A stretch of DNA of 64,000 bases from an uncultured Bacteroidales bacterium (lineage in GTDB: Bacteria; Bacteroidota; Bacteroidia; Bacteroidales; FEN-979). The stretch lies in contig CAIRDP010000063.1 of assembly GCA_903877385.1 (NCBI GenBank), forward strand, positions 62,001-126,000. Reading direction: 5' to 3'. This document shows positions 1 to 64,000 of this stretch, one piece after another. Made by a program: the position numbers and the translations under genes. Numbering within the stretch: the first letter of the stretch is position 1; each line of letters begins with the position of its first letter. The notes beneath the pieces are model-generated. The model was not told where the DNA came from. It ran no database searches and was given only the letters and a program-made list of their open reading frames with translations.

Positions 1-104
1 ATAATTTCATCGGTGAGGTAACCCTTTTTCTCCTGGATTTCCTGGAGGATTGGTATAAGGTTCTCAGGTTTCTTAAGGCTGTATTTCTCAAAAATCTGAT
101 CCAT
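1..104 (-). CDS. NuoE/HydC-like [2Fe-2S] subunit, N-terminal fragment
   Basis: Only the first 34 codons lie in the window; the gene runs off the left edge. The peptide begins MDQIFEKYSLKK and continues with a helical stretch (NLIPILQEIQEKKGYL) that matches the N-terminal helical domain of NuoE/HydC/HndA proteins. Those proteins carry a thioredoxin-fold [2Fe-2S] cluster and pass electrons in NADH-linked hydrogenases. The cluster cysteines are outside the window, so the assignment rests on the N-terminal domain and on the hydrogenase neighbourhood. A -7 box and a double Crp/Fnr-type operator lie upstream, so this is probably the first gene of another hydrogenase-related operon. Confidence 0.7.
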   Translation of the reverse strand, partial: MDQIFEKYSLKKPENLIPILQEIQEKKGYLTDEI

Positions 105-188
105 GACAAATCTTTATTTCTTTTTTCCCTTTTGAGGCCAAGGAAGCCCGTATGGGTTAAGTGATCAAACCATAGTTTCAATTACATA

Positions 189-196
189 CAAAAATA
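189..196 (-). promoter_or_regulatory. Bacteroidetes -7 box for the leftward NuoE-like gene
   Basis: Read on the minus strand this is TATTTTTG, matching TAnnTTTG. The leader to the start codon at 104 would be about 80 nt. The centre of the nearer palindrome (226-243) is about 38 bp upstream of its first T, close to the spacing at two other hydrogenase promoters here. Confidence 0.5.
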
Positions 197-225
197 TGCT
201 AATAAATTGAATTATGAAAATATTA

Positions 226-260
226 TTGTGAATTATTTAGCATTGTTAATAAATAAACAG
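226..260. promoter_or_regulatory. Tandem Crp/Fnr-type operator, two half-conserved palindromes
   Basis: Two 18-bp sites share one base: TTGTGAATTATTTAGCAT (226-243) and TTGTTAATAAATAAACAG (243-260). Each has a good left half-site (TTGTGA or TTGTTA) and a weaker right half. They start exactly 17 bp apart, the same spacing as the better-conserved pairs at 9148-9182 and 12548-12582. They lie between the NuoE-like gene and the sensory hydrogenase gene and could serve either. Confidence 0.5.
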
Positions 261-317
261 TAACTGTGACTGGCGTTTTAAAAGAAAAAAATCCGTAAAA
301 TTTACCAAAAGAGCTGA

Positions 318-333
318 TATATTTGTAATTTTG
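318..333 (+). promoter_or_regulatory. Promoter -7 boxes for the sensory hydrogenase gene
   Basis: Two adjacent matches to TAnnTTTG occur: TATATTTG (318-325) and TAATTTTG (326-333). Use of the first would start transcription near 331-333, giving a leader of about 8 nt before the ATG at 340. This argues against the upstream TTG at 331 as the start codon. Confidence 0.5.
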
Positions 334-339
334 ACCATT

Positions 340-2208
340 ATGACGAACTCCCCATTATTCGAAATTCACCCCGAAACCTGCATAAAATGTTACTCTTGTG
401 TAAGGATATGTCCTGTAAAGGCGATAAAGGTTGATGTGATCACCGAGTTCCCATCAATAATCCCTGAACGCTGCATAGGTTGCGGCAGCTGCTACCTGGC
501 CTGTTCCCCGGCCGCGATTACATACCGTTCGTCTATAAGCGAGACCAAACAACTGATCGCTTCGGGTTCAAAGGTCGCTGCAATCTGTGACCCTGCCATA
601 TCAGGCGAATTTCACGATATTACCGATTACCGGAAGTTTGTGCAGATGATCCGCAACCTTGGGTTTGCCTATGTGACGGAGGTGTCGTTCGGTGTTGACC
701 TGGTGGCGATTGAATACAGGGAATTGCTGGAAGGTTTTAAAGGGAAATACCATATTATGGCCAATTGCCCTGCCGTGGTGTTTTTTATTGAAAAATATTA
801 TCCCGAGCTGATCAGCAATCTTGCTCCCATAGTTTCACCCATGATAGCGACAGCCAGGGTGGTAAGGAAGCGTTACGGACAGGATATTAAAGTAGTTGCG
901 ATCGGACCCTGTATCGCTGCAAAAGATGAGGCTTTACGATCGGAAGGCGACGGAAAGATTGATGCGGTATTGACCTTTGCTGAACTGCGCAGGTTGTTTG
1001 ATGAGTTCAACATTAGGGAAAGCCATCTTGAATTTTCGGAATTCGATCCTCCCCTCGGGAATAAAGGCTCCCTGTACCCCATAAGCAACGGAATTTTGCA
1101 GGCAGTCGACATCAACGAGAACCTGCTCAGCGGGAATATCATCACGACCGAGGGCCGCAACAATATGCTCAACGCGGTGAAAGAGTTTGATACCCGCATT
1201 GACCTCATCCGCCGTCATTTTAATATATTTTATAATGACGGATGTTTGATGGGTCCCGGTACTTCCCAGTGTGGCGAGAAATTCCTGCGCCACACGCTGG
1301 TTACGGATTATGCCAATAAACGCCTGACCGATTTTGACCTGGAAGCATGGCAAAAAGAAATCGACAGCTGTAAAGTCCTGGATTTGGGCCGTAGCTATGT
1401 GACCGATGACCAGCGACTACCTCTGCCGACCGATGAAAAAATTGAAGAGGTCCTGAATATGATAAACCGCCAGGACCAAAAGGATAATGAGATTGGTTGT
1501 GAATCATGCGGCTATCCCAACTGTCGTGAATTTGCTATCGCCATTGCGCAGGGACTGGCCACAACGGATATGTGCCATATATTTAGCGGGAGGAACCGTC
1601 AGGAATATATACGTACCCTTCGCACGACCAACGAAAAACTTGCAAAGACCCAGGAAGCCCTGAGGATTTCAGAGGAAAATGCCAAACACGAGAAGGAAAG
1701 CCAGGTTGAAAATTCGGCCCTTATCTCTTCCATGTTGCAGCAGCTGGTCTCGGGCGTTGTGATTGTTGATGAGAACCTGAGGATTTTACATGCCAATAAG
1801 GCATTTATCAGGATACTCGGAGAGGAAGCCGCAATGGTTGATGAGGTGATACCGGGGCTCGAAGGCGCCGACCTTAAATCCCTGCTGCCGATCCATTTTT
1901 ATAAGATTTTTTCTTATGTGCTTTCGGCGGATGAGAGTGTGGAGCGTAAAGACGTGCAGTACGGGGAAGGCATGCTCAACGTCTCTGTTTTCCCCCTTCG
2001 CTCGAAAAAGTTCGTGGGAGGCATTATCCGCGATATGTTCCTGCCCGAAGTATACAAGGAACAGATCATCACCCGTATGAAGGAGGTGATAGACCAGAAT
2101 TTCGATACAGTCCAGAAGATCGCATTCCTGCTGGGTGAAGGGGCTGCCAAATCAGAACAGATGCTCAATGCCATCATTGAATCCCATAAGTCCCAGAATA
2201 AAAAGTAA
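340..2208 (+). CDS. Sensory-type [FeFe] hydrogenase homologue with PAS domain
   Basis: About 622 residues from the ATG at 340; an in-frame TTG lies at 331. Order of domains: two ferredoxin-type [4Fe-4S] motifs (C14/17/20/24 and C45/48/51/55), an [FeFe] hydrogenase large-subunit domain (about 80-340), a Fe-S motif of PF04060 type (C387/390/395/412), a short coiled coil, and a PAS domain (about 455-560). H-cluster motifs are strongly altered: loop 1 is ANCPA instead of TSCCP, loop 2 is GPCIAAKDE, and loop 3 is NDGCLMGPG with a single cysteine. This architecture, followed by a SpoIIE phosphatase gene 9 bp downstream, matches sensory [FeFe] hydrogenases (phosphatase-linked group C as I recall the classification). 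A redox or H2-sensing role is inferred. Catalysis is doubtful because one cluster ligand appears to be missing. Confidence 0.85.
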   Translation: MTNSPLFEIHPETCIKCYSCVRICPVKAIKVDVITEFPSIIPERCIGCGSCYLACSPAAITYRSSISETKQLIASGSKVAAICDPAISGEFHDITDYRKFVQMIRNLGFAYVTEVSFGVDLVAIEYRELLEGFKGKYHIMANCPAVVFFIEKYYPELISNLAPIVSPMIATARVVRKRYGQDIKVVAIGPCIAAKDEALRSEGDGKIDAVLTFAELRRLFDEFNIRESHLEFSEFDPPLGNKGSLYPISNGILQAVDINENLLSGNIITTEGRNNMLNAVKEFDTRIDLIRRHFNIFYNDGCLMGPGTSQCGEKFLRHTLVTDYANKRLTDFDLEAWQKEIDSCKVLDLGRSYVTDDQRLPLPTDEKIEEVLNMINRQDQKDNEIGCESCGYPNCREFAIAIAQGLATTDMCHIFSGRNRQEYIRTLRTTNEKLAKTQEALRISEENAKHEKESQVENSALISSMLQQLVSGVVIVDENLRILHANKAFIRILGEEAAMVDEVIPGLEGADLKSLLPIHFYKIFSYVLSADESVERKDVQYGEGMLNVSVFPLRSKKFVGGIIRDMFLPEVYKEQIITRMKEVIDQNFDTVQKIAFLLGEGAAKSEQMLNAIIESHKSQNKK

Positions 2209-2217
2209 GCTCCTGCA

Positions 2218-3402
2218 ATGGACGAAAAATTTTATATTGAAGTCGTTTGCAAGCAGAAAAACCACGGTGATGCAAGGGTTTGCGGGGATGTTTTCTATAC
2301 GCGGAAGATTGTCGAGGAAGGCCGCATCATTGCTGTCCTTTCCGATGGCATGGGCCATGGCATCAAGGCCAATATCCTGGCCATACTTACGTCCACACTG
2401 GCCCTGAACCTTACACAGGAGCATAAAAGCGTTGAAGCCATTGCCGAGACCATCATGAACACCCTGCCTGTCGACAGTGTAAAGGAAATGAACTATTCTA
2501 CGTTTACCATCGTGGACATCTATGTGGACGGGGAGGTGAAAATCCTGGAATATGAAAACCCCAAGACCTTGTTTTACAGGGGGGCAAGGCTGTTCGAACC
2601 TGTTTGGAACGGGGTGGTGCTTGAAGGAGTGAAGCATGCAGGCAAGGAAGTGCTTACTGCAAGCTTCAAACCTGTAAAGGAGGACCGCATAATTTTTTGC
2701 TCCGACGGGGTGGTTCAGTCCGGCCTTGGTTCCGACAAATACCCACTGGGTTTCGGGCAGGCGAACCTGGAGATGATGTTAACCGATGCCATACAGGAGG
2801 AACATGATATTTCGGCCGACCGGCTTGCCTCAAAAGTTATTGACCGGGCCAACCTGAACGACGGTTTTCACCCGAAAGACGATATTTCATGTGCTGTTAT
2901 TTATTACAGGGAGCCTCGAAAGCTAATGATCTGCAGCGGTCCTCCTGTCGATCCGGCGAATGACAGCCTGATGGCCGGCCTGCTTCAGCAGTTTGAAGGC
3001 AGGAAGATCATTTCAGGAGCCACCACAGGCGACATGATCGCCCGGGAATGGGGCAGGGAGATTGTTGATGAGAATATCATGACCGATCCGGAGTTGCCCC
3101 CGGTATCGCATATGGAAGGGGTTGAGCTGATCACCGAAGGCATACTTACGCTGAGCAAGGTGAGCGAATTGTTGAAAAAGCACAATCCGGCATACGAAAT
3201 TGGCAAAGGTCCCGCAGACCTGATTGTAAAGGCTATACTTGAATGTGATGAGATCCATTTCATTGTGGGAACGAACATTAACGTAGCCCACCAGGATCCC
3301 ACCCTGCCCGTTGAACTGGAGCTGAGGCGGACGGTCGTTCACCGTATCGCGCGAACACTCGACGAGAAGTTCATGAAGGAAGTGAGCATGAAATTTTATT
3401 AG
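2218..3402 (+). CDS. SpoIIE-family PP2C serine/threonine phosphatase
   Basis: A 394-residue protein. Residues about 1-230 form a SpoIIE/PP2C phosphatase domain with metal-binding aspartates in SDGMGHG, CSDGV and KDDISCAV. There is no transmembrane segment. The last 150 residues are a separate domain of unknown function. The gene starts 9 bp after the sensory hydrogenase homologue, so the two are very likely co-transcribed. SpoIIE phosphatases usually dephosphorylate STAS-type antagonists in partner-switching systems, and an RsbW-like ATPase is encoded at 11661-12101. No STAS protein is in the window, so the substrate is unknown. The likely role is output of the hydrogenase/PAS sensor. Confidence 0.85.
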   Translation: MDEKFYIEVVCKQKNHGDARVCGDVFYTRKIVEEGRIIAVLSDGMGHGIKANILAILTSTLALNLTQEHKSVEAIAETIMNTLPVDSVKEMNYSTFTIVDIYVDGEVKILEYENPKTLFYRGARLFEPVWNGVVLEGVKHAGKEVLTASFKPVKEDRIIFCSDGVVQSGLGSDKYPLGFGQANLEMMLTDAIQEEHDISADRLASKVIDRANLNDGFHPKDDISCAVIYYREPRKLMICSGPPVDPANDSLMAGLLQQFEGRKIISGATTGDMIAREWGREIVDENIMTDPELPPVSHMEGVELITEGILTLSKVSELLKKHNPAYEIGKGPADLIVKAILECDEIHFIVGTNINVAHQDPTLPVELELRRTVVHRIARTLDEKFMKEVSMKFY

Positions 3403-3423
3403 AACTGCTCCCCCCATCGGCCT

Positions 3424-3858
3424 TTATTTCATGGGGTATCCATAATCAGTCCAGTCTACTTTAAGGTTCTGCGAAAGATTCAACAGCCTGGCATTTTTAA
3501 AGCCCTGTTCTTTCAGAAGACTGAGAGCCGGCCTGATGTTGGGACAGTTTCTAAACGGACAACATCCGCAGTATATAACCACCATTTTATCTTTGGGTAC
3601 GGCCGACAGGGCTTTGCGAAACTTTCCCAGGTTGGCTGCATCTCTTACCGGACCGATATTTACAGCGTCTTTGATATCGGCAAGCGGGCCAATATTGAAA
3701 ATGACGGGTTTCTGAGCTTTCGCATCCTTAATGAGGTTTGCCAGGGCAGCAGGTTCGATCAGATCCTTTGCAGTCCAGGGCTCGCCTGTCTGAGCAAGGC
3801 ATTGTAAAGCAAGCAGGACTGAGAATAAAATCAGGAAAAATACAGATTTTAATTTCAT
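3424..3858 (-). CDS. Secreted rhodanese-like protein
   Basis: A 144-residue protein with an N-terminal signal peptide (hydrophobic run to about residue 21, ending LAQ). The mature part resembles a rhodanese domain: a VNIGPVRDA region and an active-site-like loop VVIYCGCCPFRNCPN. That loop has four cysteines, more than a normal rhodanese active-site loop. It sits alone on the minus strand between the SpoIIE gene (convergent) and the terminator of the hyd operon. Location outside the cytoplasm is predicted. The substrate is unknown, and metal or thiol chemistry is possible. Confidence 0.7.
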   Translation of the reverse strand: MKLKSVFFLILFSVLLALQCLAQTGEPWTAKDLIEPAALANLIKDAKAQKPVIFNIGPLADIKDAVNIGPVRDAANLGKFRKALSAVPKDKMVVIYCGCCPFRNCPNIRPALSLLKEQGFKNARLLNLSQNLKVDWTDYGYPMK

Positions 3859-3944
3859 TAGTTCGTGTGTTTTTTGTTGTTATATACCGATTGAACTGAA
3901 ATAATGCTATGACCGGCAAAGATATTTAAACCGTATTAATTAAC

Positions 3945-3976
3945 AAGCCCGCGGTCACATTCGTTCCCGCGGGCTT
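3945..3976 (-). terminator. Hairpin downstream of the hyd operon
   Basis: A 10-bp perfect stem (AAGCCCGCGG with CCGCGGGCTT) and a 12-nt loop lie about 30 bp past the stop of hydC. The T-run that follows on the minus strand is weak (GTTAATTAA), so termination may be partial. Confidence 0.6.
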
Positions 3977-4005
3977 CACATCAAGTATTAACCAAAAAAC
4001 CAATT

Positions 4006-4485
4006 TTAAGTATTGTATTCGGCGATAATATCGGCAACCCCATCGGGTGCTACACGTCCGTAAACTTTTTCACCAACCAGCACAACAGGAGCAAGTCCGC
4101 AGGCACCCACACATCTGAGGCAGCTCAAAGAGAACTTGCCGTCGGGAGTGGTTTCTCCAACCTGTATTTTCAGCTGTCGTTTGAATTCCTCGAGTACTTT
4201 CTCGGCACCACGCACATAACAGGCAGTTCCAAGGCAAATGGATACCGGGTGTTTGCCCTTTGGAAGCATGGTGAAGTAAGAATAGAAGGTGACTACGCCA
4301 TAAACATGGGCCACCGAACAGTTGAGTTCTTTTGCTATGATTTCCTGGAGCTCGGCAGGCAGGTAGCCGAACAGGCTCTGCGCTTTGTGCAGGACATTGA
4401 TCAGTTCGCCCTTATCGTTGTTGAACGTCTTGCAAACATCTTTCAGTTCCTGTATCTTTTTTTCCGATAATTTTATCTTGGCCAT
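4006..4485 (-). CDS. hydC: HydC/NuoE-like [2Fe-2S] subunit of bifurcating-type hydrogenase
   Basis: A 159-residue protein with the NuoE fold: N-terminal helical bundle, then a thioredoxin-like domain whose four cysteines (CLGTAC and CLRCVGAC) bind one [2Fe-2S] cluster. In HydABC and HndABCD enzymes this subunit connects to the NADH-oxidising flavin subunit. It is the last gene of the leftward operon ATPase - [2Fe-2S] protein - hydB - hydA - hydC. A 71-bp spacer with a short repeat array separates it from hydA. A terminator-like hairpin follows. Confidence 0.9.
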   Translation of the reverse strand: MAKIKLSEKKIQELKDVCKTFNNDKGELINVLHKAQSLFGYLPAELQEIIAKELNCSVAHVYGVVTFYSYFTMLPKGKHPVSICLGTACYVRGAEKVLEEFKRQLKIQVGETTPDGKFSLSCLRCVGACGLAPVVLVGEKVYGRVAPDGVADIIAEYNT

Positions 4486-4523
4486 AATTTTCTGGTTTCT
4501 GGGCTCTGGTTTCTGGGTATACT

Positions 4524-4551
4524 AGTGCCTAGTACCCAGTACCTTGTACCT
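4524..4551. repeat. Degenerate GTACC tandem repeat in hydA-hydC spacer
   Basis: The spacer holds repeated units such as AGTACCCAGTACC and TTGTACC, directly after the hydA stop codon. Just beyond it, TTCTGG(T/G) units also repeat (4491-4518). The units resemble those at 16651-16683 and 37881-37900. Confidence 0.6.
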
Positions 4552-4556
4552 GATTA

Positions 4557-6329
4557 TCATTCTTCAACAAACACCCCCGCGCTTTTATCAAAGTAATGTG
4601 TATGCAGCAGGTGGTGTGATTTTTCTCCACAGGGTTTACCTAAAAATTCTTTGTACAGTTCGATAATGAACGGGTTTTCATGTGACTTCCTGATGGGTTT
4701 GCCTGCATCTTCGCGGTAAAGAGCTGCAGCCCTTTGCTTGATGACGGACGAATCCCCGTGATGGAAAGGCTGACCGCCCCCACCGATGCATCCGCCCGGG
4801 CAGGCCATGATCTCGATAGCGTGGAACTGGCTTTTGCCGTCGCGTATGTCTTCGAGCAGCTTTCTGGCGTTGCCGAGTCCGTGCGCTATGCCGATGTTGA
4901 TAGGTAATCCGTCGAAATCGATAGTGGCATGCCTTACATTTTCGAGTCCGCGAAGTTCTGTAAAATCAACCTTCTGCAGCTTTTTGCCGGTATACAGTTC
5001 ATATGCGGTGCGGCATGCGGCTTCGATCACCCCGCCGGTTGTACCGAAAATGACCGAGGCGCCGGTAGACTCTCCGAGGGGGTTGTCAAAATCATCCGCA
5101 GGCAGTGAATTAAAGTCAATATTTGAAGCCTTGATAAGATGTGCAAGCTCACGGGTTGAAAGTGAAAAATTCACGTCGGGATCGCCGTCAACCTTGAACT
5201 CATCACGCTGGCATTCGTACTTCTTGGCCAGGCAGGGCATGATTGAGACCACGATCATGTTTTTGCGGTCTATTCCGAGTTTTTTTGCAAAATATTCCTT
5301 GGCAATGGGCCCGAACATCTGCTGGGGCGACTTGGCCGTTGAAGGAATATCGCGCATTTCGGGGAAATTGTGTTCGAAAAAATTAACCCAGCCCGGGCAG
5401 CAGGAAGTAAGGATGGGAAGTTTCACATCCTTATCACCCTTGAGGTAACGGGTAAGACGGTCGAGTAGTTCGGTGCCTTCTTCCATGATCGTAAGGTCAG
5501 CGGCGAAGTCAGTGTCGAATACATAGTCAAATCCAAGTCGTCGTAGTGCGGCGACCATCTTACCCGTTACAAGGGTGCCTGGCGCTAGGCCAAATTCTTC
5601 TCCTAAAGCTGCTCTGACGGCAGGGGCTGTCTGAACAATTACAGTCTTTGCAGGATCTGCAAGTGCATTGATTACATTGCGCGAGTGGTCAACTTCGGTC
5701 AGGGCACCGGTGGGGCAAACTGATACACATTGTCCACAGTAAGTGCAGGGAGATTTCTCGAGATTCATCTCGAACGCAGGTGCCACAACGGCCATAAAGC
5801 CTCTGTTTACGGCGCTCAGAGCGCCTACCGTCTGAACGTCGTTACACATCATTTCACACCGCCGGCACATGATGCATTTATCCACGTCCCGGATGATGGC
5901 AGGCGAAGTATCCTTTCGGTACTTCGACTGCTCACCCTGGTAGGGCAGTTCCCTCACGCCGAGTTGCTGTGCCATGCTCTGGAGCTCACAATTTCCGGAT
6001 TTGGCACAGGTAAGACATTCAGCAGGATGATCGGAGAGTATGAGCTCCAGAACAGTTCTGCGTGCGTTTAATACCCTGATGTTATGTGTGTAAACTTCCA
6101 TACCCTCGGCTACCATGGTATTACAGGCTGGTGCGAGATTCCGTCTTCCCTTGACTTCCACCACGCAAATGCGGCATCCGCCCGGACGGTTTTCAATGTT
6201 CATGTCCTTCAGTTCGAAGTAACAAAGGGTAGGTATATCGATGCCAACGGTCTTGGCTGCTTTTAATATCGTTGTGTCTGAGGGGACTTCAATGGGTTTC
6301 CCGTCAATTATAAGTTTTATCATATTCAT
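4557..6329 (-). CDS. hydA: [FeFe] hydrogenase catalytic subunit HydA (group A3/HndD type)
   Basis: A 590-residue, complete enzyme. Domains: plant-type [2Fe-2S] (C36, C52, C55, C69); His-Cys [4Fe-4S] motif (H101, C105, C108, C114); two ferredoxin [4Fe-4S] motifs (C152-C162, C195-C205); then the H-cluster domain with canonical loops TSCCPGW (C310/C311), MPCLAKKYE and EIMACPGGCIGGGGQP. There is no C-terminal [2Fe-2S] extension, so length fits HndD rather than the longer Thermotoga HydA. With HydB and HydC it should form a cytoplasmic NAD(P)H-linked, probably electron-bifurcating/confurcating hydrogenase that uses ferredoxin as well. Maturation genes hydEFG are not in this window. It lies 12 bp downstream of hydB. 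Confidence 0.95.
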   Translation of the reverse strand: MNMIKLIIDGKPIEVPSDTTILKAAKTVGIDIPTLCYFELKDMNIENRPGGCRICVVEVKGRRNLAPACNTMVAEGMEVYTHNIRVLNARRTVLELILSDHPAECLTCAKSGNCELQSMAQQLGVRELPYQGEQSKYRKDTSPAIIRDVDKCIMCRRCEMMCNDVQTVGALSAVNRGFMAVVAPAFEMNLEKSPCTYCGQCVSVCPTGALTEVDHSRNVINALADPAKTVIVQTAPAVRAALGEEFGLAPGTLVTGKMVAALRRLGFDYVFDTDFAADLTIMEEGTELLDRLTRYLKGDKDVKLPILTSCCPGWVNFFEHNFPEMRDIPSTAKSPQQMFGPIAKEYFAKKLGIDRKNMIVVSIMPCLAKKYECQRDEFKVDGDPDVNFSLSTRELAHLIKASNIDFNSLPADDFDNPLGESTGASVIFGTTGGVIEAACRTAYELYTGKKLQKVDFTELRGLENVRHATIDFDGLPINIGIAHGLGNARKLLEDIRDGKSQFHAIEIMACPGGCIGGGGQPFHHGDSSVIKQRAAALYREDAGKPIRKSHENPFIIELYKEFLGKPCGEKSHHLLHTHYFDKSAGVFVEE

Positions 6330-6341
6330 GTCAGTCCCTCC

Positions 6342-8135
6342 TTAGTTAATGATAATGGCTCCGAACTTACATTTTTCCAGGCAGGCGCCGCATTTGATGC
6401 ATTTTTCCTGGTCGATGAGGTGAACCTGTTTGCGTTCGCCGCTGATGGCATTCACAGGGCAATTGCGGGCACACAAGGTGCAGCCGATACATTTGTCAGG
6501 TACAACCAGGTATTGCATAAGTGATTTGCACACCTTGGAACGGCATTTTTTATCCTTCACATGCTCGAGGTATTCGTCGAGGAAGTTGTCGATGGTGGAA
6601 AGTGCAGGGTTAGGGGAGGACTGTCCTAGTCCGCAAAGTGAAGTGTCTTTTATTACTGTCCCCAGGTTGCGAAGTTTGTCGATGTCTTCCATCGTACCGT
6701 TTCCCTGGGTTATTTTTTCAAGAAGTTCATGCAGGCGTTTGTTGCCTATCCTGCAGGGAGAACATTTTCCGCAGGATTCTTCAACTGTGAACTGGAGGTA
6801 AAATTTGGCAATGGCCACCATGCAGTCGTCTTCGTCCATCACGATCATTCCGCCCGAGCCCATCATGGAGCCTGCGGCTATAAGGTTATCGTAATCGATG
6901 GGGGTATCGAGGTGTCGCTTTGTAAGGCAGCCTCCCGAAGGCCCCCCGGTCTGTACAGCTTTGAATTCTTTATCGTCTCTTATGCCGCCTCCTATTTCAT
7001 AAATCACCTCACGCAGGGTGATCCCCATGGGGACTTCAATCAGCCCTACATTATTGATCTTACCGGCAAGAGCGAATACCTTTGTGCCTTTTGACCTGGC
7101 AGTTCCAATGCTTGCAAACCAGTCGGCTCCCTTGTTGAAAATAACGGGAATATTGGCATAGGTTTCCACGTTATTAACATTCGTGGGTTTTCCCATATAT
7201 CCCGATTCGGAAGGGAACGGGGGTTTTACCGTTGGCTCACCGCGCAAGCCCTCCATGGAGTGAATGAGTGCAGTCTCTTCGCCGCATACAAAAGCGCCGG
7301 CGCCGTAACGGATGTCAATATCAAAACTGAAATCGGTCCCCATTATGTCTTCCCCAAGGAAACCATATTCCCTTGACTGTTTCATGGCAATCTTAAGCCT
7401 CTCCACGGCCAGGGGATATTCGGCGCGAATATATACAAGGCCTTTGGATGCACCGGTGCAATATCCGTTGATAGCCATTGCTTCAATCACTGTATGCGGA
7501 TCGCCTTCCAGTATCGACCGGTCCATAAATGCGCCCGGATCACCTTCGTCGGCATTGCAGACAACATATTTCTGAGCGGCTTTTACCTTGCGTGTTATCT
7601 CCCATTTAAGTCCCGTGGGAAATCCGCCGCCGCCCCGGCCCCTCAGGCCCGACTTTTTAAGTATCTCAATCGCTGCCTCCGGGGACATCTCGGTAAGCAC
7701 CGTTCCCAGGGCAAGATAGCCATCCCTTGCAATATATTCTTCAATATTCTCGGGATTGATGAACCCGCAGTTTCTTAAGGCGATACGGATCTGCTTCTTG
7801 TAAAAACCCATATGCCTGGAATCGCTGATGCGCTCTTTGGTCTCAGGATCCTGATACAGTAGCCGGGTTACCTTTCGGCCCTTGATGATGTGTTCTTCAA
7901 GGATCTCGGCACAATCGCCAGGTTTAACCTGGGTATAAAATGTGTTGTCGGGCATCATCTTCACGATGGGGCCTTTTTCACAAAACCCAAAACATCCTGT
8001 TTTGATCGCCTGGACTTCGGTCTCAAGCCCTTTGCTTACAATCAGTTCCTTGAATTTTGTAAGAATCTCTTCGCTTTGTGATGCATGGCAGGCCGTTCCG
8101 CCACAAACCAGCATATGATATTTTATCTTTGCCAT
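6342..8135 (-). CDS. hydB: HydB, NuoF-like flavin/NAD-binding hydrogenase subunit
   Basis: A 597-residue protein with the full HydB architecture. Residues 1-100 are a thioredoxin-like [2Fe-2S] domain (C11, C16, C48, C52). The middle is NuoF-like, with the glycine-rich FMN/NADH segment GRGGGGFPTG and NADEGDPG, an SLBB region, and the [4Fe-4S] motif ESCGKCSPCR. The last 60 residues carry two ferredoxin clusters (CIGCTLCARNCP and CIKCGACLEKC). In characterised HydABC complexes this subunit holds the FMN where electron bifurcation is proposed to occur. The gene begins 15 bp after the upstream [2Fe-2S] protein gene. Confidence 0.95.
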   Translation of the reverse strand: MAKIKYHMLVCGGTACHASQSEEILTKFKELIVSKGLETEVQAIKTGCFGFCEKGPIVKMMPDNTFYTQVKPGDCAEILEEHIIKGRKVTRLLYQDPETKERISDSRHMGFYKKQIRIALRNCGFINPENIEEYIARDGYLALGTVLTEMSPEAAIEILKKSGLRGRGGGGFPTGLKWEITRKVKAAQKYVVCNADEGDPGAFMDRSILEGDPHTVIEAMAINGYCTGASKGLVYIRAEYPLAVERLKIAMKQSREYGFLGEDIMGTDFSFDIDIRYGAGAFVCGEETALIHSMEGLRGEPTVKPPFPSESGYMGKPTNVNNVETYANIPVIFNKGADWFASIGTARSKGTKVFALAGKINNVGLIEVPMGITLREVIYEIGGGIRDDKEFKAVQTGGPSGGCLTKRHLDTPIDYDNLIAAGSMMGSGGMIVMDEDDCMVAIAKFYLQFTVEESCGKCSPCRIGNKRLHELLEKITQGNGTMEDIDKLRNLGTVIKDTSLCGLGQSSPNPALSTIDNFLDEYLEHVKDKKCRSKVCKSLMQYLVVPDKCIGCTLCARNCPVNAISGERKQVHLIDQEKCIKCGACLEKCKFGAIIIN

Positions 8136-8150
8136 CTGTCGCTAACGGAT

Positions 8151-8549
8151 TTAGTTCTTGTCAATCGATTGGTAATTTACCGGGATGATGCCGTCGACCA
8201 GTTCATTATTGATAATATACTTATCAATGATCCTGCTGGCCTTTTTAACATCTACATAACCGAAAGTAATGGGTTCGGCCCCGGGTTTTGTGACTTCCAC
8301 GGTGGGTTCGGCATAGCAATAGCCCATGCATCCTGTTTGAGTAACCACGGCATCTATGTTCCTTTTTGTGAATTCCTCAATGAAGGTTTCCATGACTTCC
8401 TTGGCTCCGGATGCTATTCCGCATGTAGCCATAGCCACTTTCACCTGGATCCTGGTATCCGGATCGTTACTCTTTTCCCTCAGTTCAATTTTGGCCCTCA
8501 GGTTTTCCTGCATCTTTTTCAGGTCGGCCAATGATTTTATTTTTTCCAT
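8151..8549 (-). CDS. Thioredoxin-like [2Fe-2S] protein, HndB-like
   Basis: About 132 residues from the ATG at 8549 (MEKIKSLADLKK). An ATG at 8591 would add 14 residues and overlap the upstream gene; the shorter start fits the usual HndB length. A helical N-terminus is followed by a thioredoxin-like [2Fe-2S] fold with cysteines in VAMATCGIASGA and QTGCMGYC. In HndABCD-type enzymes this is the small accessory subunit of the NADP/NAD-linked hydrogenase. Position directly before hydB supports that it belongs to the same complex. Confidence 0.8.
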   Translation of the reverse strand: MEKIKSLADLKKMQENLRAKIELREKSNDPDTRIQVKVAMATCGIASGAKEVMETFIEEFTKRNIDAVVTQTGCMGYCYAEPTVEVTKPGAEPITFGYVDVKKASRIIDKYIINNELVDGIIPVNYQSIDKN

Positions 8550-8577
8550 GATTTGGATATATTTTTTTGTCTGCGGA

Positions 8578-9123
8578 TCAGTTTGCACCAATCTCTTTAA
8601 GGTTCTCGTTTATCATCTCAAGTAAATGGCCGTATACCGAGGGTTCATTAATAGGGATATCTCCCAGGGCTTTCCTGACCTCGGTCGTGTGAAATTTGAA
8701 TCTCCTTCCGTCTGTTGTGTGGGTGTATTCAAAATCAATAGCCGGATTAGCAGTAACGGTAAGCAATACTGCCGATGAAATATCACCAAGAGAAGGCCTG
8801 TCAATGCTGTCTTTAATAAACCTGGCTTTTAACCGGGTGCCTATGCCTTCGGCTGATTCAATTGAAAGGCTTCCGCCTGTGCGTTCTGCGTTTTGTTTGA
8901 GAAGCGAAAGGCCGAGCCCTACCCTGCGAGTGGTGCGGGTGGTGAAAAAAGGATCAGTAACCTGTCTCAGTATGTTAGAAGGCATTCCTATGCCATTGTC
9001 GGTAATGGTGAATGAAAGTTCATTGTTTTGCGTATCATCTTTGATATCAAGCATAACCCTGGTCGCCTTAGCCCTGATCGAGTTTTGTAGAATATCCATA
9101 ATATGCATCGCCAGATTTTTCAC
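8578..9123 (-). CDS. GHKL (histidine-kinase-like) ATPase, hydrogenase operon regulator
   Basis: A 181-residue cytoplasmic protein. The N-terminal two thirds is a GHKL ATPase domain with N-box ILQNSIRAKA, G1 box DNGIGM and G2 box GLGLSL. There is no dimerisation/phosphoacceptor domain. The C-terminal 60 residues form an unassigned tail. Start is GTG at 9123; this matches the length I recall for the family (MxxLxLHIxDIxxNSI). The -7 box at 9126-9133 implies transcription starting at or inside the GTG, so translation could instead begin at the ATG of codon 6. It is the first gene of the hyd operon. Similar stand-alone ATPases occur in [FeFe] hydrogenase clusters; the target protein is unknown. 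Confidence 0.8.
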   Translation of the reverse strand: MKNLAMHIMDILQNSIRAKATRVMLDIKDDTQNNELSFTITDNGIGMPSNILRQVTDPFFTTRTTRRVGLGLSLLKQNAERTGGSLSIESAEGIGTRLKARFIKDSIDRPSLGDISSAVLLTVTANPAIDFEYTHTTDGRRFKFHTTEVRKALGDIPINEPSVYGHLLEMINENLKEIGAN

Positions 9124-9125
9124 TG

Positions 9126-9133
9126 CAAAGGTA
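9126..9133 (-). promoter_or_regulatory. -7 box of the ATPase-hydBAC operon promoter
   Basis: Minus-strand TACCTTTG matches TAnnTTTG exactly. It lies 3 bp upstream of the GTG start, so the mRNA is expected to be leaderless or nearly so. The double operator 9148-9182 is directly upstream. Confidence 0.6.
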
Positions 9134-9147
9134 GTATTTTTTTCATT

Positions 9148-9182
9148 TTGTTATTTAATTCACTATGTGAAAAATTTCACAA
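9148..9182. promoter_or_regulatory. Tandem Crp/Fnr-type operator of the hyd operon
   Basis: Two 18-bp sites share one base. The distal one, ATGTGAAAAATTTCACAA (9165-9182), is a perfect TGTGA-N6-TCACA palindrome, identical to the classical CRP consensus. The proximal one, TTGTTATTTAATTCACTA (9148-9165), is a weaker copy. Site starts are 17 bp apart. The pair fills the gap between the PHP gene stop and the ATPase gene start. Confidence 0.7.
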
Positions 9183-9183
9183 A

Positions 9184-9927
9184 TTAATTAACAATTGCAC
9201 TTTTTCTCCCTCCAATCCCCTTAAAAGTCTTTCTGATTTCATCAAGGCTTGCATTTTCCATTTCGAAAACATTACAAACCCTGCCGATTTCATTAAGGTA
9301 ATGAGCGTCGGAATTACTTATGAAGGAATAATGTGAAAGCTCCGAATGTAGCTGTGAGAACTTTTTCAGCCTTGAAAAAGGAGATATCTCAAGTGCATCC
9401 ACTGCAAGGTCTGCCGGGACAAACCCAAGCTGGATCAGAATACTGAATCTTTGCTTGTCGATGTGTGCCGGGATGAACAAACCGTTGAGCCTGTGAATAA
9501 CATCCGCAACTACTTCTATACTGCAGTCAAGGGCAGAGATAAGGAGCTTTTCCTCGGTGCGGACGATCATGTCATTTTCATCAACCACAAGCTGATGACC
9601 AAATCTGTTTATGTCGTTCGGGATTTCAGGCAGGTGCAGTTCGAGGAATTCCTGGAAAGAGGCAGTATCCCCTTCATTGTCAAAGAGAGCCAGGCAATGG
9701 ACCTCTTCTTTTGTCGTCACTTCTGCCCCTGGAATCACCATGATGCCGGCTTTTTCCCCAAGTTCCCTGAGCAGCCGGGCCTGGAGCGTTGAATTGTGAT
9801 CGGTGATCCCTATAATATCCAGTTTCATTTCCCTGGCTCTTGAAATGATGTTAACAGGGCTCATATCCAGGTCGCCGCATGGCGAAAGGACAGTATGTAT
9901 ATGGAGATCGGCCCTGAAAGTTTTCAT
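9184..9927 (-). CDS. PHP-domain metal-dependent phosphoesterase
   Basis: A 247-residue protein of the PHP family. Metal-binding motifs are visible: DLHIHT near the N-terminus, ITDHNS, an IPGAEVTT segment, and C-terminal SNSDAHY. It probably hydrolyses a phosphoester, but the substrate cannot be read from the sequence. It is the last gene of the DRTGG/RsbW/sensory-hydrogenase operon and its start overlaps the stop of the preceding DRTGG gene (TAATG arrangement), implying translational coupling. PHP genes recur in [FeFe] hydrogenase regulatory clusters, which suggests a signalling or cofactor-related role. Confidence 0.8.
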   Translation of the reverse strand: MKTFRADLHIHTVLSPCGDLDMSPVNIISRAREMKLDIIGITDHNSTLQARLLRELGEKAGIMVIPGAEVTTKEEVHCLALFDNEGDTASFQEFLELHLPEIPNDINRFGHQLVVDENDMIVRTEEKLLISALDCSIEVVADVIHRLNGLFIPAHIDKQRFSILIQLGFVPADLAVDALEISPFSRLKKFSQLHSELSHYSFISNSDAHYLNEIGRVCNVFEMENASLDEIRKTFKGIGGRKSAIVN

Positions 9928-10262
9928 TACCCTTTAAGAATGTTATAAATCCTGCCGCTGATCTCAAAAGTTGATTCCAGGGTGGAAAGCACAGGTATGC
10001 CTTCAGTACCGCTCTGTGCCAGCATGTCGGCTTCGGGCCTGGCGCCATTCACCAGCACTATTGCCGAGAGCTCCTTCAATGAGGCAATGGCCATAACATT
10101 TTTATGGGTCTGAAGTGTGATCCAGATCATTCCGCTCTGAGCTTTTCCCATCACATCACTCAACAGATCGGATGTATAACCTCCGCTGATTTCCTGGTCA
10201 AGGCCTTGTTCTCCGCCTAAAATCTCCAGCTCAAGTTTTTCAACAAGTTCTGCAACCTTCAT
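9927..10262 (-). CDS. DRTGG-domain protein (second copy)
   Basis: A 111-residue single-domain protein of the DRTGG type, with the characteristic early segment SGGYTSDLLSDVMG, also present in its paralogue at 12116-12460 as RAFSSDLMSDVLT. DRTGG domains occur in regulatory proteins, including next to CBS domains and phosphotransacetylases; ligand binding is suspected. It is translationally coupled to the PHP gene and lies 23 bp after the sensory hydrogenase gene. Two DRTGG copies bracket the RsbW-like and hydrogenase-sensor genes. Confidence 0.75.
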   Translation of the reverse strand: MKVAELVEKLELEILGGEQGLDQEISGGYTSDLLSDVMGKAQSGMIWITLQTHKNVMAIASLKELSAIVLVNGARPEADMLAQSGTEGIPVLSTLESTFEISGRIYNILKG

Positions 10263-10285
10263 TTGTTATTCCTCCTGTATGAAAT

Positions 10286-11674
10286 TCAGTTTATATCGTT
10301 GATCCCGTCCTTAAGTATATTCCTGTCAAGCTTTTTATCACTCCATATCTCACGCATGATATTTACCGAGTCAGAGCTGTCAAGCTGTTCATTTTGTTCC
10401 ATGACCCTTTGCACGAATATGCATTGTTTGAGACTGGCTTCATTCTTTACAATGTCCTCCGATAGCGACTTGCAGCTGGGTGATCCGCAGATGCCGCAAT
10501 CAACCTGGGGAAGCATGCGGTTCAGCTCATAAATACGCTTCATTTTAATCATCGCCTCGGCCAGGTTGTCGTCAAGTTTCATTATTGATCTTGGGATTAC
10601 CTGCTCAAGTTTCATATTATCTTTAAGGAAGGCATTCATTTCGTTTTTAGTCCCGGTATCTTTTTTTACCGCTCCTCTTAAATTGCCGGGAACTCGTTTC
10701 CTTAATTTATCTGCCGTTAGAAAACGGTTACCGGGACAAAGGATTCCCCCGGCACAGCTTTCATCGCAGGCCCTGAGCTCAAGAAAATTGATGCCGTCGA
10801 CCTCTTCGTTTTCGACTTTCTCGAGGAATTCAATCACGTTATTGATTTCGTCTATCGCAAGGCTGCGTCCTTGCTTCATATGGGAGGCTTCACCGTTGGT
10901 CAGGCTCCAGCAAACAGCTCCCTGTGAAAGGGGAACAGCCCCTTCAACTTCCTTCAGGTCCTTTTTATGCCTGAGTATTTTATATACCTTATTATACAGG
11001 AAGTTCATGTTGATAACTCCGTCAATTACCGATTTTTCTTCTCCCACGGGGTTTTTTACAGCCACTATTTTTGCAGGACAGGGAGTAACGTAGAATATGC
11101 CGGTTTCCTCAGGAAGAAGTCCGCTTTCGGAAAGTGTTTTCCTGGCCCTTAGTGCAGTAATGTCAATTGGAGCTTTAAGAAGGATAATATTGTTGGCAAG
11201 GGTCGGGAATTTGACCTGGATCAGGCGGACAATTGCCGGGCAGAATGGTGAGATGAGCGGTTTTACGTCCCTGTGCTGTTTGAGATAATTGTTGAACTGC
11301 CCGCTCAGGAAATCCACTCCTTCTTCAACTTCAAATACATGAGTGAACCCAAGCTCATAAACCGCTGAGAGTATCTGCCCAGGGGCAACACTGTCGGGGA
11401 ATTGCCCTGTAAATACAGCCGGTATCAGGGCGACCCTGTTTTTATACTTGTAGATTTCTTCAAAATCATCCTGTTCCACGATAATTGCACCAACAGGGCA
11501 AACACGGTAACACTCACCGCAGTCAACACAGCGGTTCGGATGCATCAGGGCCTTGCCATGGGCAACACGGATCGCTTCGGTGGGGCATACGTTCATGCAA
11601 TGCGAACATCCTATACAGATATCTTCCCTGAATTTAATTGCATGATGAAAATGAGGTTTATCACTTGTTCCCAT
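10286..11674 (-). CDS. Sensory-type [FeFe] hydrogenase homologue (HydS-like)
   Basis: About 462 residues from the ATG at 11674 (MGTSDKPHF); ATGs at 11683 and 11710 are alternatives that overlap the upstream gene further. Two ferredoxin [4Fe-4S] motifs (C20-C30, C49-C59) precede an H-cluster domain whose loops are SPFCPAIV (C145), TPCPAKIV (C199) and RACDESCAGG (C303, C307). All four cluster cysteines remain, but the proton-transfer cysteine of TSCCP is Phe. A PF04060-like Fe-S motif (CGICGSPSCKSLSED, then C near VKNEASLKQC) ends the protein; no PAS domain. This resembles HydS encoded with hydABC in Thermotoga maritima. A slow, sensing-type enzyme is the likely role. Confidence 0.85.
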   Translation of the reverse strand: MGTSDKPHFHHAIKFREDICIGCSHCMNVCPTEAIRVAHGKALMHPNRCVDCGECYRVCPVGAIIVEQDDFEEIYKYKNRVALIPAVFTGQFPDSVAPGQILSAVYELGFTHVFEVEEGVDFLSGQFNNYLKQHRDVKPLISPFCPAIVRLIQVKFPTLANNIILLKAPIDITALRARKTLSESGLLPEETGIFYVTPCPAKIVAVKNPVGEEKSVIDGVINMNFLYNKVYKILRHKKDLKEVEGAVPLSQGAVCWSLTNGEASHMKQGRSLAIDEINNVIEFLEKVENEEVDGINFLELRACDESCAGGILCPGNRFLTADKLRKRVPGNLRGAVKKDTGTKNEMNAFLKDNMKLEQVIPRSIMKLDDNLAEAMIKMKRIYELNRMLPQVDCGICGSPSCKSLSEDIVKNEASLKQCIFVQRVMEQNEQLDSSDSVNIMREIWSDKKLDRNILKDGINDIN

Positions 11675-12101
11675 TATTATCATCTTTAAAATGGTTGATA
11701 ATTTTGACACAAGTTCCTTTTCCTACTTCACTTGTGATCTCAAGAAGGTCTGAATTATTATTCATGTTCGACAAACCCATGCCTGCCCCAAACCCCATTT
11801 CCCTGACTTCAGGCGTGGCAGTGGAATATCCTATTTCCATGGTTTTTCCTATGTCTTCAATGCCCGGACCTTCATCCCGAAGCTCAATGACAATTTTTTC
11901 CTCATCGATATCTACCAGGATAGTCCCGCCATAAGCGTGGGCAACGATGTTCACCTCTGCTTCATATAGTGCGACAACCGTGCGCTTGATGACAGCCCCG
12001 TTCACATTAAGCTGTTTTAATGTCTTTTTTACCTGGCTGGAGGTCAGACCGGCCTGGGAAAAATTCCCTCCTTCAACACTATATTCGAAATGCATTTGCA
12101 T
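11661..12101 (-). CDS. RsbW-like anti-sigma-factor-type ATPase
   Basis: A 146-residue GHKL ATPase of the RsbW/SpoIIAB type: N-box YEAEVNIVAHAYGG, G1 box DEGPGIEDI, G2 segment GFGAGMGLSNM. Such proteins phosphorylate STAS antagonists and are countered by SpoIIE-type phosphatases, one of which is encoded at 2218-3402. No sigma factor or STAS protein is in the window, so a different target, such as DRTGG proteins, must be considered. It follows a DRTGG gene by 14 bp and overlaps the sensory hydrogenase gene start by about 14 bp. Confidence 0.8.
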   Translation of the reverse strand: MQMHFEYSVEGGNFSQAGLTSSQVKKTLKQLNVNGAVIKRTVVALYEAEVNIVAHAYGGTILVDIDEEKIVIELRDEGPGIEDIGKTMEIGYSTATPEVREMGFGAGMGLSNMNNNSDLLEITSEVGKGTCVKIINHFKDDNNGNK

Positions 12102-12115
12102 ACTTGGGGGCGTTT

Positions 12116-12460
12116 CTAATAAACTGGCTGGATTCCGGCGCTGTAAAGTATTCCACTTGCCTTGAACATGGAATAGGGAGTTTGAATTATTGCGATCCTG
12201 TTCTCCCTTGCAATATTCACCATCTCTTCACTGACCTTTTTATTCCGCACAAAAACTACGCAGCAGATGTCGGACATTTCTGCTGTTCTGATCGCCTGAA
12301 TGTTGACCAGGCCGGTAAGAAGCAGCAATTTATCGGATCTCACGGTAAGCACATCACTCATCAGGTCCGATGAAAAGGCTCTTTCGATTAACTGTTCAAG
12401 GTTTTCTTCACCGGTAATCAGGCTGCCATTCGTCAGGCTGACAATTTCTTTTATCTTCAT
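12116..12460 (-). CDS. DRTGG-domain protein (first copy)
   Basis: A 114-residue single-domain protein, clearly paralogous to the one at 9927-10262 (KIKEIVSLTNGSLITGEENL, then RAFSSDLMSDVL). It is the first gene of the five-gene regulatory operon DRTGG - RsbW-like - HydS-like - DRTGG - PHP. A -7 box and a double operator lie upstream. A ligand-binding or phospho-dependent regulatory role is inferred from the domain family and the setting only. Confidence 0.75.
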   Translation of the reverse strand: MKIKEIVSLTNGSLITGEENLEQLIERAFSSDLMSDVLTVRSDKLLLLTGLVNIQAIRTAEMSDICCVVFVRNKKVSEEMVNIARENRIAIIQTPYSMFKASGILYSAGIQPVY

Positions 12461-12509
12461 TTTTAGGTATTCTGAGTAAAAGGGGCCAAGAGCTCCTGAA
12501 TTTTTTTTG

Positions 12510-12517
12510 CAAAATTA
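12510..12517 (-). promoter_or_regulatory. -7 box of the DRTGG-HydS-PHP operon
   Basis: Minus-strand TAATTTTG matches TAnnTTTG. The leader to the ATG at 12460 would be about 43 nt. The perfect palindrome at 12548-12565 is centred about 40 bp upstream of its first T. Confidence 0.55.
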
Positions 12518-12547
12518 CGATCTGTTAATTGAACTTCCAAGAAATAT

Positions 12548-12582
12548 TTGTGAAAATATTCACAATGTTAATAAAATAACAG
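12548..12582. promoter_or_regulatory. Tandem Crp/Fnr-type operator of the sensory hydrogenase operon
   Basis: TTGTGAAAATATTCACAA (12548-12565) is a perfect palindrome in both 6-bp arms. It overlaps by one base ATGTTAATAAAATAACAG (12565-12582), which has perfect TGTTA/TAACA arms. Starts are 17 bp apart, as at 226-260 and 9148-9182. Confidence 0.7.
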
Positions 12583-12742
12583 AATAGGGTGTAAAGCCCG
12601 CCAATACCAAGTCTTACTTAAAATGTAAATTATTAAAAATCAGAATTATGGAAATTGCCTTCTGCTTTAAGCCATGAAGGGAGAGAGTTTAACACAAATT
12701 ATACAGTTATTCCAAATATTTTATGCATTGCAATGAAATGCT

Positions 12743-12750
12743 TATCTTTG
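12743..12750 (+). promoter_or_regulatory. -7 box for the propeller-type sensor kinase
   Basis: TATCTTTG matches TAnnTTTG and lies 42 bp upstream of the ATG at 12792. Confidence 0.6.
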
Positions 12751-12791
12751 AAAAGAATAATATATCCGGCTGAAATTTTTATGCCCATCCA

Positions 12792-15700
12792 ATGTTGTCG
12801 AAACATTCATTCGTTCAGGCATCCTGTCTTTTAATTTTCATTTCCCTGCTTGTTTCAGGATCAAATCTTTTTGCCCAGAGGTATCCTGTTCGCACATACT
12901 CAGAGGCCGACGGCCTGGCCAATTCAATGATTTTTGATATCAAACAGGACTCCTCGGGACTGATTTGGATTGCCCGGCGTTCGGGGATATCCTCCTATGA
13001 TGGGATTAAATTCACCAATTTTAATATAAATGACGGATTAAGCCCCACAAGCTATGCTTATCTGCGCATAGACTCGAAAAATAAACTCTGGGCCCTGGTT
13101 GAAAGCGGGCAGATAAGGATATCCAGTTATTCAGGTAAACGATGGAAAACTACAACTGTTCCCACAGGGCAGACGCGTGATATTTACCATATCTTCACTG
13201 CATTTGAAGTCCTGAACCAGGATGATGGCCCTTTAATCCTTATTGGTTCCGACAGGGATGGATTATTTCAATTTCATAACAAGCATTGGAAACAATTCAG
13301 GCAAAACGAAGGACTCCCGAGTAATAACATCAACAGTATTCTTCAGTTTCAGGGAAAGGTCTATATAGCCACCAATAACGGGATATCCGTTTTCACGAAC
13401 AATACTTTCGATAACAGCTTGTCGAAAACCAATCCCTGTCTTTCAAAGAATGTGCTAGCCATGACCGCCGAGGGGAATGTCCTCTGGCTTTTGGGAGAGA
13501 ATTGGCTCGGGAATCTTTGCGAGGGGAAATTCACAGTAACAACTGCAAACTTCAGGCTTCCTGTTGAACGCAATGGCAGGAAGAGTTTTATACAAGCTGA
13601 CAGGATGGGCAGGTTATACTTCGGAAACCTTTTCAAGGTGTTTTGCTATGATATTGAAAGCAGCTCAGTTGAATTGTTAACAAGAAATAACGGCTTGATT
13701 TCTGAAGGAGGAAGCGCTGTGCTTTGCGATCGTGAAGGTGATATCTGGGTAGGCGGTTTCAGGGGGATTACAAAAATCCAATCAAGGCGGTTTGCCAATT
13801 ATTACAACAGTGACGGGCTTTTTAGTAACGAAGTGGCATCAGGAATGGAAATATGCAAGGACCATTATGTCTTCGGGCATGACGGGGTGCTTACATTTTA
13901 TGATGGAAAATCTTTCAAAACCTTGCTTCTTGACCCCTCCCTGGCTCATGGAGCCAATGAATGCAGGGTCCTCGATCTTGCAAAGGATTCCAAAGGAAAT
14001 ATCTGGGCGGCAGTGACAACCATAGGTCTGGCAAGGATAGATGAAAATAAAAAAGTGAGCTGGTTCAAGGCGGCCCAGGGCATGGAAGGATTCGTTTTTT
14101 CAGTGCTATGTACCGGGGATGGCAGGTTGTTTGCCGGGTCTTCCAGCGGCCTTTTTGAGAAGCTTGGCGACAGGTTCGTCAGGGTGTATAATAAAGAAAT
14201 GCACGGTGCCTCGGTACGAAAGCTCTATCCCGGCCGGGGGAAATCGATTTTTGTTTCGACCCTTAACCGGGGTATAATGGAAATAAAGGATGGCAAGGTG
14301 CTTGGCTACAAATCACCTGATAATGAGCTGGCCAATAATGTTTTTGCATTCTATATTGATTCCAAAAACCGTAAATGGGTTGGCACTGCTGCAGGTTTAT
14401 TCATGATTCGTGATTCAAGCCTGGTTAAAACCGGAAATTCTCAACTTGCAATCAACCGCCCGGTATACATTATTCTGGAAGATAACCAGGGACGCTTATG
14501 GTTTGGCTCCGATAACGGCATCTACCGTTGGGACGAGAAAACCCTTGACCATTTTTCAACCCCTGAAGGCGTTGCCGGTCAGGAGATAAACCGCAGTGCG
14601 GGTTTTATGGATACTTACCACCGACTATGGTTTGGAACAAACAATGGTTTAACTGTTTATAATCCGGCACTGGATTATAAACCTGAACAGGTTCCGCCTC
14701 CTCTTTTAAGCCTCCTTTATATTGAATCGGAAAGTGACACCCTGGCTGTTACAAAACCGGTTTCATTAAAATACGACATGAATAACCCCGTATTTCATTT
14801 CAGGGCAATTTCTTTTACCGATGAAAAACAGCTTGTTTATAAATACAAGCTTGAGGGGCTTGATACCGCCTGGTCCGGGGAGGTTTTCTACCTGAATAAT
14901 TCGATCAGGTACAATAACCTTAACCCCGGTACATACCGGTTTTGCGTAAAAGCCATGAATTCTCTCGGCGTTTGGTGTGAACCTCTGTGTTCATTAACGG
15001 TAAAAGTTGAACGTCCCTTCTGGTTTCGCTGGTGGTTTTTGATGCTTGCAATTATCTTCATGGGAGGCATTGGAATCCTGCTGGGCCGTTACATCCTGAT
15101 CATAAGATATAATGCCAGGCTCGAAACCATGGTCTCTGAACGTACCCGGGAGCTCGAACATTCTGAACAATTGCTAAAGGAGAGCAACCAGGCTAAGGAT
15201 AACTTCTTTTCAATCATTGCCCATGACCTGAGAAGCCCTTTTAATGTTATCCTGGGAATGCTTGAATTGCTTACCAAGGAGTATTCCGAGTATTCGGATG
15301 AAGAACGGCAAATGATGCTGAGCAGGCTTAAAAATGCCTCAACCAGGACAATTGATTTGCTTGAAAACCTGCTTACCTGGGCCAGGTCACAGAGAGGATT
15401 GCTTCCTTATACACCGGAGAAATTCGATATGCAGGAAATTATTCATGAAAATGTCCTGCTTTTTGAATCTGCAGCCCAAAGCAAGGACCTTCTTATGAAG
15501 CAGCATGGTGAAACAAACCTAATGGTTTTGGCCGATCGCAATATGATCAATACCATAGTGAGGAATCTTATTTCAAATGCCATTAAATTTACATTTGCAG
15601 GTGGAAGTGTCACTATTAAGGTTATCAGAGATGAGGATCGACAAGTGATCGTTTCGGTAAAGGATACTGGCTTTGGCATGACACCCGAAGCCATGAATAA

Positions 15701-15884
15701 TTTATTTAAAATTGAAAAACGGATCGTCACCCGGGGAACAAATAATGAAATGGGCACCGGGCTGGGCCTGATTCTCAGTAAAGATTTTATCGGGAAAAAC
15801 AATGGAAAGTTGTGGGTCGAAAGTACTGAAGGTGAAGGCAGCTGTTTTTACTTCAGCCTCCCCGTTTACAAGCCCCAGTCCTGA
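12792..15884 (+). CDS. Two-component sensor kinase with periplasmic propeller (Reg_prop/Y_Y_Y)
   Basis: A 1030-residue inner-membrane sensor. It has a signal peptide (to about residue 28), a long periplasmic region of Reg_prop propeller repeats (such as IWIARRSGI, IWVGGFRGI, KWVGTAAGL, LWFGSDNGI, LWFGTNNGL), a Y_Y_Y domain (about 670-740), one membrane segment (about 745-770), then a HisKA domain with the phosphoacceptor in IAHDLRSPFN and an HATPase domain (DTGFGM, GTGLGLILS). It stops after the ATPase, without the receiver and AraC domains of classical Bacteroidetes hybrid systems, and so needs a separate response regulator. The OmpR-type regulator encoded convergently 38 bp away is one candidate. 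The ligand is unknown; it is not beside a polysaccharide-utilisation locus. Confidence 0.9.
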   Translation: MLSKHSFVQASCLLIFISLLVSGSNLFAQRYPVRTYSEADGLANSMIFDIKQDSSGLIWIARRSGISSYDGIKFTNFNINDGLSPTSYAYLRIDSKNKLWALVESGQIRISSYSGKRWKTTTVPTGQTRDIYHIFTAFEVLNQDDGPLILIGSDRDGLFQFHNKHWKQFRQNEGLPSNNINSILQFQGKVYIATNNGISVFTNNTFDNSLSKTNPCLSKNVLAMTAEGNVLWLLGENWLGNLCEGKFTVTTANFRLPVERNGRKSFIQADRMGRLYFGNLFKVFCYDIESSSVELLTRNNGLISEGGSAVLCDREGDIWVGGFRGITKIQSRRFANYYNSDGLFSNEVASGMEICKDHYVFGHDGVLTFYDGKSFKTLLLDPSLAHGANECRVLDLAKDSKGNIWAAVTTIGLARIDENKKVSWFKAAQGMEGFVFSVLCTGDGRLFAGSSSGLFEKLGDRFVRVYNKEMHGASVRKLYPGRGKSIFVSTLNRGIMEIKDGKVLGYKSPDNELANNVFAFYIDSKNRKWVGTAAGLFMIRDSSLVKTGNSQLAINRPVYIILEDNQGRLWFGSDNGIYRWDEKTLDHFSTPEGVAGQEINRSAGFMDTYHRLWFGTNNGLTVYNPALDYKPEQVPPPLLSLLYIESESDTLAVTKPVSLKYDMNNPVFHFRAISFTDEKQLVYKYKLEGLDTAWSGEVFYLNNSIRYNNLNPGTYRFCVKAMNSLGVWCEPLCSLTVKVERPFWFRWWFLMLAIIFMGGIGILLGRYILIIRYNARLETMVSERTRELEHSEQLLKESNQAKDNFFSIIAHDLRSPFNVILGMLELLTKEYSEYSDEERQMMLSRLKNASTRTIDLLENLLTWARSQRGLLPYTPEKFDMQEIIHENVLLFESAAQSKDLLMKQHGETNLMVLADRNMINTIVRNLISNAIKFTFAGGSVTIKVIRDEDRQVIVSVKDTGFGMTPEAMNNLFKIEKRIVTRGTNNEMGTGLGLILSKDFIGKNNGKLWVESTEGEGSCFYFSLPVYKPQS

Positions 15885-15922
15885 CCTTACATCTATAAAT
15901 TTTCAATAACCGGCTTGCGTTT

Positions 15923-16615
15923 TCAGGGATTTACAATCATCCTGAACCCGTTCCCGTGGATGTTTAAAATTTCTATTCCCGGATCAAGCCTGAGGTATTT
16001 GCGAAGTTTGGCTATGAAAACATCCATGCTGCGGCCGTTAAAATAGTTATCGGCCCCCCAGATAGTCTCAAGAGCTTCTTTCCTGATCAAAATGCCGTCT
16101 TTTGACGTACACATCATTCGCAACAGCCTGGCTTCCTTTGGTGATAACTGCTGGACCTGCCCGCCAATGGCAAGTGTTCGTAAAACATAATGAAAATCAA
16201 ACTTCCCAATTTTGAATTCAGTAATTTCAACTTCCGGCTCCGAAGGAGATTTCCGTTTCAGGATTGCAGCGATTTTGTAAAGCAGGACCTCCGAATCGAA
16301 AGGTTTCGTGATATAGTCATCGGCCCCTGTTTTAAACCCTTCCAGCATGTCGTTTTTAAGGGATTTTGCCGTAAGAAAAATGAAAGGAACCCTGGAATTA
16401 ACTTTTTTAATCTCCCTGGCAAGCGTGAATCCATCCATTTCGGGCATCATGACATCCAGGATGCAAATATCATATAAAGTCGACTTGAAAGCCGATAATC
16501 CCTGCTTCCCGTCAACTTTCAGGGTTACCTGGTAATCGTTCATCTCCAGGTAAGACTTCATGATGGACCCGAAGTTCGGATCATCCTCAACCAGCAGTAT
16601 TTTTTTAGCTTCCAT
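15923..16615 (-). CDS. OmpR/PhoB-family response regulator (RprY-like)
   Basis: A 230-residue protein. The receiver domain has acidic pocket D11/D12, phosphoacceptor D54 in ILDVMMPEMDG, and conserved T and K in FLTAKS and TKPFD. The C-terminal winged-helix domain binds DNA (LSPKEARLLRMM, then NGRSMDVFIAKLRKYL). It lies 73 bp downstream of the kinase gene at 16689-18509 in the same orientation, so the two form a two-component system like RprXY of Bacteroides. Four TTAAC direct repeats at 18550-18586 are its most likely DNA target. Confidence 0.9.
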   Translation of the reverse strand: MEAKKILLVEDDPNFGSIMKSYLEMNDYQVTLKVDGKQGLSAFKSTLYDICILDVMMPEMDGFTLAREIKKVNSRVPFIFLTAKSLKNDMLEGFKTGADDYITKPFDSEVLLYKIAAILKRKSPSEPEVEITEFKIGKFDFHYVLRTLAIGGQVQQLSPKEARLLRMMCTSKDGILIRKEALETIWGADNYFNGRSMDVFIAKLRKYLRLDPGIEILNIHGNGFRMIVNP

Positions 16616-16650
16616 GTTTTTTTTATTTTAATAACCGGATGACTGGATAT

Positions 16651-16683
16651 CCAGTAACCCAGTACCCAGTACCCAGTACCCAG
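16651..16683. repeat. Tandem CCCAGTA repeat in the kinase-regulator spacer
   Basis: About four copies of a 7-bp unit (CCCAGTA) stand between the stop of the kinase gene and the start of the response regulator. The first unit carries one inserted base. Similar GTACC units occur at 4524-4551. Confidence 0.8.
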
Positions 16684-16688
16684 CATCC

Positions 16689-18509
16689 TCAAACCTTCCC
16701 ATCATACACAACTTTCTCGCCCTGCCCCGGCACATAGGCCAGGCTGATCTCAAAACGGCTGCCTTTGCCAACTTCAGACTGTACACTGATCTCTCCATGA
16801 TGAGCAAGCACTATGGCCTTCACATAACTTAGCCCCAGTCCGAATCCTTTTATATTATGAATGTTCCCTGATGTAACCCTGAAAAATTTATCGAAAACCC
16901 TGCGCTGGGTTTCCACGCTCATGCCTTCCCCATGGTCCTCAACCCCGAAAAGAAATTTCTCGCCGCGGTTGAACGTAAACACATTGATATCCGGCCTGGA
17001 GCCTGAGTATTTATTTGCATTGTCAAGCAGGTTCATCAATACGTTCCTCATATGGTCTTCATCAACTTCCACCATGGCATTTGAAGCTTCGAGCCGGGTA
17101 GTGATGGTGCCGTCACGCTTTTCAATCTGAAGACGGTAATGGTCCACGGCCCTCAGTATCATCCCGTGCAAATCGGTAAGAACGGGTCTTAGCTTGAAAT
17201 CACGGCTGTCGAGCAAGGCCATCTGCAGAACCTGCTCAACCCTGGTGTTCATCCTGTTGTTTTCTTCCTTTATGATTCTTGTATAGTTCCTGATCTTTTC
17301 GGGCTCCTGTATCACTTTCGAATTTACTATAGAGTCGGCTGCAATGGAAATGGTTGCAATGGGAGTTTTAAACTCGTGGGTCATGTTGTTAATAAAATCG
17401 GTCTTGATATCAGAGATTTTTTTCTGCCGTATCATGACAACGATGCTGGCGCCCGACGATAGAACAATGATAAGGGTGAAAATTATGGAACTGATCATGA
17501 GCCACGACAGCGAACTCAGGATTTGTCCTTTCTGTCCGGGAAAGAACAGCAGGAGCTGGTTTGGTTTAGCGATCAAATCATTGGGGAAGAGGGTCACTTT
17601 ATGCTCCGTATCCAGGTTGAGCGGCTTGAAATTTGTCGATTTAACCGGAAATTGGTTTGAATCATTTGAAGGTGAGAATACCGCATATTCAAATGGTATG
17701 CCGATTTCTTTATCTGATAAAGCTTTCCTGATGATCTGTTCAAGGGTGTCCTTCTGAACCCTTTCGGCCACGGGCTTCAGCTTGATCTCAGATTCCATGG
17801 TCAGTTTCTGCAGAATATCCTTTAGCTTCCTGGTCTTGGCAGTGAGCCTGTTCACACGGTCCATCACATCGGGGGCATAAGCTTCGGGAGGGGGTGGAGG
17901 CCTGCGGTTCACCGAATAATGGTTCAAGCGGGGCTGACCCCTGCCTGATCCTGAAAAATGAATTGTTTGGGGAGCCGTATTGAAGATCACATTGGGAGTA
18001 ACATTCAATTCCTCTTCGATCCTGTATTCCACGCCGGGACTCTGCATGTCTTCAGACTGCAGGTTGATAATGGAATCAATCTGGTTCAGATCCTTTTCAT
18101 TCCATTCAAACTGCATTTCGGTATACAGGGGATTAACATTAACCGTAACCTGTCTGAATTTTTTCATGAGGCTGTCGACGGCTTTCCCGTGACTGTTTGC
18201 TGATGCAACATAAACATGCTCATGATGGAATTTCCTGTTCGGGGAGGAAGCAGGGCCGAATGATTCCTCGGGGTATTCCTTGAGGATCTCCCTTATGCTG
18301 TCATTAATACTGGTCTTTGCAAGGAGGTGAACACTCTCCCTGGTCTCCAGCTTACTTACAACCACACCCATTGCGTCATTCACGCTGCGGTTAAACTGGG
18401 CTTCTTTTACCTGTATGGCATTCCTTATCCAGAAAAACTGAACTGTAATTATGCCCAGGAGCGAAAGGCAGATGAGGGCGATAAGGGTATAAAGTATCCG
18501 CTTATTCAT
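16689..18509 (-). CDS. Sensor histidine kinase (RprX-like)
   Basis: A 606-residue membrane kinase. An N-terminal membrane segment (about 8-28), a periplasmic domain of about 300 residues with a proline-rich stretch (NRRPPPPPEA), a second membrane segment (about 335-355), then HisKA (H-box in NNMTHEFKTPIATI) and HATPase (N-box LMNLLDNANKYS, DHGEGM, GFGLGLSYVK). It is followed by its regulator gene. Its -7 box (18514-18521) is only 4 bp from the start codon, so the leader is nearly absent. The divergent secreted protein gene is the likely target of the pair. Confidence 0.9.
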   Translation of the reverse strand: MNKRILYTLIALICLSLLGIITVQFFWIRNAIQVKEAQFNRSVNDAMGVVVSKLETRESVHLLAKTSINDSIREILKEYPEESFGPASSPNRKFHHEHVYVASANSHGKAVDSLMKKFRQVTVNVNPLYTEMQFEWNEKDLNQIDSIINLQSEDMQSPGVEYRIEEELNVTPNVIFNTAPQTIHFSGSGRGQPRLNHYSVNRRPPPPPEAYAPDVMDRVNRLTAKTRKLKDILQKLTMESEIKLKPVAERVQKDTLEQIIRKALSDKEIGIPFEYAVFSPSNDSNQFPVKSTNFKPLNLDTEHKVTLFPNDLIAKPNQLLLFFPGQKGQILSSLSWLMISSIIFTLIIVLSSGASIVVMIRQKKISDIKTDFINNMTHEFKTPIATISIAADSIVNSKVIQEPEKIRNYTRIIKEENNRMNTRVEQVLQMALLDSRDFKLRPVLTDLHGMILRAVDHYRLQIEKRDGTITTRLEASNAMVEVDEDHMRNVLMNLLDNANKYSGSRPDINVFTFNRGEKFLFGVEDHGEGMSVETQRRVFDKFFRVTSGNIHNIKGFGLGLSYVKAIVLAHHGEISVQSEVGKGSRFEISLAYVPGQGEKVVYDGKV

Positions 18510-18513
18510 GATG

Positions 18514-18521
18514 CAAAAATA
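18514..18521 (-). promoter_or_regulatory. -7 box for the sensor kinase gene
   Basis: Minus-strand TATTTTTG matches TAnnTTTG and lies 4 bp upstream of the kinase ATG at 18509. Confidence 0.45.
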
Positions 18522-18549
18522 GACAAAGAAGTTCTTTTATGTCAATTGA

Positions 18550-18586
18550 TTAACGTTTCCTTAACCAAGTTTAACGCTTCATTAAC
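18550..18586 (+). promoter_or_regulatory. Four phased TTAAC repeats, probable OmpR-type operator
   Basis: TTAAC occurs at 18550, 18561, 18571 and 18582, that is at 11, 10 and 11 bp steps, one helical turn each. Such direct repeats are typical of OmpR/PhoB-family binding. They lie 23 bp upstream of the -7 box for the secreted protein gene, an activating position. Confidence 0.65.
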
Positions 18587-18608
18587 ATTTCATCGCCTCA
18601 TTACGATA

Positions 18609-18616
18609 TAGCTTTG
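18609..18616 (+). promoter_or_regulatory. -7 box for the secreted protein gene
   Basis: TAGCTTTG matches TAnnTTTG and lies 20 bp upstream of the ATG at 18637. Confidence 0.6.
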
Positions 18617-18636
18617 TACCCATAAATATTCAAAAT

Positions 18637-19548
18637 ATGAAAACGAACTATCCTTACCGGCCGGCTGCGATCCTCACAGGAGTGGCAGCATTGATCATGA
18701 CTTTTCATGCTGCTTCGCCTGCTTTGGCACAGGATAACAAGCCTCAAACAGTGACGGCAACAGTTACTGCGAGTCCGTCGAAAGACAAGAAAGAGCAGAA
18801 GATCACCGTTGTCGCAAAATCCGGTTCCAAAGATGCAAACGGTAAAGTAAAGGTCCATATTATCAAAGATGAGAACGGCAAAAAGACAGAGATTGATACT
18901 GTTATTTCTGCAAAAGGAGGGACGGACAGTGAAGAAATTGAAGCCCTTGTTGAAAAAGTGCATGCACAGATGAAGGACGTGGAAGGCAGGATGAAAGAAG
19001 TGGAATTATACATGGCCAACATGGATGATTCGCTTCAGAATGATTCTTCGGGCCACCACAAATACATGTTTAAATTCAACGGGGGACCGGGATGTTCAAA
19101 GATCCGTTTACAGGAATGCCCCCATGCTTTTAACTACGATTATGAGCTGCCCGAAATACCTGATTTTTCAGAAGGCTCCGATGAGTTTTTCGATAACAGG
19201 GGGCACAGCCCACGTGTATTCTCTATGCCTGAAAAAGGGGAGTCCCTGTCGGATGTCCTTGGAAATATCCCTATGAGCAGGGTGAAATCCTATAAGATCA
19301 TCGATAAAAAAGGAGGGAAACGCATCGTGATTGACATAGAAGACGGCCCGTTCTTTGATGGAGGCAAACAGGTAATTTATATCAATGGGGGCGGCCATCA
19401 GGGCAAGCCTCCAAGAGGAGAAAAACATCAGAAAGACATGAAGGTGATCATTCGGTCAGATAACGGTCAGGGAGAATCCGAAGGACAGGAAAGCCCTGCA
19501 CCCAAGGCGGAACCTCCTAAGCCACCGGCCGATTCACCAAAGATCTAA
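18637..19548 (+). CDS. Secreted hypothetical protein, probable two-component target
   Basis: A 303-residue protein with a signal peptide (cleavage near ALAQ, residue 32). I do not recognise the family. The mature part is very charged, with lysine-rich segments, a helical stretch (about 100-128), and a C-terminal proline-rich tail (PAPKAEPPKPPADSPKI). It is transcribed away from the kinase gene, and its promoter carries four phased TTAAC repeats, so it is probably controlled by the adjacent two-component system. An envelope-stress or periplasmic function is a guess from that setting only. Confidence 0.7.
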   Translation: MKTNYPYRPAAILTGVAALIMTFHAASPALAQDNKPQTVTATVTASPSKDKKEQKITVVAKSGSKDANGKVKVHIIKDENGKKTEIDTVISAKGGTDSEEIEALVEKVHAQMKDVEGRMKEVELYMANMDDSLQNDSSGHHKYMFKFNGGPGCSKIRLQECPHAFNYDYELPEIPDFSEGSDEFFDNRGHSPRVFSMPEKGESLSDVLGNIPMSRVKSYKIIDKKGGKRIVIDIEDGPFFDGGKQVIYINGGGHQGKPPRGEKHQKDMKVIIRSDNGQGESEGQESPAPKAEPPKPPADSPKI

Positions 19549-19588
19549 TTCCAACCCGTTCTTTTCATACCGTTAGTGATGTGTGAAT

Positions 19589-19612
19589 GGCTGCCTTGGG
19601 AATTTGGCAGCC
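19589..19612 (+). terminator. Small hairpin after the secreted protein gene
   Basis: GGCTGCC and GGCAGCC form a 7-bp stem with a 10-nt loop. It precedes the strong bidirectional terminator and may be a first stop or an mRNA 3' end structure. Confidence 0.45.
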
Positions 19613-19616
19613 TGAT

Positions 19617-19654
19617 AAAAAAAAGAAGCCGTTTTGCGACGGCTTCTTTTTTTT
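19617..19654. terminator. Strong bidirectional intrinsic terminator
   Basis: A 15-bp perfect stem (eight A, then GAAGCCG, pairing with CGGCTTC and eight T) with an 8-nt loop. It gives a T-run on both strands and separates the secreted protein gene from the convergent hydA2 gene. Confidence 0.9.
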
Positions 19655-19667
19655 GGGGTAAGTCAGG

Positions 19668-21482
19668 CTAGTATCTCTTTCGTGGAGTGTAGTGTGTATG
19701 TAGAAGTTCATGGGATTTATGGCCCAGCGGATGTCCAAGGAATTCTTTGTAGATCAGCTGAACTTCGGGGTTCTCATGAGATTTGCGGATGGACATTCCC
19801 ATATCTTCCTCATAAATGGCTTCTTTCCTTTTTGTGCGGATTTCCTTGTTCGTGGGAATAGGCTGTCCTCCACCTCCAAGGCATCCTCCGGGGCAGGCCA
19901 TGATCTCGATAAAATGATAATTGGCTTTCCCGTCTTTCACATCCTGCATGACTTTCTTGGCGTGTGCAAGACCATTGGCCACAACACATTTCAGTTCAAC
20001 GCCTTCAAGGAAACTCCATTCAGGTTTGACTTTTTCAATTTTAAGGGATGCTTCACGCACTTCGCCTTCGGTACCGCGCACCGGGGTGATGTTGAGCCCT
20101 TCGAACGGGATCTCCCGGCCTGTGACAACTTCGTATACTGTGCGGATGGCAGCCTCCATAACGCCTCCTGTAGTTCCGAAGATTACAGCAGCTCCTGTTG
20201 ATGAGCCCATCAGGCTGTCGAAATGTTCTTCAGGCAATTCTTCAAAATCGAGTCCTGCCTGTTTGATCATAATTCCAAGTTCCCTGGTGGTTAAAACAAA
20301 ATCTACATCTTTATAACCGCTGGAGCGCATTTCGGGGCGATTGGCTTCGAATTTCTTGGCAGTACAGGGCATTATGGAAACCGAGACAACATTTTTGGCA
20401 TCCAGTTTGCGCTTCTGGCAATAATAAGTCTTTACCAATGCACCGAACATCTGCTGGGGAGATTTGCAGGTTGAGAGATTCCCCAGGAGTTCCGGGAATG
20501 TATGCTCGATAAATTTGATCCAGCCCGGGGAACAGGAAGTCGCCATAGGCAGAGAAACATTCGGATCCTTGTCAAGCAGGGCTTTTTTAAGCCTGGTAAG
20601 TAATTCGTTGCCTTCCTCGATAATGGTGAGGTCGGCTGTGAAATCCGTATCAAGTACTGAATCGAAGCCCAGGCGTTTCAATGCAGTAACCATTTTCCCG
20701 GTAACAATTTTACCCGGGGGCATTCCAAGGGCTTCTCCCAATGCAATACGCACTGCAGGAGCTGTTTGGACAACAACATGCTTGGTGGGATCATAAATGG
20801 CATCCCATACCTGGTCTATGTAGTTCCTTTCGATGAGGGCGCCTGTCGGACAACGGTTCACACACTGTCCGCAATTGGTGCAAACAACCTCGAATAAGGG
20901 GTGTTCGTAAAATGTCGAGATCTTCATATGGTTCCCTCGGTAAGCAACGCCGAGAGCACTTACGCCCTGGAGTTCCTCGCATGTCCTTACGCAGCGCTGG
21001 CAGCGAATGCAACGGCTGTCATCCTTAATGATCGCCGTATTGAACATGTCGATGGAATATTTGTGATCCGGCACCAGGTCCAGGAACATATGGTCACCGG
21101 TAAGCATCTGGGAAGCAAGTCCCTGCAGCTCACAAATACCGTTCTTGTAACACTTGGTACAATCAGCGTTATGCTCCGATAACAGCAATTCCACAATATG
21201 CTTGCGTGCAAGCCTTACCTTCATGCTGTTGGTATGAATAACCATGCCTTCGGCAGCCGGTGTGGCACAGGAAGCAGGAAGTGATTTCACCTTTTCCTGC
21301 TCCACAATGCATACCCGGCAATTGCCTGCAACACAGAGGTCTTCATGAAAACAAAGTGTGGGGATATGTATATTGAGCTGACGGGCAGCATTGAGAATGG
21401 TTGTACCTTCATCAACACTTACCTGGATCCCGTCGATGGTAAGATTGATCTGTTTTATAGTTTCTATCTTAGTGTTTTTCAT
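19668..21482 (-). CDS. hydA: [FeFe] hydrogenase catalytic subunit, second copy (HydA2)
   Basis: A 604-residue HydA. N-terminal plant-type [2Fe-2S] (C44, C55, C58, C72), His-Cys cluster (H104, C108, C111, C117), two ferredoxin [4Fe-4S] motifs (CIRCQRCVRTC; CTNCGQCVNRCP), and the H-cluster domain with TSCSPGW, MPCTAKKFE and EIMACPGGCLGGGGQP. The first loop has Ser where HydA1 has a second Cys. It is closer in sequence to the HydA part of the fusion at 23671-26985 than to HydA1. It is the last gene of hydC2-hydB2-hydA2 and ends at the bidirectional terminator. NADH-linked H2 production or uptake is expected. Confidence 0.95.
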   Translation of the reverse strand: MKNTKIETIKQINLTIDGIQVSVDEGTTILNAARQLNIHIPTLCFHEDLCVAGNCRVCIVEQEKVKSLPASCATPAAEGMVIHTNSMKVRLARKHIVELLLSEHNADCTKCYKNGICELQGLASQMLTGDHMFLDLVPDHKYSIDMFNTAIIKDDSRCIRCQRCVRTCEELQGVSALGVAYRGNHMKISTFYEHPLFEVVCTNCGQCVNRCPTGALIERNYIDQVWDAIYDPTKHVVVQTAPAVRIALGEALGMPPGKIVTGKMVTALKRLGFDSVLDTDFTADLTIIEEGNELLTRLKKALLDKDPNVSLPMATSCSPGWIKFIEHTFPELLGNLSTCKSPQQMFGALVKTYYCQKRKLDAKNVVSVSIMPCTAKKFEANRPEMRSSGYKDVDFVLTTRELGIMIKQAGLDFEELPEEHFDSLMGSSTGAAVIFGTTGGVMEAAIRTVYEVVTGREIPFEGLNITPVRGTEGEVREASLKIEKVKPEWSFLEGVELKCVVANGLAHAKKVMQDVKDGKANYHFIEIMACPGGCLGGGGQPIPTNKEIRTKRKEAIYEEDMGMSIRKSHENPEVQLIYKEFLGHPLGHKSHELLHTHYTPRKRY

Positions 21483-21495
21483 GATTGAATTTCCT

Positions 21496-22668
21496 TTAGT
21501 AAATCATTTCTTCTTTGAAGTTATAAACGATAGATGAGAATGAATTGGCAACCGACTGGCCGAGGCCGCATTTTGCAGTCAGCTTCATGCTTTCCGAGAG
21601 TTTCATCAGCTGGTCGAGATAAAGAAATTTCTTGTCGCCTTTTTTCACGGCTACAATGCCTTTACGAAGTTGCTGGCATCCGACACGGCAGGGAGTACAC
21701 TGTCCGCAGGATTCTTCTTCAAAGAATTCGAGATAATTGTGCAATACATTGAACATGGACCTGGAACTGTTGAAAAGCATCATGGAGCCTCCGGTGGGAA
21801 CCCCCTCGAAACCGATCACAGTGTCTTTGAATTTTTTACGGGGGACGCAGAAACCTGAAGCACCTCCCACCTGGACGGCTTTGGTGTCGCCGTCTCCGAA
21901 CTCGTCTACGAAACGGTCAAGGGGCATACCCAGTTCCAGTTCGTAAATTCCCGGTATGGGAGTGTCGCCCGACACCGAGAATACCTTTGACCCACGGGAG
22001 TCGGTAGTCCCAAGTAACTTAAACTGTATGGGACCGAGGCGCATGATCATCATGACATTCACAAAAGTTTCCACGTTATTAATAACGGTAGGTTTCCCGA
22101 GGTAACCGTAGGTCGTCGGATAAGGAGGTTTGTTCCTGGGCTCACCGCGGTTCCCTTCCATGGATTCAAACAATGCACTTTCTTCACCGCAAATGTAAGC
22201 TCCGCTGCCAAGCCTTATCTCGATCGAAAAATCAAGACCTATAGCTTTTGCACTTTCGTGATATCCCTCAAGCTCTTTATTGAGTTCAGGGAGGAGGAAT
22301 TTGTATTCACCCCTAAGGTAAATATAGCCTCTTTTAGCACCTATCACTTTGCCGCATATGGCCATCCCCGAGAACACCTTTCTTGGTACACGGCTCAGGA
22401 TCTCACGGTCTTTAAATGTGCCGGGTTCGCCTTCGTCGGCATTACATACAACAAATTTTTCTTCACCCGGGGCCTGGGCCGTGAATTTCCACTTCATTGC
22501 AGTTGGAAACCCCGCACCACCGCGTCCGCGAAGACCCGATTCAAGCAGATCTTCAAGGATTTCATCATTCGAGCGCTTTATGGTATCGGTAAGTACCTTA
22601 TACTTGACATTGGAGTATTCACCAAAGATTAGGTCAACTCGTTTTAGTTTGGTATCAGACATCGTCAA
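21496..22668 (-). CDS. hydB: Short NuoF-like subunit (HydB2)
   Basis: A 390-residue NuoF core: glycine-rich FMN segment GRGGAGFPT, NADEGEPGTF, SLBB region and [4Fe-4S] motif ESCGQCTPCRVG. Unlike HydB1 at 6342-8135 it lacks both the N-terminal thioredoxin-like [2Fe-2S] domain and the C-terminal two-cluster ferredoxin domain, so it is about 200 residues shorter. The reading frame is intact and ends in ordinary sequence, so this is a natural short form and not a truncation. Missing clusters may mean simple NADH-dependent rather than bifurcating chemistry. It sits 13 bp upstream of hydA2. Confidence 0.9.
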   Translation of the reverse strand: MTMSDTKLKRVDLIFGEYSNVKYKVLTDTIKRSNDEILEDLLESGLRGRGGAGFPTAMKWKFTAQAPGEEKFVVCNADEGEPGTFKDREILSRVPRKVFSGMAICGKVIGAKRGYIYLRGEYKFLLPELNKELEGYHESAKAIGLDFSIEIRLGSGAYICGEESALFESMEGNRGEPRNKPPYPTTYGYLGKPTVINNVETFVNVMMIMRLGPIQFKLLGTTDSRGSKVFSVSGDTPIPGIYELELGMPLDRFVDEFGDGDTKAVQVGGASGFCVPRKKFKDTVIGFEGVPTGGSMMLFNSSRSMFNVLHNYLEFFEEESCGQCTPCRVGCQQLRKGIVAVKKGDKKFLYLDQLMKLSESMKLTAKCGLGQSVANSFSSIVYNFKEEMIY

Positions 22669-22683
22669 TCTCCTTATGTTAAA

Positions 22684-23151
22684 TTATTTATGTATGTACT
22701 CACTTAAAATATCATGAACCTTCTCGGGTGTGAGTCCTGAATAAGGTTTCTCATTGATCAGCATCGCCGGGCCTTCATGACACCAGCCCAGGCAATTGGT
22801 TTCAAGTAAGGTGAATTTGTTATTCGGAGTTGTTTCCCCGACTTTGATCTTCAGCATATCTTCAATCGTTTGCACGATCGACCGCTTGCCATGCATATCG
22901 CAGGTTATGGTCTTGCAAACACGGATCACGAATTGACCGCGAGGCTTTGTTTCGAGAAATGCATAGAAGGTGGCGGTCCCGTAAACCTGGGCAGCTGAAA
23001 GATCGAGTTCCTTTGCAATTTCAGTCATGTCCTGGTCTGAAATGAAATTCTTTCGTTCAACCACTCCCTGCAATATTGGCATCAGGCTGGTGCGGTTTCT
23101 ACCGTACTGATCCACTAGTTCAGTGATGTAATTGTTGTTGTTTGTAGCCAT
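22684..23151 (-). CDS. hydC: NuoE-like [2Fe-2S] subunit (HydC2)
   Basis: A 155-residue NuoE-type protein with N-terminal helices and a thioredoxin-like [2Fe-2S] domain (VCKTITC and ETNCLGWC). First gene of the second hydrogenase operon, 15 bp before hydB2. A leftward -7 box at 23210-23217 and a perfect palindromic operator at 23228-23245 precede it; the operator is shared with the divergent fusion-gene operon. Confidence 0.9.
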   Translation of the reverse strand: MATNNNNYITELVDQYGRNRTSLMPILQGVVERKNFISDQDMTEIAKELDLSAAQVYGTATFYAFLETKPRGQFVIRVCKTITCDMHGKRSIVQTIEDMLKIKVGETTPNNKFTLLETNCLGWCHEGPAMLINEKPYSGLTPEKVHDILSEYIHK

Positions 23152-23209
23152 TGTATATTGGTTTTTAATACGTTGCGGAAAACTAAAACCTGTTTTGTAT
23201 TTTCTGCAA

Positions 23210-23217
23210 CAAAATTA
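23210..23217 (-). promoter_or_regulatory. -7 box of the hydCBA2 operon
   Basis: Minus-strand TAATTTTG matches TAnnTTTG, 58 bp upstream of the hydC2 ATG. The operator 23228-23245 begins 10 bp further upstream, over the expected -33 region. Confidence 0.55.
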
Positions 23218-23227
23218 CATTTTTTCT

Positions 23228-23245
23228 TTGTTATTTAATTAACAA
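23228..23245. promoter_or_regulatory. Crp/Fnr-type operator between hydCBA2 and the fusion operon
   Basis: TTGTTATTTAATTAACAA has perfect 6-bp inverted arms (TTGTTA/TAACAA). A single site lies between two divergent promoters and would cover the -33 regions of both. Confidence 0.7.
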
Positions 23246-23260
23246 TTAGGATATTTTTTT

Positions 23261-23268
23261 TAACTTTA
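23261..23268 (+). promoter_or_regulatory. Probable -7 box of the membrane protein/fusion operon
   Basis: TAACTTTA matches TAnnTTTG in 7 of 8 positions, 16 bp before the ATG at 23285. Confidence 0.35.
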
Positions 23269-23284
23269 CGGGAAATAGTGAAAG

Positions 23285-23674
23285 ATGAACACAGCTAACC
23301 GTCGCTTGTTATTGCAATGGATACTCTGGCTCATCGCCATTCATTCCATTTGCTTTGGCTTCATCCTGATCGTATTTCCCCCGTTATGGATAGAGTATTT
23401 CGGGTTTCAGCTCCGGGAAAAATTTTTCGCCGACCAGGGCGGAGTGTTTCACCTTATAATCAGCCTTGCATACATAATGGCCGCCCTTTCCCCCGAGACC
23501 TCGAAAAAGCTGATTATATTATCGTGTGTGACAAAATTCACCGCGTCTGTTTTTCTTTTTTCATATTTCCTTTTTGACCGGCCCATCATCATGGTTCTCC
23601 TGTCGGGAGTGGCTGATCTTATGATGGGGCTGGCTATTTTGGCTTCATACAGATTTTATATCAAATCAACATGA
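23285..23674 (+). CDS. Small four-helix membrane protein
   Basis: A 129-residue protein with four predicted membrane helices (about 10-32, 52-68, 74-96, 103-124). I recognise no family with certainty; layout resembles small DoxX/DUF-type membrane proteins. The stop codon overlaps the start of the following fusion gene by 4 bp (ATGA), so the two are translationally coupled. Partnership with a soluble hydrogenase fusion is unexpected. Confidence 0.7.
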   Translation: MNTANRRLLLQWILWLIAIHSICFGFILIVFPPLWIEYFGFQLREKFFADQGGVFHLIISLAYIMAALSPETSKKLIILSCVTKFTASVFLFSYFLFDRPIIMVLLSGVADLMMGLAILASYRFYIKST

Positions 23675-26600
23675 ATACCAGTCTGCCTTCACTCGTTATT
23701 ACGGGTGCTTCCGGTTTTATCGGGCGGTATTTCCTCGAATTTGTCAGGGAACAGTTTACGGTCTTTGCCATTGCCCGAAGGTCGGCAAGGGAAGCCAATA
23801 TAGCAGAACATCCCAATATTCACTGGATACAGTGGGATATTGCCAATTCATCCCAGATCAGGGAGGTGTACAAGGAGATTCACCTTAACGGAGGCGCCGA
23901 TTTTATTCTTCATCTTGCCGCTTTTTATGACTTCACCTATTCCGACGATATTGCTTACCAGCGGACGAATGTCGAGGGTATGAAAAACGTGCTGGACCTG
24001 GCAAGGCAGCTCAATGTAAAACGGTTTATCTTCGCCAGTTCCCTTGCAGCCTGCAATTTTCCGGTCCCGGGACAATTCATCAATGAGAAAACCTCCCCGG
24101 ATGCGGATTTCGCTTATGCCAAAACCAAGAAAACAGGGGAGGAACTGTTAAGGAATAATTCCAAAGACATCCCTGCCATTATAATCAGGTTTGCCGCTGT
24201 TTTCAGTGATTTTTGCGAATACCCACCCCTGTATAAATTCCTTGGAACCTGGCTTTCCAAGGGGTATGACTCAAGGATGCTTGGAGGAAAAGGGGAGTCA
24301 GCTGTTCCGTATATCCATATACATGACCTGGCAAGGCTTATTGCACTTGTTCTGCAAAAGAGCCATCTCCTTCCCCAGTTCGACATTTATGCCGCAAGCC
24401 CCGGGGGCAGTACTTCCCATAAGGAATTATTCCAGATCGCGACGAAAGACTTTTTCGGTAAGGCAGTAAAACCTTTTTTTATTACAAAATACCTCGCTTA
24501 CCCGGGGGTTGCAGCCCGGATCGCCATGGGCAGGCTTAAGCTCACTCCTGAACCTTTTGAACGCTTCTGGATGCTTAAGTATCTTGACCTCAAACTTGAT
24601 ACCGATGCTTCCTACACAACCCAGGCTCTTGGATGGGAGCCGCTTGCACGCCTGCACATCAACCGCAGGCTGATGTTCCTGCTGGCTAAAATGAAAAGCA
24701 ATCCCATGGAGTGGCAGATTAAAAATGAAGCTGCCCTAAGACATATCTCGGTACGAACTAACCTGCTTATTTATGAAGTCCTCATAAGGGATAAGGAAAG
24801 ACTGGTCAATAAAATGGTCCAGAGAGTGAACTCCGAAAGCAATACCGTCGACCTGTCACATTATCAGCATATGGACATACAGGAACTGAACCTGGTGCTT
24901 CTGACTCTTTTCAATGTACTGGCCTCTACCATCCTCAATGGCGACCGCAGCCTTATTATCAATTATACGGATGATATTGCCCTGCCCCGCTTTGAAGAGG
25001 GTTTCACCGGTGCAGAGATCAGCACCCTGCTTGGGATGATCGCCGAAATCATCGACAATCACCTGCTACAGTCCAAAGATTATCATTTCAGCAAACAGGA
25101 CCTGTACGACCATATAAGTGTGCCTTTGCAGCTTGCCCAGGATGAGATTGCCGAGAAATATGACCTTCATTTGGGCCTCTCCAAAGAAGTGACGCATAAG
25201 AAGAAGATCAAAGTCACTTTTGACGGGCAGGAGGTATTCGTCGAAGAAGGCTTATCAATCCTGGATACGGCCAGGTCGTTGAAAATCCACATACCATCAC
25301 TTTGCTATCATAAGGATTTGAGAATCGCCGGAAATTGCAGGATATGCCTGGTTGAACTGGAAAATTCCAAACACCTGGTTGCATCCTGTGCTACCCCGCT
25401 TGAAGAAGGAATGGTCATTTCGACAAACAGCCTGCATGTAAGAACTGCCCGTAAAGCCATGCTTGAGCTGCTTCTTTCGGAGCATTTTACCGATTGCACG
25501 AATTGTTATAAAAGCGGGAAGTGTGAACTCCAGTCCCTGGCATCGGAATTCAAGATCATCAATCCCACCTTCATACCGCTCCATAAGGAAGAACGAATCA
25601 CCCTTGATATTCTTTCACCCGCTATCGTCAAGGATGACCGTAAGTGTGTGCGTTGCCAGCGCTGTGTGCGTACCTGCGCCGAAATCCAGGGTGTGAGCGC
25701 GGTCTGGGTGGCCCATAAAGGAAGCAGTATGAAGATATCGACCTATATGGGGAAATCACTCTACGAGGTTTTCTGCACTAATTGCGGACAATGTATTGAC
25801 CGTTGCCCGACCGGAGCCCTGGTTGAAAAGAATTACATTGAAGAAGTCTGGCATGCCATCTGGGATAAGGAGAAGCATGTTATTGTACAGACAGCCCCGG
25901 CTGTAAGGGTGGCGATAGGGGAGGACCTGGGCATAGAACCGGGGAAACGAGTGACCGGTAAACTGGTAACCGCACTTCGAAAGCTGGGAGTTGATACTGT
26001 TCTTGATACTGCATTCTCGGCCGACATTACCACTATAGAAGAAAGTGCCGAGCTGCTCGAAAGGATCAGAAGGAAACTTGCCTACCATGATGAAAGCGCA
26101 AAGCTTCCCATGATCACTTCCTGCTCGCCTGCCTGGATCAAATACTGTGAACATTCCTTCCCCGAAATTCTTCCTCACCTGTCCACCTGCAAATCACCCC
26201 AGCAAATGTTCGGGGTACTGGCAAAAACCTATTATGCGAAAAAACGCCGGCTGAAACCCGAAAATATTGTCACGGTATCAATCATGCCCTGCACAGCAAA
26301 AAAGTTTGAGGCTGACAGGCCCGAGATGAGAAGCAGCGGGTTTAAAGATGTGGATTACGTTCTTACCACCCGTGAACTGGCGATAATGATCATTCAGGCA
26401 GGTATTGATTTCAAGTCACTCCCTAACGATCATTATGATGACCTGATGGGCAAATCTTCAGGGGCCGGCGTTATTTACGGTGCAACCGGAGGTGTGATGG
26501 AATCTGCCCTGCGTACGATGTACGAAAAGATCACGGGCAGGGACATCCCCTTTGAAAACCTTATCATTAAACAGGTCCGTGGAATGGATGGGGTTAAGGA

Positions 26601-26985
26601 ACTGATCCTCCCTGTTAAGGATTGCCTTGAACCATGGGCTTTTATGAACGGATTGGATCTGAAGGTGGCTGTAGCACATGGCCTGGCCCATGCAAAAACC
26701 CTTATGCAGGCCGTGAGGGGCGGTGATTCCCCCTATCATTTTATTGAAATTATGGCTTGCCCCGGGGGATGCCTTGGAGGCGGGGGGCAGCCCATACCCA
26801 CTAATCCCGACATCCGCCTTAAAAGAGTACAGGCATTGTATGCCGAAGAGATGGGACTTTATTTACGCAAGGCGAACGAAAATCCGGAAGCCATTGAAGC
26901 CTATGAGGAATTCTTGCTGGATCCTATGGGACCTGTGGCTAAAGACCTGCTTCATACCCATTATACCCCAAGGAATACATACTGA
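23671..26985 (+). CDS. Fusion: NAD-dependent epimerase/dehydratase + linker domain + full-length HydA
   Basis: A single uninterrupted frame of 1104 residues. Residues 1-335 are an extended short-chain dehydrogenase with TGASGFIG (11-18), Ser at 123/124, and catalytic Y149-x3-K153. Residues about 345-505 are an unassigned, mostly helical region. Residues about 511-1104 are a complete HydA with [2Fe-2S], His-Cys (HFTDCTNCYKSGKC), two ferredoxin motifs, and H-cluster loops TSCSPAW, MPCTAKKFE, EIMACPGGCLGGGGQP. Every cluster ligand seen in HydA2 is kept. No own hydB/hydC follows; the divergent hydCBA2 operon could supply partners. The gene may couple a nucleotide-sugar or other NAD(P)-dependent reaction to hydrogen, but the epimerase substrate is unknown. 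Confidence 0.9.
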   Translation: MNTSLPSLVITGASGFIGRYFLEFVREQFTVFAIARRSAREANIAEHPNIHWIQWDIANSSQIREVYKEIHLNGGADFILHLAAFYDFTYSDDIAYQRTNVEGMKNVLDLARQLNVKRFIFASSLAACNFPVPGQFINEKTSPDADFAYAKTKKTGEELLRNNSKDIPAIIIRFAAVFSDFCEYPPLYKFLGTWLSKGYDSRMLGGKGESAVPYIHIHDLARLIALVLQKSHLLPQFDIYAASPGGSTSHKELFQIATKDFFGKAVKPFFITKYLAYPGVAARIAMGRLKLTPEPFERFWMLKYLDLKLDTDASYTTQALGWEPLARLHINRRLMFLLAKMKSNPMEWQIKNEAALRHISVRTNLLIYEVLIRDKERLVNKMVQRVNSESNTVDLSHYQHMDIQELNLVLLTLFNVLASTILNGDRSLIINYTDDIALPRFEEGFTGAEISTLLGMIAEIIDNHLLQSKDYHFSKQDLYDHISVPLQLAQDEIAEKYDLHLGLSKEVTHKKKIKVTFDGQEVFVEEGLSILDTARSLKIHIPSLCYHKDLRIAGNCRICLVELENSKHLVASCATPLEEGMVISTNSLHVRTARKAMLELLLSEHFTDCTNCYKSGKCELQSLASEFKIINPTFIPLHKEERITLDILSPAIVKDDRKCVRCQRCVRTCAEIQGVSAVWVAHKGSSMKISTYMGKSLYEVFCTNCGQCIDRCPTGALVEKNYIEEVWHAIWDKEKHVIVQTAPAVRVAIGEDLGIEPGKRVTGKLVTALRKLGVDTVLDTAFSADITTIEESAELLERIRRKLAYHDESAKLPMITSCSPAWIKYCEHSFPEILPHLSTCKSPQQMFGVLAKTYYAKKRRLKPENIVTVSIMPCTAKKFEADRPEMRSSGFKDVDYVLTTRELAIMIIQAGIDFKSLPNDHYDDLMGKSSGAGVIYGATGGVMESALRTMYEKITGRDIPFENLIIKQVRGMDGVKELILPVKDCLEPWAFMNGLDLKVAVAHGLAHAKTLMQAVRGGDSPYHFIEIMACPGGCLGGGGQPIPTNPDIRLKRVQALYAEEMGLYLRKANENPEAIEAYEEFLLDPMGPVAKDLLHTHYTPRNTY

Positions 26986-27069
26986 TACCAGTAAAACATC
27001 AAAACGTGAAATTACGCTTCTTGCTGCCGGGAGATTGCAATATGGCGACTATTTTGTCCTGAACGGGCT

Positions 27070-27567
27070 TCAATTGTGGCTATGAGTATTCTGGTACATC
27101 AGTGCTTCCAGCAGGAATTTATACACTTTTGAAAGGATGCCGGGATACTGCTTCTGAAGCGCCGGGCTGAGTGTTTCACTGAATTCAAGATCTTCGGATA
27201 TCTCTACCGCGATAATCAGGATTTCTGAAGGAAGTTCGTAATTCAGCTTCTTCCCCAGCTCAAGAGCTGTTATGAAGCTGATGTCGTGCAGATTTGATAT
27301 ATGCATGCTGGCTCTGAAATCATCGGGCGAGAGGAAGTAAACATTACCTGGCCTTCCTCCTGCAGTCTTTATTGCATCTATCATGAAAATGCGGGTATAT
27401 CCTGATATGTCCTCCAGTAATTCCAGCCCTCCCACCGCAACTGTCTTAAAGCTGACCTCAGCCGGCAGGCCCATTTTAACGAGATCTCCGATAAGTTTGG
27501 GACCGATGCCATCGTCGGTGAGAATGTCATTCCCTATGCCCATCACAAGAATTTTTTCCTTTTCCAT
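27070..27567 (-). CDS. [NiFe] hydrogenase maturation endopeptidase
   Basis: A 165-residue protein of the HycI/HoxW family, with the N-terminal GIGNDILTDDGIG motif whose Asp/Glu-type ligands sense nickel, a central D in FMIDAIK, and His in NLHDIS. It cleaves the C-terminal extension of the large subunit after nickel insertion. The partner large subunit, encoded 9 bp upstream, has a 25-residue tail after its last metal-site motif, as expected for a substrate. It is the last gene of the operon. It converges on the fusion gene with an 84-bp gap that has no clear terminator. Confidence 0.9.
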   Translation of the reverse strand: MEKEKILVMGIGNDILTDDGIGPKLIGDLVKMGLPAEVSFKTVAVGGLELLEDISGYTRIFMIDAIKTAGGRPGNVYFLSPDDFRASMHISNLHDISFITALELGKKLNYELPSEILIIAVEISEDLEFSETLSPALQKQYPGILSKVYKFLLEALMYQNTHSHN

Positions 27568-27576
27568 TTTGTAAAT

Positions 27577-29037
27577 TTATCTGCTTATTGAATCAATTAT
27601 CTGACCTTCGCTGTCCCTGATGTTGAGAACCATTTTCATTTCGCCCGGGAGTGAATGGGTGGCGCATGAGAAGCAGGGATCATAAGCCCTGAACGCCATT
27701 TCGATCATGTTCAGCGTGCCTTCGGTGATTTCACTGCCTTTTTTAATCAGGCCCCGGGCAGCTTTTTTGATCGACATGCAGATAGCCGCATGATTGTTAG
27801 TGGTCCCAACGATGAGGTTGACTTTTCTGACCATTCCATTATCGTCGGTCCAGTAATGATGTGTCAAGGTTCCTCTCTGGGCTTCGACAATGCCAACCCC
27901 TTCTCCAACGATTTTCCCCAGGGGGGCCCTTAGCTCATTACCTGTGATCTCAGGATCCATGGCCAGTTCAAGACAATGTTCCGATGCATACATAAGTTCA
28001 ATGAGCCTGGCCCAGTGCATGGCCAACGTGGCATGGACCGGTTTACCGCCAAGTGTACTGTACATATATTCATACTCCTGCTGAGCGAGAGGCGTAGCCA
28101 TTCCGTCGGCTGCATTAAGTCTCGACAGGGGTGTTGCCTGGTAAACCCCTGATTCCTGGCCGTCGATGAACCCTTTCCAGCCGATTTTTTTGAGATACGG
28201 GAATTTCAGGTAAGTCCAGGGTTCAACCCTCTCTTCTACAAAATCCAGGTACTGTTCGGCTGGGTATTTGTACAGCTCTTCACCCCTGGTATCGACAACT
28301 CTTACCTTCCCGTCGTAGAAACTGACTTTATTCTTTTCATCGACCAGGCCCATGGAATGCAGGACCAATGAATACGGGCCCTTCAGAATCAGTTCAACAT
28401 ATTCCTTATTGCCCAGAACAACATCCTTGAACAGTTGGATGGAGAATTTTGAAAAATCAATGAATCCTTCGGCCTTTTTAACAATGTCATCCCTTTGTAC
28501 GGGGCTGATGCCTTTTTTTACACCCCCCGGAATGTTCATTACTACATGGGTCTGGTGACCTCCTATCATCGCCTGTATTTCCTGGGCCATCTTTCGTTGC
28601 CTGATGACTTCGCTCCCGATTTTAATTCCTGCTTTGCTGATCACGCCCAGGATATTCCGTTCGGCCGGGCTGGCAGTAGGCCCAACAACGAAATCAGGTG
28701 CTGCAAGAGCGTAGAAATGGGCAATATGGCTGTGGACGAAATGCGCCATATAGAACAGTTCCCTGAGTTTCCTGGCGGTCGGAGGAGGTTCAACTCCAAA
28801 TACACGGTCCACGGCCTTACCTGAGGCCATATGATGGCAGCCCGGGCATACTCCGCAGATCTTGGTGACTATGGATGGCAGTTCTTCGACGGGCCTGCCT
28901 TCGCAGAACTTCTCAAAACCACGCAATTCGGGAACCTGGAAGTAGGCATTTTCAACCTCTCCATCATTGTTCAGAAAGATTTCGATCTTCCCGTGGCCTT
29001 CAAGCCTGGTAATAGGATCAATGCTGATGTGCTTCAT
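27577..29037 (-). CDS. mvhA: [NiFe] hydrogenase large subunit, MvhA-like (group 3)
   Basis: A 486-residue catalytic subunit. Ni-Fe site cysteines are C61 and C64 (KICGVC) and C455 and C458 (DPCFSCATH), followed by a 25-residue propeptide. The residue before the first motif is Lys instead of the common Arg, and an extra Cys follows in CPGC. No signal sequence, so cytoplasmic. Start overlaps the small-subunit stop (ATGA). Gene order with small subunit, MvhD and HdrA points to an Mvh-type, group 3c-like enzyme that oxidises H2 for a flavin-based complex. Confidence 0.9.
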   Translation of the reverse strand: MKHISIDPITRLEGHGKIEIFLNNDGEVENAYFQVPELRGFEKFCEGRPVEELPSIVTKICGVCPGCHHMASGKAVDRVFGVEPPPTARKLRELFYMAHFVHSHIAHFYALAAPDFVVGPTASPAERNILGVISKAGIKIGSEVIRQRKMAQEIQAMIGGHQTHVVMNIPGGVKKGISPVQRDDIVKKAEGFIDFSKFSIQLFKDVVLGNKEYVELILKGPYSLVLHSMGLVDEKNKVSFYDGKVRVVDTRGEELYKYPAEQYLDFVEERVEPWTYLKFPYLKKIGWKGFIDGQESGVYQATPLSRLNAADGMATPLAQQEYEYMYSTLGGKPVHATLAMHWARLIELMYASEHCLELAMDPEITGNELRAPLGKIVGEGVGIVEAQRGTLTHHYWTDDNGMVRKVNLIVGTTNNHAAICMSIKKAARGLIKKGSEITEGTLNMIEMAFRAYDPCFSCATHSLPGEMKMVLNIRDSEGQIIDSISR

Positions 29038-30014
29038 AATACCTTTCTCCCTAAGATTGAGCCTGGCAGGCTGAAACGGTAGAACAATCCGGCCGGGTCG
29101 ACAATTGCTTCAATGATTTCATCGATTTCATCAGGATCATTGGAATCTATCATGGTTCCGATAGCTGCCATCATTTTTGCTCCCGGATCACTGGATCCCT
29201 GTGGCGGGCCATAACACCCGCGGCAAGGCGAATTTCCTTCGACACAACGCACTCCGCAACCACCCCTGGTTGCAGGCCCCATACAGATGACTCCCTGCTC
29301 AATGAAACACGTCTCCTTATCATCCTGGATTTCCCAGGGCCTGTAAAATCGTTTGACTTTCTTTTTGTCTGACTTTTTACGCTTACATTCATCACAGTTG
29401 GTCTTATCATTAGCTCCCACTACTGATCCGGCCGGCGGAAGATTGGTCCCGGCTGAAATGACCGAGAAGACTTCGATAAGCCTTTCACTCTGAGGCGGGC
29501 AGCCGGGTATATAATAATCCACCTCAACGACCTGGTTCAGCGGAAACACATCGTTAAACATCAGGGGGATCTCCAGGGTTCCCTCCTTTACCTGGACAGA
29601 CGTGATTGGAACGGTTTTTTCGGGATTGACCGTGGATTCAGTCTCCTCGTAAGCCCTTTTGAAGATTTCGTTTTTCGAAAAGAAATTAGCAAGACCGGGA
29701 ATGCCTCCCATATAGGCGCAGGACCCGTAAGCCACGAGGATTTTCGATTTTTGCCTCAATACCTGTGCCATATGCTTGTTTTCGCTGTTGCGGACTGCCC
29801 CGTTAAAAAGTGTCAGGTCGATGGATTTATCAGGCATGCTCTCAACATCCTTGTACTTGATGTCCATCGCGATCGGCCAGAAGACGAGATCAGCTGCTGC
29901 AACTATATCCAGCAGTTTTTCATGCGTATCCAAAACCGAGACACAGCATCCTCCGCAGGCAGCACCCCAATAAACTGCAAGTTTGAGTTTGGGTTTGGTT
30001 AGTTCCTGAGACAT
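29034..30014 (-). CDS. mvhG: [NiFe] hydrogenase small subunit, MvhG-like
   Basis: A 326-residue Fe-S subunit. The N-terminus has the proximal-cluster motif WGAACGGCC without a twin-arginine signal, as in cytoplasmic group 3 enzymes. PGCPPQ and cysteines in CMGPATRGGCGVRC and CRGCYGPP supply the remaining clusters. A lysine-rich insert with CDECKRKK lies near residue 205; this adds two cysteines that I cannot assign. It relays electrons from MvhA to MvhD. It lies 2 bp after mvhD. Confidence 0.9.
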   Translation of the reverse strand: MSQELTKPKLKLAVYWGAACGGCCVSVLDTHEKLLDIVAAADLVFWPIAMDIKYKDVESMPDKSIDLTLFNGAVRNSENKHMAQVLRQKSKILVAYGSCAYMGGIPGLANFFSKNEIFKRAYEETESTVNPEKTVPITSVQVKEGTLEIPLMFNDVFPLNQVVEVDYYIPGCPPQSERLIEVFSVISAGTNLPPAGSVVGANDKTNCDECKRKKSDKKKVKRFYRPWEIQDDKETCFIEQGVICMGPATRGGCGVRCVEGNSPCRGCYGPPQGSSDPGAKMMAAIGTMIDSNDPDEIDEIIEAIVDPAGLFYRFSLPGSILGRKVL

Positions 30015-30016
30015 GG

Positions 30017-30454
30017 TTAATTTGTTTTTAAATGTTCAAGTTCAAGGGTTTTCTGTACTTTCCCCGGCCCGAGCTTAAGGATGGCGGCGGTCATCTCATT
30101 GACCAGCTCGGCAAACTGTTTTCCTTCACTGGCGCTGATCCATTCCAGTTTCAGCCTCTCTTTTTCTATGCCCATCTGGCATACGAACTTCTCAAGGAGT
30201 TTGAACCTCCTGAGGCATTTATAATTCCCTTCCTGGTAATGGCAATCCCCCGGATGACATCCACATACAAGAACACCATCGGCACCCTCCTTAAAGGCTT
30301 TGAGGATGAAAGTGGGTTCTATCCGTCCCGAGCACATGATCCTGATGATGCGCACATTGGGTGCATAATGCAGCCTGGAAGTGCCTGCAAGGTCGGCGCC
30401 GGTATAAGCGCACCAGTTGCATAGGAAAGCTACGATGGTGGGTCTGAAATTCAT
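30017..30454 (-). CDS. mvhD: MvhD-like [2Fe-2S] electron-transfer protein
   Basis: A 145-residue protein with the MvhD/FlpD signature: [10 protein letters not shown] near the N-terminus, a Cys in IMCSGR, and [11 protein letters not shown]. MvhD carries one [2Fe-2S] cluster and links the hydrogenase to HdrA. In several Qmo and Hdr systems this domain is fused to HdrA; here it is a separate gene between hdrA and mvhG, supporting a direct hydrogenase-HdrA contact. Confidence 0.9.
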
Positions 30455-30465
30455 ATTTTTTTAAA

Positions 30466-32190
30466 TTAATATGACATTGACATAATCCCTTCTATCTCTG
30501 AGAGTATCTGGCGGTCGGTGAAATGTTTGCTTGTGATGGCTCCGGCCGGGCAGCATCCTCCGCATGTTCCGCAACCCTTGCAGAGGACCTCATTGACCAC
30601 TGATACTTTTTTGGCTTCATCAAAGGAAACTGCAGAATAGGGGCAAACGCTGATGCAGGTCTGGCATCCGCAGCAGAACGACTCGTTCACCACGGCTGTA
30701 GTAACCTCAACGGGAACTGAGCCCTGGGCGATCGTTGCAAGTATCCTGGCCGCAGCTGCTTTGGCCTGGGCAACTGAATCAGGGATATCCTTGGGCCCCT
30801 GGCAGGTTCCCACGATAAACACACCTCCGGTAGTGGTGGCAACAGGATCCAGCTTGGGATGCTTTTCAATGAAGAACTGGTTCCCGCATAAACTCACGCC
30901 AATGGTACGCACCACCTCTTTCACGTTGTCGTGGGCTTCCATATTGACCATGAGTATCACCATATCCACTGGCACTTCAATATCGATACCCGAAAGAAGT
31001 TCATTCATTTCTATCAGCATATTGCAGTCGTCGTCGCGGTATGCCTCCCTGATCAAGGGTAGGCTTTTCTGCTGGTCATACATCAGGAAGATGATCTGTT
31101 TGTGGGTGGTCATGGCATAGAATTCCTCATGCCCTTTCCCGTATGCCCTCATGTCGGCATAGATCTCGAAAATATTGGCATCGGGCAGGGCGGCGCGAAT
31201 CTCGTGCACGAATTTGAGGGCAACCATGCAGCAAACCCTTGAGCAATATTCATGGTATTGTTTGTTACGGCTGCCGACACAATGAATGATTGCAACGTTC
31301 CTTGGCTCCTTTCCGTATTTCGTTAGGATCCTGCCGGCCCTCAGTTTGTCTTCGAACTCCAGGGAAGTGATCACGTCGGGAAATTTGCCGTAACCATATT
31401 CCGCTATCACAGAGGGATCGAAAGGTTTCAATCCGACGGCTGCTATGATATTGCCAAACGTTATTTCGGGTTGTTCAGCTCCATTGAATACAAGCCTGGC
31501 TTTGAAATTACCGATGTACCCGCTTACCTCTTTTAATTCAGTGTTCAGGTATACGATTATCATGGGATGGTTTTCAACCCTCTGTATCATCGGCCTTATC
31601 ATCTGCCGGGCACTTGAGAGGTGGGGGAAAGTGAGATCGAACCTGGCTACCTGGCCTCCAAGGTGGTCGGTTCTTTCAAGCAGGTACACTTTCTTGCCTG
31701 CATTCGCGATCTCAAGAGCAGCAGTCATCCCCGAAATGCCCCCGCCGATTATGAGTGTGGCCGGGTCTACATTCACCGATCTCTTTTGCAAGGGCTCATG
31801 GTAACGCACCCTCCTGATTGCGCCAATAACCAGGTCTATGGCTTTTTTCGTTGCTTCCGTGCGGTCGGTATGTACCCATGAATCCTGCTCCCTGATATTC
31901 GCCATCTCGAACAGGTACGGATTGATACCGGCCTTCTCGCAGGCATTCCTGAAAGTGAGCTCATGTATGCGAGGGGAACAGGCGGCTACAATAACCCTGT
32001 TGAGGTTATGTGATTTGATGTCTTTGATAATCAGGTCCTGGCCCGGATCGGAACACATGTATTTGTAATTTTTCGAAAGCACTACTCCCGGCAGGGTGCC
32101 GACTTCCTTAGTCACAGCTTCAACATCGACCATTTTCGAGATGTTGGTGCCGCACCAGCAAACGTAAACCCCTATTCTTGGCTCTTCCAT
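30466..32190 (-). CDS. HdrA-like flavoprotein with C-terminal ferredoxin domain (HdrA/QmoB-like)
   Basis: A 574-residue protein. The N-terminus has the HdrA Cys motif VYVCWCGTNI and YMCSDPGQ, then an FAD domain (GGGISGMTAALE, residues about 148-160), the conserved HCVGSRNKQYHEYCSRVCC segment, and a C-terminal pair of [4Fe-4S] ferredoxin motifs (CCGCQTCISVCP; CKGCGTCGGCCP). It lacks the mid-protein ferredoxin insert present in its paralogue at 33361-35166. HdrA is the bifurcating flavin subunit of Hdr-Mvh complexes. Here it lies next to MvhD, so it is the likely entry point for electrons from H2. Confidence 0.9.
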   Translation of the reverse strand: MEEPRIGVYVCWCGTNISKMVDVEAVTKEVGTLPGVVLSKNYKYMCSDPGQDLIIKDIKSHNLNRVIVAACSPRIHELTFRNACEKAGINPYLFEMANIREQDSWVHTDRTEATKKAIDLVIGAIRRVRYHEPLQKRSVNVDPATLIIGGGISGMTAALEIANAGKKVYLLERTDHLGGQVARFDLTFPHLSSARQMIRPMIQRVENHPMIIVYLNTELKEVSGYIGNFKARLVFNGAEQPEITFGNIIAAVGLKPFDPSVIAEYGYGKFPDVITSLEFEDKLRAGRILTKYGKEPRNVAIIHCVGSRNKQYHEYCSRVCCMVALKFVHEIRAALPDANIFEIYADMRAYGKGHEEFYAMTTHKQIIFLMYDQQKSLPLIREAYRDDDCNMLIEMNELLSGIDIEVPVDMVILMVNMEAHDNVKEVVRTIGVSLCGNQFFIEKHPKLDPVATTTGGVFIVGTCQGPKDIPDSVAQAKAAAARILATIAQGSVPVEVTTAVVNESFCCGCQTCISVCPYSAVSFDEAKKVSVVNEVLCKGCGTCGGCCPAGAITSKHFTDRQILSEIEGIMSMSY

Positions 32191-32217
32191 ACGCTTTGTT
32201 TTTCAGGGATGACAGGA

Positions 32218-33348
32218 TTACCTTGGAACTGCATATTTTTTTAATTGCTGAAAATACACGGCAAAAGGCCGGTAGGCGAGATGTGACCATTTCGAGAACG
32301 GAACCTCTATCAGAATCATAGGAACAAGAACAGCCATATGGGCAATGTAGGATATATAGGTGCCCAAAGGCATGCCATTGATCCTGAATATGTGGATGAG
32401 TATGCCCGTGATGGCCGTCAGTGTAAGCATCGCAAGAAACAGCCAGTCGCTGATGTGGGAAAACAGGAACTTGATCTCTTTCTTCTGTAGTCGGCCGAAT
32501 ATGGCTACGAACAGTCCGAACAACAGCCCGAAAGTTGCATAATAACCCAACAGCCTCTGGGGGTTCCATATCGGGAGTATCCTTTCGGTCTGAAACCAGG
32601 GCAGGTAAACAACGATCACAATGAACATGATGGTGTAACCCGACATCAGGAACCAGTGTGAGAGCCAGTAGCGTTTGTCGTCGCATTTGTTGAATTTGGG
32701 CTGTACTGCGAAGTTGAAGATCAGCAGCCAGAATTCCCTGATATGCACCCAAAGGCTGACCTTCATATTACCGTATTTCCAGATGATCTTGTAATACATC
32801 CTCAGGATGTTTGAAATAAGCAGGGAGGCTACAACTAAAGCCATGGCCCAGTCGAATGTTTCAACAACATGGATTGGGGCGAAGGCATTGACCTGCACCC
32901 CTCCTTCGGCTGTGAGTTCCCTGGTGAAATGAAATCCCATGGATGGAAGGACAAGCAGGAAGGAAATCACAACCAGGGCGGCAAACGAAAGGATAAAGAA
33001 CAGTTCCCATAGTTCGGAAGTGTAAAATTTCTTCGACAGGCCGGTCCAGTCGTAGATGGATGTCAGGTACCTCCTGAGCGACATCATCAGCTCCCCGGGG
33101 TTCGCATCCCGGGGGCAGGAAGTGGAACAGTCGCCGCAGTAATAGCAAAGCCATGGCTCGACGCTGGCTTCTAGCTCATCTTTCAGGCCCATCTGCATCA
33201 GCCGGATCTTTTTCCTGGGGAACAGGAAGCCTTCTTCTGAAAGAGGGCATTGGGCTGTACAAGTACCGCAATGATAGCAGGCATTCCAGTCGCCGATGCC
33301 GAACTGCATCAGCTGGTTCCTGAGCTCAGGGTGAACACGTGTACTCAT
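32218..33348 (-). CDS. QmoC-like membrane subunit (HdrC ferredoxin + membrane domain)
   Basis: A 376-residue protein. Residues about 20-95 hold two [4Fe-4S] motifs of HdrC type (CYHCGTCTAQCP; CYYCGDCSTSCP). The remainder is an integral-membrane domain with about six helices (near 115-137, 160-185, 230-250, 268-288, 305-325, 335-358) and several histidines suitable for haem b ligation, as in HdrE/NarI-type cytochromes. This HdrC-HdrE fusion is the layout of QmoC, which links to menaquinone in sulfate reducers. No HdrB (CCG-domain) gene is present, so heterodisulfide reduction is unlikely. The operon seems to send H2-derived electrons to or from the quinone pool. Confidence 0.85.
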   Translation of the reverse strand: MSTRVHPELRNQLMQFGIGDWNACYHCGTCTAQCPLSEEGFLFPRKKIRLMQMGLKDELEASVEPWLCYYCGDCSTSCPRDANPGELMMSLRRYLTSIYDWTGLSKKFYTSELWELFFILSFAALVVISFLLVLPSMGFHFTRELTAEGGVQVNAFAPIHVVETFDWAMALVVASLLISNILRMYYKIIWKYGNMKVSLWVHIREFWLLIFNFAVQPKFNKCDDKRYWLSHWFLMSGYTIMFIVIVVYLPWFQTERILPIWNPQRLLGYYATFGLLFGLFVAIFGRLQKKEIKFLFSHISDWLFLAMLTLTAITGILIHIFRINGMPLGTYISYIAHMAVLVPMILIEVPFSKWSHLAYRPFAVYFQQLKKYAVPR

Positions 33349-33360
33349 GGTCGGCTTGTT

Positions 33361-35166
33361 TTATATAGGTACTGTTGATAATTCCATTATTTTATATTCC
33401 ACACGATCAAGTGAAACCGACGAAACATCATCGCGCAGCCTGCCTTTCAGTATGCTTTGTATCACCCTGGCAGCTGCGGCAGATCCCTGGGCAACGCAGT
33501 CTGGAATGTCTTTCGGCCCTTGGCAGGTTCCCGCCAGGTAAATGCCGCCACGGCAGGTGCCTGTAGGATCAAGGTTATAATGTGCCTCGTCGAACCATCC
33601 GTCGGCATTGGTAGTGATGTTCAGCATCTTTGCCAGTTTAAGGGCGTCTTCTCCTGCTTCAAGACCTACCGATAATATAACCATGTCTACGGTATTTTCT
33701 AGTATCTCGCCACGGAGGATGTCTTCTCCCCTTAAAAACAGTTTTTCCCCTCTTTGCTCAACTTTCGCGGTTTTTCCCCTGATGATGGATACTTCTTCCT
33801 GCCTTATCCTTTCATAGAATTCTTCATACCCCTTTCCAAACGACCTCATGTCGATGAAATATTCGAAGATCTCGGCCTCGGGAAGTTTTTCCATGATCAG
33901 GTGGGCGAACTTCAGGGAGTACATGCAGCATACCCTAGAACAGTATTTGTTGAAATTCTTGTCGCGGCTGCCCACGCAATGAATGATGGCAAGTTTTTCG
34001 GGCCTGGGAGTGGTGGTATTGAAAATCCAGTTCCCTTTTTTATCCTGGCTCCTCATGTGGATATTCCCCCCGGTGGGGCCTGAAGCATTCAAAAGTCGTT
34101 CAAATTCCAGGGAATTCAGCACATTCGGGAACTGGCCGTAACCGAACTGTGCCATCCGCAGTGCATTAAAAGGTTTATACCCCGTGGCTAAAATGATGTT
34201 CCCCACATTGATGGTTACTTCCGAATCCTTTTCATCCAGGTCTATGCATCCCGGCACAGGACAAGCCTTGACACAGGCCTTGCATTTGCCGTTCTTCAGG
34301 TAGATGCAGTTTTCGGAATCCACCAGGTATTTGTTTGGGACTGCCTGTGGGAATGGGATATAGATGGCCTTACGCATGCAGGTGCCGGCATCAAATTCGC
34401 TTGGGGCCTGGGCGGGGCATTTCTCGGCGCAGGTTCCGCATCCTATACAGGTTTGCACATTAACTTTACGCGCCTTTTTCAAAACTTTGACAATGAAATC
34501 TCCCGGCTTGCCTGCCACCTCTTTGATTTCGGAATAACTCATCAGGCGGATATCCGGATGCTGGTTCACTTCCACCATTTTTGGGGTAAGGATACAGGCG
34601 GCACAATCAAGGGTAGGAAAGGTTTTATCGAATGTGGCCATTTTCCCGCCTATGGTGCCGCTTTTCTCCACCAGGTAAACAGGATTATTGCTGTACGCAA
34701 TTTCAAGGGCGGCCTGTATGCCCGAAATCCCCCCGCCTATGACAAGCGTTGCCTTATTCACGGGCAGTTCATCGGGGATACCTGTAAATTCATAAGGGAT
34801 GCCGGATATCATGGAAGCAAGTACCTTTTTAAGACCCTCGGTTTTAAATATGCTTCCCGAACAATAATCATTAAAACTGGCAAGCATAACTTTTTCCGGA
34901 TCTTTTCCGGCCACTGCCATGGCTTTGGAAAACAAGGCTTTCACCGTACCCGGCATGAGCCCGGCAATAATGATACGCTCAAAATTATTCTCCTCGATTT
35001 TTTTCAGGATGTTCTTCTCATTCCATATGAAGTCAGAATAAGTAAAAGCCTCGGTGACGTTTTGAAACGTGAATGAGAATCTCAGTAATTCTGAATAGTC
35101 GATAGGGTCGGGATGCAAACCTGAGTGATTGTAAAAAAACATCCCGGTGATCTCGGTCTTTCTCAT
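33361..35166 (-). CDS. HdrA-like flavoprotein with internal ferredoxin insert (QmoA-like)
   Basis: A 601-residue protein, first gene of the operon. The FAD motif is GGGISGIQAALE (residues about 143-155). An insert after the flavin-binding half carries two cluster motifs (CIGCGTCAEKCP and CKACVKACPVPGC), then HCVGSRDKNFNKYCSRVCC. The N-terminal domain lacks the HdrA cysteine motif and the protein ends without a C-terminal ferredoxin, so its cluster set is complementary to that of the paralogue at 30466-32190. A palindromic operator stands 3 bp upstream of the ATG. Likely partner in a QmoAB-like heterodimer on the membrane subunit. Confidence 0.88.
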   Translation of the reverse strand: MRKTEITGMFFYNHSGLHPDPIDYSELLRFSFTFQNVTEAFTYSDFIWNEKNILKKIEENNFERIIIAGLMPGTVKALFSKAMAVAGKDPEKVMLASFNDYCSGSIFKTEGLKKVLASMISGIPYEFTGIPDELPVNKATLVIGGGISGIQAALEIAYSNNPVYLVEKSGTIGGKMATFDKTFPTLDCAACILTPKMVEVNQHPDIRLMSYSEIKEVAGKPGDFIVKVLKKARKVNVQTCIGCGTCAEKCPAQAPSEFDAGTCMRKAIYIPFPQAVPNKYLVDSENCIYLKNGKCKACVKACPVPGCIDLDEKDSEVTINVGNIILATGYKPFNALRMAQFGYGQFPNVLNSLEFERLLNASGPTGGNIHMRSQDKKGNWIFNTTTPRPEKLAIIHCVGSRDKNFNKYCSRVCCMYSLKFAHLIMEKLPEAEIFEYFIDMRSFGKGYEEFYERIRQEEVSIIRGKTAKVEQRGEKLFLRGEDILRGEILENTVDMVILSVGLEAGEDALKLAKMLNITTNADGWFDEAHYNLDPTGTCRGGIYLAGTCQGPKDIPDCVAQGSAAAARVIQSILKGRLRDDVSSVSLDRVEYKIMELSTVPI

Positions 35167-35169
35167 CTT

Positions 35170-35187
35170 TTGTTAATTTATTAACAA
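35170..35187. promoter_or_regulatory. Crp/Fnr-type operator at the Hdr-Qmo-[NiFe] operon start
   Basis: TTGTTAATTTATTAACAA is a perfect 18-bp palindrome with 8-bp arms. It ends 3 bp before the start codon at 35166 and overlaps the presumed -7 box by 3 bp, so a bound protein should block initiation. Confidence 0.75.
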
Positions 35188-35192
35188 ATAAA
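35185..35192 (-). promoter_or_regulatory. Probable -7 box of the Hdr-Qmo-[NiFe] operon
   Basis: Minus-strand TTTATTTG matches TAnnTTTG in 7 of 8 positions. Its 3-bp overlap with the operator is the same as at 36017-36024. Confidence 0.4.
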
Positions 35193-35280
35193 CTAAAAGA
35201 TCTCAGGGAAAAAAATGATTTACATCAGGTTTTGAAAGAGGCTTGAAAATTTAATAAAACCATACAGGCGACAGTATGTT

Positions 35281-35997
35281 TCAATACTTCGAATTTGCAA
35301 TAAATTCCAGCCTTGGGCGGTCAAGAATAAAGATCTTGCGGCCTTTGATATTGATTACTCTTTCTTCTTTAAGAGAGGACAGCATGCGGATGACTGTTTC
35401 GGGGGTTGTCCCGATAATGTTTGCCAGGTCGGTGCGGGTCAGGTTAAGGTAAGGTATCGGAAAAGAAGGTGAGGTGCCGTGGAAGGAATTATTCAGGAAA
35501 AGGAGGGTTTCGGCGAGACGTTCCCTGAGGGGACGGTGGGCAATGCTGATCAGGCGTGCTTCGGCTTCGGCAAGGAGCTGGGTCAAAACAACCATCAGCC
35601 TCCTGGAGAATTCGGGATATTTGATCATCAGCTGGAAGAAGTCCGATTTAGGAATAAAACATGCAGTCGTATCTTCCATGGCCGAAGCATTAACCGAATA
35701 ATCACGCCCGCTGAGCAGGGCCCTCAGGCCGATAAAATCCCCGGGGAAAGCAATCCGGGTAATATGCTCCCTGCCATCAAACCCGTTTTTATAAAGTTTG
35801 ACCTGGCCTTCCTTGATGCAGAAAATACCATGTGTTTTATGGCCTTCTTCGAAAATATTCTGTCCCTTACGGAATAACCTGACTTCTCTTTCATTATTCA
35901 GGTATTGCAGATCGGCGCGGTCAAGGCAGATAAAAAACTTATGATATGCCTGGTGACAGAGTTCGCATTGGGTTTCCTTTTCCTTTCTTGGCACCAT
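35281..35997 (-). CDS. Crp/Fnr-family regulator with FNR-like cysteines
   Basis: A 238-residue regulator. Residues about 30-150 are a cyclic-nucleotide-binding-type domain and the C-terminus a Crp helix-turn-helix (LTRTDLANIIGTTPETVIRML). Cysteines C11, C14 and C24 at the N-terminus plus C113 recall the four [4Fe-4S] ligands of E. coli FNR (C20, C23, C29, C122); spacing differs, so an O2- or redox-sensing cluster is inferred, not shown. It is encoded 114 bp upstream of the Hdr-Qmo-[NiFe] operon on the same strand, and an operator overlaps its own promoter. It is the best candidate to bind the palindromes found at all hydrogenase promoters here. Confidence 0.88.
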   Translation of the reverse strand: MVPRKEKETQCELCHQAYHKFFICLDRADLQYLNNEREVRLFRKGQNIFEEGHKTHGIFCIKEGQVKLYKNGFDGREHITRIAFPGDFIGLRALLSGRDYSVNASAMEDTTACFIPKSDFFQLMIKYPEFSRRLMVVLTQLLAEAEARLISIAHRPLRERLAETLLFLNNSFHGTSPSFPIPYLNLTRTDLANIIGTTPETVIRMLSSLKEERVINIKGRKIFILDRPRLEFIANSKY

Positions 35998-36001
35998 GGT
36001 A

Positions 36002-36019
36002 TTGTTTATTCAATAACAA
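36002..36019. promoter_or_regulatory. Crp/Fnr-type operator at the regulator's own promoter
   Basis: TTGTTTATTCAATAACAA has 6-bp arms with one mismatch (TTGTTT/TAACAA). It ends 4 bp before the start codon at 35997 and overlaps the -7 box, suggesting autorepression. Confidence 0.6.
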
Positions 36020-36024
36020 ATATA
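36017..36024 (-). promoter_or_regulatory. -7 box of the Crp/Fnr gene
   Basis: Minus-strand TATATTTG matches TAnnTTTG exactly, 19 bp from the ATG at 35997, and shares 3 bp with the operator. Confidence 0.55.
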
Positions 36025-36076
36025 AGCGAAAAACAAGAGAAATTATGTATAATTATCATAATATGCTAATCTGCAC

Positions 36077-36084
36077 TATCTTTG
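36077..36084 (+). promoter_or_regulatory. -7 box for truA
   Basis: TATCTTTG matches TAnnTTTG, 30 bp upstream of the first ATG of truA. Confidence 0.6.
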
Positions 36085-36113
36085 AAATTGCATAGCAATA
36101 CAGCGGAATTATA

Positions 36114-36884
36114 ATGATGAGGTACTTTATTTTACTTTCATACGACGGAACCAGGTACCATGGCTGGCAGGCCCAGAAAAATGCCATCAGCATACAAAAG
36201 ATACTGGCCGATGCCTTAAGCATGATGCTCAGGGAAGATATAAGCCTGACCGGTTGCGGGCGTACCGATTCGGGTGTACATGCCCGGGAGTATTATGCAC
36301 ATATGGATATTGAGAAAGACCTGGGCAAAATCCAGGCCGGGAAACTGGTTTTCAAACTGAATTCCTATCTCGGGAAAGACATAGCTATCCAAAAGATCTT
36401 CCCGGTAAAGCCCGATGCCCATACCCGGTTCAGCGCCATCTTGCGCACCTACAAATATTTTATAACGCTGGTAAAGGATCCTTTTCTGTTCAACCAGTCT
36501 TATTATCATTTTGGCCCTTTGGATATTGACATGATGAACAGGGGGGCTGAACTGATCATGAAATATTCGGATTTCACTTCATTTTCAAAAGTCGATTCCG
36601 ATACGAAAACAAAGATCTGTAAGCTTACCGAAGCCAGGTGGGAGAGAAGCGGGGACCTTGTTGTTTTTACCATTTCGGCTGACCGTTTTCTCAGGAACAT
36701 GGTCAGGGCGATTGTAGGGACCCTTCTTGACCTTGGGACGGGGAAGATGAGCCTAAGGGAACTTAAGCTGGTGATCGAGGCGAAAAACCGCTCCGACGCC
36801 GGGGATTCGGTGCCTGCATGCGGTTTGTTCCTTTACAAAGTAAGGTACCCGGAGGACATAGTAAGTAGCGAAATAGCGAAATAG
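36114..36884 (+). CDS. truA: tRNA pseudouridine(38-40) synthase
   Basis: A 256-residue TruA. The catalytic aspartate lies in GCGRTDSGVHA, and the conserved RNA-binding segments RYHGWQAQ, RTYKYF and RFLRNMVRAIVG are present. It modifies uridines 38-40 in the anticodon arm of many tRNAs. Two ATG codons start the frame (36114, 36117). The last five residues (SEIAK) and the stop codon fall within a TAGCGAAA tandem repeat, so the C-terminus may vary between strains. Confidence 0.95.
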   Translation: MMRYFILLSYDGTRYHGWQAQKNAISIQKILADALSMMLREDISLTGCGRTDSGVHAREYYAHMDIEKDLGKIQAGKLVFKLNSYLGKDIAIQKIFPVKPDAHTRFSAILRTYKYFITLVKDPFLFNQSYYHFGPLDIDMMNRGAELIMKYSDFTSFSKVDSDTKTKICKLTEARWERSGDLVVFTISADRFLRNMVRAIVGTLLDLGTGKMSLRELKLVIEAKNRSDAGDSVPACGLFLYKVRYPEDIVSSEIAK

Positions 36885-36889
36885 CGAAA
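36866..36889. repeat. Three tandem TAGCGAAA units at the truA stop
   Basis: An 8-bp unit is repeated three times, and the truA stop codon is the TAG of the third unit. It is followed by a GTAC-rich stretch TTGTACATTGTACATCAG (36893-36910) that includes the end of the convergent transketolase gene. Confidence 0.75.
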
Positions 36890-36906
36890 TATTTGTACAT
36901 TGTACA

Positions 36907-37869
36907 TCAGATGCCTTTTCTGCTCATCGCTTTCCTTGCTGCGATTATGATGTTTTCCGCTGTGAACCCGAATTTAATCATAAGTTCTCGGGGCGGGCCT
37001 GATTCACCAAAATGGTCATTCATGCCCACAAACTCAATTGGGACTGGGTAATTTTTACTTATCACTTCCGATACGGCTGATCCCAAACCGCCGGCAAGCT
37101 GGTGTTCCTCGGCGGTAACCAAGGCTCCGCATTCCCTGGCGGCTAAGATGAGAGCAGGTTCATCTATGGGTTTTATTGTATGGATGTTCAGGACCCGGGC
37201 ATGGATCCCTTCTTTTTCCAGTTCATATGCCGCCTGCAGGGCTTCCCAGGTCATGTGGCCGGTGGCAATGATGGCAAGATCATTGCCTTCGTGCATCAAC
37301 TGGGCTTTCCCGGGAATAAATTCCTGGAGGGGGGATGTGAAATCAGGCATGGCCTCCCGGCCGAACCTTATATAAACAGGCCCGTGGCATTGTTCTACAG
37401 AGGAAATGACCGCAAGCCTGGCCTGGCTTGCATCACAAGGGGAGATGACGGTCATGTTCGGCATAACCCGCATAATAGCGATATCTTCAAGCGCCTGGTG
37501 GGTGGCCCCGTCGGGTCCGACTGAAACCCCGGCATGGGCGCCGCCTATGACAACATGGAGGTTGTTATAGCAAAGTGATATCCTTACCTGGTCGGTGGTG
37601 CGAAGAGCCGAAAATACTCCGTAGGTCGCAAACACCGGGATTTTTCCCGACAAGGCCAGCCCGGCAGCAACACCAACGCAATTTTGTTCGGCAATCCCAA
37701 GCGAAATAAAACGTTGAGGGAATTTTGAAGCGAACAGATCAACTCCAACAGAAGCCGTGATGTCAGCGCCTATGGCGATGACATTGAGGTTGGCGATGCC
37801 TGCCTCGAGCAATCCCTCGCCAAATCCTGCTTTGGTTGCTTTATTGCCCCTGTTGATAAACCGCTCCAT
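36907..37869 (-). CDS. Transketolase, C-terminal subunit
   Basis: A 320-residue protein matching the pyrimidine-binding and C-terminal domains of transketolase (GIAEQNCVGVAAGLALSG, YGVFSALRTTDQVR, AEEHQLAGGLGSAVSE). Together with the N-terminal subunit encoded 31 bp upstream it forms a split thiamine-diphosphate transketolase of the non-oxidative pentose phosphate pathway. Split forms are common in anaerobes and archaea. The gene follows the N-terminal half in the same operon. Confidence 0.9.
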   Translation of the reverse strand: MERFINRGNKATKAGFGEGLLEAGIANLNVIAIGADITASVGVDLFASKFPQRFISLGIAEQNCVGVAAGLALSGKIPVFATYGVFSALRTTDQVRISLCYNNLHVVIGGAHAGVSVGPDGATHQALEDIAIMRVMPNMTVISPCDASQARLAVISSVEQCHGPVYIRFGREAMPDFTSPLQEFIPGKAQLMHEGNDLAIIATGHMTWEALQAAYELEKEGIHARVLNIHTIKPIDEPALILAARECGALVTAEEHQLAGGLGSAVSEVISKNYPVPIEFVGMNDHFGESGPPRELMIKFGFTAENIIIAARKAMSRKGI

Positions 37870-37880
37870 ATTTTAAAATT

Positions 37881-37900
37881 TGTACATGGTACATTGTACC
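37881..37900. repeat. GTAC-type repeat between the transketolase genes
   Basis: TGTACATGGTACATTGTACC, three GTAC units in the 31-bp spacer directly after the stop codon of the N-terminal subunit gene. A related sequence lies at 36893-36910. Confidence 0.55.
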
Positions 37901-38731
37901 TCAGTGAACTTCTTTCAACATTTCCTCCGCCTGCTCTTTCGAGGGCGCTTTCCCATGCCAGCGGTAATCCCCTTCGATGGAGGGTATTCCCTTTCCCATT
38001 ATTGTTTTTGCAATGATAATCGAAGGGCGCACTGCCTCCTGCTGTGCCTTTTTAAATGCATTCAGAAGTGATCCGAAATCATGGCCGTCACATTCCATGG
38101 CATTCCATCCGAACGCCTCCCATTTCTTTTTCAGAGGTTCCAGCGACATAACGGTTTCGGTTGATCCGTCAATTTGCAGACCATTCCGGTCGATGATGGC
38201 AGTAAGGTTATTAAGTTTGTAATGAGAGGCCGACATTGCCGCCTCCCAAATGGAACCTTCCTGGAGTTCGCCATCCCCGTTGAGGCAATACACCCGGTAA
38301 TCAAGCCCGTCCAGCCTGGCTGCAAGGGCCATGCCAACCGCTACCGAAAGGCCCTGCCCCAGGGAACCTGCCGAAAGCTCCATACCAGGAAGACCATGGT
38401 CCCTGCCGGGATGCCCCTGAAGCCTGCTGCCCATTTTGCGGAGGCTCAGCAATTCTTCTTTCGGGAAATACCCTGCTTCGGCCAGCGTGGCATACAATAC
38501 CGGTGCAATATGCCCTATCGACAAAATAAACCTGTCGCGTCCGGCCCAAAACGGATCCTCAGGTTTATGCTTCATCACTGAGAAATACAATGCTGTGAGG
38601 ATATCGGCCGAACTCATGGAGCCGCCCAGGTGGCCTGAACCTGCTGCAGCAAGACTTCTTACAACAGACTGCCTGATGCACCTGGCCTTCAGGGTAAGAC
38701 TGCTGACTCCGTTTGCAGTTTGGGAACCCAT
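37901..38731 (-). CDS. Transketolase, N-terminal subunit
   Basis: A 276-residue protein with the thiamine-diphosphate and Mg2+ binding motif GDGELQEGS...NLTAIIDRN and the N-terminal segment SGHLGGSMSSADIL. It binds the diphosphate of the cofactor and works with the C-terminal subunit downstream. The start codon is directly adjacent to the lolA stop, so it belongs to the long leftward gene run. Confidence 0.92.
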   Translation of the reverse strand: MGSQTANGVSSLTLKARCIRQSVVRSLAAAGSGHLGGSMSSADILTALYFSVMKHKPEDPFWAGRDRFILSIGHIAPVLYATLAEAGYFPKEELLSLRKMGSRLQGHPGRDHGLPGMELSAGSLGQGLSVAVGMALAARLDGLDYRVYCLNGDGELQEGSIWEAAMSASHYKLNNLTAIIDRNGLQIDGSTETVMSLEPLKKKWEAFGWNAMECDGHDFGSLLNAFKKAQQEAVRPSIIIAKTIMGKGIPSIEGDYRWHGKAPSKEQAEEMLKEVH

Positions 38732-39364
38732 TTACCGCATATCTATGACCTCGACGCCGGGGAATTTTTTGGCGTCGAAGGTGAAATCAGAAGGATTTAC
38801 CGGCAGATCGGTCTGGAAACGGGTGATGGTATAAGTGAAGATATTACCGCTTTTATCATAGATCACGAACGATCTCACCTGGAGCTTCACTTTTTCGACG
38901 GTCAGAACGGCACGGTTATAATTCTTGATCACATTCGGTACCAGTTCAATCTTCACGTTTGAAGGATCGGCGTTTTTTTCGTTCAGAATTTTCGATTTGA
39001 AATTGGTATTGTAGTTCGATAACAGTTTCGACGGGGTAAGGGCCTCATCTTTATTATCGAGGGAGTTCACCTGCACTTCGTTTGACTCGGGCATGAAGGT
39101 CCAGATGGTTTTGCCGTCACAAATCACGGTTTGCCCGCTGGCCTGCATCTTGTACTTGTCGCCGCTGAGCAGCAGGCTACCCTGCTTTTCCTCGTTGATC
39201 TTCGCTTTTGCGTTCTCCATCCTGTAGGAGAAATCGGCTTTGATCGATTTGTATGCCTTCGTTTTTGCGCTTACCTGGTCAAGGATGTCGCTTGCTTTCT
39301 GGTCTTTCTGGCTGAATGCACTGAAAAACGACAATGATAAAAATAAAATGATAAGATTCTTCAT
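38732..39364 (-). CDS. lolA: LolA-like outer-membrane lipoprotein carrier
   Basis: About 210 residues from the ATG at 39364 (MKNLIILFLSLSFFSAFSQ), which gives a clean signal peptide. The open frame extends 59 codons upstream into ftsK, but that part has no support. The mature protein has the LolA fold features: IKADFSYRMEN, GKTIWTFMPESNEVQV, and a C-terminal FKIVLE-like beta region. LolA carries lipoproteins through the periplasm to the outer membrane. It follows ftsK by 31 bp. Confidence 0.88.
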   Translation of the reverse strand: MKNLIILFLSLSFFSAFSQKDQKASDILDQVSAKTKAYKSIKADFSYRMENAKAKINEEKQGSLLLSGDKYKMQASGQTVICDGKTIWTFMPESNEVQVNSLDNKDEALTPSKLLSNYNTNFKSKILNEKNADPSNVKIELVPNVIKNYNRAVLTVEKVKLQVRSFVIYDKSGNIFTYTITRFQTDLPVNPSDFTFDAKKFPGVEVIDMR

Positions 39365-39395
39365 ATGTTTGAAATGATTGATTTTACTTGTTTCT

Positions 39396-41924
39396 TTATT
39401 CGCTCTCCAGGCTCTTGAGATAGGATTCGAGGGCTGATGAATCCTTGTACATGACTTCCCTGGCCTTACTGCCTTCAAAGGATCCCACGATGCCGGCGGA
39501 TTCGAGCTGGTCGATAATTCGCCCGGCCCGGTTATAACCAAGTTTCAGCTTCCGCTGGATGAGGGAGGTGGATCCATGCTGGTGCTGAACGACAAGCCGG
39601 GCGGCTTCGGCAAAGAATTCATCCCGTTCGTTGGGATCGAAATCCTTTCCCGACCCGTTTTCTTCATCATAATATTCAGGAAGGGAGAATGCTTCAGGAT
39701 AACCTCTCTGGGATCCTATGAAATCGGTCAGTTTCTCTATCTCAGGGGTGTCAACAAAAGCGCATTGCAGCCTGATCAGGTCACTCCCTGTTGAAAGCAG
39801 CATATCGCCCCGACCGATAAGCTGGTCGGCCCCGGAAGAGTCAAGGATGGTGCGTGAATCAATTTTCGAGATCACCCTGAAAGCGATCCTGGCAGGGAAG
39901 TTTGCTTTGATGGTTCCCGTGATGATGTTCACCGAAGGCCTCTGGGTTGCTATGATCAGGTGTATGCCTGTGGCGCGGGCCAGCTGTGCGAGGCGGGTAA
40001 GCGGCGTTTCTATTTCACGGCCTGCAGTCATGATGAGATCGGCAAACTCGTCAATTACAAGCACAATATAAGGCAGGAATTTATGCCCTTCGTTCGGGTT
40101 CAGCTTGCGGTTAAAGAATTTTTCATTGTATTCCCTGATATTCCTCACCTGTGCATCCCGCAGAAGATCATACCTGGTATCCATTTCGATATTCAGTGAA
40201 TTCAGGGTGCGGATCACTTTTTTGGTATCGGTGATGATGGCTTCTTCGCTGTCGGGCAGCTTTGCCAGGAAATGCCTTTCAATCCTTGAAAACAGGGTTA
40301 GTTCAACTTTCTTGGGGTCTATCATCACGAACTTGATCTGGGAAGGATGTTTCTTGTACAGAAGCGAGGTGATGATGGTATTAAGACCTACTGATTTCCC
40401 CTGCCCGGTTGCCCCGGCCATCAGCAGGTGGGGCATCTTGGCAAGGTCGGCAATGAATGTCTCGTTCGAAACGGTCTTCCCTAAAACGAAGGGAAGTTCA
40501 AACGAAGTGTTCTTGAATTTTTCGGAACCCAGCAGTGATTTGATGGCGACGATTTCGGGGTTCTGGTTTGGAACTTCTATCCCTATGGTGCCCTTGCCCG
40601 GGATGGGGGCGATTATGCGGATCCCCAGTGCCGAAAGGCTAAGGGCGATGTCATCCTCGAGGTTCTTGATCCTTGAAATACGTATGCCGGCTTCGGGTAC
40701 AATCTCGTACAGGGTTACCGCAGGGCCTATTGTTGCCTTGATCTTGGCGATCCTGATATCGTAATGTGAAAGTGTTTGAACGATCTTGTCCTTGTTGGCT
40801 TCCAGTTCCTCCTTTCGTACTGCAACGGATTCCCCCCCGTAATCATTTAGAAGGTCGAGGGTTGGAAATTTATAGCTGGGAAGATCCAGTTTAGGGTCAT
40901 ATAATGTATCAATGCCCTGACGGGGGATGGGGCCCTTGAAATCGCCCGGTATATCTTCCTCGGGTTTCTCAATCTGCAGTTCCAGCCCCGATGGGGCATT
41001 CTCAGGTACCGGGCTTTCCACGGGACCTCCTAGGTCTACCTGTTGAACCTCTTCAGGCGGTACCTCAATGAACAGGTTCGACTGTGGAACTTCCGGCTGT
41101 TCAAGCGGGTCAGCGACGGGTTTTGGGGAGGCGACATCCGCAGTCATTTCATTTAAAATATCATCCCCTTCAGCTTTCGGTTTGATCCAGCGGAAAGGAA
41201 TATTGAAGGCAATGATCATGAAGCTGAAAAAGGTAAAACCAAGAAGGATTGCAAGCCCGGTGGAGCCAAGGAAATCGAGGAGCCAGAGGTTCATCTGGAA
41301 ACCGTAAACCCCCGTGAATAAAACTCCCGTGGCGATGCGGTCGGCAGGCATGACCAGACCCAGGAATACGGGCAGCCAGAAGATGCCGAAAAAAGAATAT
41401 TCCATGGTTTTCCATGGCGATAAAACCGTGAACCTGATCATCCACCGTATACCCCAAACAAGGAGGACAAGAACAAAAAGGAAGGAGGCAATGCCAAACC
41501 AGTTCGAGATGAACATGTAGGAAACGATCGCCCCTGTTTTTCCCATCCAGTTCTCGCATCTGATGTCTCCTGCGCGGAAGGCTTCCAGTGAAAAATGTTT
41601 AAAAACGGTATCAGTATAACTGTAGTCGGTCTTCCATGTCTGAATATAGGAGGCAAACGCCAGCAAGAGGTAAATGCCGAGGAGAATAAACGCAAGACCC
41701 CATACCCTGAGCCTTCTTTCCTTCTTCTCGATCTGCCTTTCGCTGAGTTCCTTTTTCTTTTTGGGCGGTTTTTCCTTCTTCGGAGGTTTTTCCCTGGCCG
41801 GTTTCTCTTTTTTTACCTTCTTTGACCTGGGGGGCACTTCCTGTTCAAGCTGAAATTCTTCCCCGGTGGAACTGACTTCCTCCCTGAAAGTATTTGATTT
41901 TAATGGGTTGTATTGTTTAGCCAT
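39396..41924 (-). CDS. ftsK: DNA translocase FtsK/SpoIIIE
   Basis: An 842-residue protein. The N-terminal 80 residues are a lysine- and proline-rich cytoplasmic tail, followed by four membrane helices, a linker, and the motor domain with Walker A GATGQGKSVG and Walker B YIVLVIDEFADLI. The C-terminal winged-helix gamma domain (STSLIQRKLKLGYNRAGRII) reads polar motifs on DNA. It pumps chromosomal DNA at the division septum. The gene lies between the DUF4412 gene and lolA. Confidence 0.95.
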   Translation of the reverse strand: MAKQYNPLKSNTFREEVSSTGEEFQLEQEVPPRSKKVKKEKPAREKPPKKEKPPKKKKELSERQIEKKERRLRVWGLAFILLGIYLLLAFASYIQTWKTDYSYTDTVFKHFSLEAFRAGDIRCENWMGKTGAIVSYMFISNWFGIASFLFVLVLLVWGIRWMIRFTVLSPWKTMEYSFFGIFWLPVFLGLVMPADRIATGVLFTGVYGFQMNLWLLDFLGSTGLAILLGFTFFSFMIIAFNIPFRWIKPKAEGDDILNEMTADVASPKPVADPLEQPEVPQSNLFIEVPPEEVQQVDLGGPVESPVPENAPSGLELQIEKPEEDIPGDFKGPIPRQGIDTLYDPKLDLPSYKFPTLDLLNDYGGESVAVRKEELEANKDKIVQTLSHYDIRIAKIKATIGPAVTLYEIVPEAGIRISRIKNLEDDIALSLSALGIRIIAPIPGKGTIGIEVPNQNPEIVAIKSLLGSEKFKNTSFELPFVLGKTVSNETFIADLAKMPHLLMAGATGQGKSVGLNTIITSLLYKKHPSQIKFVMIDPKKVELTLFSRIERHFLAKLPDSEEAIITDTKKVIRTLNSLNIEMDTRYDLLRDAQVRNIREYNEKFFNRKLNPNEGHKFLPYIVLVIDEFADLIMTAGREIETPLTRLAQLARATGIHLIIATQRPSVNIITGTIKANFPARIAFRVISKIDSRTILDSSGADQLIGRGDMLLSTGSDLIRLQCAFVDTPEIEKLTDFIGSQRGYPEAFSLPEYYDEENGSGKDFDPNERDEFFAEAARLVVQHQHGSTSLIQRKLKLGYNRAGRIIDQLESAGIVGSFEGSKAREVMYKDSSALESYLKSLESE

Positions 41925-41930
41925 CTGTTT

Positions 41931-42614
41931 TTATTCCTTACTCCCGATTTTGCTCTTCAATTCATCCTTTGATATGATGGAATAATCGGGCGGGATCTCA
42001 AATTCTTTCGATGAAACGGTTTTCTTTTCAACCGAAATGGCCGTAAACCGCATTGTCATTTCAGAGGTTTTCATTGAAAATTCCATGAGTACGCCTTCAA
42101 TATCCTTGTAAATTCCCTTGTCGAAATTTGCCTGTTTCCCTCCAAGTTCGGGGGTGTAATATACGACGATAGTATATTTCCCGCTCTTGTCATTTACCGT
42201 TATGACCGCATTCTTACACTGGTACCCTGCAATGTTCCTGGTTTCGCTTGTTAATTCAACGCTTACAGGCGCTTCCTTAGCCGTCTCCTTGGCTATGTCG
42301 TCGGTAGTGTATCTTAAGGCATACTTCTGTCCCATCATGTTGAGAAGCTTGACCTTGGTTTTCTCCTGGTGATCGGTGATTTCAACTCGGCTTCCACCGC
42401 CGGTAAGTATATCAGTTCTTGATTTCCCTCCCTTGATCATGACCGTTAATGCTTTAGGGAACAGGGCAAGCTGGTTTTCGGTAATTTTATTGCCGGGGTA
42501 GGTGATCTTGAAGGTGATGACTCCTTCGAAAGGCTGTGAGGCGCTGAATCCAGGCCCGGCCACAAGGCAGGCCGCGATGAGCATTAACAGAAGCCGGATT
42601 CGGGAGAACTTCAT
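41931..42614 (-). CDS. Secreted DUF4412-like protein
   Basis: A 227-residue protein with a signal peptide (MKFSRIRLLLMLIAACLVAGPGFSA). The mature part begins FEGVITFKITYPG and contains KTKVKLLNMMGQKYALRY and AGYQCKNAVITV, a pattern typical of DUF4412-type periplasmic proteins in Bacteroidetes. Function is not known. It lies 6 bp upstream of ftsK and about 20 bp after lepB. Confidence 0.7.
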   Translation of the reverse strand: MKFSRIRLLLMLIAACLVAGPGFSASQPFEGVITFKITYPGNKITENQLALFPKALTVMIKGGKSRTDILTGGGSRVEITDHQEKTKVKLLNMMGQKYALRYTTDDIAKETAKEAPVSVELTSETRNIAGYQCKNAVITVNDKSGKYTIVVYYTPELGGKQANFDKGIYKDIEGVLMEFSMKTSEMTMRFTAISVEKKTVSSKEFEIPPDYSIISKDELKSKIGSKE

Positions 42615-42635
42615 GGGCTAAATTCCTTCAATAAT

Positions 42636-44150
42636 TTAGTGAACAAAATGGAAGAGTTTACTCCAGCGGATTTTCCCGTCAAAGAGTGTTTTATTCGAAT
42701 CAAGCGAAAGCCATACAAAGGAAGCTTTCCCAACAACGTGATCTTCGGGCACGAAACCCCAGTAACGTGAATCGGCCGAGTTATGGCGGTTATCACCCAT
42801 CATCCAGTAATAATTCATTTTAAAGGTGTATGTATCAGCTTCCTTGCCGTTGATATAAATCTTCCCGTTTTGAACCAGGAGCTTATTTCCTTCAAAAACG
42901 CCTATGATCCTTTTGTACAGCATGATGTTCGAGGGGTTTATTTTCACCGTGACACCCGCTTTGGGTACCCAGATGGGGCCGAAATTGTCCACGTTCCAGC
43001 GATAGGCCGAATCAAACGGAAAAATGTCGGGATCCCATAAGCCTTTTTTGACAATAAGCGGTTCGATGGATTTTACATTGCTGAACTGTTTTATGCCCTC
43101 GAGGGCCGCATCGGAAAGGACGATCTCGTAATTGCCATTGTTATCGGCTTCAAACTTCTCGGTAATATCAAGTTTTTCAAGATTTATCGGGTTTATCGGG
43201 TTGCCATCGGTATGTACAAGGTATTTGAACTGTCGTTTACCGGGGTTATTTTCTTCCTTTCCGTTTATCAGCACTTTACGGTCGATGATCTGAATGCTGT
43301 CACCGGGGATCCCTATGCAGCGTTTTATAAAGTTTTCGCGTTTGTCGACAGGCCTGGCGATAATATCTCCGAAATATTGCTTGTTGTTCCATACGGCATC
43401 CCTGCCCAGCCTGCGTACAAACAGGTAGTAGCTGGCGCCGCTCTGAAACTTGGTCGACAGGGTGTCCCCGTCGGGATAATTGAACACAACCACATCCATG
43501 TTTTTAATGGATGAAAAGCCAGGGAACCTGTAATAAGGCAGGTTCACCCATTCGAGGTAGGACTTTGTAGACTCGGTAAGAGGAAGCGTATGATGCACAA
43601 AGGGGAACGAAAGGGGGGTGTTTGGAACTTTCGGACCAAAACTGACCTTGCTTACAAAAAGGTAATCTCCCACCAGCAATGATTTCTCCATGGAGGAAGT
43701 AGGTATGGTATAGGCTTCAAAGAAGAAGATACGGATAATGCTGGCAGCGATCACTGCGAAAATAATAGCATCAACCCATTCCCTTACGGCAGTCTTCCTG
43801 AAAGGCTGAAGCGTATTGGGGTCATGATATTTCTCTTCCTTTGAGAATGCCAGGTAGGGAAGGTAGATGAAAGGGAAGAGAACCCCGGCAGCCTGTTCCA
43901 GCAAACTGTATTTTTTAAAACATTTCAGGATCTCGACGACCAGGAGCAGGATAACGAAAACGTTGATGAATGGAATGAGCAGGAAAATGTACCACCAGAG
44001 TGGCTTTCTTACAATTTTAAGCCAGATATACAGGTTGTAGAAAGGGACAAGGATTTTCCAGCCTGCTTCCCCTGCTTTTGTGAATATTCCCCAGAGGCCG
44101 GCAAAGGTGGCTATGGTAAAGAGAAATGATAAGATGAGATAAAGGTTCAT
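42636..44150 (-). CDS. lepB: Signal peptidase I, long form with N-terminal membrane extension
   Basis: A 504-residue protein, about twice the usual bacterial length. The first 115 residues form an extra membrane region (about three helices) ending near residue 105; another helix at about 130-150 anchors the catalytic domain. The catalytic Ser is in PTSSMEKSLLVGDYLF and the Lys in KRCIGIPGDSIQI; the family box GDNRHNSADSRYWGFV follows. A large insertion of about 120 residues lies between the Lys motif and the GDNR box. It removes signal peptides from exported proteins. Confidence 0.92.
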   Translation of the reverse strand: MNLYLILSFLFTIATFAGLWGIFTKAGEAGWKILVPFYNLYIWLKIVRKPLWWYIFLLIPFINVFVILLLVVEILKCFKKYSLLEQAAGVLFPFIYLPYLAFSKEEKYHDPNTLQPFRKTAVREWVDAIIFAVIAASIIRIFFFEAYTIPTSSMEKSLLVGDYLFVSKVSFGPKVPNTPLSFPFVHHTLPLTESTKSYLEWVNLPYYRFPGFSSIKNMDVVVFNYPDGDTLSTKFQSGASYYLFVRRLGRDAVWNNKQYFGDIIARPVDKRENFIKRCIGIPGDSIQIIDRKVLINGKEENNPGKRQFKYLVHTDGNPINPINLEKLDITEKFEADNNGNYEIVLSDAALEGIKQFSNVKSIEPLIVKKGLWDPDIFPFDSAYRWNVDNFGPIWVPKAGVTVKINPSNIMLYKRIIGVFEGNKLLVQNGKIYINGKEADTYTFKMNYYWMMGDNRHNSADSRYWGFVPEDHVVGKASFVWLSLDSNKTLFDGKIRWSKLFHFVH

Positions 44151-44198
44151 TGTCTTGGTTTATATTACAATAACGTGATTTTCATTGAATTCTTGCTG

Positions 44199-44930
44199 TC
44201 AGACCGTACTTTTTTGAAAGTTCAGAAGGTCCTTCATTTCAAAGAACCCTTTTTTACCTTTGATAAATTCCCCTGCCATAATTGCCCCGAGTGCAAAACC
44301 TCTTCTTGTTTTGGCGGTATGTGTGATTACTATGGCATCCATCTCCGATTCATAACGCACCTTATGCGTTCCCGGTACATCTTCCGACCTGTATGACTTA
44401 ATCCCGACTTCGTCGGGGTTTTCCTGAAGCTCCTTCACCCATTTTTCTTTTCTTTCTATTTTACGGATGATGTCATTTGCCAGAACAATGGCAGTGCCGC
44501 TCGGAGCATCCAGCTTATGGATGTGGTGTGTTTCTTCGATGGATATCTCATAATTATCCCACTTGGCCATGAGGGACGCAAGGTAACGGTTCAGGTCAAA
44601 GAAAAGGTTGACGCCAATGCTGAAATTCGGAGAAAAGAAAAGGCTTTTATTTTCGTCGATACAGGTCTTCCGGATGTGGTCGATGTCCTCTATCCAGCCT
44701 GTTGTTCCTACAACTACCGGGATCTCATTTTCAAAACAGCGCATGATGTTATCCACAGCCGAATCAGGAGTTGTAAATTCAATGGCAACTTCAGCCTCTT
44801 TAAGAAGGCTGCCCCTTTCCTGCCAGTCCTCATCGTTATCAATGATAAGGATTATTTCATGGCCTCTCTTTTCGGCGAGTTTGTGGATCTCCTGTCCCAT
44901 TTTTCCATATCCCAGCAATGCTATCTTCAT
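44199..44930 (-). CDS. dapB: 4-hydroxy-tetrahydrodipicolinate reductase
   Basis: A 243-residue DapB with the NAD(P)H site GYGKMGQEIH and the catalytic/substrate segment ETHHIHKLDAPSGTAI, plus VVGTTGW. It performs the second committed step toward diaminopimelate and lysine. It lies between the DUF5683 gene and lepB in the leftward run. Confidence 0.95.
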   Translation of the reverse strand: MKIALLGYGKMGQEIHKLAEKRGHEIILIIDNDEDWQERGSLLKEAEVAIEFTTPDSAVDNIMRCFENEIPVVVGTTGWIEDIDHIRKTCIDENKSLFFSPNFSIGVNLFFDLNRYLASLMAKWDNYEISIEETHHIHKLDAPSGTAIVLANDIIRKIERKEKWVKELQENPDEVGIKSYRSEDVPGTHKVRYESEMDAIVITHTAKTRRGFALGAIMAGEFIKGKKGFFEMKDLLNFQKSTV

Positions 44931-44939
44931 AGGTTGAAA

Positions 44940-45512
44940 TTAAAAATGCAATGATAATTTTATTCCCCCGGCCATGTTCCTTGAAACAACGGGTGCGATA
45001 ACCGATGGTTCTACTCTCATACTCAGGGTCTTATTGATGTTGAAACTGTAAAGGTGGGCGTCCACGGTGGCATCGAGAATTTGCAGAATATACCAAAGGG
45101 CGCTTACCAGGCAGGTGATTTCAAGGTTCCTCCTGTAATATTCCCTGGCCGATACCAGGTCAGTGGAGCTGTACCTGTTCACCAGGTAGGCATAGTTCCC
45201 GTTTTTATCCCTGTTTACCGATTCGATATAGGCGCATTTGTAATCCAGGTAATAACTCGTGTTGAAAACGATCAGGTAGGCCATGACCCCGAAACCGGCA
45301 TAAATGATGGGGACTTTCCATATTTTATGGTTGTATATCTGCCCCAGCCCTGGCAGACAGGCCGACATGATAGTGGCTTTGGAAGGCGAATGCTGTTTCT
45401 CGAGGGTTGAATCGGGTATATCTTTAGGAATACTGTCGGTTTGGGCTTTTGCTGTTTTAAAAGGTAAAACGGCAAGCCAGAAAAGAGCAACCGCCAGTAT
45501 GAGCAATCTCAT
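44940..45512 (-). CDS. DUF5683 family membrane protein
   Basis: A 190-residue protein with a signal-type N-terminus, the conserved segment LPGLGQIYNHKIWKVPIIYAGFG, and a second membrane region (LVSALWYILQILDATVDAHLY). This family is widespread next to parAB and dapB in Bacteroidetes; its function is unknown. Its start overlaps the parB stop by 4 bp. Confidence 0.85.
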   Translation of the reverse strand: MRLLILAVALFWLAVLPFKTAKAQTDSIPKDIPDSTLEKQHSPSKATIMSACLPGLGQIYNHKIWKVPIIYAGFGVMAYLIVFNTSYYLDYKCAYIESVNRDKNGNYAYLVNRYSSTDLVSAREYYRRNLEITCLVSALWYILQILDATVDAHLYSFNINKTLSMRVEPSVIAPVVSRNMAGGIKLSLHF

Positions 45513-46399
45513 TCAGGGTTCATTTTAGAGAGTAAATTGTAAAATTCCTCTTCCGAATTGAAGTGGATCAGGATGCTGCCTTTTCCTTTCCTTTGCAGGC
45601 GGATCTCCACTTCTGACTGCAGTTTGCCGCTTATCGTCTCCCTGGCATGCTGGTAGTGGGTGGGCAGGAGTTTGGGACCGGGTTTGGAAGTCGGTTTTGC
45701 CGGTTTAAGAAGTTCCCTGGCGAGGTCTTCAACCTGGCGTACACTGAGTCTCTTCTCCAGTATTTTTTGCAAAACCTGCAACTGCTGCTTCTCATCGTCC
45801 ATAGTAATGAGTGCCCTGGCATGGCCCATGCTGATAATGTTGTCCCTCACTGCGACCTGGATCTCAACTGGCAGTTTTAGCAAACGAATGTAATTTGATA
45901 CGGTCGAACGGTCTTTGCCGACTTTCTGGCCAAGGTCTTCCTGCCGTATGCGGCATTCTTCGATTAATCTCTGGAAGCTCAGTGCAAGCTCAAGAGGATT
46001 CAGATCAGTCCTCTGAATATTTTCAACAATGGCCATTTCCAGCATTTGCTCGTCGTTGGCAAGCCTGATAAATGCCGGGATTTCGGTAAGGCCCGCTATC
46101 CTGGCTGCCCTGCACCTTCTTTCGCCTGAGATCAGCTGGTATTTGTCAGGCCCTAATTTTCGCACAGTAACAGGCTGGATTATACCCTGTTCCTGTATTG
46201 AAACTGCCAGTTCGGTCAGTTCTTTTTCTTCAAACTGCGACCTGGGCTGAAAAGGGTTGGTCTCGAGCTGATCCAGGGGAACGGCCGATACCGTATGACT
46301 TGCAGGGATGGCAGGCAATTCTTCCCCTGTATAGTCCGAACTGCTTCCTTCCAGCAAAGCGCTCAAACCTCTTCCCAATGCCTTCTTTTTCGCTTGCAT
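45509..46399 (-). CDS. parB: Chromosome-partitioning protein ParB
   Basis: A 296-residue ParB/Spo0J. The N-terminal CTP-binding domain has ISGERRCRAARIAGL and the ENIQRTDLNPLE segment; a helix-turn-helix (QEDLGQKVGKDRSTVSNYIRLLKLP) recognises parS. It loads at parS sites near the origin and is positioned by ParA, encoded 1 bp upstream. No parS palindrome was found in the window. Confidence 0.95.
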   Translation of the reverse strand: MQAKKKALGRGLSALLEGSSSDYTGEELPAIPASHTVSAVPLDQLETNPFQPRSQFEEKELTELAVSIQEQGIIQPVTVRKLGPDKYQLISGERRCRAARIAGLTEIPAFIRLANDEQMLEMAIVENIQRTDLNPLELALSFQRLIEECRIRQEDLGQKVGKDRSTVSNYIRLLKLPVEIQVAVRDNIISMGHARALITMDDEKQQLQVLQKILEKRLSVRQVEDLARELLKPAKPTSKPGPKLLPTHYQHARETISGKLQSEVEIRLQRKGKGSILIHFNSEEEFYNLLSKMNPE

Positions 46400-46400
46400 A

Positions 46401-47204
46401 TTACTGGCTTATTTCATGGTCAGCCATGCTTTCCACAGGCTTTTCATTATTTTGTATAATCTCACGGGCCAGGTTCAGGTAATTGATCGCACCTGTACTG
46501 TTTATATCATGCACCATGATAGTCTGTCCAAAACTCGGGGCTTCTCCAAGTTTAGTGTTCCGGTTGATGATCGTATGAAATACCATCTGCTGGAAATGGG
46601 TTTTGACCTCTTCAACCACCTGTTTTGAGAGGTTCAGCCGGTTGTCATACATTGTAAGCAGTATGCCTTCAATGTCGAGGGCCATGTTCAGCCGCGACTG
46701 TACTATTTTTATTGTGTTCAGCAGCTTGCCTAAACCTTCAAGGGCGAAGTATTCGCATTGAACAGGTATTATGACCGAATCGGCTGCAGTAAGCGCATTA
46801 ACGGTGATAAGCCCGAGAGAAGGGGAGCAATCGATGATGATAAAATCATAATGGCTTCTCACTTTTTCGGTGACAGTTTTCATCACCCGTTCACGGTTAG
46901 GCATCTGTATCATCTCGATTTCAGCCCCAACCAGGTCAATATGCGAAGGAAGCAGGTCAAGAAACGGGGTGGCCGTGTGAAGTATGATGGATAAAGGATC
47001 AACATTATCCATAATGCATTCATAAATGCTGTTTTCAATACTGCGTGGGTCGTAACCTACTCCGGATGTGGCATTCGACTGCGGATCTGCATCAATCAGA
47101 AGTGTTTTGTGCTCGAGCACAGCAAGACCGGCAGCCAGGTTGATTGCCGTAGTGGTTTTTCCCACACCCCCTTTTTGATTTGCAATAGCAATTACTTTCC
47201 CCAT
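46401..47204 (-). CDS. parA: Chromosome-partitioning ATPase ParA/Soj
   Basis: A 267-residue ParA with the deviant Walker A motif KGGVGKTT, Walker A' DADPQSNAT and Walker B FIIIDCSPSLG. It is the chromosomal type, encoded directly ahead of parB. It opens the long leftward gene run parA-parB-DUF5683-dapB-lepB-DUF4412-ftsK-lolA. Confidence 0.95.
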   Translation of the reverse strand: MGKVIAIANQKGGVGKTTTAINLAAGLAVLEHKTLLIDADPQSNATSGVGYDPRSIENSIYECIMDNVDPLSIILHTATPFLDLLPSHIDLVGAEIEMIQMPNRERVMKTVTEKVRSHYDFIIIDCSPSLGLITVNALTAADSVIIPVQCEYFALEGLGKLLNTIKIVQSRLNMALDIEGILLTMYDNRLNLSKQVVEEVKTHFQQMVFHTIINRNTKLGEAPSFGQTIMVHDINSTGAINYLNLAREIIQNNEKPVESMADHEISQ

Positions 47205-47331
47205 ATAGTGTTTGAATCAATGAACAAATTTAGAGTTTAATGCCGTTAACCCGGGCTATGTTGATAAGTTTTAATATATAGTGAGAAAGCTGCCTTAATG
47301 GCATCAGACCTGCGATTGAACCGAAATATTA

Positions 47332-47718
47332 TCAGTTGTGTTCAGCTTCGGATGTCAGATCCTCAAACTCAATGGAATGGCTTTGTAGCCTGATGTCTTT
47401 GCCATCGGTTTCATCAGGCGAAGCATAGCTGCTCTCCTGAACAGGGCGGTCGGGTGCCTTGCCTGTCTTTATGAAATCTATGGAGTCGTTAAGCCCGTTA
47501 AGGAATTTTTCAAAATCTTCCTTGTATAAGAAAAGTTTATGCTTCTCGTAAAAGAATTTTCCCTGCTCATTAAACCTGCGCTTACTTTCGGTAATGGTCA
47601 GATAAGCTTCTTCCTCGGCTGTGGTTTTTACATCAAAAAAGTAAGTTCGCTTTCCTGCCCTTATTGCTCTTGAGAAGATTTCACCTCTGTCTTTACCCTT
47701 ATTGTCATTATCTTCCAT
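47332..47718 (-). CDS. PUR-family/DUF3276 nucleic-acid-binding protein
   Basis: A 128-residue protein. Residues about 10-75 match the PUR-alpha-like DUF3276 domain (GEIFSRAIRAGKRTYFFDVK, then YLTITESKRRF). PUR proteins bind single-stranded DNA and RNA. The tail is acidic. It is transcribed alone from a -7 box at 47765-47772, divergently from nusB. Confidence 0.85.
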   Translation of the reverse strand: MEDNDNKGKDRGEIFSRAIRAGKRTYFFDVKTTAEEEAYLTITESKRRFNEQGKFFYEKHKLFLYKEDFEKFLNGLNDSIDFIKTGKAPDRPVQESSYASPDETDGKDIRLQSHSIEFEDLTSEAEHN

Positions 47719-47764
47719 TGTCTGCTGGCATTTGGTTTTGGGTTTCTTAGATATTGAGTAAACG

Positions 47765-47772
47765 CAAAATTA
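47765..47772 (-). promoter_or_regulatory. -7 box for the PUR/DUF3276 gene
   Basis: Minus-strand TAATTTTG matches TAnnTTTG, 46 bp upstream of the ATG at 47718. Confidence 0.5.
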
Positions 47773-47806
47773 TAAATAATATTTGAAAACTATGGGCATC
47801 TTTCTT

Positions 47807-47814
47807 TAGCTTTG
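47807..47814 (+). promoter_or_regulatory. -7 box for nusB
   Basis: TAGCTTTG matches TAnnTTTG, 35 bp upstream of the ATG at 47850. Confidence 0.6.
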
Positions 47815-47849
47815 CAAGCGATTCTAACAGGAAGCTTAACACTGATAAA

Positions 47850-48812
47850 ATGCTGGGACGACGTCATTACAGGATTAAAGTACTCCAGGCTTTATACGCT
47901 TATTTTCAGGGAGGAGAAACGAGGCTGGAAATTGCCGAAAAGAACCTTATGAAAAGTATAGAGATGGTATACCAGCTTTTCGGCCTTCAGTTTTCCTTTC
48001 TCTTCGAGCTGATGCATTTTTATGAATACAGGATGGAAGAATCAAAAAATAAATTCTATCCCACTGCCGATGAGCTGAATCCCAGCCTTAAACTTTTGCA
48101 GAACCGCCTGTTGAAGATCCTGATGGAAAACGAGCCTTTGAAAAAACAAATCGAAAGGTATTCCATATCATGGACCGAAGAACAGGATATGGTCAGGAAA
48201 ACGTCCATGAAGCTCAAAGCTTCCAAAGACCTGCAGACCTACTTTAACTCAGGTGAGAATTCTTTTGAAGATGACCGTAATTACCTGATCAGGATTTTCA
48301 GGAAAAATGTCGCTAATAATTCCGACCTGAGGTCATTCTGCGAGGAAAGGAGCATACATTGGCACGACGATTTTGATATTATTTCAGGTTATGCCATAAA
48401 GGCGCTAATGATAATCCCTGAGAATTTCTCACCAAAGTCGGATATTATTGATCTTTTCACGAAGGACAATGAGGATGAAGCTGCCGAAAGCAATGAATTC
48501 ATCAGTTCGCTGTTCCGCAAAACCATTATGCACAGCGAGGAATTCGAAAAACTGATAAGTTCCAGGTCGAAAAACTGGGAGCTTGAAAGGATTGCCCTCA
48601 CCGATGTTATAATTCTGAAGATGGCATTGGCGGAAGTGCTTTATTTTAAGCAAATCCCGGTCAAGGTTTCATTAAATGAGTACATCGAAATATCAAAGCA
48701 CTTCAGTACCCAGAAATCCAAACAATTTATAAACGGGATACTGGATAAACTTGTAGCCGACCTGAGGGAACAGGATCTTGTTAAAAAGTCGGGCCGGGGG
48801 CTGATCCAATAG
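47850..48812 (+). CDS. nusB: Transcription antitermination factor NusB, long form
   Basis: A 320-residue protein. NusB is normally about 140 residues; in Bacteroidetes it carries a long N-terminal extension, as here. The first residues (LGRRHYRIKVLQALYAY) resemble the NusB RNA-binding start, and the C-terminal 130 residues hold the classical fold (WELERIALTDVIILKMALAE and KQIPVKVSLNEYIEISKHFS). It supports rRNA transcription antitermination. Confidence 0.88.
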   Translation: MLGRRHYRIKVLQALYAYFQGGETRLEIAEKNLMKSIEMVYQLFGLQFSFLFELMHFYEYRMEESKNKFYPTADELNPSLKLLQNRLLKILMENEPLKKQIERYSISWTEEQDMVRKTSMKLKASKDLQTYFNSGENSFEDDRNYLIRIFRKNVANNSDLRSFCEERSIHWHDDFDIISGYAIKALMIIPENFSPKSDIIDLFTKDNEDEAAESNEFISSLFRKTIMHSEEFEKLISSRSKNWELERIALTDVIILKMALAEVLYFKQIPVKVSLNEYIEISKHFSTQKSKQFINGILDKLVADLREQDLVKKSGRGLIQ

Positions 48813-48875
48813 TTTCTTGAACCGGATAAAATATTTTAGCCAGGTTTTCGTTTTAAATATAAACTAATCATAAAC

Positions 48876-49940
48876 GTGCACCGTCCTATACGCTCCTTTG
48901 CCATTTTGGCTTTTTTATTTGTTTTTTATTCTGCTCCGCTCTTTGCACAGAGCGGGAGTTCAGGGACCTATGAATTCCTGAACCTCACCAATTCGGCCAG
49001 GGTAGCCTCCATCGGGGGGAATTTCCTTCCGGTAAGGGATAATGATGTTACCATCGCCCTTGCCAATCCTTCGGTGATCACTCCCGAGATGAACAACAAC
49101 CTGGCATTCAGCTTTGTTAACTATATGGCTGCAAATTACGGCTTCGTCATGTTTGCCCATTCGTTTAATAAAGCCGGGAACTTTGCAGCTTCAATGCAAT
49201 TCGTCAGCTATGGCAGTTTTACCCAGGCCGATGCTTCAAGTAACATCACTGGAACATTTACAGCATCAGAATACGCCCTTAACATAGGGTGGGGAAGGCC
49301 CCTGAGCCCCCACTTCAACATAGGAGCCAATGCAAAACTTATTTATTCGGCCCTGGAAACATACCGTTCATTCGGCATAGCTGTTGACGTGGCCGGTACG
49401 TATACAGCCACTGACGACGTGTTCAATGCCTCGCTGATTTTCAGGAATATCGGTTACCAGGTAGTCCCTTATACCGCGGGTAATTATGAACCACTGCCTT
49501 TCCAGATTCAGTTGGGTTTGAGTGAAAAATTAAAGCATCTGCCTTTGCGTTTCTATGAAATCTTCCAGGACCTTCAAAAGTGGGACCTTTCCTATACCGA
49601 TCCGAACAATCCGTCAAACCAGGCCGATCCTATTACCGGCCAGGTACAGTCCAAATCGGGGATCAGCAAATTTGCAGACAATTTAATGCGGCATGTAGTG
49701 CTTGGAGGCGAGGTGACCATTGCAAAAGTATTTGCAATCCGTATGGGTTACAATTACCGTGACAGGCAGGAGATGAAGCTGTATGGCAAAGCAGGCCTGG
49801 CCGGGTTCTCCCTTGGTTTCGGCTTGAGAATAAAAATGTTCAACATCAGCTATACCAGGGCCAGCATGCAGGCCGGGGGGCATAATCCCAATTATTTTAC
49901 TGTTGGTGTTAATCTTTCGGAATTCGCCAAGAAGAAATAA
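48876..49940 (+). CDS. porQ: Type IX secretion system protein PorQ
   Basis: A 354-residue outer-membrane beta-barrel protein with a signal peptide (GTG start at 48876; cleavage after LFAQ). It matches PorQ by the opening YEFLNLTNSARVASIGGNF and the repeated aromatic beta strands of the PorV/PorQ family. PorQ is part of the attachment complex of the type IX secretion system, confirming a Bacteroidetes host. It is on the plus strand between nusB and recF. Confidence 0.88.
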   Translation: MHRPIRSFAILAFLFVFYSAPLFAQSGSSGTYEFLNLTNSARVASIGGNFLPVRDNDVTIALANPSVITPEMNNNLAFSFVNYMAANYGFVMFAHSFNKAGNFAASMQFVSYGSFTQADASSNITGTFTASEYALNIGWGRPLSPHFNIGANAKLIYSALETYRSFGIAVDVAGTYTATDDVFNASLIFRNIGYQVVPYTAGNYEPLPFQIQLGLSEKLKHLPLRFYEIFQDLQKWDLSYTDPNNPSNQADPITGQVQSKSGISKFADNLMRHVVLGGEVTIAKVFAIRMGYNYRDRQEMKLYGKAGLAGFSLGFGLRIKMFNISYTRASMQAGGHNPNYFTVGVNLSEFAKKK

Positions 49941-49948
49941 GGACTTCG

Positions 49949-49956
49949 TATCTTTG
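49949..49956 (+). promoter_or_regulatory. -7 box for recF
   Basis: TATCTTTG matches TAnnTTTG, 20 bp upstream of the ATG at 49976. Confidence 0.6.
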
Positions 49957-49975
49957 CGGTTCTTATATCCAGGGG

Positions 49976-51070
49976 ATGTTTCTTCATAAACTTTCACTTT
50001 CAAATTTTAAAAATTACGAATTGGCCGACCTGGTCTTTTCCGATAAGATCAACTGCTTTACGGGAAATAACGGGGTAGGCAAGACAAACCTCCTGGATGC
50101 CATCCATTACCTTTCGTTTTGCAAGAGTTTTTTCAACCAGGGGGATTCCCAGAACATCAGGCATGGCCAGGAATATTTTGCCATCAACGGCAGCTTCATG
50201 CGTAACGGCGACACACCCGACCTGGTCCAGTGCATTCAGAAAAAAAACCAGCGAAAGCGTTTTCTGCTGAATAAAAAGGATTACGACCGCCTTGCCGATC
50301 ATATCGGGAACTTCCCCCTTGTCATGATCTCCCCATACGACCGGGACCTCATCAATGAAGGTTCTGAAGTCAGGCGCAGGTATATCGACAGCGTGATCTC
50401 CCAGTTCGATAAATTGTACCTTGACGACCTTATTCAGTACAACAAGGCCCTGGTCCAGAGGAATGCCCTTTTAAAATCTTTTGCCGAGCGTAATTTTTTC
50501 GACATTGCCCAGCTTGAAATCTGGGACGAACAGCTGATCCGGCTCGGTAGCCTGCTGTTTGCCAAACGCAGCAATTTCCTGGAATCATTTGTGCCCATTT
50601 TCCAGCATTACTATACCTATATCAGCGGTGGCATTGAGAAGGTGGATGTGAAATATGATTCCCATCTGTGCAATGCTGAAATGGAAACCCTGATCAGGGA
50701 AAACCTCTCACGCGACAGGTCCGCACAATTCTCCACGGTGGGGATCCATAAGGATGACCTGGAATTTACACTTGACGGGTTCCTGGTAAAAAAGTTCGGT
50801 TCCCAGGGACAGCAGAAATCCTTCGTGGTCGCCATAAAACTTGCGCAATTCGATTACACAAGAAATATCAAGGGGTACAAGCCCGTATTGTTGCTTGACG
50901 ATGTGTTTGACAAGCTGGATGATATCAGGGTGCAGCAGCTTATCAGCCTGGTAAGCAAGCATAATTTCGGGCAGGTCTTTATCACCGACACAAGCGAGGA
51001 CAGGATCCGCAGGGTGTTCGATGCCATGGACATAGACCATAAATTTTTTAATCTCCCGTTCAGGGTCTGA
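49976..51070 (+). CDS. recF: DNA repair and recombination protein RecF
   Basis: A 364-residue SMC-like ATPase with Walker A GNNGVGKTNLLDAI, signature region FGSQGQQKS and Walker B VLLLDDVFDKLD. RecF loads RecA at gaps in damaged DNA. The DUF721 gene follows after 2 bp, a common neighbour of recF. Confidence 0.95.
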   Translation: MFLHKLSLSNFKNYELADLVFSDKINCFTGNNGVGKTNLLDAIHYLSFCKSFFNQGDSQNIRHGQEYFAINGSFMRNGDTPDLVQCIQKKNQRKRFLLNKKDYDRLADHIGNFPLVMISPYDRDLINEGSEVRRRYIDSVISQFDKLYLDDLIQYNKALVQRNALLKSFAERNFFDIAQLEIWDEQLIRLGSLLFAKRSNFLESFVPIFQHYYTYISGGIEKVDVKYDSHLCNAEMETLIRENLSRDRSAQFSTVGIHKDDLEFTLDGFLVKKFGSQGQQKSFVVAIKLAQFDYTRNIKGYKPVLLLDDVFDKLDDIRVQQLISLVSKHNFGQVFITDTSEDRIRRVFDAMDIDHKFFNLPFRV

Positions 51071-51072
51071 AT

Positions 51073-51357
51073 ATGAAATCAAACGACAGGCCTCTTAAGG
51101 ATGTGGTGCAGGAAATCCTCAGGAAATACAGTCTTGAGGGACATCTTGATGAAACGAAGCTGCTAGAACAGTGGCCGGGGATATGCGGGAGCATGATTGC
51201 AGCCCATACCAGTGTTCGCATCAGGGATAACGTATTGTTTGTGAATGTTGATTCTGCTGCCCTCAGGCAGGAACTGATGTATATGAAAGAAACCCTGGTT
51301 CTGAAACTAAATAAGGCTGCAGGCAGGGAATTGATAAAAGATATTGTTCTCAGGTAA
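51073..51357 (+). CDS. DUF721 (DciA-like) protein
   Basis: A 94-residue protein with the DUF721 pattern LLEQWPGICGSMIAAHTSVRIRDNVLFVNVDSAALRQEL shortened here to its key parts WPGICG and LRQEL. DciA-like proteins load the replicative helicase in bacteria that lack DnaC. It is co-transcribed with recF. Confidence 0.82.
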   Translation: MKSNDRPLKDVVQEILRKYSLEGHLDETKLLEQWPGICGSMIAAHTSVRIRDNVLFVNVDSAALRQELMYMKETLVLKLNKAAGRELIKDIVLR

Positions 51358-51369
51358 AACGGGTCCCGA

Positions 51370-51981
51370 TCACCTGATCTCGCATTTCAGGATTTTTTCA
51401 CTTTCAATATAGGCTTCGAGAACATCACCTATTTTAACAGGCCCAACACCTGCCGGGGTTCCTGTAAATATCAGGTCACCGGTCCTGAGGGTCATATAAT
51501 TTGAGATATGGGAGATGATATCCTCAAATGAATAAATCATAAGAGAGGAATTCCCGGTTTGCACGGTTTTACCGTTAAGCTCGAGGTGGAAACTGATGTT
51601 AGCAGAATCGCTGAAATTGTTTTTCGGGAGGAACCTGCCGATGGGAGCCGACTGGTCAAAGCCTTTGGCCACAGCCCAGGGAAGGGACTTCTTTTTGGCA
51701 TTCTCCTGCAGGTCCCTGGCCGTCATGTCAAGGCCAAGGCCGATCTCATCAAAGTAGTTCGAGGCAAACTGCTTTTGAATATGCCTGCCCACCTTGTTGA
51801 TCTTCAGCACCAGTTCAAGTTCGTAATGAATGTCGGATGAAAATGCAGGGTAATAGAAAGGCCTGTTCCTGTTAAGAAGTGCAGTGTCGGGTTTAAGAAA
51901 AAATACGGGTTCGGCAGGGATTGCGTTGTTGAGTTCCTTTATATGCTCAACATAATTGCGCCCGATACAGATGATCTTCAT
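51370..51981 (-). CDS. Fumarylacetoacetate hydrolase family protein
   Basis: A 203-residue protein of the FAH superfamily, with IGRNYVEHIKELN, the metal-binding pair HYELELVLKI, and a TGTPAGVGPVKIGD segment near the end. These enzymes cleave or decarboxylate beta-dicarbonyl acids (for example acylpyruvates or oxaloacetate); the substrate cannot be assigned. It is followed by a DNA exonuclease gene in the reverse order, 7 bp upstream. Confidence 0.9.
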   Translation of the reverse strand: MKIICIGRNYVEHIKELNNAIPAEPVFFLKPDTALLNRNRPFYYPAFSSDIHYELELVLKINKVGRHIQKQFASNYFDEIGLGLDMTARDLQENAKKKSLPWAVAKGFDQSAPIGRFLPKNNFSDSANISFHLELNGKTVQTGNSSLMIYSFEDIISHISNYMTLRTGDLIFTGTPAGVGPVKIGDVLEAYIESEKILKCEIR

Positions 51982-51988
51982 AAAATCT

Positions 51989-52819
51989 TCAGAATAATTC
52001 TGTTTTGACCGATTCTTTATTGAACCCCCTTAATTTTATTGCCGTCACGACTTTTTTTGTAGACAGGGGAAATTCGCTTTTCATGATCCAGTCATAATAG
52101 GAAGGTTCGTCGCGGAATACCACATTCACCGGTTTTCCTTTGTGTTTGCCGAAATTAAACACCTCGATATTCTGATCATTATAGATCACGTGGCCTATGA
52201 GGTCGGCGGCACGGTTGCTGAAGCTGAAATCGCTCAAAGCCTTCATGTCGTTGACCACCGGCTTCATCACATTGCCTTTTTTATCTTTGAATTCTGTGCC
52301 ATTGTAACGGTCAAGCTGGGCCTTGAGTATCTCATACGTTGCAACCGTATCGGCTTCGGCTGAGTGGGCGTTTTCAAGCTCTTTACTGCAATAGAATTTA
52401 TAGGCGGCGCTCAGGTTCCTGGGTTCCATTTTGTGGAAGATGTTCTGAATGTCGACAAATCTGCGCCCTTTGATCTCAAAATCAACTCCGGCTCTCAGGA
52501 ATTCTTCAACGATCAGGGGAATGTCAAAATGGTTTGAATTATACCCGGCGATATCGCAGTTGTCCATGAATTCAGATAGCTCATGGGCAAGCTGTGTGAA
52601 TTTCGGGCAGCCCTTTACATCTTCATCCGTGATGCCGTGAATTTCGGTGGATTCCGGCGGGATTGGTATCCCGGGATTGATCCTGAGGGTTTTTATTTTT
52701 CGGGAACCGTCGGGATTTATCCTGAGAAGGCATAATTCAACAATACGGTCGGTGGCCACTTTAATCCCTGTGGTTTCAAGGTCCATAAATACTATGGGAC
52801 GGGTTAAGTTTAATTCCAT
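51989..52819 (-). CDS. DnaQ-family 3'-5' exonuclease
   Basis: A 276-residue DEDDh exonuclease: first motif FMDLETTG, second GYNSNHFDIP, third HSAEADTVAT. The C-terminal part (FGKHKGKPVNVV, then YYDWIM) is a DUF3820-type domain often fused to such exonucleases. It probably trims DNA 3' ends in repair or proofreading. It lies 2 bp downstream of the E2 gene. Confidence 0.88.
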   Translation of the reverse strand: MELNLTRPIVFMDLETTGIKVATDRIVELCLLRINPDGSRKIKTLRINPGIPIPPESTEIHGITDEDVKGCPKFTQLAHELSEFMDNCDIAGYNSNHFDIPLIVEEFLRAGVDFEIKGRRFVDIQNIFHKMEPRNLSAAYKFYCSKELENAHSAEADTVATYEILKAQLDRYNGTEFKDKKGNVMKPVVNDMKALSDFSFSNRAADLIGHVIYNDQNIEVFNFGKHKGKPVNVVFRDEPSYYDWIMKSEFPLSTKKVVTAIKLRGFNKESVKTELF

Positions 52820-52821
52820 AA

Positions 52822-54132
52822 TCAGATAGTCTGGGTGTTATCAAATTGTTCGAGATACTGTGCGAGCCTGTTAAGGAACTGTCCGCCGAGCGAACCGTCT
52901 ATGACCCTGTGGTCGAATGTAATGGAACAGATCATTACAGGCCTTATTCCAATCATGTCGCCCTGGGGGGATTCAATCACTACAACCCGTTTTTTTATCG
53001 CGCCAACGGCTATGATGGCTGTTTGCGGCTGATTGATAATGGGTGTGCCCATAATGGTCCCGAACGATCCGAGATTGGTAAGCGAAATGGTTCCGCCGGC
53101 AATCTCATCAGGGACCAGCTTATTGTTCCTGGCCCTGTTGGCAAGATCATTCACTGCTTTTGTGATACCAAGCAGGTTCAGGTTACCGCTGTTTCTCACA
53201 ACCGGAACTATGAGGTTGTTGCTGGGAAGCGCAACGGCCATTCCAATATTGACTTTTGAATGCACTATGATCTTGGTCCCATCAACAGATACATTGACCA
53301 TGGGGTAATCCCTGATTGCTTTTGCAATGGCTTCGATGAAGATAGGGGTGAAGGTGAGCTTTTCCCCGTATTTCTTCAGGAAACCGTCTTTGTTCTTCTC
53401 TCTCCAGTCAACTATCCTGCCCATGTCCACTTCGATAAATGAAGTCACGTGGGGTGAGGTCTGCACCGATTTAAGCATATGGCTGGCAATGAGCTGCCTT
53501 ACCCTGTCCATCTCAACGATGCGGTCTTCGCCGGTTTCAAAAACAGGCTGAACAGGCTCAGACCTGATGGAAGGGGATACTGACTGCAGGGACGGGCTTT
53601 CCCCGCTTTTTCTCCTGCTGATATAATCCAGGATATCCTGTTTGGTCAAGCGGTCTCCTTTGCCAGTTCCTGAAATGGAATCCAGCTCTTTGAACGTAAG
53701 GCCTTCCTGCTGGGCTATGCTTCTTACCAGCGGAGAATAATACCGGGCGGAGGAAGGAATTTCTTCAGCATGCCCGTCTTGGATTTCACTGGTTGCAGGA
53801 GGTTCGTTAATTGATACTGCTTCTGCCACGGGCTTTTCAGCAGGAAGAGGTGAATCAGCAGGAGGCATGCCGGGCCCGGAAGAAGCTGCCGCTTCGGACT
53901 CAACCACTGCGTATGCTTTTCCAACGGCTACCACATCCCCTTCTTTATACAATTTCTTTACCAGCCTGCCGCTGGCTGTCGAAACGATTTCCGAATCTAC
54001 TTTGTCTGTAGCTATCTCAGCCAGCGGCTCTTCAGCAGCTATGAGTTCGCCTTCGTTCTTCAGCCATTTGGTGATAGTGACTTCGATCACACTTTCTCCT
54101 AACCTCGGAACAACCAATTCTATCGTCGCCAT
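52822..54132 (-). CDS. 2-oxoacid dehydrogenase E2 (dihydrolipoamide acyltransferase)
   Basis: A 436-residue protein. Lipoyl domain with the lipoylated Lys in EIATDKVDSEIV, a Pro/Ala/Glu-rich linker, a peripheral-subunit-binding domain (YSPLVRSIAQQEGL), and the acyltransferase domain with the active site DHRVIDGSLGG. Whether it serves pyruvate, 2-oxoglutarate or branched-chain substrates is not readable; sequence order favours a branched-chain type. E1 and E3 are not in the window. Confidence 0.92.
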   Translation of the reverse strand: MATIELVVPRLGESVIEVTITKWLKNEGELIAAEEPLAEIATDKVDSEIVSTASGRLVKKLYKEGDVVAVGKAYAVVESEAAASSGPGMPPADSPLPAEKPVAEAVSINEPPATSEIQDGHAEEIPSSARYYSPLVRSIAQQEGLTFKELDSISGTGKGDRLTKQDILDYISRRKSGESPSLQSVSPSIRSEPVQPVFETGEDRIVEMDRVRQLIASHMLKSVQTSPHVTSFIEVDMGRIVDWREKNKDGFLKKYGEKLTFTPIFIEAIAKAIRDYPMVNVSVDGTKIIVHSKVNIGMAVALPSNNLIVPVVRNSGNLNLLGITKAVNDLANRARNNKLVPDEIAGGTISLTNLGSFGTIMGTPIINQPQTAIIAVGAIKKRVVVIESPQGDMIGIRPVMICSITFDHRVIDGSLGGQFLNRLAQYLEQFDNTQTI

Positions 54133-54152
54133 ATGCTCGAAATATTATGCTG

Positions 54153-54160
54153 CAAAGATA
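54153..54160 (-). promoter_or_regulatory. -7 box for the E2-exonuclease-FAH genes
   Basis: Minus-strand TATCTTTG matches TAnnTTTG, 20 bp upstream of the E2 start at 54132. Confidence 0.6.
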
Positions 54161-54198
54161 CGAAATTCTCTTATTTAAAATCATTCAAAATAAAAAGA

Positions 54199-56181
54199 TC
54201 AGTTCCGGCCGAGACTCCTGATCCCTTTAAGCAGGATATTGATGTCGTTAGCCAGGTGATAATCACGGGCATATAAAATATTGATCCTGTTCTTGTCTTC
54301 ATCGCTTACAGGATTTGACTTAAGGGCGTCCATGGGATTAAGCACTCCTTTCTTTATCAGGGGTACGTGTTGCACATGGCTCCCGCTTACAGGGGTGTAA
54401 CCAACCCAGGATTTCCTGGCAAAAAACACCTGGAAAATATTCCTTGCCAGGCCAATGGGTTTTTTGACAAGAAACATGAACAGGGGGTATAATGCCAGGA
54501 TGATCAGGCCTGCGGCAAGGTCAAAAAATCTTTTGTTCCTGAGGTTCGATTTTTTAGTGATGGCGTTAATATCCACCACGTAAAGGTCGCCTGATGTGTT
54601 TATGGAATTGCTGCCAATGATAGAAAGGCTTTCGGGAGGTGCAATTTTATAATCCACCTGGGCATCTTTCAACTCCGACATTTTATCGATGATCACCTGG
54701 GCGGGAACATCCTTGGCACAGAAAATCACTTCGTCAATCTTGTGAATGGTGATGATATCCTGAATCTGTTCAAGGCTCCCTATAAAGCCGTTCATATTAC
54801 CCTTATGAGGCCTGTAACTTACGAGTCCCACAAAGGCCGGGTTCATACCGGCTTTCTGGAGCAGGTCGGCGACCCTCTCCGATTCGTCTTTTTCACCGAT
54901 AATGACAAACTTCTTGTTTTTATTTGTATTCAGCCTGAAGCCGGTTATTTTTGAGAAATGAAGCAATAAGCGCAGCAGCATCATGATAACCAGGCCCCAT
55001 ATTGCACCAAAGAGGATCAGAGCGCGGGAAAAGCGGTAATTTTCACTCAGGAGGCTGTACAACAAAAGAATCAGAAGGGTGCCTGCCAGCATGCCCTGGA
55101 GAACCTTATTCAATCGTATTGGCCGGTCATACCCTCCGCTTACATAAACACTTGTAAGCCATATTATTATATAAACGGGAACGGCGATCTGCATGAATTC
55201 GGGAGGGTAGTGCCCCCCTCCGGGAAAAATGAAATTCTTTTCCCAGTAAAAAGTGATGAAAAACATCCCCGCAAAGATCATCACCGCATCCAGGAGAGGC
55301 ATGAATATCCTGTTTGCAAACCTTGTAAGGATCGAGAAAAAAGCCCGCAGGTATATTGCCGAATGTATCATTATAGAAAATGACCTTGCATTCTCTTTCG
55401 AAAAATGCTTCCTGGCGAAAATGATCATGGCATTATAGAACATGAACACGTAGTTCAGGCTGCTTTTTTTTGTGCTTTCCCCTTTATAGTGTATGATCCT
55501 TGTTCCCGGGTAATAATAATTCTTATAACCTGCCTTGGTAATCCTGTAACTGAGGTCTATATCCTCACCATACATGAAGAAGGACTCATCAAGTAAGCCC
55601 ACTTCGTCGAGAACTTTTTTCCTGAGAAGCATAAAAGCGCCCGCCAAAACATCTATTTCGTGAACTTTGTCCTTATCAAGGTAGCCAAGGTGGTACTGGC
55701 TGAAGATCCTCGACCTGGGAAAGAGGGAAGAAAGCCCGAAAATTTTATAGAATGAAACTACCGGAGTGGGTAAGGCCCGTTTGGATTCGGGCAGGAATTT
55801 CCCCTTGCCATCAATCATTTTCACTCCCAGGCCACCGGCATCAGAATGCTCATCCATAAATCCTACGACCTTCCTGAGTGTATCATCTTCAACCAGTGTG
55901 TCAGGATTTAGGAGCAGGATATACTCTCCACTGGCTCTCTTCATAGCCTGGTTATTGGCCGTGGAAAAACCCAGGTTATCTTTGTTCTCTATGAGGATAA
56001 CTTCAGGGAATTTCTCCCTGACCATCTTCCCTGAACCGTCTACGGAGCTGTTGTCAACCACAAAGACCTCGCATTCAAGGCCCCTGCAGGCATTCTGTAC
56101 CGAATGAAGGCATTGCTCGAGGAAGTACCTTACATTGTAGTTGACGATTACGATAGATAATTTCATGTGTGCAAAAAGCAT
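54199..56181 (-). CDS. Glycosyltransferase family 2 fused to membrane sugar-transferase-like region
   Basis: A 660-residue protein, with an internal ATG 5 codons downstream (MKLSIVIVNYNV) as the more likely start. Residues to about 245 are a GT-A glycosyltransferase (VVDNSSVDGS, LLLNPDTLVEDD, FMYGEDIDLSYR). Then come several membrane helices, a nucleotide-binding-like region (KFVIIGEKDESERV), and a tail that begins like a WcaJ-type sugar transferase (RNKRFFDLAAGLIIL) but lacks the KFRSM-type catalytic part. Role in cell-surface polysaccharide or lipid-linked sugar synthesis is inferred. Confidence 0.85.
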   Translation of the reverse strand: MLFAHMKLSIVIVNYNVRYFLEQCLHSVQNACRGLECEVFVVDNSSVDGSGKMVREKFPEVILIENKDNLGFSTANNQAMKRASGEYILLLNPDTLVEDDTLRKVVGFMDEHSDAGGLGVKMIDGKGKFLPESKRALPTPVVSFYKIFGLSSLFPRSRIFSQYHLGYLDKDKVHEIDVLAGAFMLLRKKVLDEVGLLDESFFMYGEDIDLSYRITKAGYKNYYYPGTRIIHYKGESTKKSSLNYVFMFYNAMIIFARKHFSKENARSFSIMIHSAIYLRAFFSILTRFANRIFMPLLDAVMIFAGMFFITFYWEKNFIFPGGGHYPPEFMQIAVPVYIIIWLTSVYVSGGYDRPIRLNKVLQGMLAGTLLILLLYSLLSENYRFSRALILFGAIWGLVIMMLLRLLLHFSKITGFRLNTNKNKKFVIIGEKDESERVADLLQKAGMNPAFVGLVSYRPHKGNMNGFIGSLEQIQDIITIHKIDEVIFCAKDVPAQVIIDKMSELKDAQVDYKIAPPESLSIIGSNSINTSGDLYVVDINAITKKSNLRNKRFFDLAAGLIILALYPLFMFLVKKPIGLARNIFQVFFARKSWVGYTPVSGSHVQHVPLIKKGVLNPMDALKSNPVSDEDKNRINILYARDYHLANDINILLKGIRSLGRN

Positions 56182-56198
56182 GTAAATTTAATGCTTAT

Positions 56199-56783
56199 TC
56201 AAATAGCTCCGGCATTGATCATCTTTACCACTCTTTCAATATTCTGATCCTCCCCGTTCGGATCGTATATGGTTTTGAGGTCATATCCGAAAAGCCGGGC
56301 AAGGGTTTGCCAGAAAAATGCACTGAACCCTCCCTTAAGTTCCTTTACAATGGCAAACGTTGATGATCCTGTTTCACGGTAAACCAGTTTAATGAGGATC
56401 TTTCCCTGTGAAAAGGACATGTCCCTAAGCTGCTGACCAAACTGGTCATCGAGTTCTTTCTCTGATTTTTTAATAAAGACCTTTCTCTGCTTCTCATTTT
56501 TTATGGTGTCGAGCACTGCTTTGATCTGTTTTAATTTGACCCCGGCAAGCTTTGCATAGGGATAAACCAGCTTGATGTTATACACCATGCGGTCGTAACG
56601 TGCCGCTTCAGTCCTGGTATCGAACTTGCCAGGAGGAAAAATAATAACCCCGTTCAGATCAAGGGCGGGAAGCGTATCCCCGTTCACAATCTTCCCGGGC
56701 AGCGTTATTTTAGTTGTATCCTGGGAAAAAACGGATAGATGAACTGTAAGGATTAGTAATGAAGAAAGTAATAGTATTCTCAT
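56199..56783 (-). CDS. Secreted DUF4294 protein
   Basis: A 194-residue protein with a signal peptide (MRILLLSSLLILTVHLSVFSQ). The mature part has the DUF4294 pattern (RYDRMVYNIKLVYPYAKLAG, then QFGQQLRDMSFSQGKILIKLVYR). Function unknown; restricted mainly to Bacteroidetes. It is encoded between clpX and the glycosyltransferase gene. Confidence 0.8.
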   Translation of the reverse strand: MRILLLSSLLILTVHLSVFSQDTTKITLPGKIVNGDTLPALDLNGVIIFPPGKFDTRTEAARYDRMVYNIKLVYPYAKLAGVKLKQIKAVLDTIKNEKQRKVFIKKSEKELDDQFGQQLRDMSFSQGKILIKLVYRETGSSTFAIVKELKGGFSAFFWQTLARLFGYDLKTIYDPNGEDQNIERVVKMINAGAI

Positions 56784-56837
56784 CGGAATTCCCTGTGCTT
56801 ACGCCCTAAATCAAACGATGAGAGGGGCAATTTAGTA

Positions 56838-58073
56838 TCAGGCAACTTTTAGCTTTGATAAACTTGTTTTGTTGAATTTCTCTTCAACAAAAGCGAGGTT
56901 AACTTTCAGGTTCTTGATATTGGCTTTGGAGGGAAGTTCGAACATGGCATCGTTCATGATCCCTTCAAGAATAGCCCTGAGCCCCCTGGCTCCGAGTTTG
57001 AATTCGACGGATTTGTCGACAATAAAATCCAGGGCGTCATCATCAAAGCTCAGCTTTACGTTATCTATTTCGAAAAGCTTTATATACTGTTTCACCAGTG
57101 AATTCTTAGGTTCGGTGAGGATGCGCTTTAATGTTGGCCTGTCAAGCGGATGCATGAAGGTAACTATGGGCATCCGTCCTACGAGTTCGGGGATTAATCC
57201 GAAAGCTTTCAGATCGACAGGGGAGATGTATTGAAGGATATTGTTTTTATCCACTTCTTCCCTTTTCCTGTCCACTTTGTATCCTATCCGGTTGGTCTGC
57301 AAACGGTTTGCGATTTTTTTATCTATACCGTCAAAAGCCCCCCCCGTAATGAAAAGAATGTTCTGGGTGTTGATTTGAATCATGCGCTGTTCAGGATGCT
57401 TCCTGCCTCCCTGGGGAGGTACATTCACCACCGAGCCTTCAAGCATTTTCAGCAGGGCCTGCTGAACGCCTTCCCCTGAAACATCCCTTGTAATTGAAGG
57501 ATTATCGCTTTTGCGTGCAATTTTATCTATCTCATCAATAAACACGATCCCCCGCTCTGCAGCTTCGAGGTTGTAATCGGCAACCTGTAACAGCCTTGCC
57601 AGAATGCTTTCAACATCCTCACCCACGTACCCTGCTTCGGTAAGGGCTGTGGCATCGGCAATACAGAAGGGTACATTCAGCATCTTTGCAATGCTCCTGG
57701 CTAGCAGGGTTTTACCGGTCCCGGTTTCGCCGACGATGATGATATTTGATTTTTCGAGTTCAATATCATCATCCTTGGATTCCTTGGCGTGCCTGATCCT
57801 TTTATAATGGTTATAAACGGCCACGGAAATCACGCGTTTTGCTTCTTCCTGACCAATTACATACTGGTCTATGTAACGCTTGATCTCTATTGGCTTCAGG
57901 AGGTTGTATTCCTGGAAGTTCTTGGGTTTTTTAGAAGCCAGTTCCTCGTCCAGTATAGTCTGGGCCTGCTGAATGCAATTGTCGCAGATATGACCGTTGA
58001 GGCCGGCAATGAGCACCCTGGCTTCTCTTTTCTCCCTTCCGCAAAAAGAACAGCGTTCTTCTGTCTTTGCCAT
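56838..58073 (-). CDS. clpX: ATP-dependent Clp protease ATP-binding subunit ClpX
   Basis: A 411-residue ClpX with the N-terminal zinc finger ([12 protein letters not shown]), Walker A GETGTGKT, Walker [12 protein letters not shown] and the RKHPEQ loop region. It unfolds substrates for ClpP. The start overlaps the clpP stop (TAATG), so the pair is translationally coupled. Confidence 0.97.
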
Positions 58074-58750
58074 TATTGTGTTTCTTTCTTTGACTTTAAA
58101 AGAACCTCGTCGATCATCCCGTACTCTTTGGCTTCTTCGGCAGTCATCCAGTAATCCCTGTCGGCGTCTTTTAATATTCTCTTGTATTGCTGGCCCGAAT
58201 GCATGGAGATGATCTCGTACAGTTCTTTTTTAAGCTTCTGGATTTCACGGGTGGTGATCTCAATATCCGAGGCCTGGCCTTCAGCACTTCCCATAGGCTG
58301 ATGAATCAGAATGCGGGAATGTTTCAAAGCGGTCCGCTTCCCTTTTTCGCCTGCACATAACAGGATGGCGCCCATGGACGCTGCCATGCCTGTACATATT
58401 GTGGCAACATGGGGATTAATATACTGCATGGTGTCATATATGCCAAGGCCTGCATAAACTGATCCCCCGGGTGTATTCAGGTAAATCTGGATATCCTTAT
58501 GAGAATCCACCGACTCCAGGAACAAAAGTTGAGCCTGGATGATGTTGGCCACGTAATCGTCAATGGGAACTCCCAGGAAAATGATCCTGTCCATCATAAG
58601 GCGGCTGAATACATCCATCGTGGCAACATTAAGCTGCCTTTCCTCTATAATGGTAGGGGAGATGTAATTTGCCGAAATACTCTTGTATTTTTCAAGGCTG
58701 TGGCTGCTGATACCCCTGTGCCCTATGGCATATTTCGAAAATTCGTCCAT
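58073..58750 (-). CDS. clpP: ATP-dependent Clp protease proteolytic subunit
   Basis: A 225-residue ClpP with catalytic Ser in GMAASMGA, His in HQPMG, and the Asp in the following helix region. It carries the usual N-terminal loop. The 65-bp spacer to the trigger factor gene upstream is almost entirely a TTGATAGA array, so clpP translation begins right after a repeat tract. Confidence 0.97.
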
Positions 58751-58751
58751 C

Positions 58752-58805
58752 TTGATTGATTGATTGATAGATTGATAGATTGATAGATTGATAGATTGAT
58801 AGATT
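58752..58805. repeat. (TTGA)3(TTGATAGA)5 array upstream of clpP
   Basis: Three TTGA units are followed by five perfect TTGATAGA units, filling the spacer between the trigger factor stop and the clpP start. Perfect copies suggest recent expansion and probable length variation. Confidence 0.95.
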
Positions 58806-58815
58806 TTCGCTATTC

Positions 58816-60063
58816 TCAGATGGCTTCATGATGTGAATGCTCCTGCTGGTGATCATGCTCGTGTTCATGTTCATGGTCATGCTCGTGTTCGTGCATTTCC
58901 GATGCTATCGCCACGAATTCATCATAGGAAACCTCCTTTTTAACAACCTTCAGATGTGTTTTGAAAAGGCCCATTAGCCTGGCATTGTATAACTGGTCGT
59001 TGATCCTTTGAACCTGTTCCTTATTCTGCATGAAGGCATCAACAATTGAATCATACTTTTTCTCCATTTCTGTATCGACAAATTCCGTGCCGACTCTTCG
59101 AAGCATGACCGTCCTGATGTAAGTTTTTATGTCTTCGTCAGTTACCCTGATGTCATTCTCGCGGATTATCCTGTTTTCTATTAGCTGCCATTTCATGGAT
59201 TCCCTGAACGAGGGATAATCCTTTTCGATTTGCTCCCCGGTGAATTTGCCTTCATTGTATTCAAGGAGCCATCGTTTCAGAAAGTCGTCGGGCAGCTCAA
59301 AGTTTGTATTTTTTACAAGCAGATCAACGGCTTTATTAAAAAAGATCTTGTCGGTTTCCTGGACAAAACTGGCTGAAGCATCTTTCCTGATCCTTTCCCT
59401 GAATTGTTCTTCGGTTTCAATTTTATCCCCCGGGTAGACTTTTTCATAGAAATCGGCTGTCATTTCGGCAGGGATGACTTCGGGGGCCATTGTCCCCTCC
59501 GGTTTAACTGCTTCGGCGACGGCATCAGCCTGTTCCGCATTTTCCCCGGGTTTCTCTTCAATTACCTCAGCCGCCTCACTCGCTTCAGGTTTCACCGGAG
59601 TTCCAAAACGGTTGCGGGTTTCGGTAATGTATTTGTCGATCATGACGTCGTCGACAAGGATCTCAAAATCCTCTACTTCCGTTTCAGGGCCAAGCGGTAT
59701 TTTGAACTCAGGCGCAAACCCTATATCAAAAAAGAATTCAAAACTGGTTTGAACTTCAAAATCGACTGCCGAATTTTTTTCAAGGTTTGGAATTGGGTTC
59801 CCAAGCAGATCGAGGTTCTGTTCCTTTATGTAGTTGTTCAGAGAATCTGAAATAAGTTTGTTGACCTCCTCGGCCAGGACCGATTTTCCATACATTTTCC
59901 GGATCAGGCCAGAGGGGATGTGCCCAGGACGGAAACCGGGAATGTTTGCTTTTTTCTGGTAGTCCTTGATTACTTTGTTTACCTGTTCAGTGAAGTCTTC
60001 CGGGGAGATTTCCATCCGGATTGTTGCGGTTAGTTCGCCTGTACTCTCTTTTGTTAAATTCAT
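58816..60063 (-). CDS. tig: Trigger factor without PPIase core, with His-rich C-terminal tail
   Basis: A 415-residue protein. The N-terminal ribosome-binding domain contains the signature GFRPGHIPSGLI (residues about 43-54). Where the FKBP-type PPIase domain would be, there is an acidic linker (about 165-205) and no FKBP motif. The C-terminal chaperone domain follows. The last 25 residues are rich in His, Glu and Asp (HEHEHDHEHEHEHDHQQ), a likely divalent-metal-binding tail similar in composition to that of nickel-binding SlyD. It starts the tig-clpP-clpX operon. Confidence 0.93.
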   Translation of the reverse strand: MNLTKESTGELTATIRMEISPEDFTEQVNKVIKDYQKKANIPGFRPGHIPSGLIRKMYGKSVLAEEVNKLISDSLNNYIKEQNLDLLGNPIPNLEKNSAVDFEVQTSFEFFFDIGFAPEFKIPLGPETEVEDFEILVDDVMIDKYITETRNRFGTPVKPEASEAAEVIEEKPGENAEQADAVAEAVKPEGTMAPEVIPAEMTADFYEKVYPGDKIETEEQFRERIRKDASASFVQETDKIFFNKAVDLLVKNTNFELPDDFLKRWLLEYNEGKFTGEQIEKDYPSFRESMKWQLIENRIIRENDIRVTDEDIKTYIRTVMLRRVGTEFVDTEMEKKYDSIVDAFMQNKEQVQRINDQLYNARLMGLFKTHLKVVKKEVSYDEFVAIASEMHEHEHDHEHEHEHDHQQEHSHHEAI

Positions 60064-60134
60064 GAATGTTTCTTATGATTAATTAGCTTTTACCTATGCC
60101 TGGTAATTTATTGCTTCAGGCCCTTTATTTCACT

Positions 60135-60219
60135 TGGTGCGGATGAAGGGACTCGAACCCCCACGCCCTGAGGCACAAGATCCTAAGTCTTGCGCGGCTA
60201 CCAATTACGCCACATCCGC
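60135..60219 (-). tRNA. tRNA-Leu (anticodon TAG), CCA encoded
   Basis: Minus-strand tRNA with 7-bp acceptor stem GCGGATG/CATCCGC, discriminator A and encoded CCA. The anticodon arm is CAAGA-CTTAGGA-TCTTG, giving anticodon TAG, and a long variable arm fits a class II leucine tRNA. Confidence 0.95.
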
Positions 60220-60243
60220 ATGATGAAGTAATTTTCAAGCCTG

Positions 60244-60251
60244 CAAAGGTA
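60244..60251 (-). promoter_or_regulatory. -7 box for tRNA-Leu
   Basis: Minus-strand TACCTTTG matches TAnnTTTG, 24 bp upstream of the tRNA 5' end. The remainder of the region up to 60458 shows no gene. Confidence 0.55.
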
Positions 60252-60458
60252 CTAATTTTTTCCTTTTCGGCGTTATAATCAGCAGAGAAGCTGATGCTGT
60301 GGTTTTGTTTGCTTCGGCGGGCAACCAAAGCATCTTATCAGGGTCATTAATAAAAACAAACACCAGAACGGGAAATCATCCTGAAAGTACACTTTATTCC
60401 ACAACAGGGAAAACATTTACCAGGTTTTTATAAACTTTATTGAATAAGCAAACCTTAT

Positions 60459-61943
60459 ATGAGGTTAAGCAGATATATATTGCCCTTTCTTCTCATGCTG
60501 TCGTTACATGGCATGGTGAAAGGACAATCAATGTACGGAGAAGTATTAGGGAATTATTCCGGTGTGAACAGCCTTCAGCTTAACCCCAGTGCCTTGCAGA
60601 ATTCGAAGACCTGGCTTGATGTTGAATTCCTCGGCGCCGGCCTGTTTGTTCAGAATAACATGCTTTATCAGAAAAAATCCGACTATAGTTTTTCACACTT
60701 CTTTCAAGGAGGCTATGAATGGCCAACCCATTCCGAAGGGTATGGTACCGAGGTACGCATTCTCTATACTTATAATAATACGAAACCCAAGAATCTTTAC
60801 AGCGATATCAGGCTTGACGGTCCTGGCGCGATGCTGATCTGGGGGAAGCATGCTTTTGCAATTACTACGGCTGTCAGGAACGTGATTTCGGTTCGCGGCA
60901 TGCCCTATGACCTTGCGAATTTTGCTTACCTTGGACTGAACTACCAGCCGCAGCAAAAAATCAACTACAACGACACCCGCCCGTTTGGGATGGCCCAGAT
61001 GGCCTGGGCCGAAATCGGGCTGTCTTATTCGTATGAGGTTTATGGACGCGGGTTTAACCGCATCAATGCCGGGCTTTCGGTACGCAAGTTGTTTGGTTAT
61101 GCAGGAATGTACACCAACGTTAAAAATATTAATTATACCGTGCTGGATGATTCCACAGTGCAGATTAAAAATCTGGATGGGGCAATGGGAATGTCAATGC
61201 CTGTCGATTACCAAACCAACCAGTTTGCCGGCGGAACCGCATTCAGGGGAGGCGGTTTTGCCGTTGACCTGGGGGTTACTTATACCCGCCTGGTCAAACC
61301 CCACCAGGAACAGTACTTCAATAAACCCTGCGAACAGCATTATGAAGACTACCTGTATCGTGTGGGTGTAGCACTGATTGATATCGGGGGAATCAGTTTT
61401 AAGACCAATGCACAGAAATTTGTCATAGGCAACCGATCTTCATACTGGGACCAGCTTACACATATCAAATTCAAGAACATACAGCAGATGCTCGACACCC
61501 TGAGCTATAAATTTTACGGGGATAAAACTTCGGCATTGGCTGCGAATAAATTCACTATCTGGCTCCCGTCGGCACTGAGCGTGCAGTTTGACTATCATCT
61601 TACGAAATTCACGTATGTCAACGCAAGCCTCATATACCCTTTTGCCCTGGCCGGTGCAACACTGAGCAGGCCTGCCGAACTGGCCATTACGCCAAGGTAT
61701 GAGCACCGCTGGCTGGAAGTCAGCCTACCCGTTTCACTTTATGACTGGTATCTCCCCAGGATAGGTCTTGCCTTAAGGGTTTACGGGTTTACGATCGGAT
61801 GTGATAAAATGGGAGGCTTCTTTAATTTTAACGACTTCACAGGATTGGATGTGTATTTTTCGATCAAATATTTTCTCGACAAGGGTTCCTGCCGGCTGAA
61901 AAGCAGTAAACATTGCGGCAACCTTGAATTCGGCCCGGGTTGA
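60459..61943 (+). CDS. DUF5723 outer-membrane-like protein
   Basis: A 494-residue protein with a signal peptide (to about residue 23, MVKGQS). The mature part begins YGEVLGNYSGVNSLQLNPSAL, matching DUF5723 proteins, and shows many alternating aromatic beta strands, so a beta-barrel of the PorV-like type is likely. Function unknown. A cysteine-containing tail (KSSKHCGNLEFGPG) closes it. It abuts the convergent ABC permease gene by 1 bp. Confidence 0.8.
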   Translation: MRLSRYILPFLLMLSLHGMVKGQSMYGEVLGNYSGVNSLQLNPSALQNSKTWLDVEFLGAGLFVQNNMLYQKKSDYSFSHFFQGGYEWPTHSEGYGTEVRILYTYNNTKPKNLYSDIRLDGPGAMLIWGKHAFAITTAVRNVISVRGMPYDLANFAYLGLNYQPQQKINYNDTRPFGMAQMAWAEIGLSYSYEVYGRGFNRINAGLSVRKLFGYAGMYTNVKNINYTVLDDSTVQIKNLDGAMGMSMPVDYQTNQFAGGTAFRGGGFAVDLGVTYTRLVKPHQEQYFNKPCEQHYEDYLYRVGVALIDIGGISFKTNAQKFVIGNRSSYWDQLTHIKFKNIQQMLDTLSYKFYGDKTSALAANKFTIWLPSALSVQFDYHLTKFTYVNASLIYPFALAGATLSRPAELAITPRYEHRWLEVSLPVSLYDWYLPRIGLALRVYGFTIGCDKMGGFFNFNDFTGLDVYFSIKYFLDKGSCRLKSSKHCGNLEFGPG

Positions 61944-63047
61944 TCATTCCCCGGTTTTCACATCCAGGGCATCCCTCAGTGAGTTTCCCATAAGCATAAA
62001 TGCAAGTACGAGCAGCATGATGGCAAGCCCGGGAAGTATTGCAAGGTAAGCGTAATCCAGGATGATGTATCCGTAGTTTTCCTTGATCATCGACCCCCAG
62101 GACGGGACGGGAGGCTGAACCCCCAGACCGAGGAAACTAAGTCCGGCTTCAAGTAAAATGGCGGATGCAAAGTTTGCAGCAGATATCGCAATCACTGCGG
62201 CCATCACGTTGGGCAGGATATGCAGGATGATGATCCTGGAATCGGAAAACCCCAGGGCATGACCAGCTTCAACAAATTCTTTCTCCCTGAGGCTCATTAC
62301 CTGCCCCCTTACCATCCTTGCAACGTCAACCCACATAGTAAGGCCTACGGCCACAAAAACCTGCCAGAACCCTTTCCCAAGTGCAAAAGTGATGGCTATT
62401 ACAAGAAGAAGGGTAGGGATGGACCAGACCACATTGATGACCCACATGATAAAATCATCGGCCCAGCCCCTGAAATATCCTGCAACAGCGCCAAGTGAAA
62501 TACCTATGAGCAACGAAATAAATACCGAGATAAAGCCCACCGCAAGGCTGATCCTGGCTCCTATGATCAGCTGGCTCAGATAATCCCTGCCAAAGCGGTC
62601 GGTGCCCAGCCAGAATGTCTTTATTTTTGACGTGCTGAGTTTTTTTGCCGGGATTTTGTTTTCGGCCGATATCGTGCCTGGCTCGGCATAAGCCTTGTAA
62701 AAGACAGTATCGCCGCAAGCCCTGTAACTGCTAACCGGGATCTCTGTGAACCTGCTTCTGCTACCCATAAGCATTGTATGCATCCATGATGAACCATGGA
62801 CAGGCTCATCTTTCATGATATAAAGCATTTCAACCTTAAAACCAGGCTTCTTCAAACCCAGCTCCAGGAATTGCTGGTTCGCATAAGGGCTCTTGTCAGG
62901 TGTTATCAGGTAGCCCAGTATTGCGATAAGGCAGACCAGCCCGATGAAAATCAGGGACCCTATGCCCAAAGGCTCATGACTGAACCTTCCCCACGCAAGA
63001 CGTGAAAGGGAGGCTGAGATAATCTGGGGACGTTTCCGGAACAGCAT
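61944..63047 (-). CDS. ABC transporter permease, OppC/DppC type
   Basis: A 367-residue inner-membrane permease. One N-terminal helix (about 28-52), a periplasmic loop of about 120 residues, then five helices. The coupling motif EAGHALGFSDSRIIILHILPN is characteristic of peptide/nickel importers. The N-terminal extracytoplasmic loop is larger than usual. No partner genes (OppB, OppA, OppDF) are adjacent in the window; substrate could be peptides or nickel. Confidence 0.9.
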   Translation of the reverse strand: MLFRKRPQIISASLSRLAWGRFSHEPLGIGSLIFIGLVCLIAILGYLITPDKSPYANQQFLELGLKKPGFKVEMLYIMKDEPVHGSSWMHTMLMGSRSRFTEIPVSSYRACGDTVFYKAYAEPGTISAENKIPAKKLSTSKIKTFWLGTDRFGRDYLSQLIIGARISLAVGFISVFISLLIGISLGAVAGYFRGWADDFIMWVINVVWSIPTLLLVIAITFALGKGFWQVFVAVGLTMWVDVARMVRGQVMSLREKEFVEAGHALGFSDSRIIILHILPNVMAAVIAISAANFASAILLEAGLSFLGLGVQPPVPSWGSMIKENYGYIILDYAYLAILPGLAIMLLVLAFMLMGNSLRDALDVKTGE

Positions 63048-63069
63048 CAGGCAGGCAGGTGTATTTTTG

Positions 63070-63077
63070 CAAATGTA
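63070..63077 (-). promoter_or_regulatory. -7 box for the ABC permease gene
   Basis: Minus-strand TACATTTG matches TAnnTTTG, 22 bp upstream of the start at 63047. Confidence 0.5.
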
Positions 63078-63088
63078 TAATTTTTTTG

Positions 63089-63096
63089 TACTTTTG
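63089..63096 (+). promoter_or_regulatory. -7 box for tRNA-His
   Basis: TACTTTTG matches TAnnTTTG, 11 bp upstream of the tRNA 5' end. Confidence 0.6.
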
Positions 63097-63107
63097 CATC
63101 ACAAAAT

Positions 63108-63182
63108 GGTGGTCGTAGCTCAGCTGGTTAGAGCGTCAGATTGTGGCTCTGAAGGCCGTGGGTTCGAGTCCCATCTTCCACC
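63108..63182 (+). tRNA. tRNA-His (anticodon GTG)
   Basis: D arm, anticodon arm (TCAGA-TTGTGGC-TCTGA), five-base variable loop and T arm (GTGGG-TTCGAGT-CCCAT) are all in place. The extra 5' G at position -1 pairs with C73, typical of tRNA-His. CCA is not encoded. The acceptor stem (GTGGTCG with CTTCCAC) has two mismatches, T5-T68 and C6-T67, which is unusual. Confidence 0.92.
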
Positions 63183-63187
63183 CTGTG

Positions 63188-63230
63188 AATTCCCAAATGC
63201 CTTATAGCCAGACATTTGGGAATTTTTTTC
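63188..63230 (+). terminator. Intrinsic terminator after tRNA-His
   Basis: A 12-bp perfect stem (AATTCCCAAATG with CATTTGGGAATT), a 13-nt loop and a run of T residues directly follow the tRNA. Confidence 0.9.
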
Positions 63231-63316
63231 ATAAATTTATTTTCATTTTCAATGCCGGACTGTATATTTTATAATTGCTTATAATACTGATCATTGCATT
63301 GAATTATTTAAACTAA

Positions 63317-64000
63317 ATGAACACTGAGGATAATTTGAACCCGGATTTTGAGCAGATGAAGCCGGTGAATTCTGTCAATATACAAGCCGGCGATGAACAT
63401 TTGCAGGATGGAGAATGGCGTTACAGGCTCATTTCTGAAGTGCTTGTAAATTATATCTTTGTTTTGGATGTGGAACAAGGTGGTCAATTAAAGTTAAGCT
63501 GGGCTTCGGAAAATTTGTTGCTGGAAACCGGACGCAGGCCTGGGGAGATACTGACGATGGATGTCTGGAAAAACATCATATATGCCGATGATATTCCCCG
63601 GTTTTTGATCTTTGTAAACCAGATGTCAACATCCTTGGAAAAGGGTGAATTCGAATGCAGGTCGTTTCATAAAGACGGTCATTTACGATATATCAGGATC
63701 TATGCCCGTCAGAAGAAAGACTCCATTGGCAAAACATCTCATATTATCGGGGCAGTAAGGGAGATCACCGAGCTGAAACATGCTGAGCAACAGCTTCTTA
63801 AGTCCGAAGAAAAGTACCGCAAACTCCATTCCAGCATGACCGATGCATTCTGTTCGGTCAATATGAAAGGGGAAATGCAGGAATTCAATGAGAGTTACCT
63901 GCGGATGCTTGGATATTCGGCTGATGAAATGATCAAGCTTACCTATGTTGATCTCACACCTGAGAAATGGCATGCAATAGAGGCCAGAATAGTAGAGGAG
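63317..64000 (+). CDS. PAS-domain sensor protein, N-terminal fragment
   Basis: At least 228 residues from the ATG at 63317, open to the right edge. Two PAS domains are visible: about 30-155, with the PAC ending ITELKHAEQQLL, and a second starting KSEEKYRKLHSSMTDAFC. This layout is typical of soluble PAS sensor histidine kinases, but the kinase domain is outside the window. Residues 1-30 are unstructured. Confidence 0.85.
   Translation, partial: MNTEDNLNPDFEQMKPVNSVNIQAGDEHLQDGEWRYRLISEVLVNYIFVLDVEQGGQLKLSWASENLLLETGRRPGEILTMDVWKNIIYADDIPRFLIFVNQMSTSLEKGEFECRSFHKDGHLRYIRIYARQKKDSIGKTSHIIGAVREITELKHAEQQLLKSEEKYRKLHSSMTDAFCSVNMKGEMQEFNESYLRMLGYSADEMIKLTYVDLTPEKWHAIEARIVEE

Follow-up and report, generated by a model that had tools for sequence, protein, structure and literature searches.

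Group A [FeFe] hydrogenases have diversified mainly by domain architecture and quaternary structure, according to the part of PMC5037454 available; by the HydDB rule given there, group A3 (bifurcating) enzymes have a NuoF-domain protein encoded immediately downstream. For non-bifurcating enzymes the available part of PMC7311640 indicates a beta-subunit carrying Thr/Ser, Lys/Ser/Ala and Tyr, and no GGPSG. In the RsbR system the membrane protein Prli42 serves as a tether, to which the non-heme globin domain docks (PMC6614362, available in part). A description of an SDR-HydA fusion was not found in the papers searched, and the words SDR, fused and fusion are absent from the main text of the paper on the bifurcating HydABC/BfuABC systems (PMC9304861).

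The window, a stretch of 64,000 nucleotides from an uncultured Bacteroidales bacterium (contig CAIRDP010000063.1, positions 62,001 to 126,000), contains such a fusion. A single, uninterrupted ATG-to-stop frame of 1104 codons, found by ORF reading of the window, encodes Pfam domains of both halves, as claimed in the original prediction of a natural fusion, which is confirmed as genuine. Its parts and the surrounding genes are reported in Table 1.

Table 1. Position, strand, and size or signatures of the fusion, its domains and the neighbouring genes in the window
Feature	Position	Strand	Remarks
HydA1-HydB1-NuoE1, bifurcating-type trimer	4006-8135		HydB1 at 6342-8135, with bifurcating residues
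HydA2, second unfused HydA	19668-21482	-	604 aa; TSCSPGW
NuoF2, NuoF-type FMN subunit	21496-22668	-	390 aa; GTFKDR, GAYICGEE, GGASG
NuoE2, NuoE-type subunit	22684-23151	-	
TM129, membrane protein	23285-23674	+	129 aa; about four hydrophobic segments, from six overlapping stretches
Fusion: SDR, sensor-globin-like domain, [FeFe] hydrogenase HydA	23671-26985	+	1104 aa
Extended SDR domain, residues 1-~320	23671-24630	+	TGASGFIG, A35-R36-R37, Ser124, Tyr149, Lys153
Middle domain, residues 337-500	24679-25170	+	weakly RsbRD_N-like, below Pfam cut-off
HydA [2Fe-2S] domain, residues 511-587	25201-25431	+	Pfam Fer2_4
HydA His-ligated [4Fe-4S] domain, residues 594-629	25450-25557	+	Pfam NADH-G_4Fe-4S_3
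HydA 2x[4Fe-4S] domain, residues 650-717	25618-25821	+	Pfam Fer4_Nqo3
H-cluster domain, residues 735-1038	25873-26784	+	Fe_hyd_lg_C; TSCSPAW, MPCTAKKFE, IMACPGGC
Fe_hyd_SSU domain, residues 1047-1101	26809-26973	+	Pfam
[NiFe] hydrogenase maturation protease, HycI family	27070-27567	-	
VhuA/MvhA-like, VhuG/MvhG-like and FlpD (MvhD) subunits	27577-30454	-	Pfam above cut-off, NCBIfam below curated cut-off
HdrA-like, QmoC-like and second HdrA-like proteins	30466-35166	-	below NCBIfam curated cut-offs

Distribution and origin of the fusion

The same SDR-globin-HydA order, which the original prediction proposed to look for, recurs in 14 genomes with one intact locus each; at 12 of these loci the protein has exactly 1104 aa. 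Within the family the module is present in 15 of 43 genomes, and in 13 of the 15 the frame is open over at least 1103 codons; the G693 copy is cut by the contig start, while that of G713 (same record as L052) has a frame break. G094, a genome of another family, also contains the fusion. An assembly artefact or a chance read-through, a risk which had been pointed out from the start as a frameshift or misassembly at the junction, might be suspected from two broken copies (L052, L061) and from the origin of the named fused copies, all metagenome-assembled genomes. Against it, the junction and a nearly equal length recur in all 14 intact loci, fused copies form one group in two trees, and dN/dS is 0.03-0.08 in each part: its probability is practically nil, and it may be regarded as already refuted for practical purposes.

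In the HydA tree the fused copies, including the long branch L041, form one clade (12 rows; 95/88; 94% of 200 bootstrap trees), and in the SDR tree one group (13 rows; 77/82; 79%). Both trees are compatible with a single origin, with moderate support in the SDR tree; the gene encodes a real multidomain enzyme, fixed in a Bacteroidales lineage, probably once. Purifying selection acts on each of its parts: dN/dS in three pairs is 0.034-0.050 for the SDR, 0.043-0.081 for the middle domain and 0.039-0.054 for HydA. A recent tandem duplication of HydA2 was also considered as the source of the fused HydA but found no support: the fused HydAs form a separate clade, outside the 18-row group (89/78) where HydA2 sits. 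The fused HydA diverged faster than HydA2, which could reflect a changed partner. No SDR module was found on plasmids at 1e-30.

The SDR-globin protein also occurs without HydA, in Bacteroidota and beyond, mostly near a small membrane-protein gene (15 of 20 unfused loci); judged by its distribution, the SDR-globin unit is older than the fusion. Stand-alone genes of the same taxonomic order are often near hydrogenase-related genes (7 of 9 loci), and outside the order they never are (0 of 11): BLAST found no hydrogenase subunit near the module in any of these 11 loci, hence what the SDR itself does may have nothing to do with H2. The presence of hydrogenase genes near the unfused module within the order, and not outside, suggests a stepwise history. 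Other neighbours of the unfused module recur as well: 6 loci of the order share a group of proteins of ~160 aa, whose one scanned member matched no Pfam family; 5 loci share another group, of which the scanned member is a sigma-54 activator; and a radical SAM protein and an ATPase of the Fe-S kind are among the groups shared by 3 loci. None of the recurring neighbours, some of them family-scanned, pointed to a reaction. As a Rosetta-stone prediction, stand-alone SDR-globin proteins would work with hydrogenases in the same order.

The three parts of the protein

The SDR part scores as an extended SDR against Pfam Epimerase (PF01370; residues 9-234, 101.3 bits, cut-off 20.9); NCBIfam SDR models, among the matches listed (25 of 56), stay far under their own cut-offs. 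The motif TGASGFIG, reported as intact, is indeed present in the window: the TGxxGxxG residues Gly15 and Gly18 are found in 32 of 32 aligned SDR modules, Gly12 in 31. The catalytic Tyr-x3-Lys also stands (Tyr149-x3-Lys153), both residues being invariant, together with Ser124, in all 32 modules. Equally invariant is Arg36-Arg37, taken here, by general SDR rules, to favour NADP(H); it is this pair only that points to an NADP(H)-type SDR. A Pfam scan recognised no flavin or Fe-S domain in residues 1-506.

The stretch originally described as a helical linker is instead part of the stand-alone SDR protein as well. Residues ~337-500 form a domain, rather than a plain linker, weakly resembling RsbR-type non-heme globins: 11 of 20 middle-domain members match RsbRD_N (PF14361) at E<=1, the best one with 3.5e-4, and the cut-off is not reached (18.8 against 24.3 bits for L044). 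The middle domain of the window's own fusion has zero Pfam matches, PF14361 finds no match at E<=0.001 in its genome, and no solved structure resembles the domain up to E=10. One of the members gave a HisK-N-like hit at E 0.028, which was set aside as no better than chance-like rows of the same table such as Tim44 (0.0086).

Residues 511-1104 constitute a group A [FeFe] hydrogenase. Its H-cluster domain scores 314.9 bits with Pfam Fe_hyd_lg_C (residues 735-1038; cut-off 22.1), and the fusion reaches 492.7 with TIGR02512 (cut-off 405.95). It also passes NCBIfam NF040763, "NADH-dependent [FeFe] hydrogenase, group A6" (796.3 bits, cut-off 765), a profile that does not discriminate bifurcating from non-bifurcating HydA and on which HydA1 of the bifurcating-type trimer outscores the fusion (901 vs 796 bits). 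HydG maturase is encoded in the genome. No STAS, PAS or kinase domain, as would mark a HydS-type (sensory) protein, was recognised in the fusion; a PAS or kinase output domain is present in the neighbours at 331-2208 and L148.

The original prediction of a full HydA with all clusters holds for the signatures and the accessory ligands. Ligands of the [2Fe-2S] cluster (C545, C556, C559, C573), of the His-ligated cluster (H605, C609, C612, C618) and of the 2x[4Fe-4S] domain (C659, C662, C665, C669, C702, C705, C708, C712) are kept in 12 of 12 aligned fused copies, as are all checked Cys/His Fe-S ligands, position 819 excepted; the cysteines of loops L2 and L3 are also in place. "All clusters" needs a qualifier for the L1 loop, which reads TSCSPAW and not the canonical TSCCPxW, with a single cysteine: at one canonical cubane-ligand position, aligned to CpI C300, the codon at 26125-26127 encodes Ser819. 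Of the 12 fused copies aligned, 11 share this Ser, the G094 copy having a natural Cys there; so do 33 of 33 aligned unfused relatives. It also occupies this position in HydA1 of PDB 7q4v (TSCSPGW), so that a double Cys in L1 is not universal among known HydAs, and Ser819 as the sign of a dead enzyme is a weakened interpretation. Reading TSCSP as the C169S/C299S change, associated with proton-relay loss in the available part of PMC9563086, was rejected: the first L1 cysteine, C818, corresponds to CpI C299 and is retained, which makes those data inapplicable.

Gene neighbourhood

The TM129 gene, whose product matches no Pfam family above cut-off, shares its last 4 bases (ATGA) with the start of the fusion gene, and every one of the 14 intact fused loci has a membrane-protein gene that overlaps the fusion or lies directly 5' of it. 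NuoF2 and NuoE2, with HydA2, are encoded next door and divergently. This NuoE-NuoF-HydA2 trio adjoins the fusion in 9 of the 14 loci and is ~25 kb away in the L041 genome; of the rest, three loci run into the edge of their contig, and the short upstream stretch of L058 carries other genes. Residues of the non-bifurcating NADH type (GTFKDR, GAYICGEE, GGASG), matched by motif and not by alignment to T. maritima HydB, are found in NuoF2 in 8 of 8 loci examined; bifurcating residues and the ferredoxin extension are absent. The group A3 arrangement is not found, since the gene after the fusion encodes HycI on the opposite strand and NuoF2 is divergently upstream. The proposed pairing of the fused HydA with NuoF2/NuoE2 rests on synteny and on 57-67% identity, by domain, to HydA2, although the pair's obvious partner is HydA2 itself.

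The [NiFe] hydrogenase subunits downstream are presumably group 3c-like. The hydrogenase island also includes a HydA-PAS protein, a SpoIIE phosphatase and a HATPase, and a hydrogenase-histidine kinase lies directly left of the window. Neither promoters (5, against 6.1 in shuffles) nor terminators (5, against 4.4) are in excess.

Possible function and known systems

On the likeliest of the readings, itself given less than even odds, H2 would be turned over by HydA together with NuoEF, and the SDR-globin unit would serve to anchor HydA, to regulate it or to link it to an NADP(H)-dependent reaction. The HydA half would interconvert H2 and protons, and its Fe-S chain would hand electrons to NuoF2/NuoE2 (FMN), so that a non-bifurcating, NAD(H)-linked hydrogenase would have the fused HydA as an alternative catalytic subunit. 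The SDR-globin half would retain its ancestral job, NADP(H) binding together with either action on a putative carbonyl substrate or reading of the NADP(H) state, and its globin-like domain may dock to a membrane protein, by analogy with RsbR and Prli42. The fusion would thereby put the hydrogenase at a membrane/NADP(H) enzyme, and couple or regulate it at that site by diffusion of pyridine nucleotide or by conformation; direct Fe-S-to-SDR electron transfer is not part of the scheme. A bolder version, rather doubtful, is a membrane-tethered [FeFe] hydrogenase set in cis, via the sensor-globin, by an NADP(H)-reading SDR, with a Ser at a cubane-ligand position; if true, it would be a hydrogenase with a built-in gauge of cellular redox state and a natural Ser in place of a Cys ligand.

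H2 chemistry may be coupled to a carbonyl reaction that depends on NAD(P), as suggested at first. In its tethered form, H2-derived NAD(P)H produced via NuoF2 would be used at once by the SDR on a carbonyl (substrate channelling), as the intact SDR triad and Arg36-Arg37, the closeness of NuoF2 and purifying selection on both halves would allow. Yet NuoF2 has NAD(H)-linked residues while the SDR looks NADP(H)-type by general SDR rules, so that transhydrogenation would be needed, and no substrate-pathway gene recurs among the clustered neighbours, some of them family-scanned: such channelling is distinctly unlikely. The other function originally suggested for the SDR, that of an NAD(P)H docking site in place of HydB, is very improbable, although the SDR shares a chain with HydA and has an intact nucleotide-binding motif. 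NuoF2/NuoE2, with NADH-type residues, adjoin the fusion, and the SDR-globin protein is found without HydA. Moreover, with no flavin or Fe-S domain recognised in residues 1-506, the SDR part has no obvious converter of one-electron to hydride chemistry.

The protein might also be a redox- or H2-responsive, stressosome-like signalling one, with HydA as sensor, the globin-like domain as transmitter and the SDR as a second, NADP(H) sensor. The weak likeness to RsbRD_N, the membrane partner gene and the PAS, SpoIIE, HATPase and histidine kinase genes of the island would fit; but STAS, PAS and kinase domains were not recognised in the fusion, its Fer2, His-cluster, ferredoxin and SSU domains are retained, the group A6 NADH-dependent profile is passed and the SDR triad is invariant, which makes signalling rather unlikely. 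The conserved fusion would tie H2 turnover to the older SDR-globin family, with its membrane-protein neighbour.

Among known systems, the non-bifurcating NADH-type hydrogenase (PMC7311640, as far as available) has the residue pattern present in the adjacent NuoF2, and the fusion passes the "NADH-dependent" A6 profile, as does the bifurcating-type HydA1 of the window; that system, in contrast, has no SDR/globin-like N-terminal extension, and the fused gene here is not in the NuoF operon. HydABC/BfuABC, in the available part of PMC9304861, shares the HydA architecture of the fusion from Fer2 onwards; its bifurcating residues are found in HydA1-HydB1-NuoE1, whereas NuoF2 lacks them and the ferredoxin extension. 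With extended SDRs (PF01370), the fusion has in common the nucleotide motif, Ser-Tyr-Lys and a score above cut-off, without a close characterised subfamily (best PDB match 1.3e-9). The likeness to the RsbR N-terminal globin consists of a weak profile similarity and of a small membrane protein as neighbour, as in RsbR/Prli42; the middle domain, however, is below the Pfam cut-off, has no STAS domain and is joined to an SDR and a hydrogenase. Finally, HydA1 of PDB 7q4v, which we take to be an Acetobacterium woodii protein and presumably part of a bifurcating complex, is a 583-residue chain without an SDR-globin extension, and shares with the fusion the Ser at the H-cluster cubane, for which the fusion offers a natural test system.

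The fused gene and its distribution

The fusion gene is a single frame of 1104 codons starting from ATG, with an extended SDR at residues 9–234 and a complete HydA at residues 511–1101 according to Pfam and NCBIfam; the original prediction had already named both parts. The search of related genomes for the same SDR-HydA order led to 14 intact fused loci, from 14 genomes (the window, L039, L041, L050, L051, L053, L054, L055, L056, L057, L058, L060, L144, L145). Fused length is exactly 1104 aa in 12 of them (L058 counted from the aligned ATG), 1105 in L041 and 1103 in L144. That the fusion itself is genuine is nearly certain.

The SDR module is present in 15 of 43 genomes of the window's family, and absent at E<=0.001 from 28. 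Thirteen of the 15 feature open frames of 1103–1149 codons; in G693 the frame runs off the contig start (993-aa ORF in L146), and in G713, the record of L052, it is broken near residue 548. G094, from another family, also carries the fusion. In the order-wide sample of 295 genomes, module orthologues (at least 42% identity over nearly the whole length) are found in 13, own included: 4 fused and 9 unfused. HydA is matched at 1e-80 in 183 of these genomes and, among the HydA matches listed, frames above 1100 codons occur only in the four fused genomes. In the phylum sample, 31 of 395 genomes match: 10 have full modules without fusion (G518 among them, interrupted by an in-frame stop), one has a module cut at the contig end (G618), one is the own fused case, and the other 19 contain small domains. 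In a further copy, L061, the middle domain is missing, as are parts of HydA; broken copies are included in the table below.

No description of the SDR-HydA architecture was found in the literature searched, which covers few subscription papers and no bioRxiv preprints. PMC6349859, considered as an earlier account of a [FeFe] hydrogenase-epimerase fusion, is unrelated in its accessible content.

Coordinates of the fusion, its neighbors and related features (window positions unless a locus is indicated)
Feature	Location	Strand	Remark
Fusion, SDR-(globin-like)-HydA	23671-26985	+	single open frame
Membrane protein gene, 129 aa	23285-23674	+	stop overlaps fusion start by four bases
NuoE2	22684-23151	-	divergent, upstream of fusion
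NuoF2	21496-22668	-	divergent, upstream of fusion
HydA2	19668-21482	-	divergent, upstream of fusion; TSCSP Ser
TSCSP Ser codon of fusion	26125-26127		
HydA1-HydB1-NuoE1	4006-8135		separate set
HydA-PAS protein, then SpoIIE-type phosphatase	331-3402		
HATPase and adjoining gene	8578-9927		
Mvh-Hdr-like cluster	27070-35166		recurs beside fusion
Seven Fe_hyd_lg_C matches	331-26985 and G000:C63:56004-61981 (L148:12005-17982)		within ~32 kb
~160-aa protein	L042:12720-13208, L043:2282-2758, L045:8221-8697, L046:685-1200, L047:4419-4919, L048:1450-1959		near unfused module
Pyridine nucleotide-disulphide oxidoreductase region	L122:6915-8345		phylum-level genome
Broken fused copy	L061:8001-9592		large deletions
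Broken fused copy	L052:4095-7407		one frame break
Unfused copy	L119:8214-9878		split by stop

Middle domain and history of the module

Residues ~322–500, originally described as a helical linker, are part of the SDR protein and not of HydA, as shown by alignment with stand-alone relatives: unfused proteins (ORFs of 507–599 aa) extend through this domain and stop ~10–65 residues beyond. Of 20 members scanned, 11 have an RsbRD_N match at E<=1, the strongest at 3.5e-4, and each other family matches one member at most; L044 scores 18.8 bits where the cut-off is 24.3, and the window's own domain has no match in the family scan. The same profile also finds small stand-alone proteins; those of five of the eight fetched loci were scanned, and all five match RsbRD_N or HisK-N-like families at E<=0.1, always below the cut-off; for the L108 protein another family ranks top. 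The domain may thus be called, weakly, sensor-globin-like, a label given by resemblance, its RsbRD_N matches being below the Pfam cut-off.

Nei-Gojobori dN/dS of the window copy was computed against L053, L050 and L060 (L051 is too diverged for dS). In that order the SDR has values of 0.045/0.034/0.050, the middle domain 0.043/0.061/0.081 and the fused HydA 0.043/0.054/0.039, with 0.021–0.027 for HydA2, all rough values because dS is high (1.4–2.7). The fused HydA evolves faster than HydA2 from the same genomes: compared domain by domain with the window copy, its mean identity is 70–83%, against 81–93% for HydA2 (L041 left out), and in three pairs its dN is roughly double that of HydA2.

Fused HydAs form one clade in a 46-sequence tree (95/88; 94% of 200 bootstraps), where the outgroup is one distant HydA and L041 a long branch; the tree of 32 SDR modules, in which the unfused L062 and L124 are long branches, unites the fused ones in a single group (77/82; 79%). 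A single fusion event is favored by these trees, not proven. The membrane protein gene lies just upstream of the fusion in all 14 intact loci; of the 20 unfused loci, 15 have it close to the module (downstream, on the other strand, in L047 and L048). Hydrogenase-related genes, sought by BLAST against window proteins, are found near the unfused module in seven of nine loci of the order (L040, L042, L043, L045, L046, L047, L048; only a maturation protease in L045 and L046), and in none of 11 outside it (L062, L115–L124, of which L062 and L116 are cut off by contig edges). L117, and L059 at its edge, carry short ORFs similar to a portion of HydB1, which were excluded from the count. These neighbor counts suggest a stepwise history: a pair of SDR-globin unit and membrane protein, then co-localization with hydrogenases, then fusion.

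Six loci of the order share a ~160-aa protein near the unfused module; that of L046, the only one scanned, matches no Pfam family. In L122 a pyridine nucleotide-disulphide oxidoreductase gene is just upstream of membrane protein and module.

Hydrogenase neighborhood

In the window's own genome, G000 (67 contigs, 4.3 Mb), Fe_hyd_lg_C is matched seven times, always on the contig of the window, and a HydG maturase scores over its cut-off. The seven are HydA1 and a further HydA with HydB-/NuoE-like neighbors, HydA2, the fusion, HydA-PAS, a 474-aa HydA-like protein and a hydrogenase-histidine kinase. HydA-PAS/SpoIIE and the HATPase, with its PHP-like neighbor, are perhaps an H2-sensing phospho-relay.

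The NuoE2-NuoF2-HydA2 trio adjoins the fusion in nine of 14 intact loci; L055, L056 and L145 end at a contig edge, in L058 the little sequence left upstream carries other genes, and in the L041 genome the trio is ~25 kb away. Convergent genes downstream encode the HycI protease, MvhA/G/D-like [NiFe] subunits, and HdrA-like and QmoC-like proteins; this Mvh-Hdr-like cluster, whose membrane subunit is QmoC-like and which encodes two HdrA-like proteins, possibly serves H2-driven quinone or ferredoxin coupling.

The accessible text of PMC7311640 gives residue positions diagnostic of bifurcating and non-bifurcating beta subunits. At these positions, located by motif, NuoF2 has Thr, Lys, Tyr and GGASG (eight loci examined, of nine with adjoining trio), and HydB1 has Ala, Met, Phe and GGPSG. 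The diaphorase nearest the fusion is therefore predicted to be of the non-bifurcating NADH type; the putative bifurcating-type trimer is the separate HydA1 set. The NCBIfam A6 profile (HydA1 901 bits, HydA2 861, fusion 796) cannot separate the two types.

Proposed mechanism and active sites

Ser124, Tyr149, Lys153, Arg36, Arg37, Cys182 and Glu183 are found in all 32 SDR modules aligned, as are Gly15 and Gly18, while Gly12 is found in 31; in the window the nucleotide motif and Tyr-x3-Lys are intact, as first noticed. An Arg following the second strand of an SDR usually indicates NADP(H). The SDR may turn over a substrate or mainly read NADP(H); its invariant Tyr and Lys speak for the former.

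The HydA half, with its full wire of clusters, would need an electron partner. The SDR had been suggested as an NAD(P)H docking module replacing HydB, but SDRs move hydride and the Pfam scan recognized no flavin or Fe-S domain in this one, so that it would not easily fill the role; the adjoining NuoF2/NuoE2 would be the best candidate. The globin-like domain would dock to the 129-aa membrane protein, a protein with some four hydrophobic segments in which no Pfam family passes its cut-off; this is suggested by the recurrence of this neighbor and by Prli42-RsbR, a precedent for a globin domain with a membrane partner (PMC6614362, in the part accessible). The mechanism as a whole, HydA served by NuoF2/NuoE2, globin-like domain on the membrane protein, SDR in turnover or NADP(H) reading, is tentative, and rather more doubtful than probable.

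The claim that HydA retains all clusters stands for the accessory ligands, all those checked being present in each of the 12 fused copies aligned, and needs a qualification at one cubane position. The L1 loop is TSCSP in 11 of the 12 (TSCCP in L041), and the same Ser is present in 33 of 33 unfused HydA2-like relatives aligned; HydA1 of the window has TSCCP. By alignment, the two Cys of TSCCP are C299 and C300 of the reference hydrogenase CpI, the latter a cubane ligand: the fusion keeps the C299 equivalent and has Ser for C300. C299 is a proton residue, according to the available part of PMC9563086. The only paper found with TSCSP, PMC3787301, reports it, in its accessible part, for two enzymes of one Melainabacteria genome.

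TSCSP is also the L1 loop of HydA1 in PDB 7q4v, as in the fusion and HydA2. If this structure is, as we assume, that of the active A. woodii enzyme, Ser at this position is compatible with a working hydrogenase.
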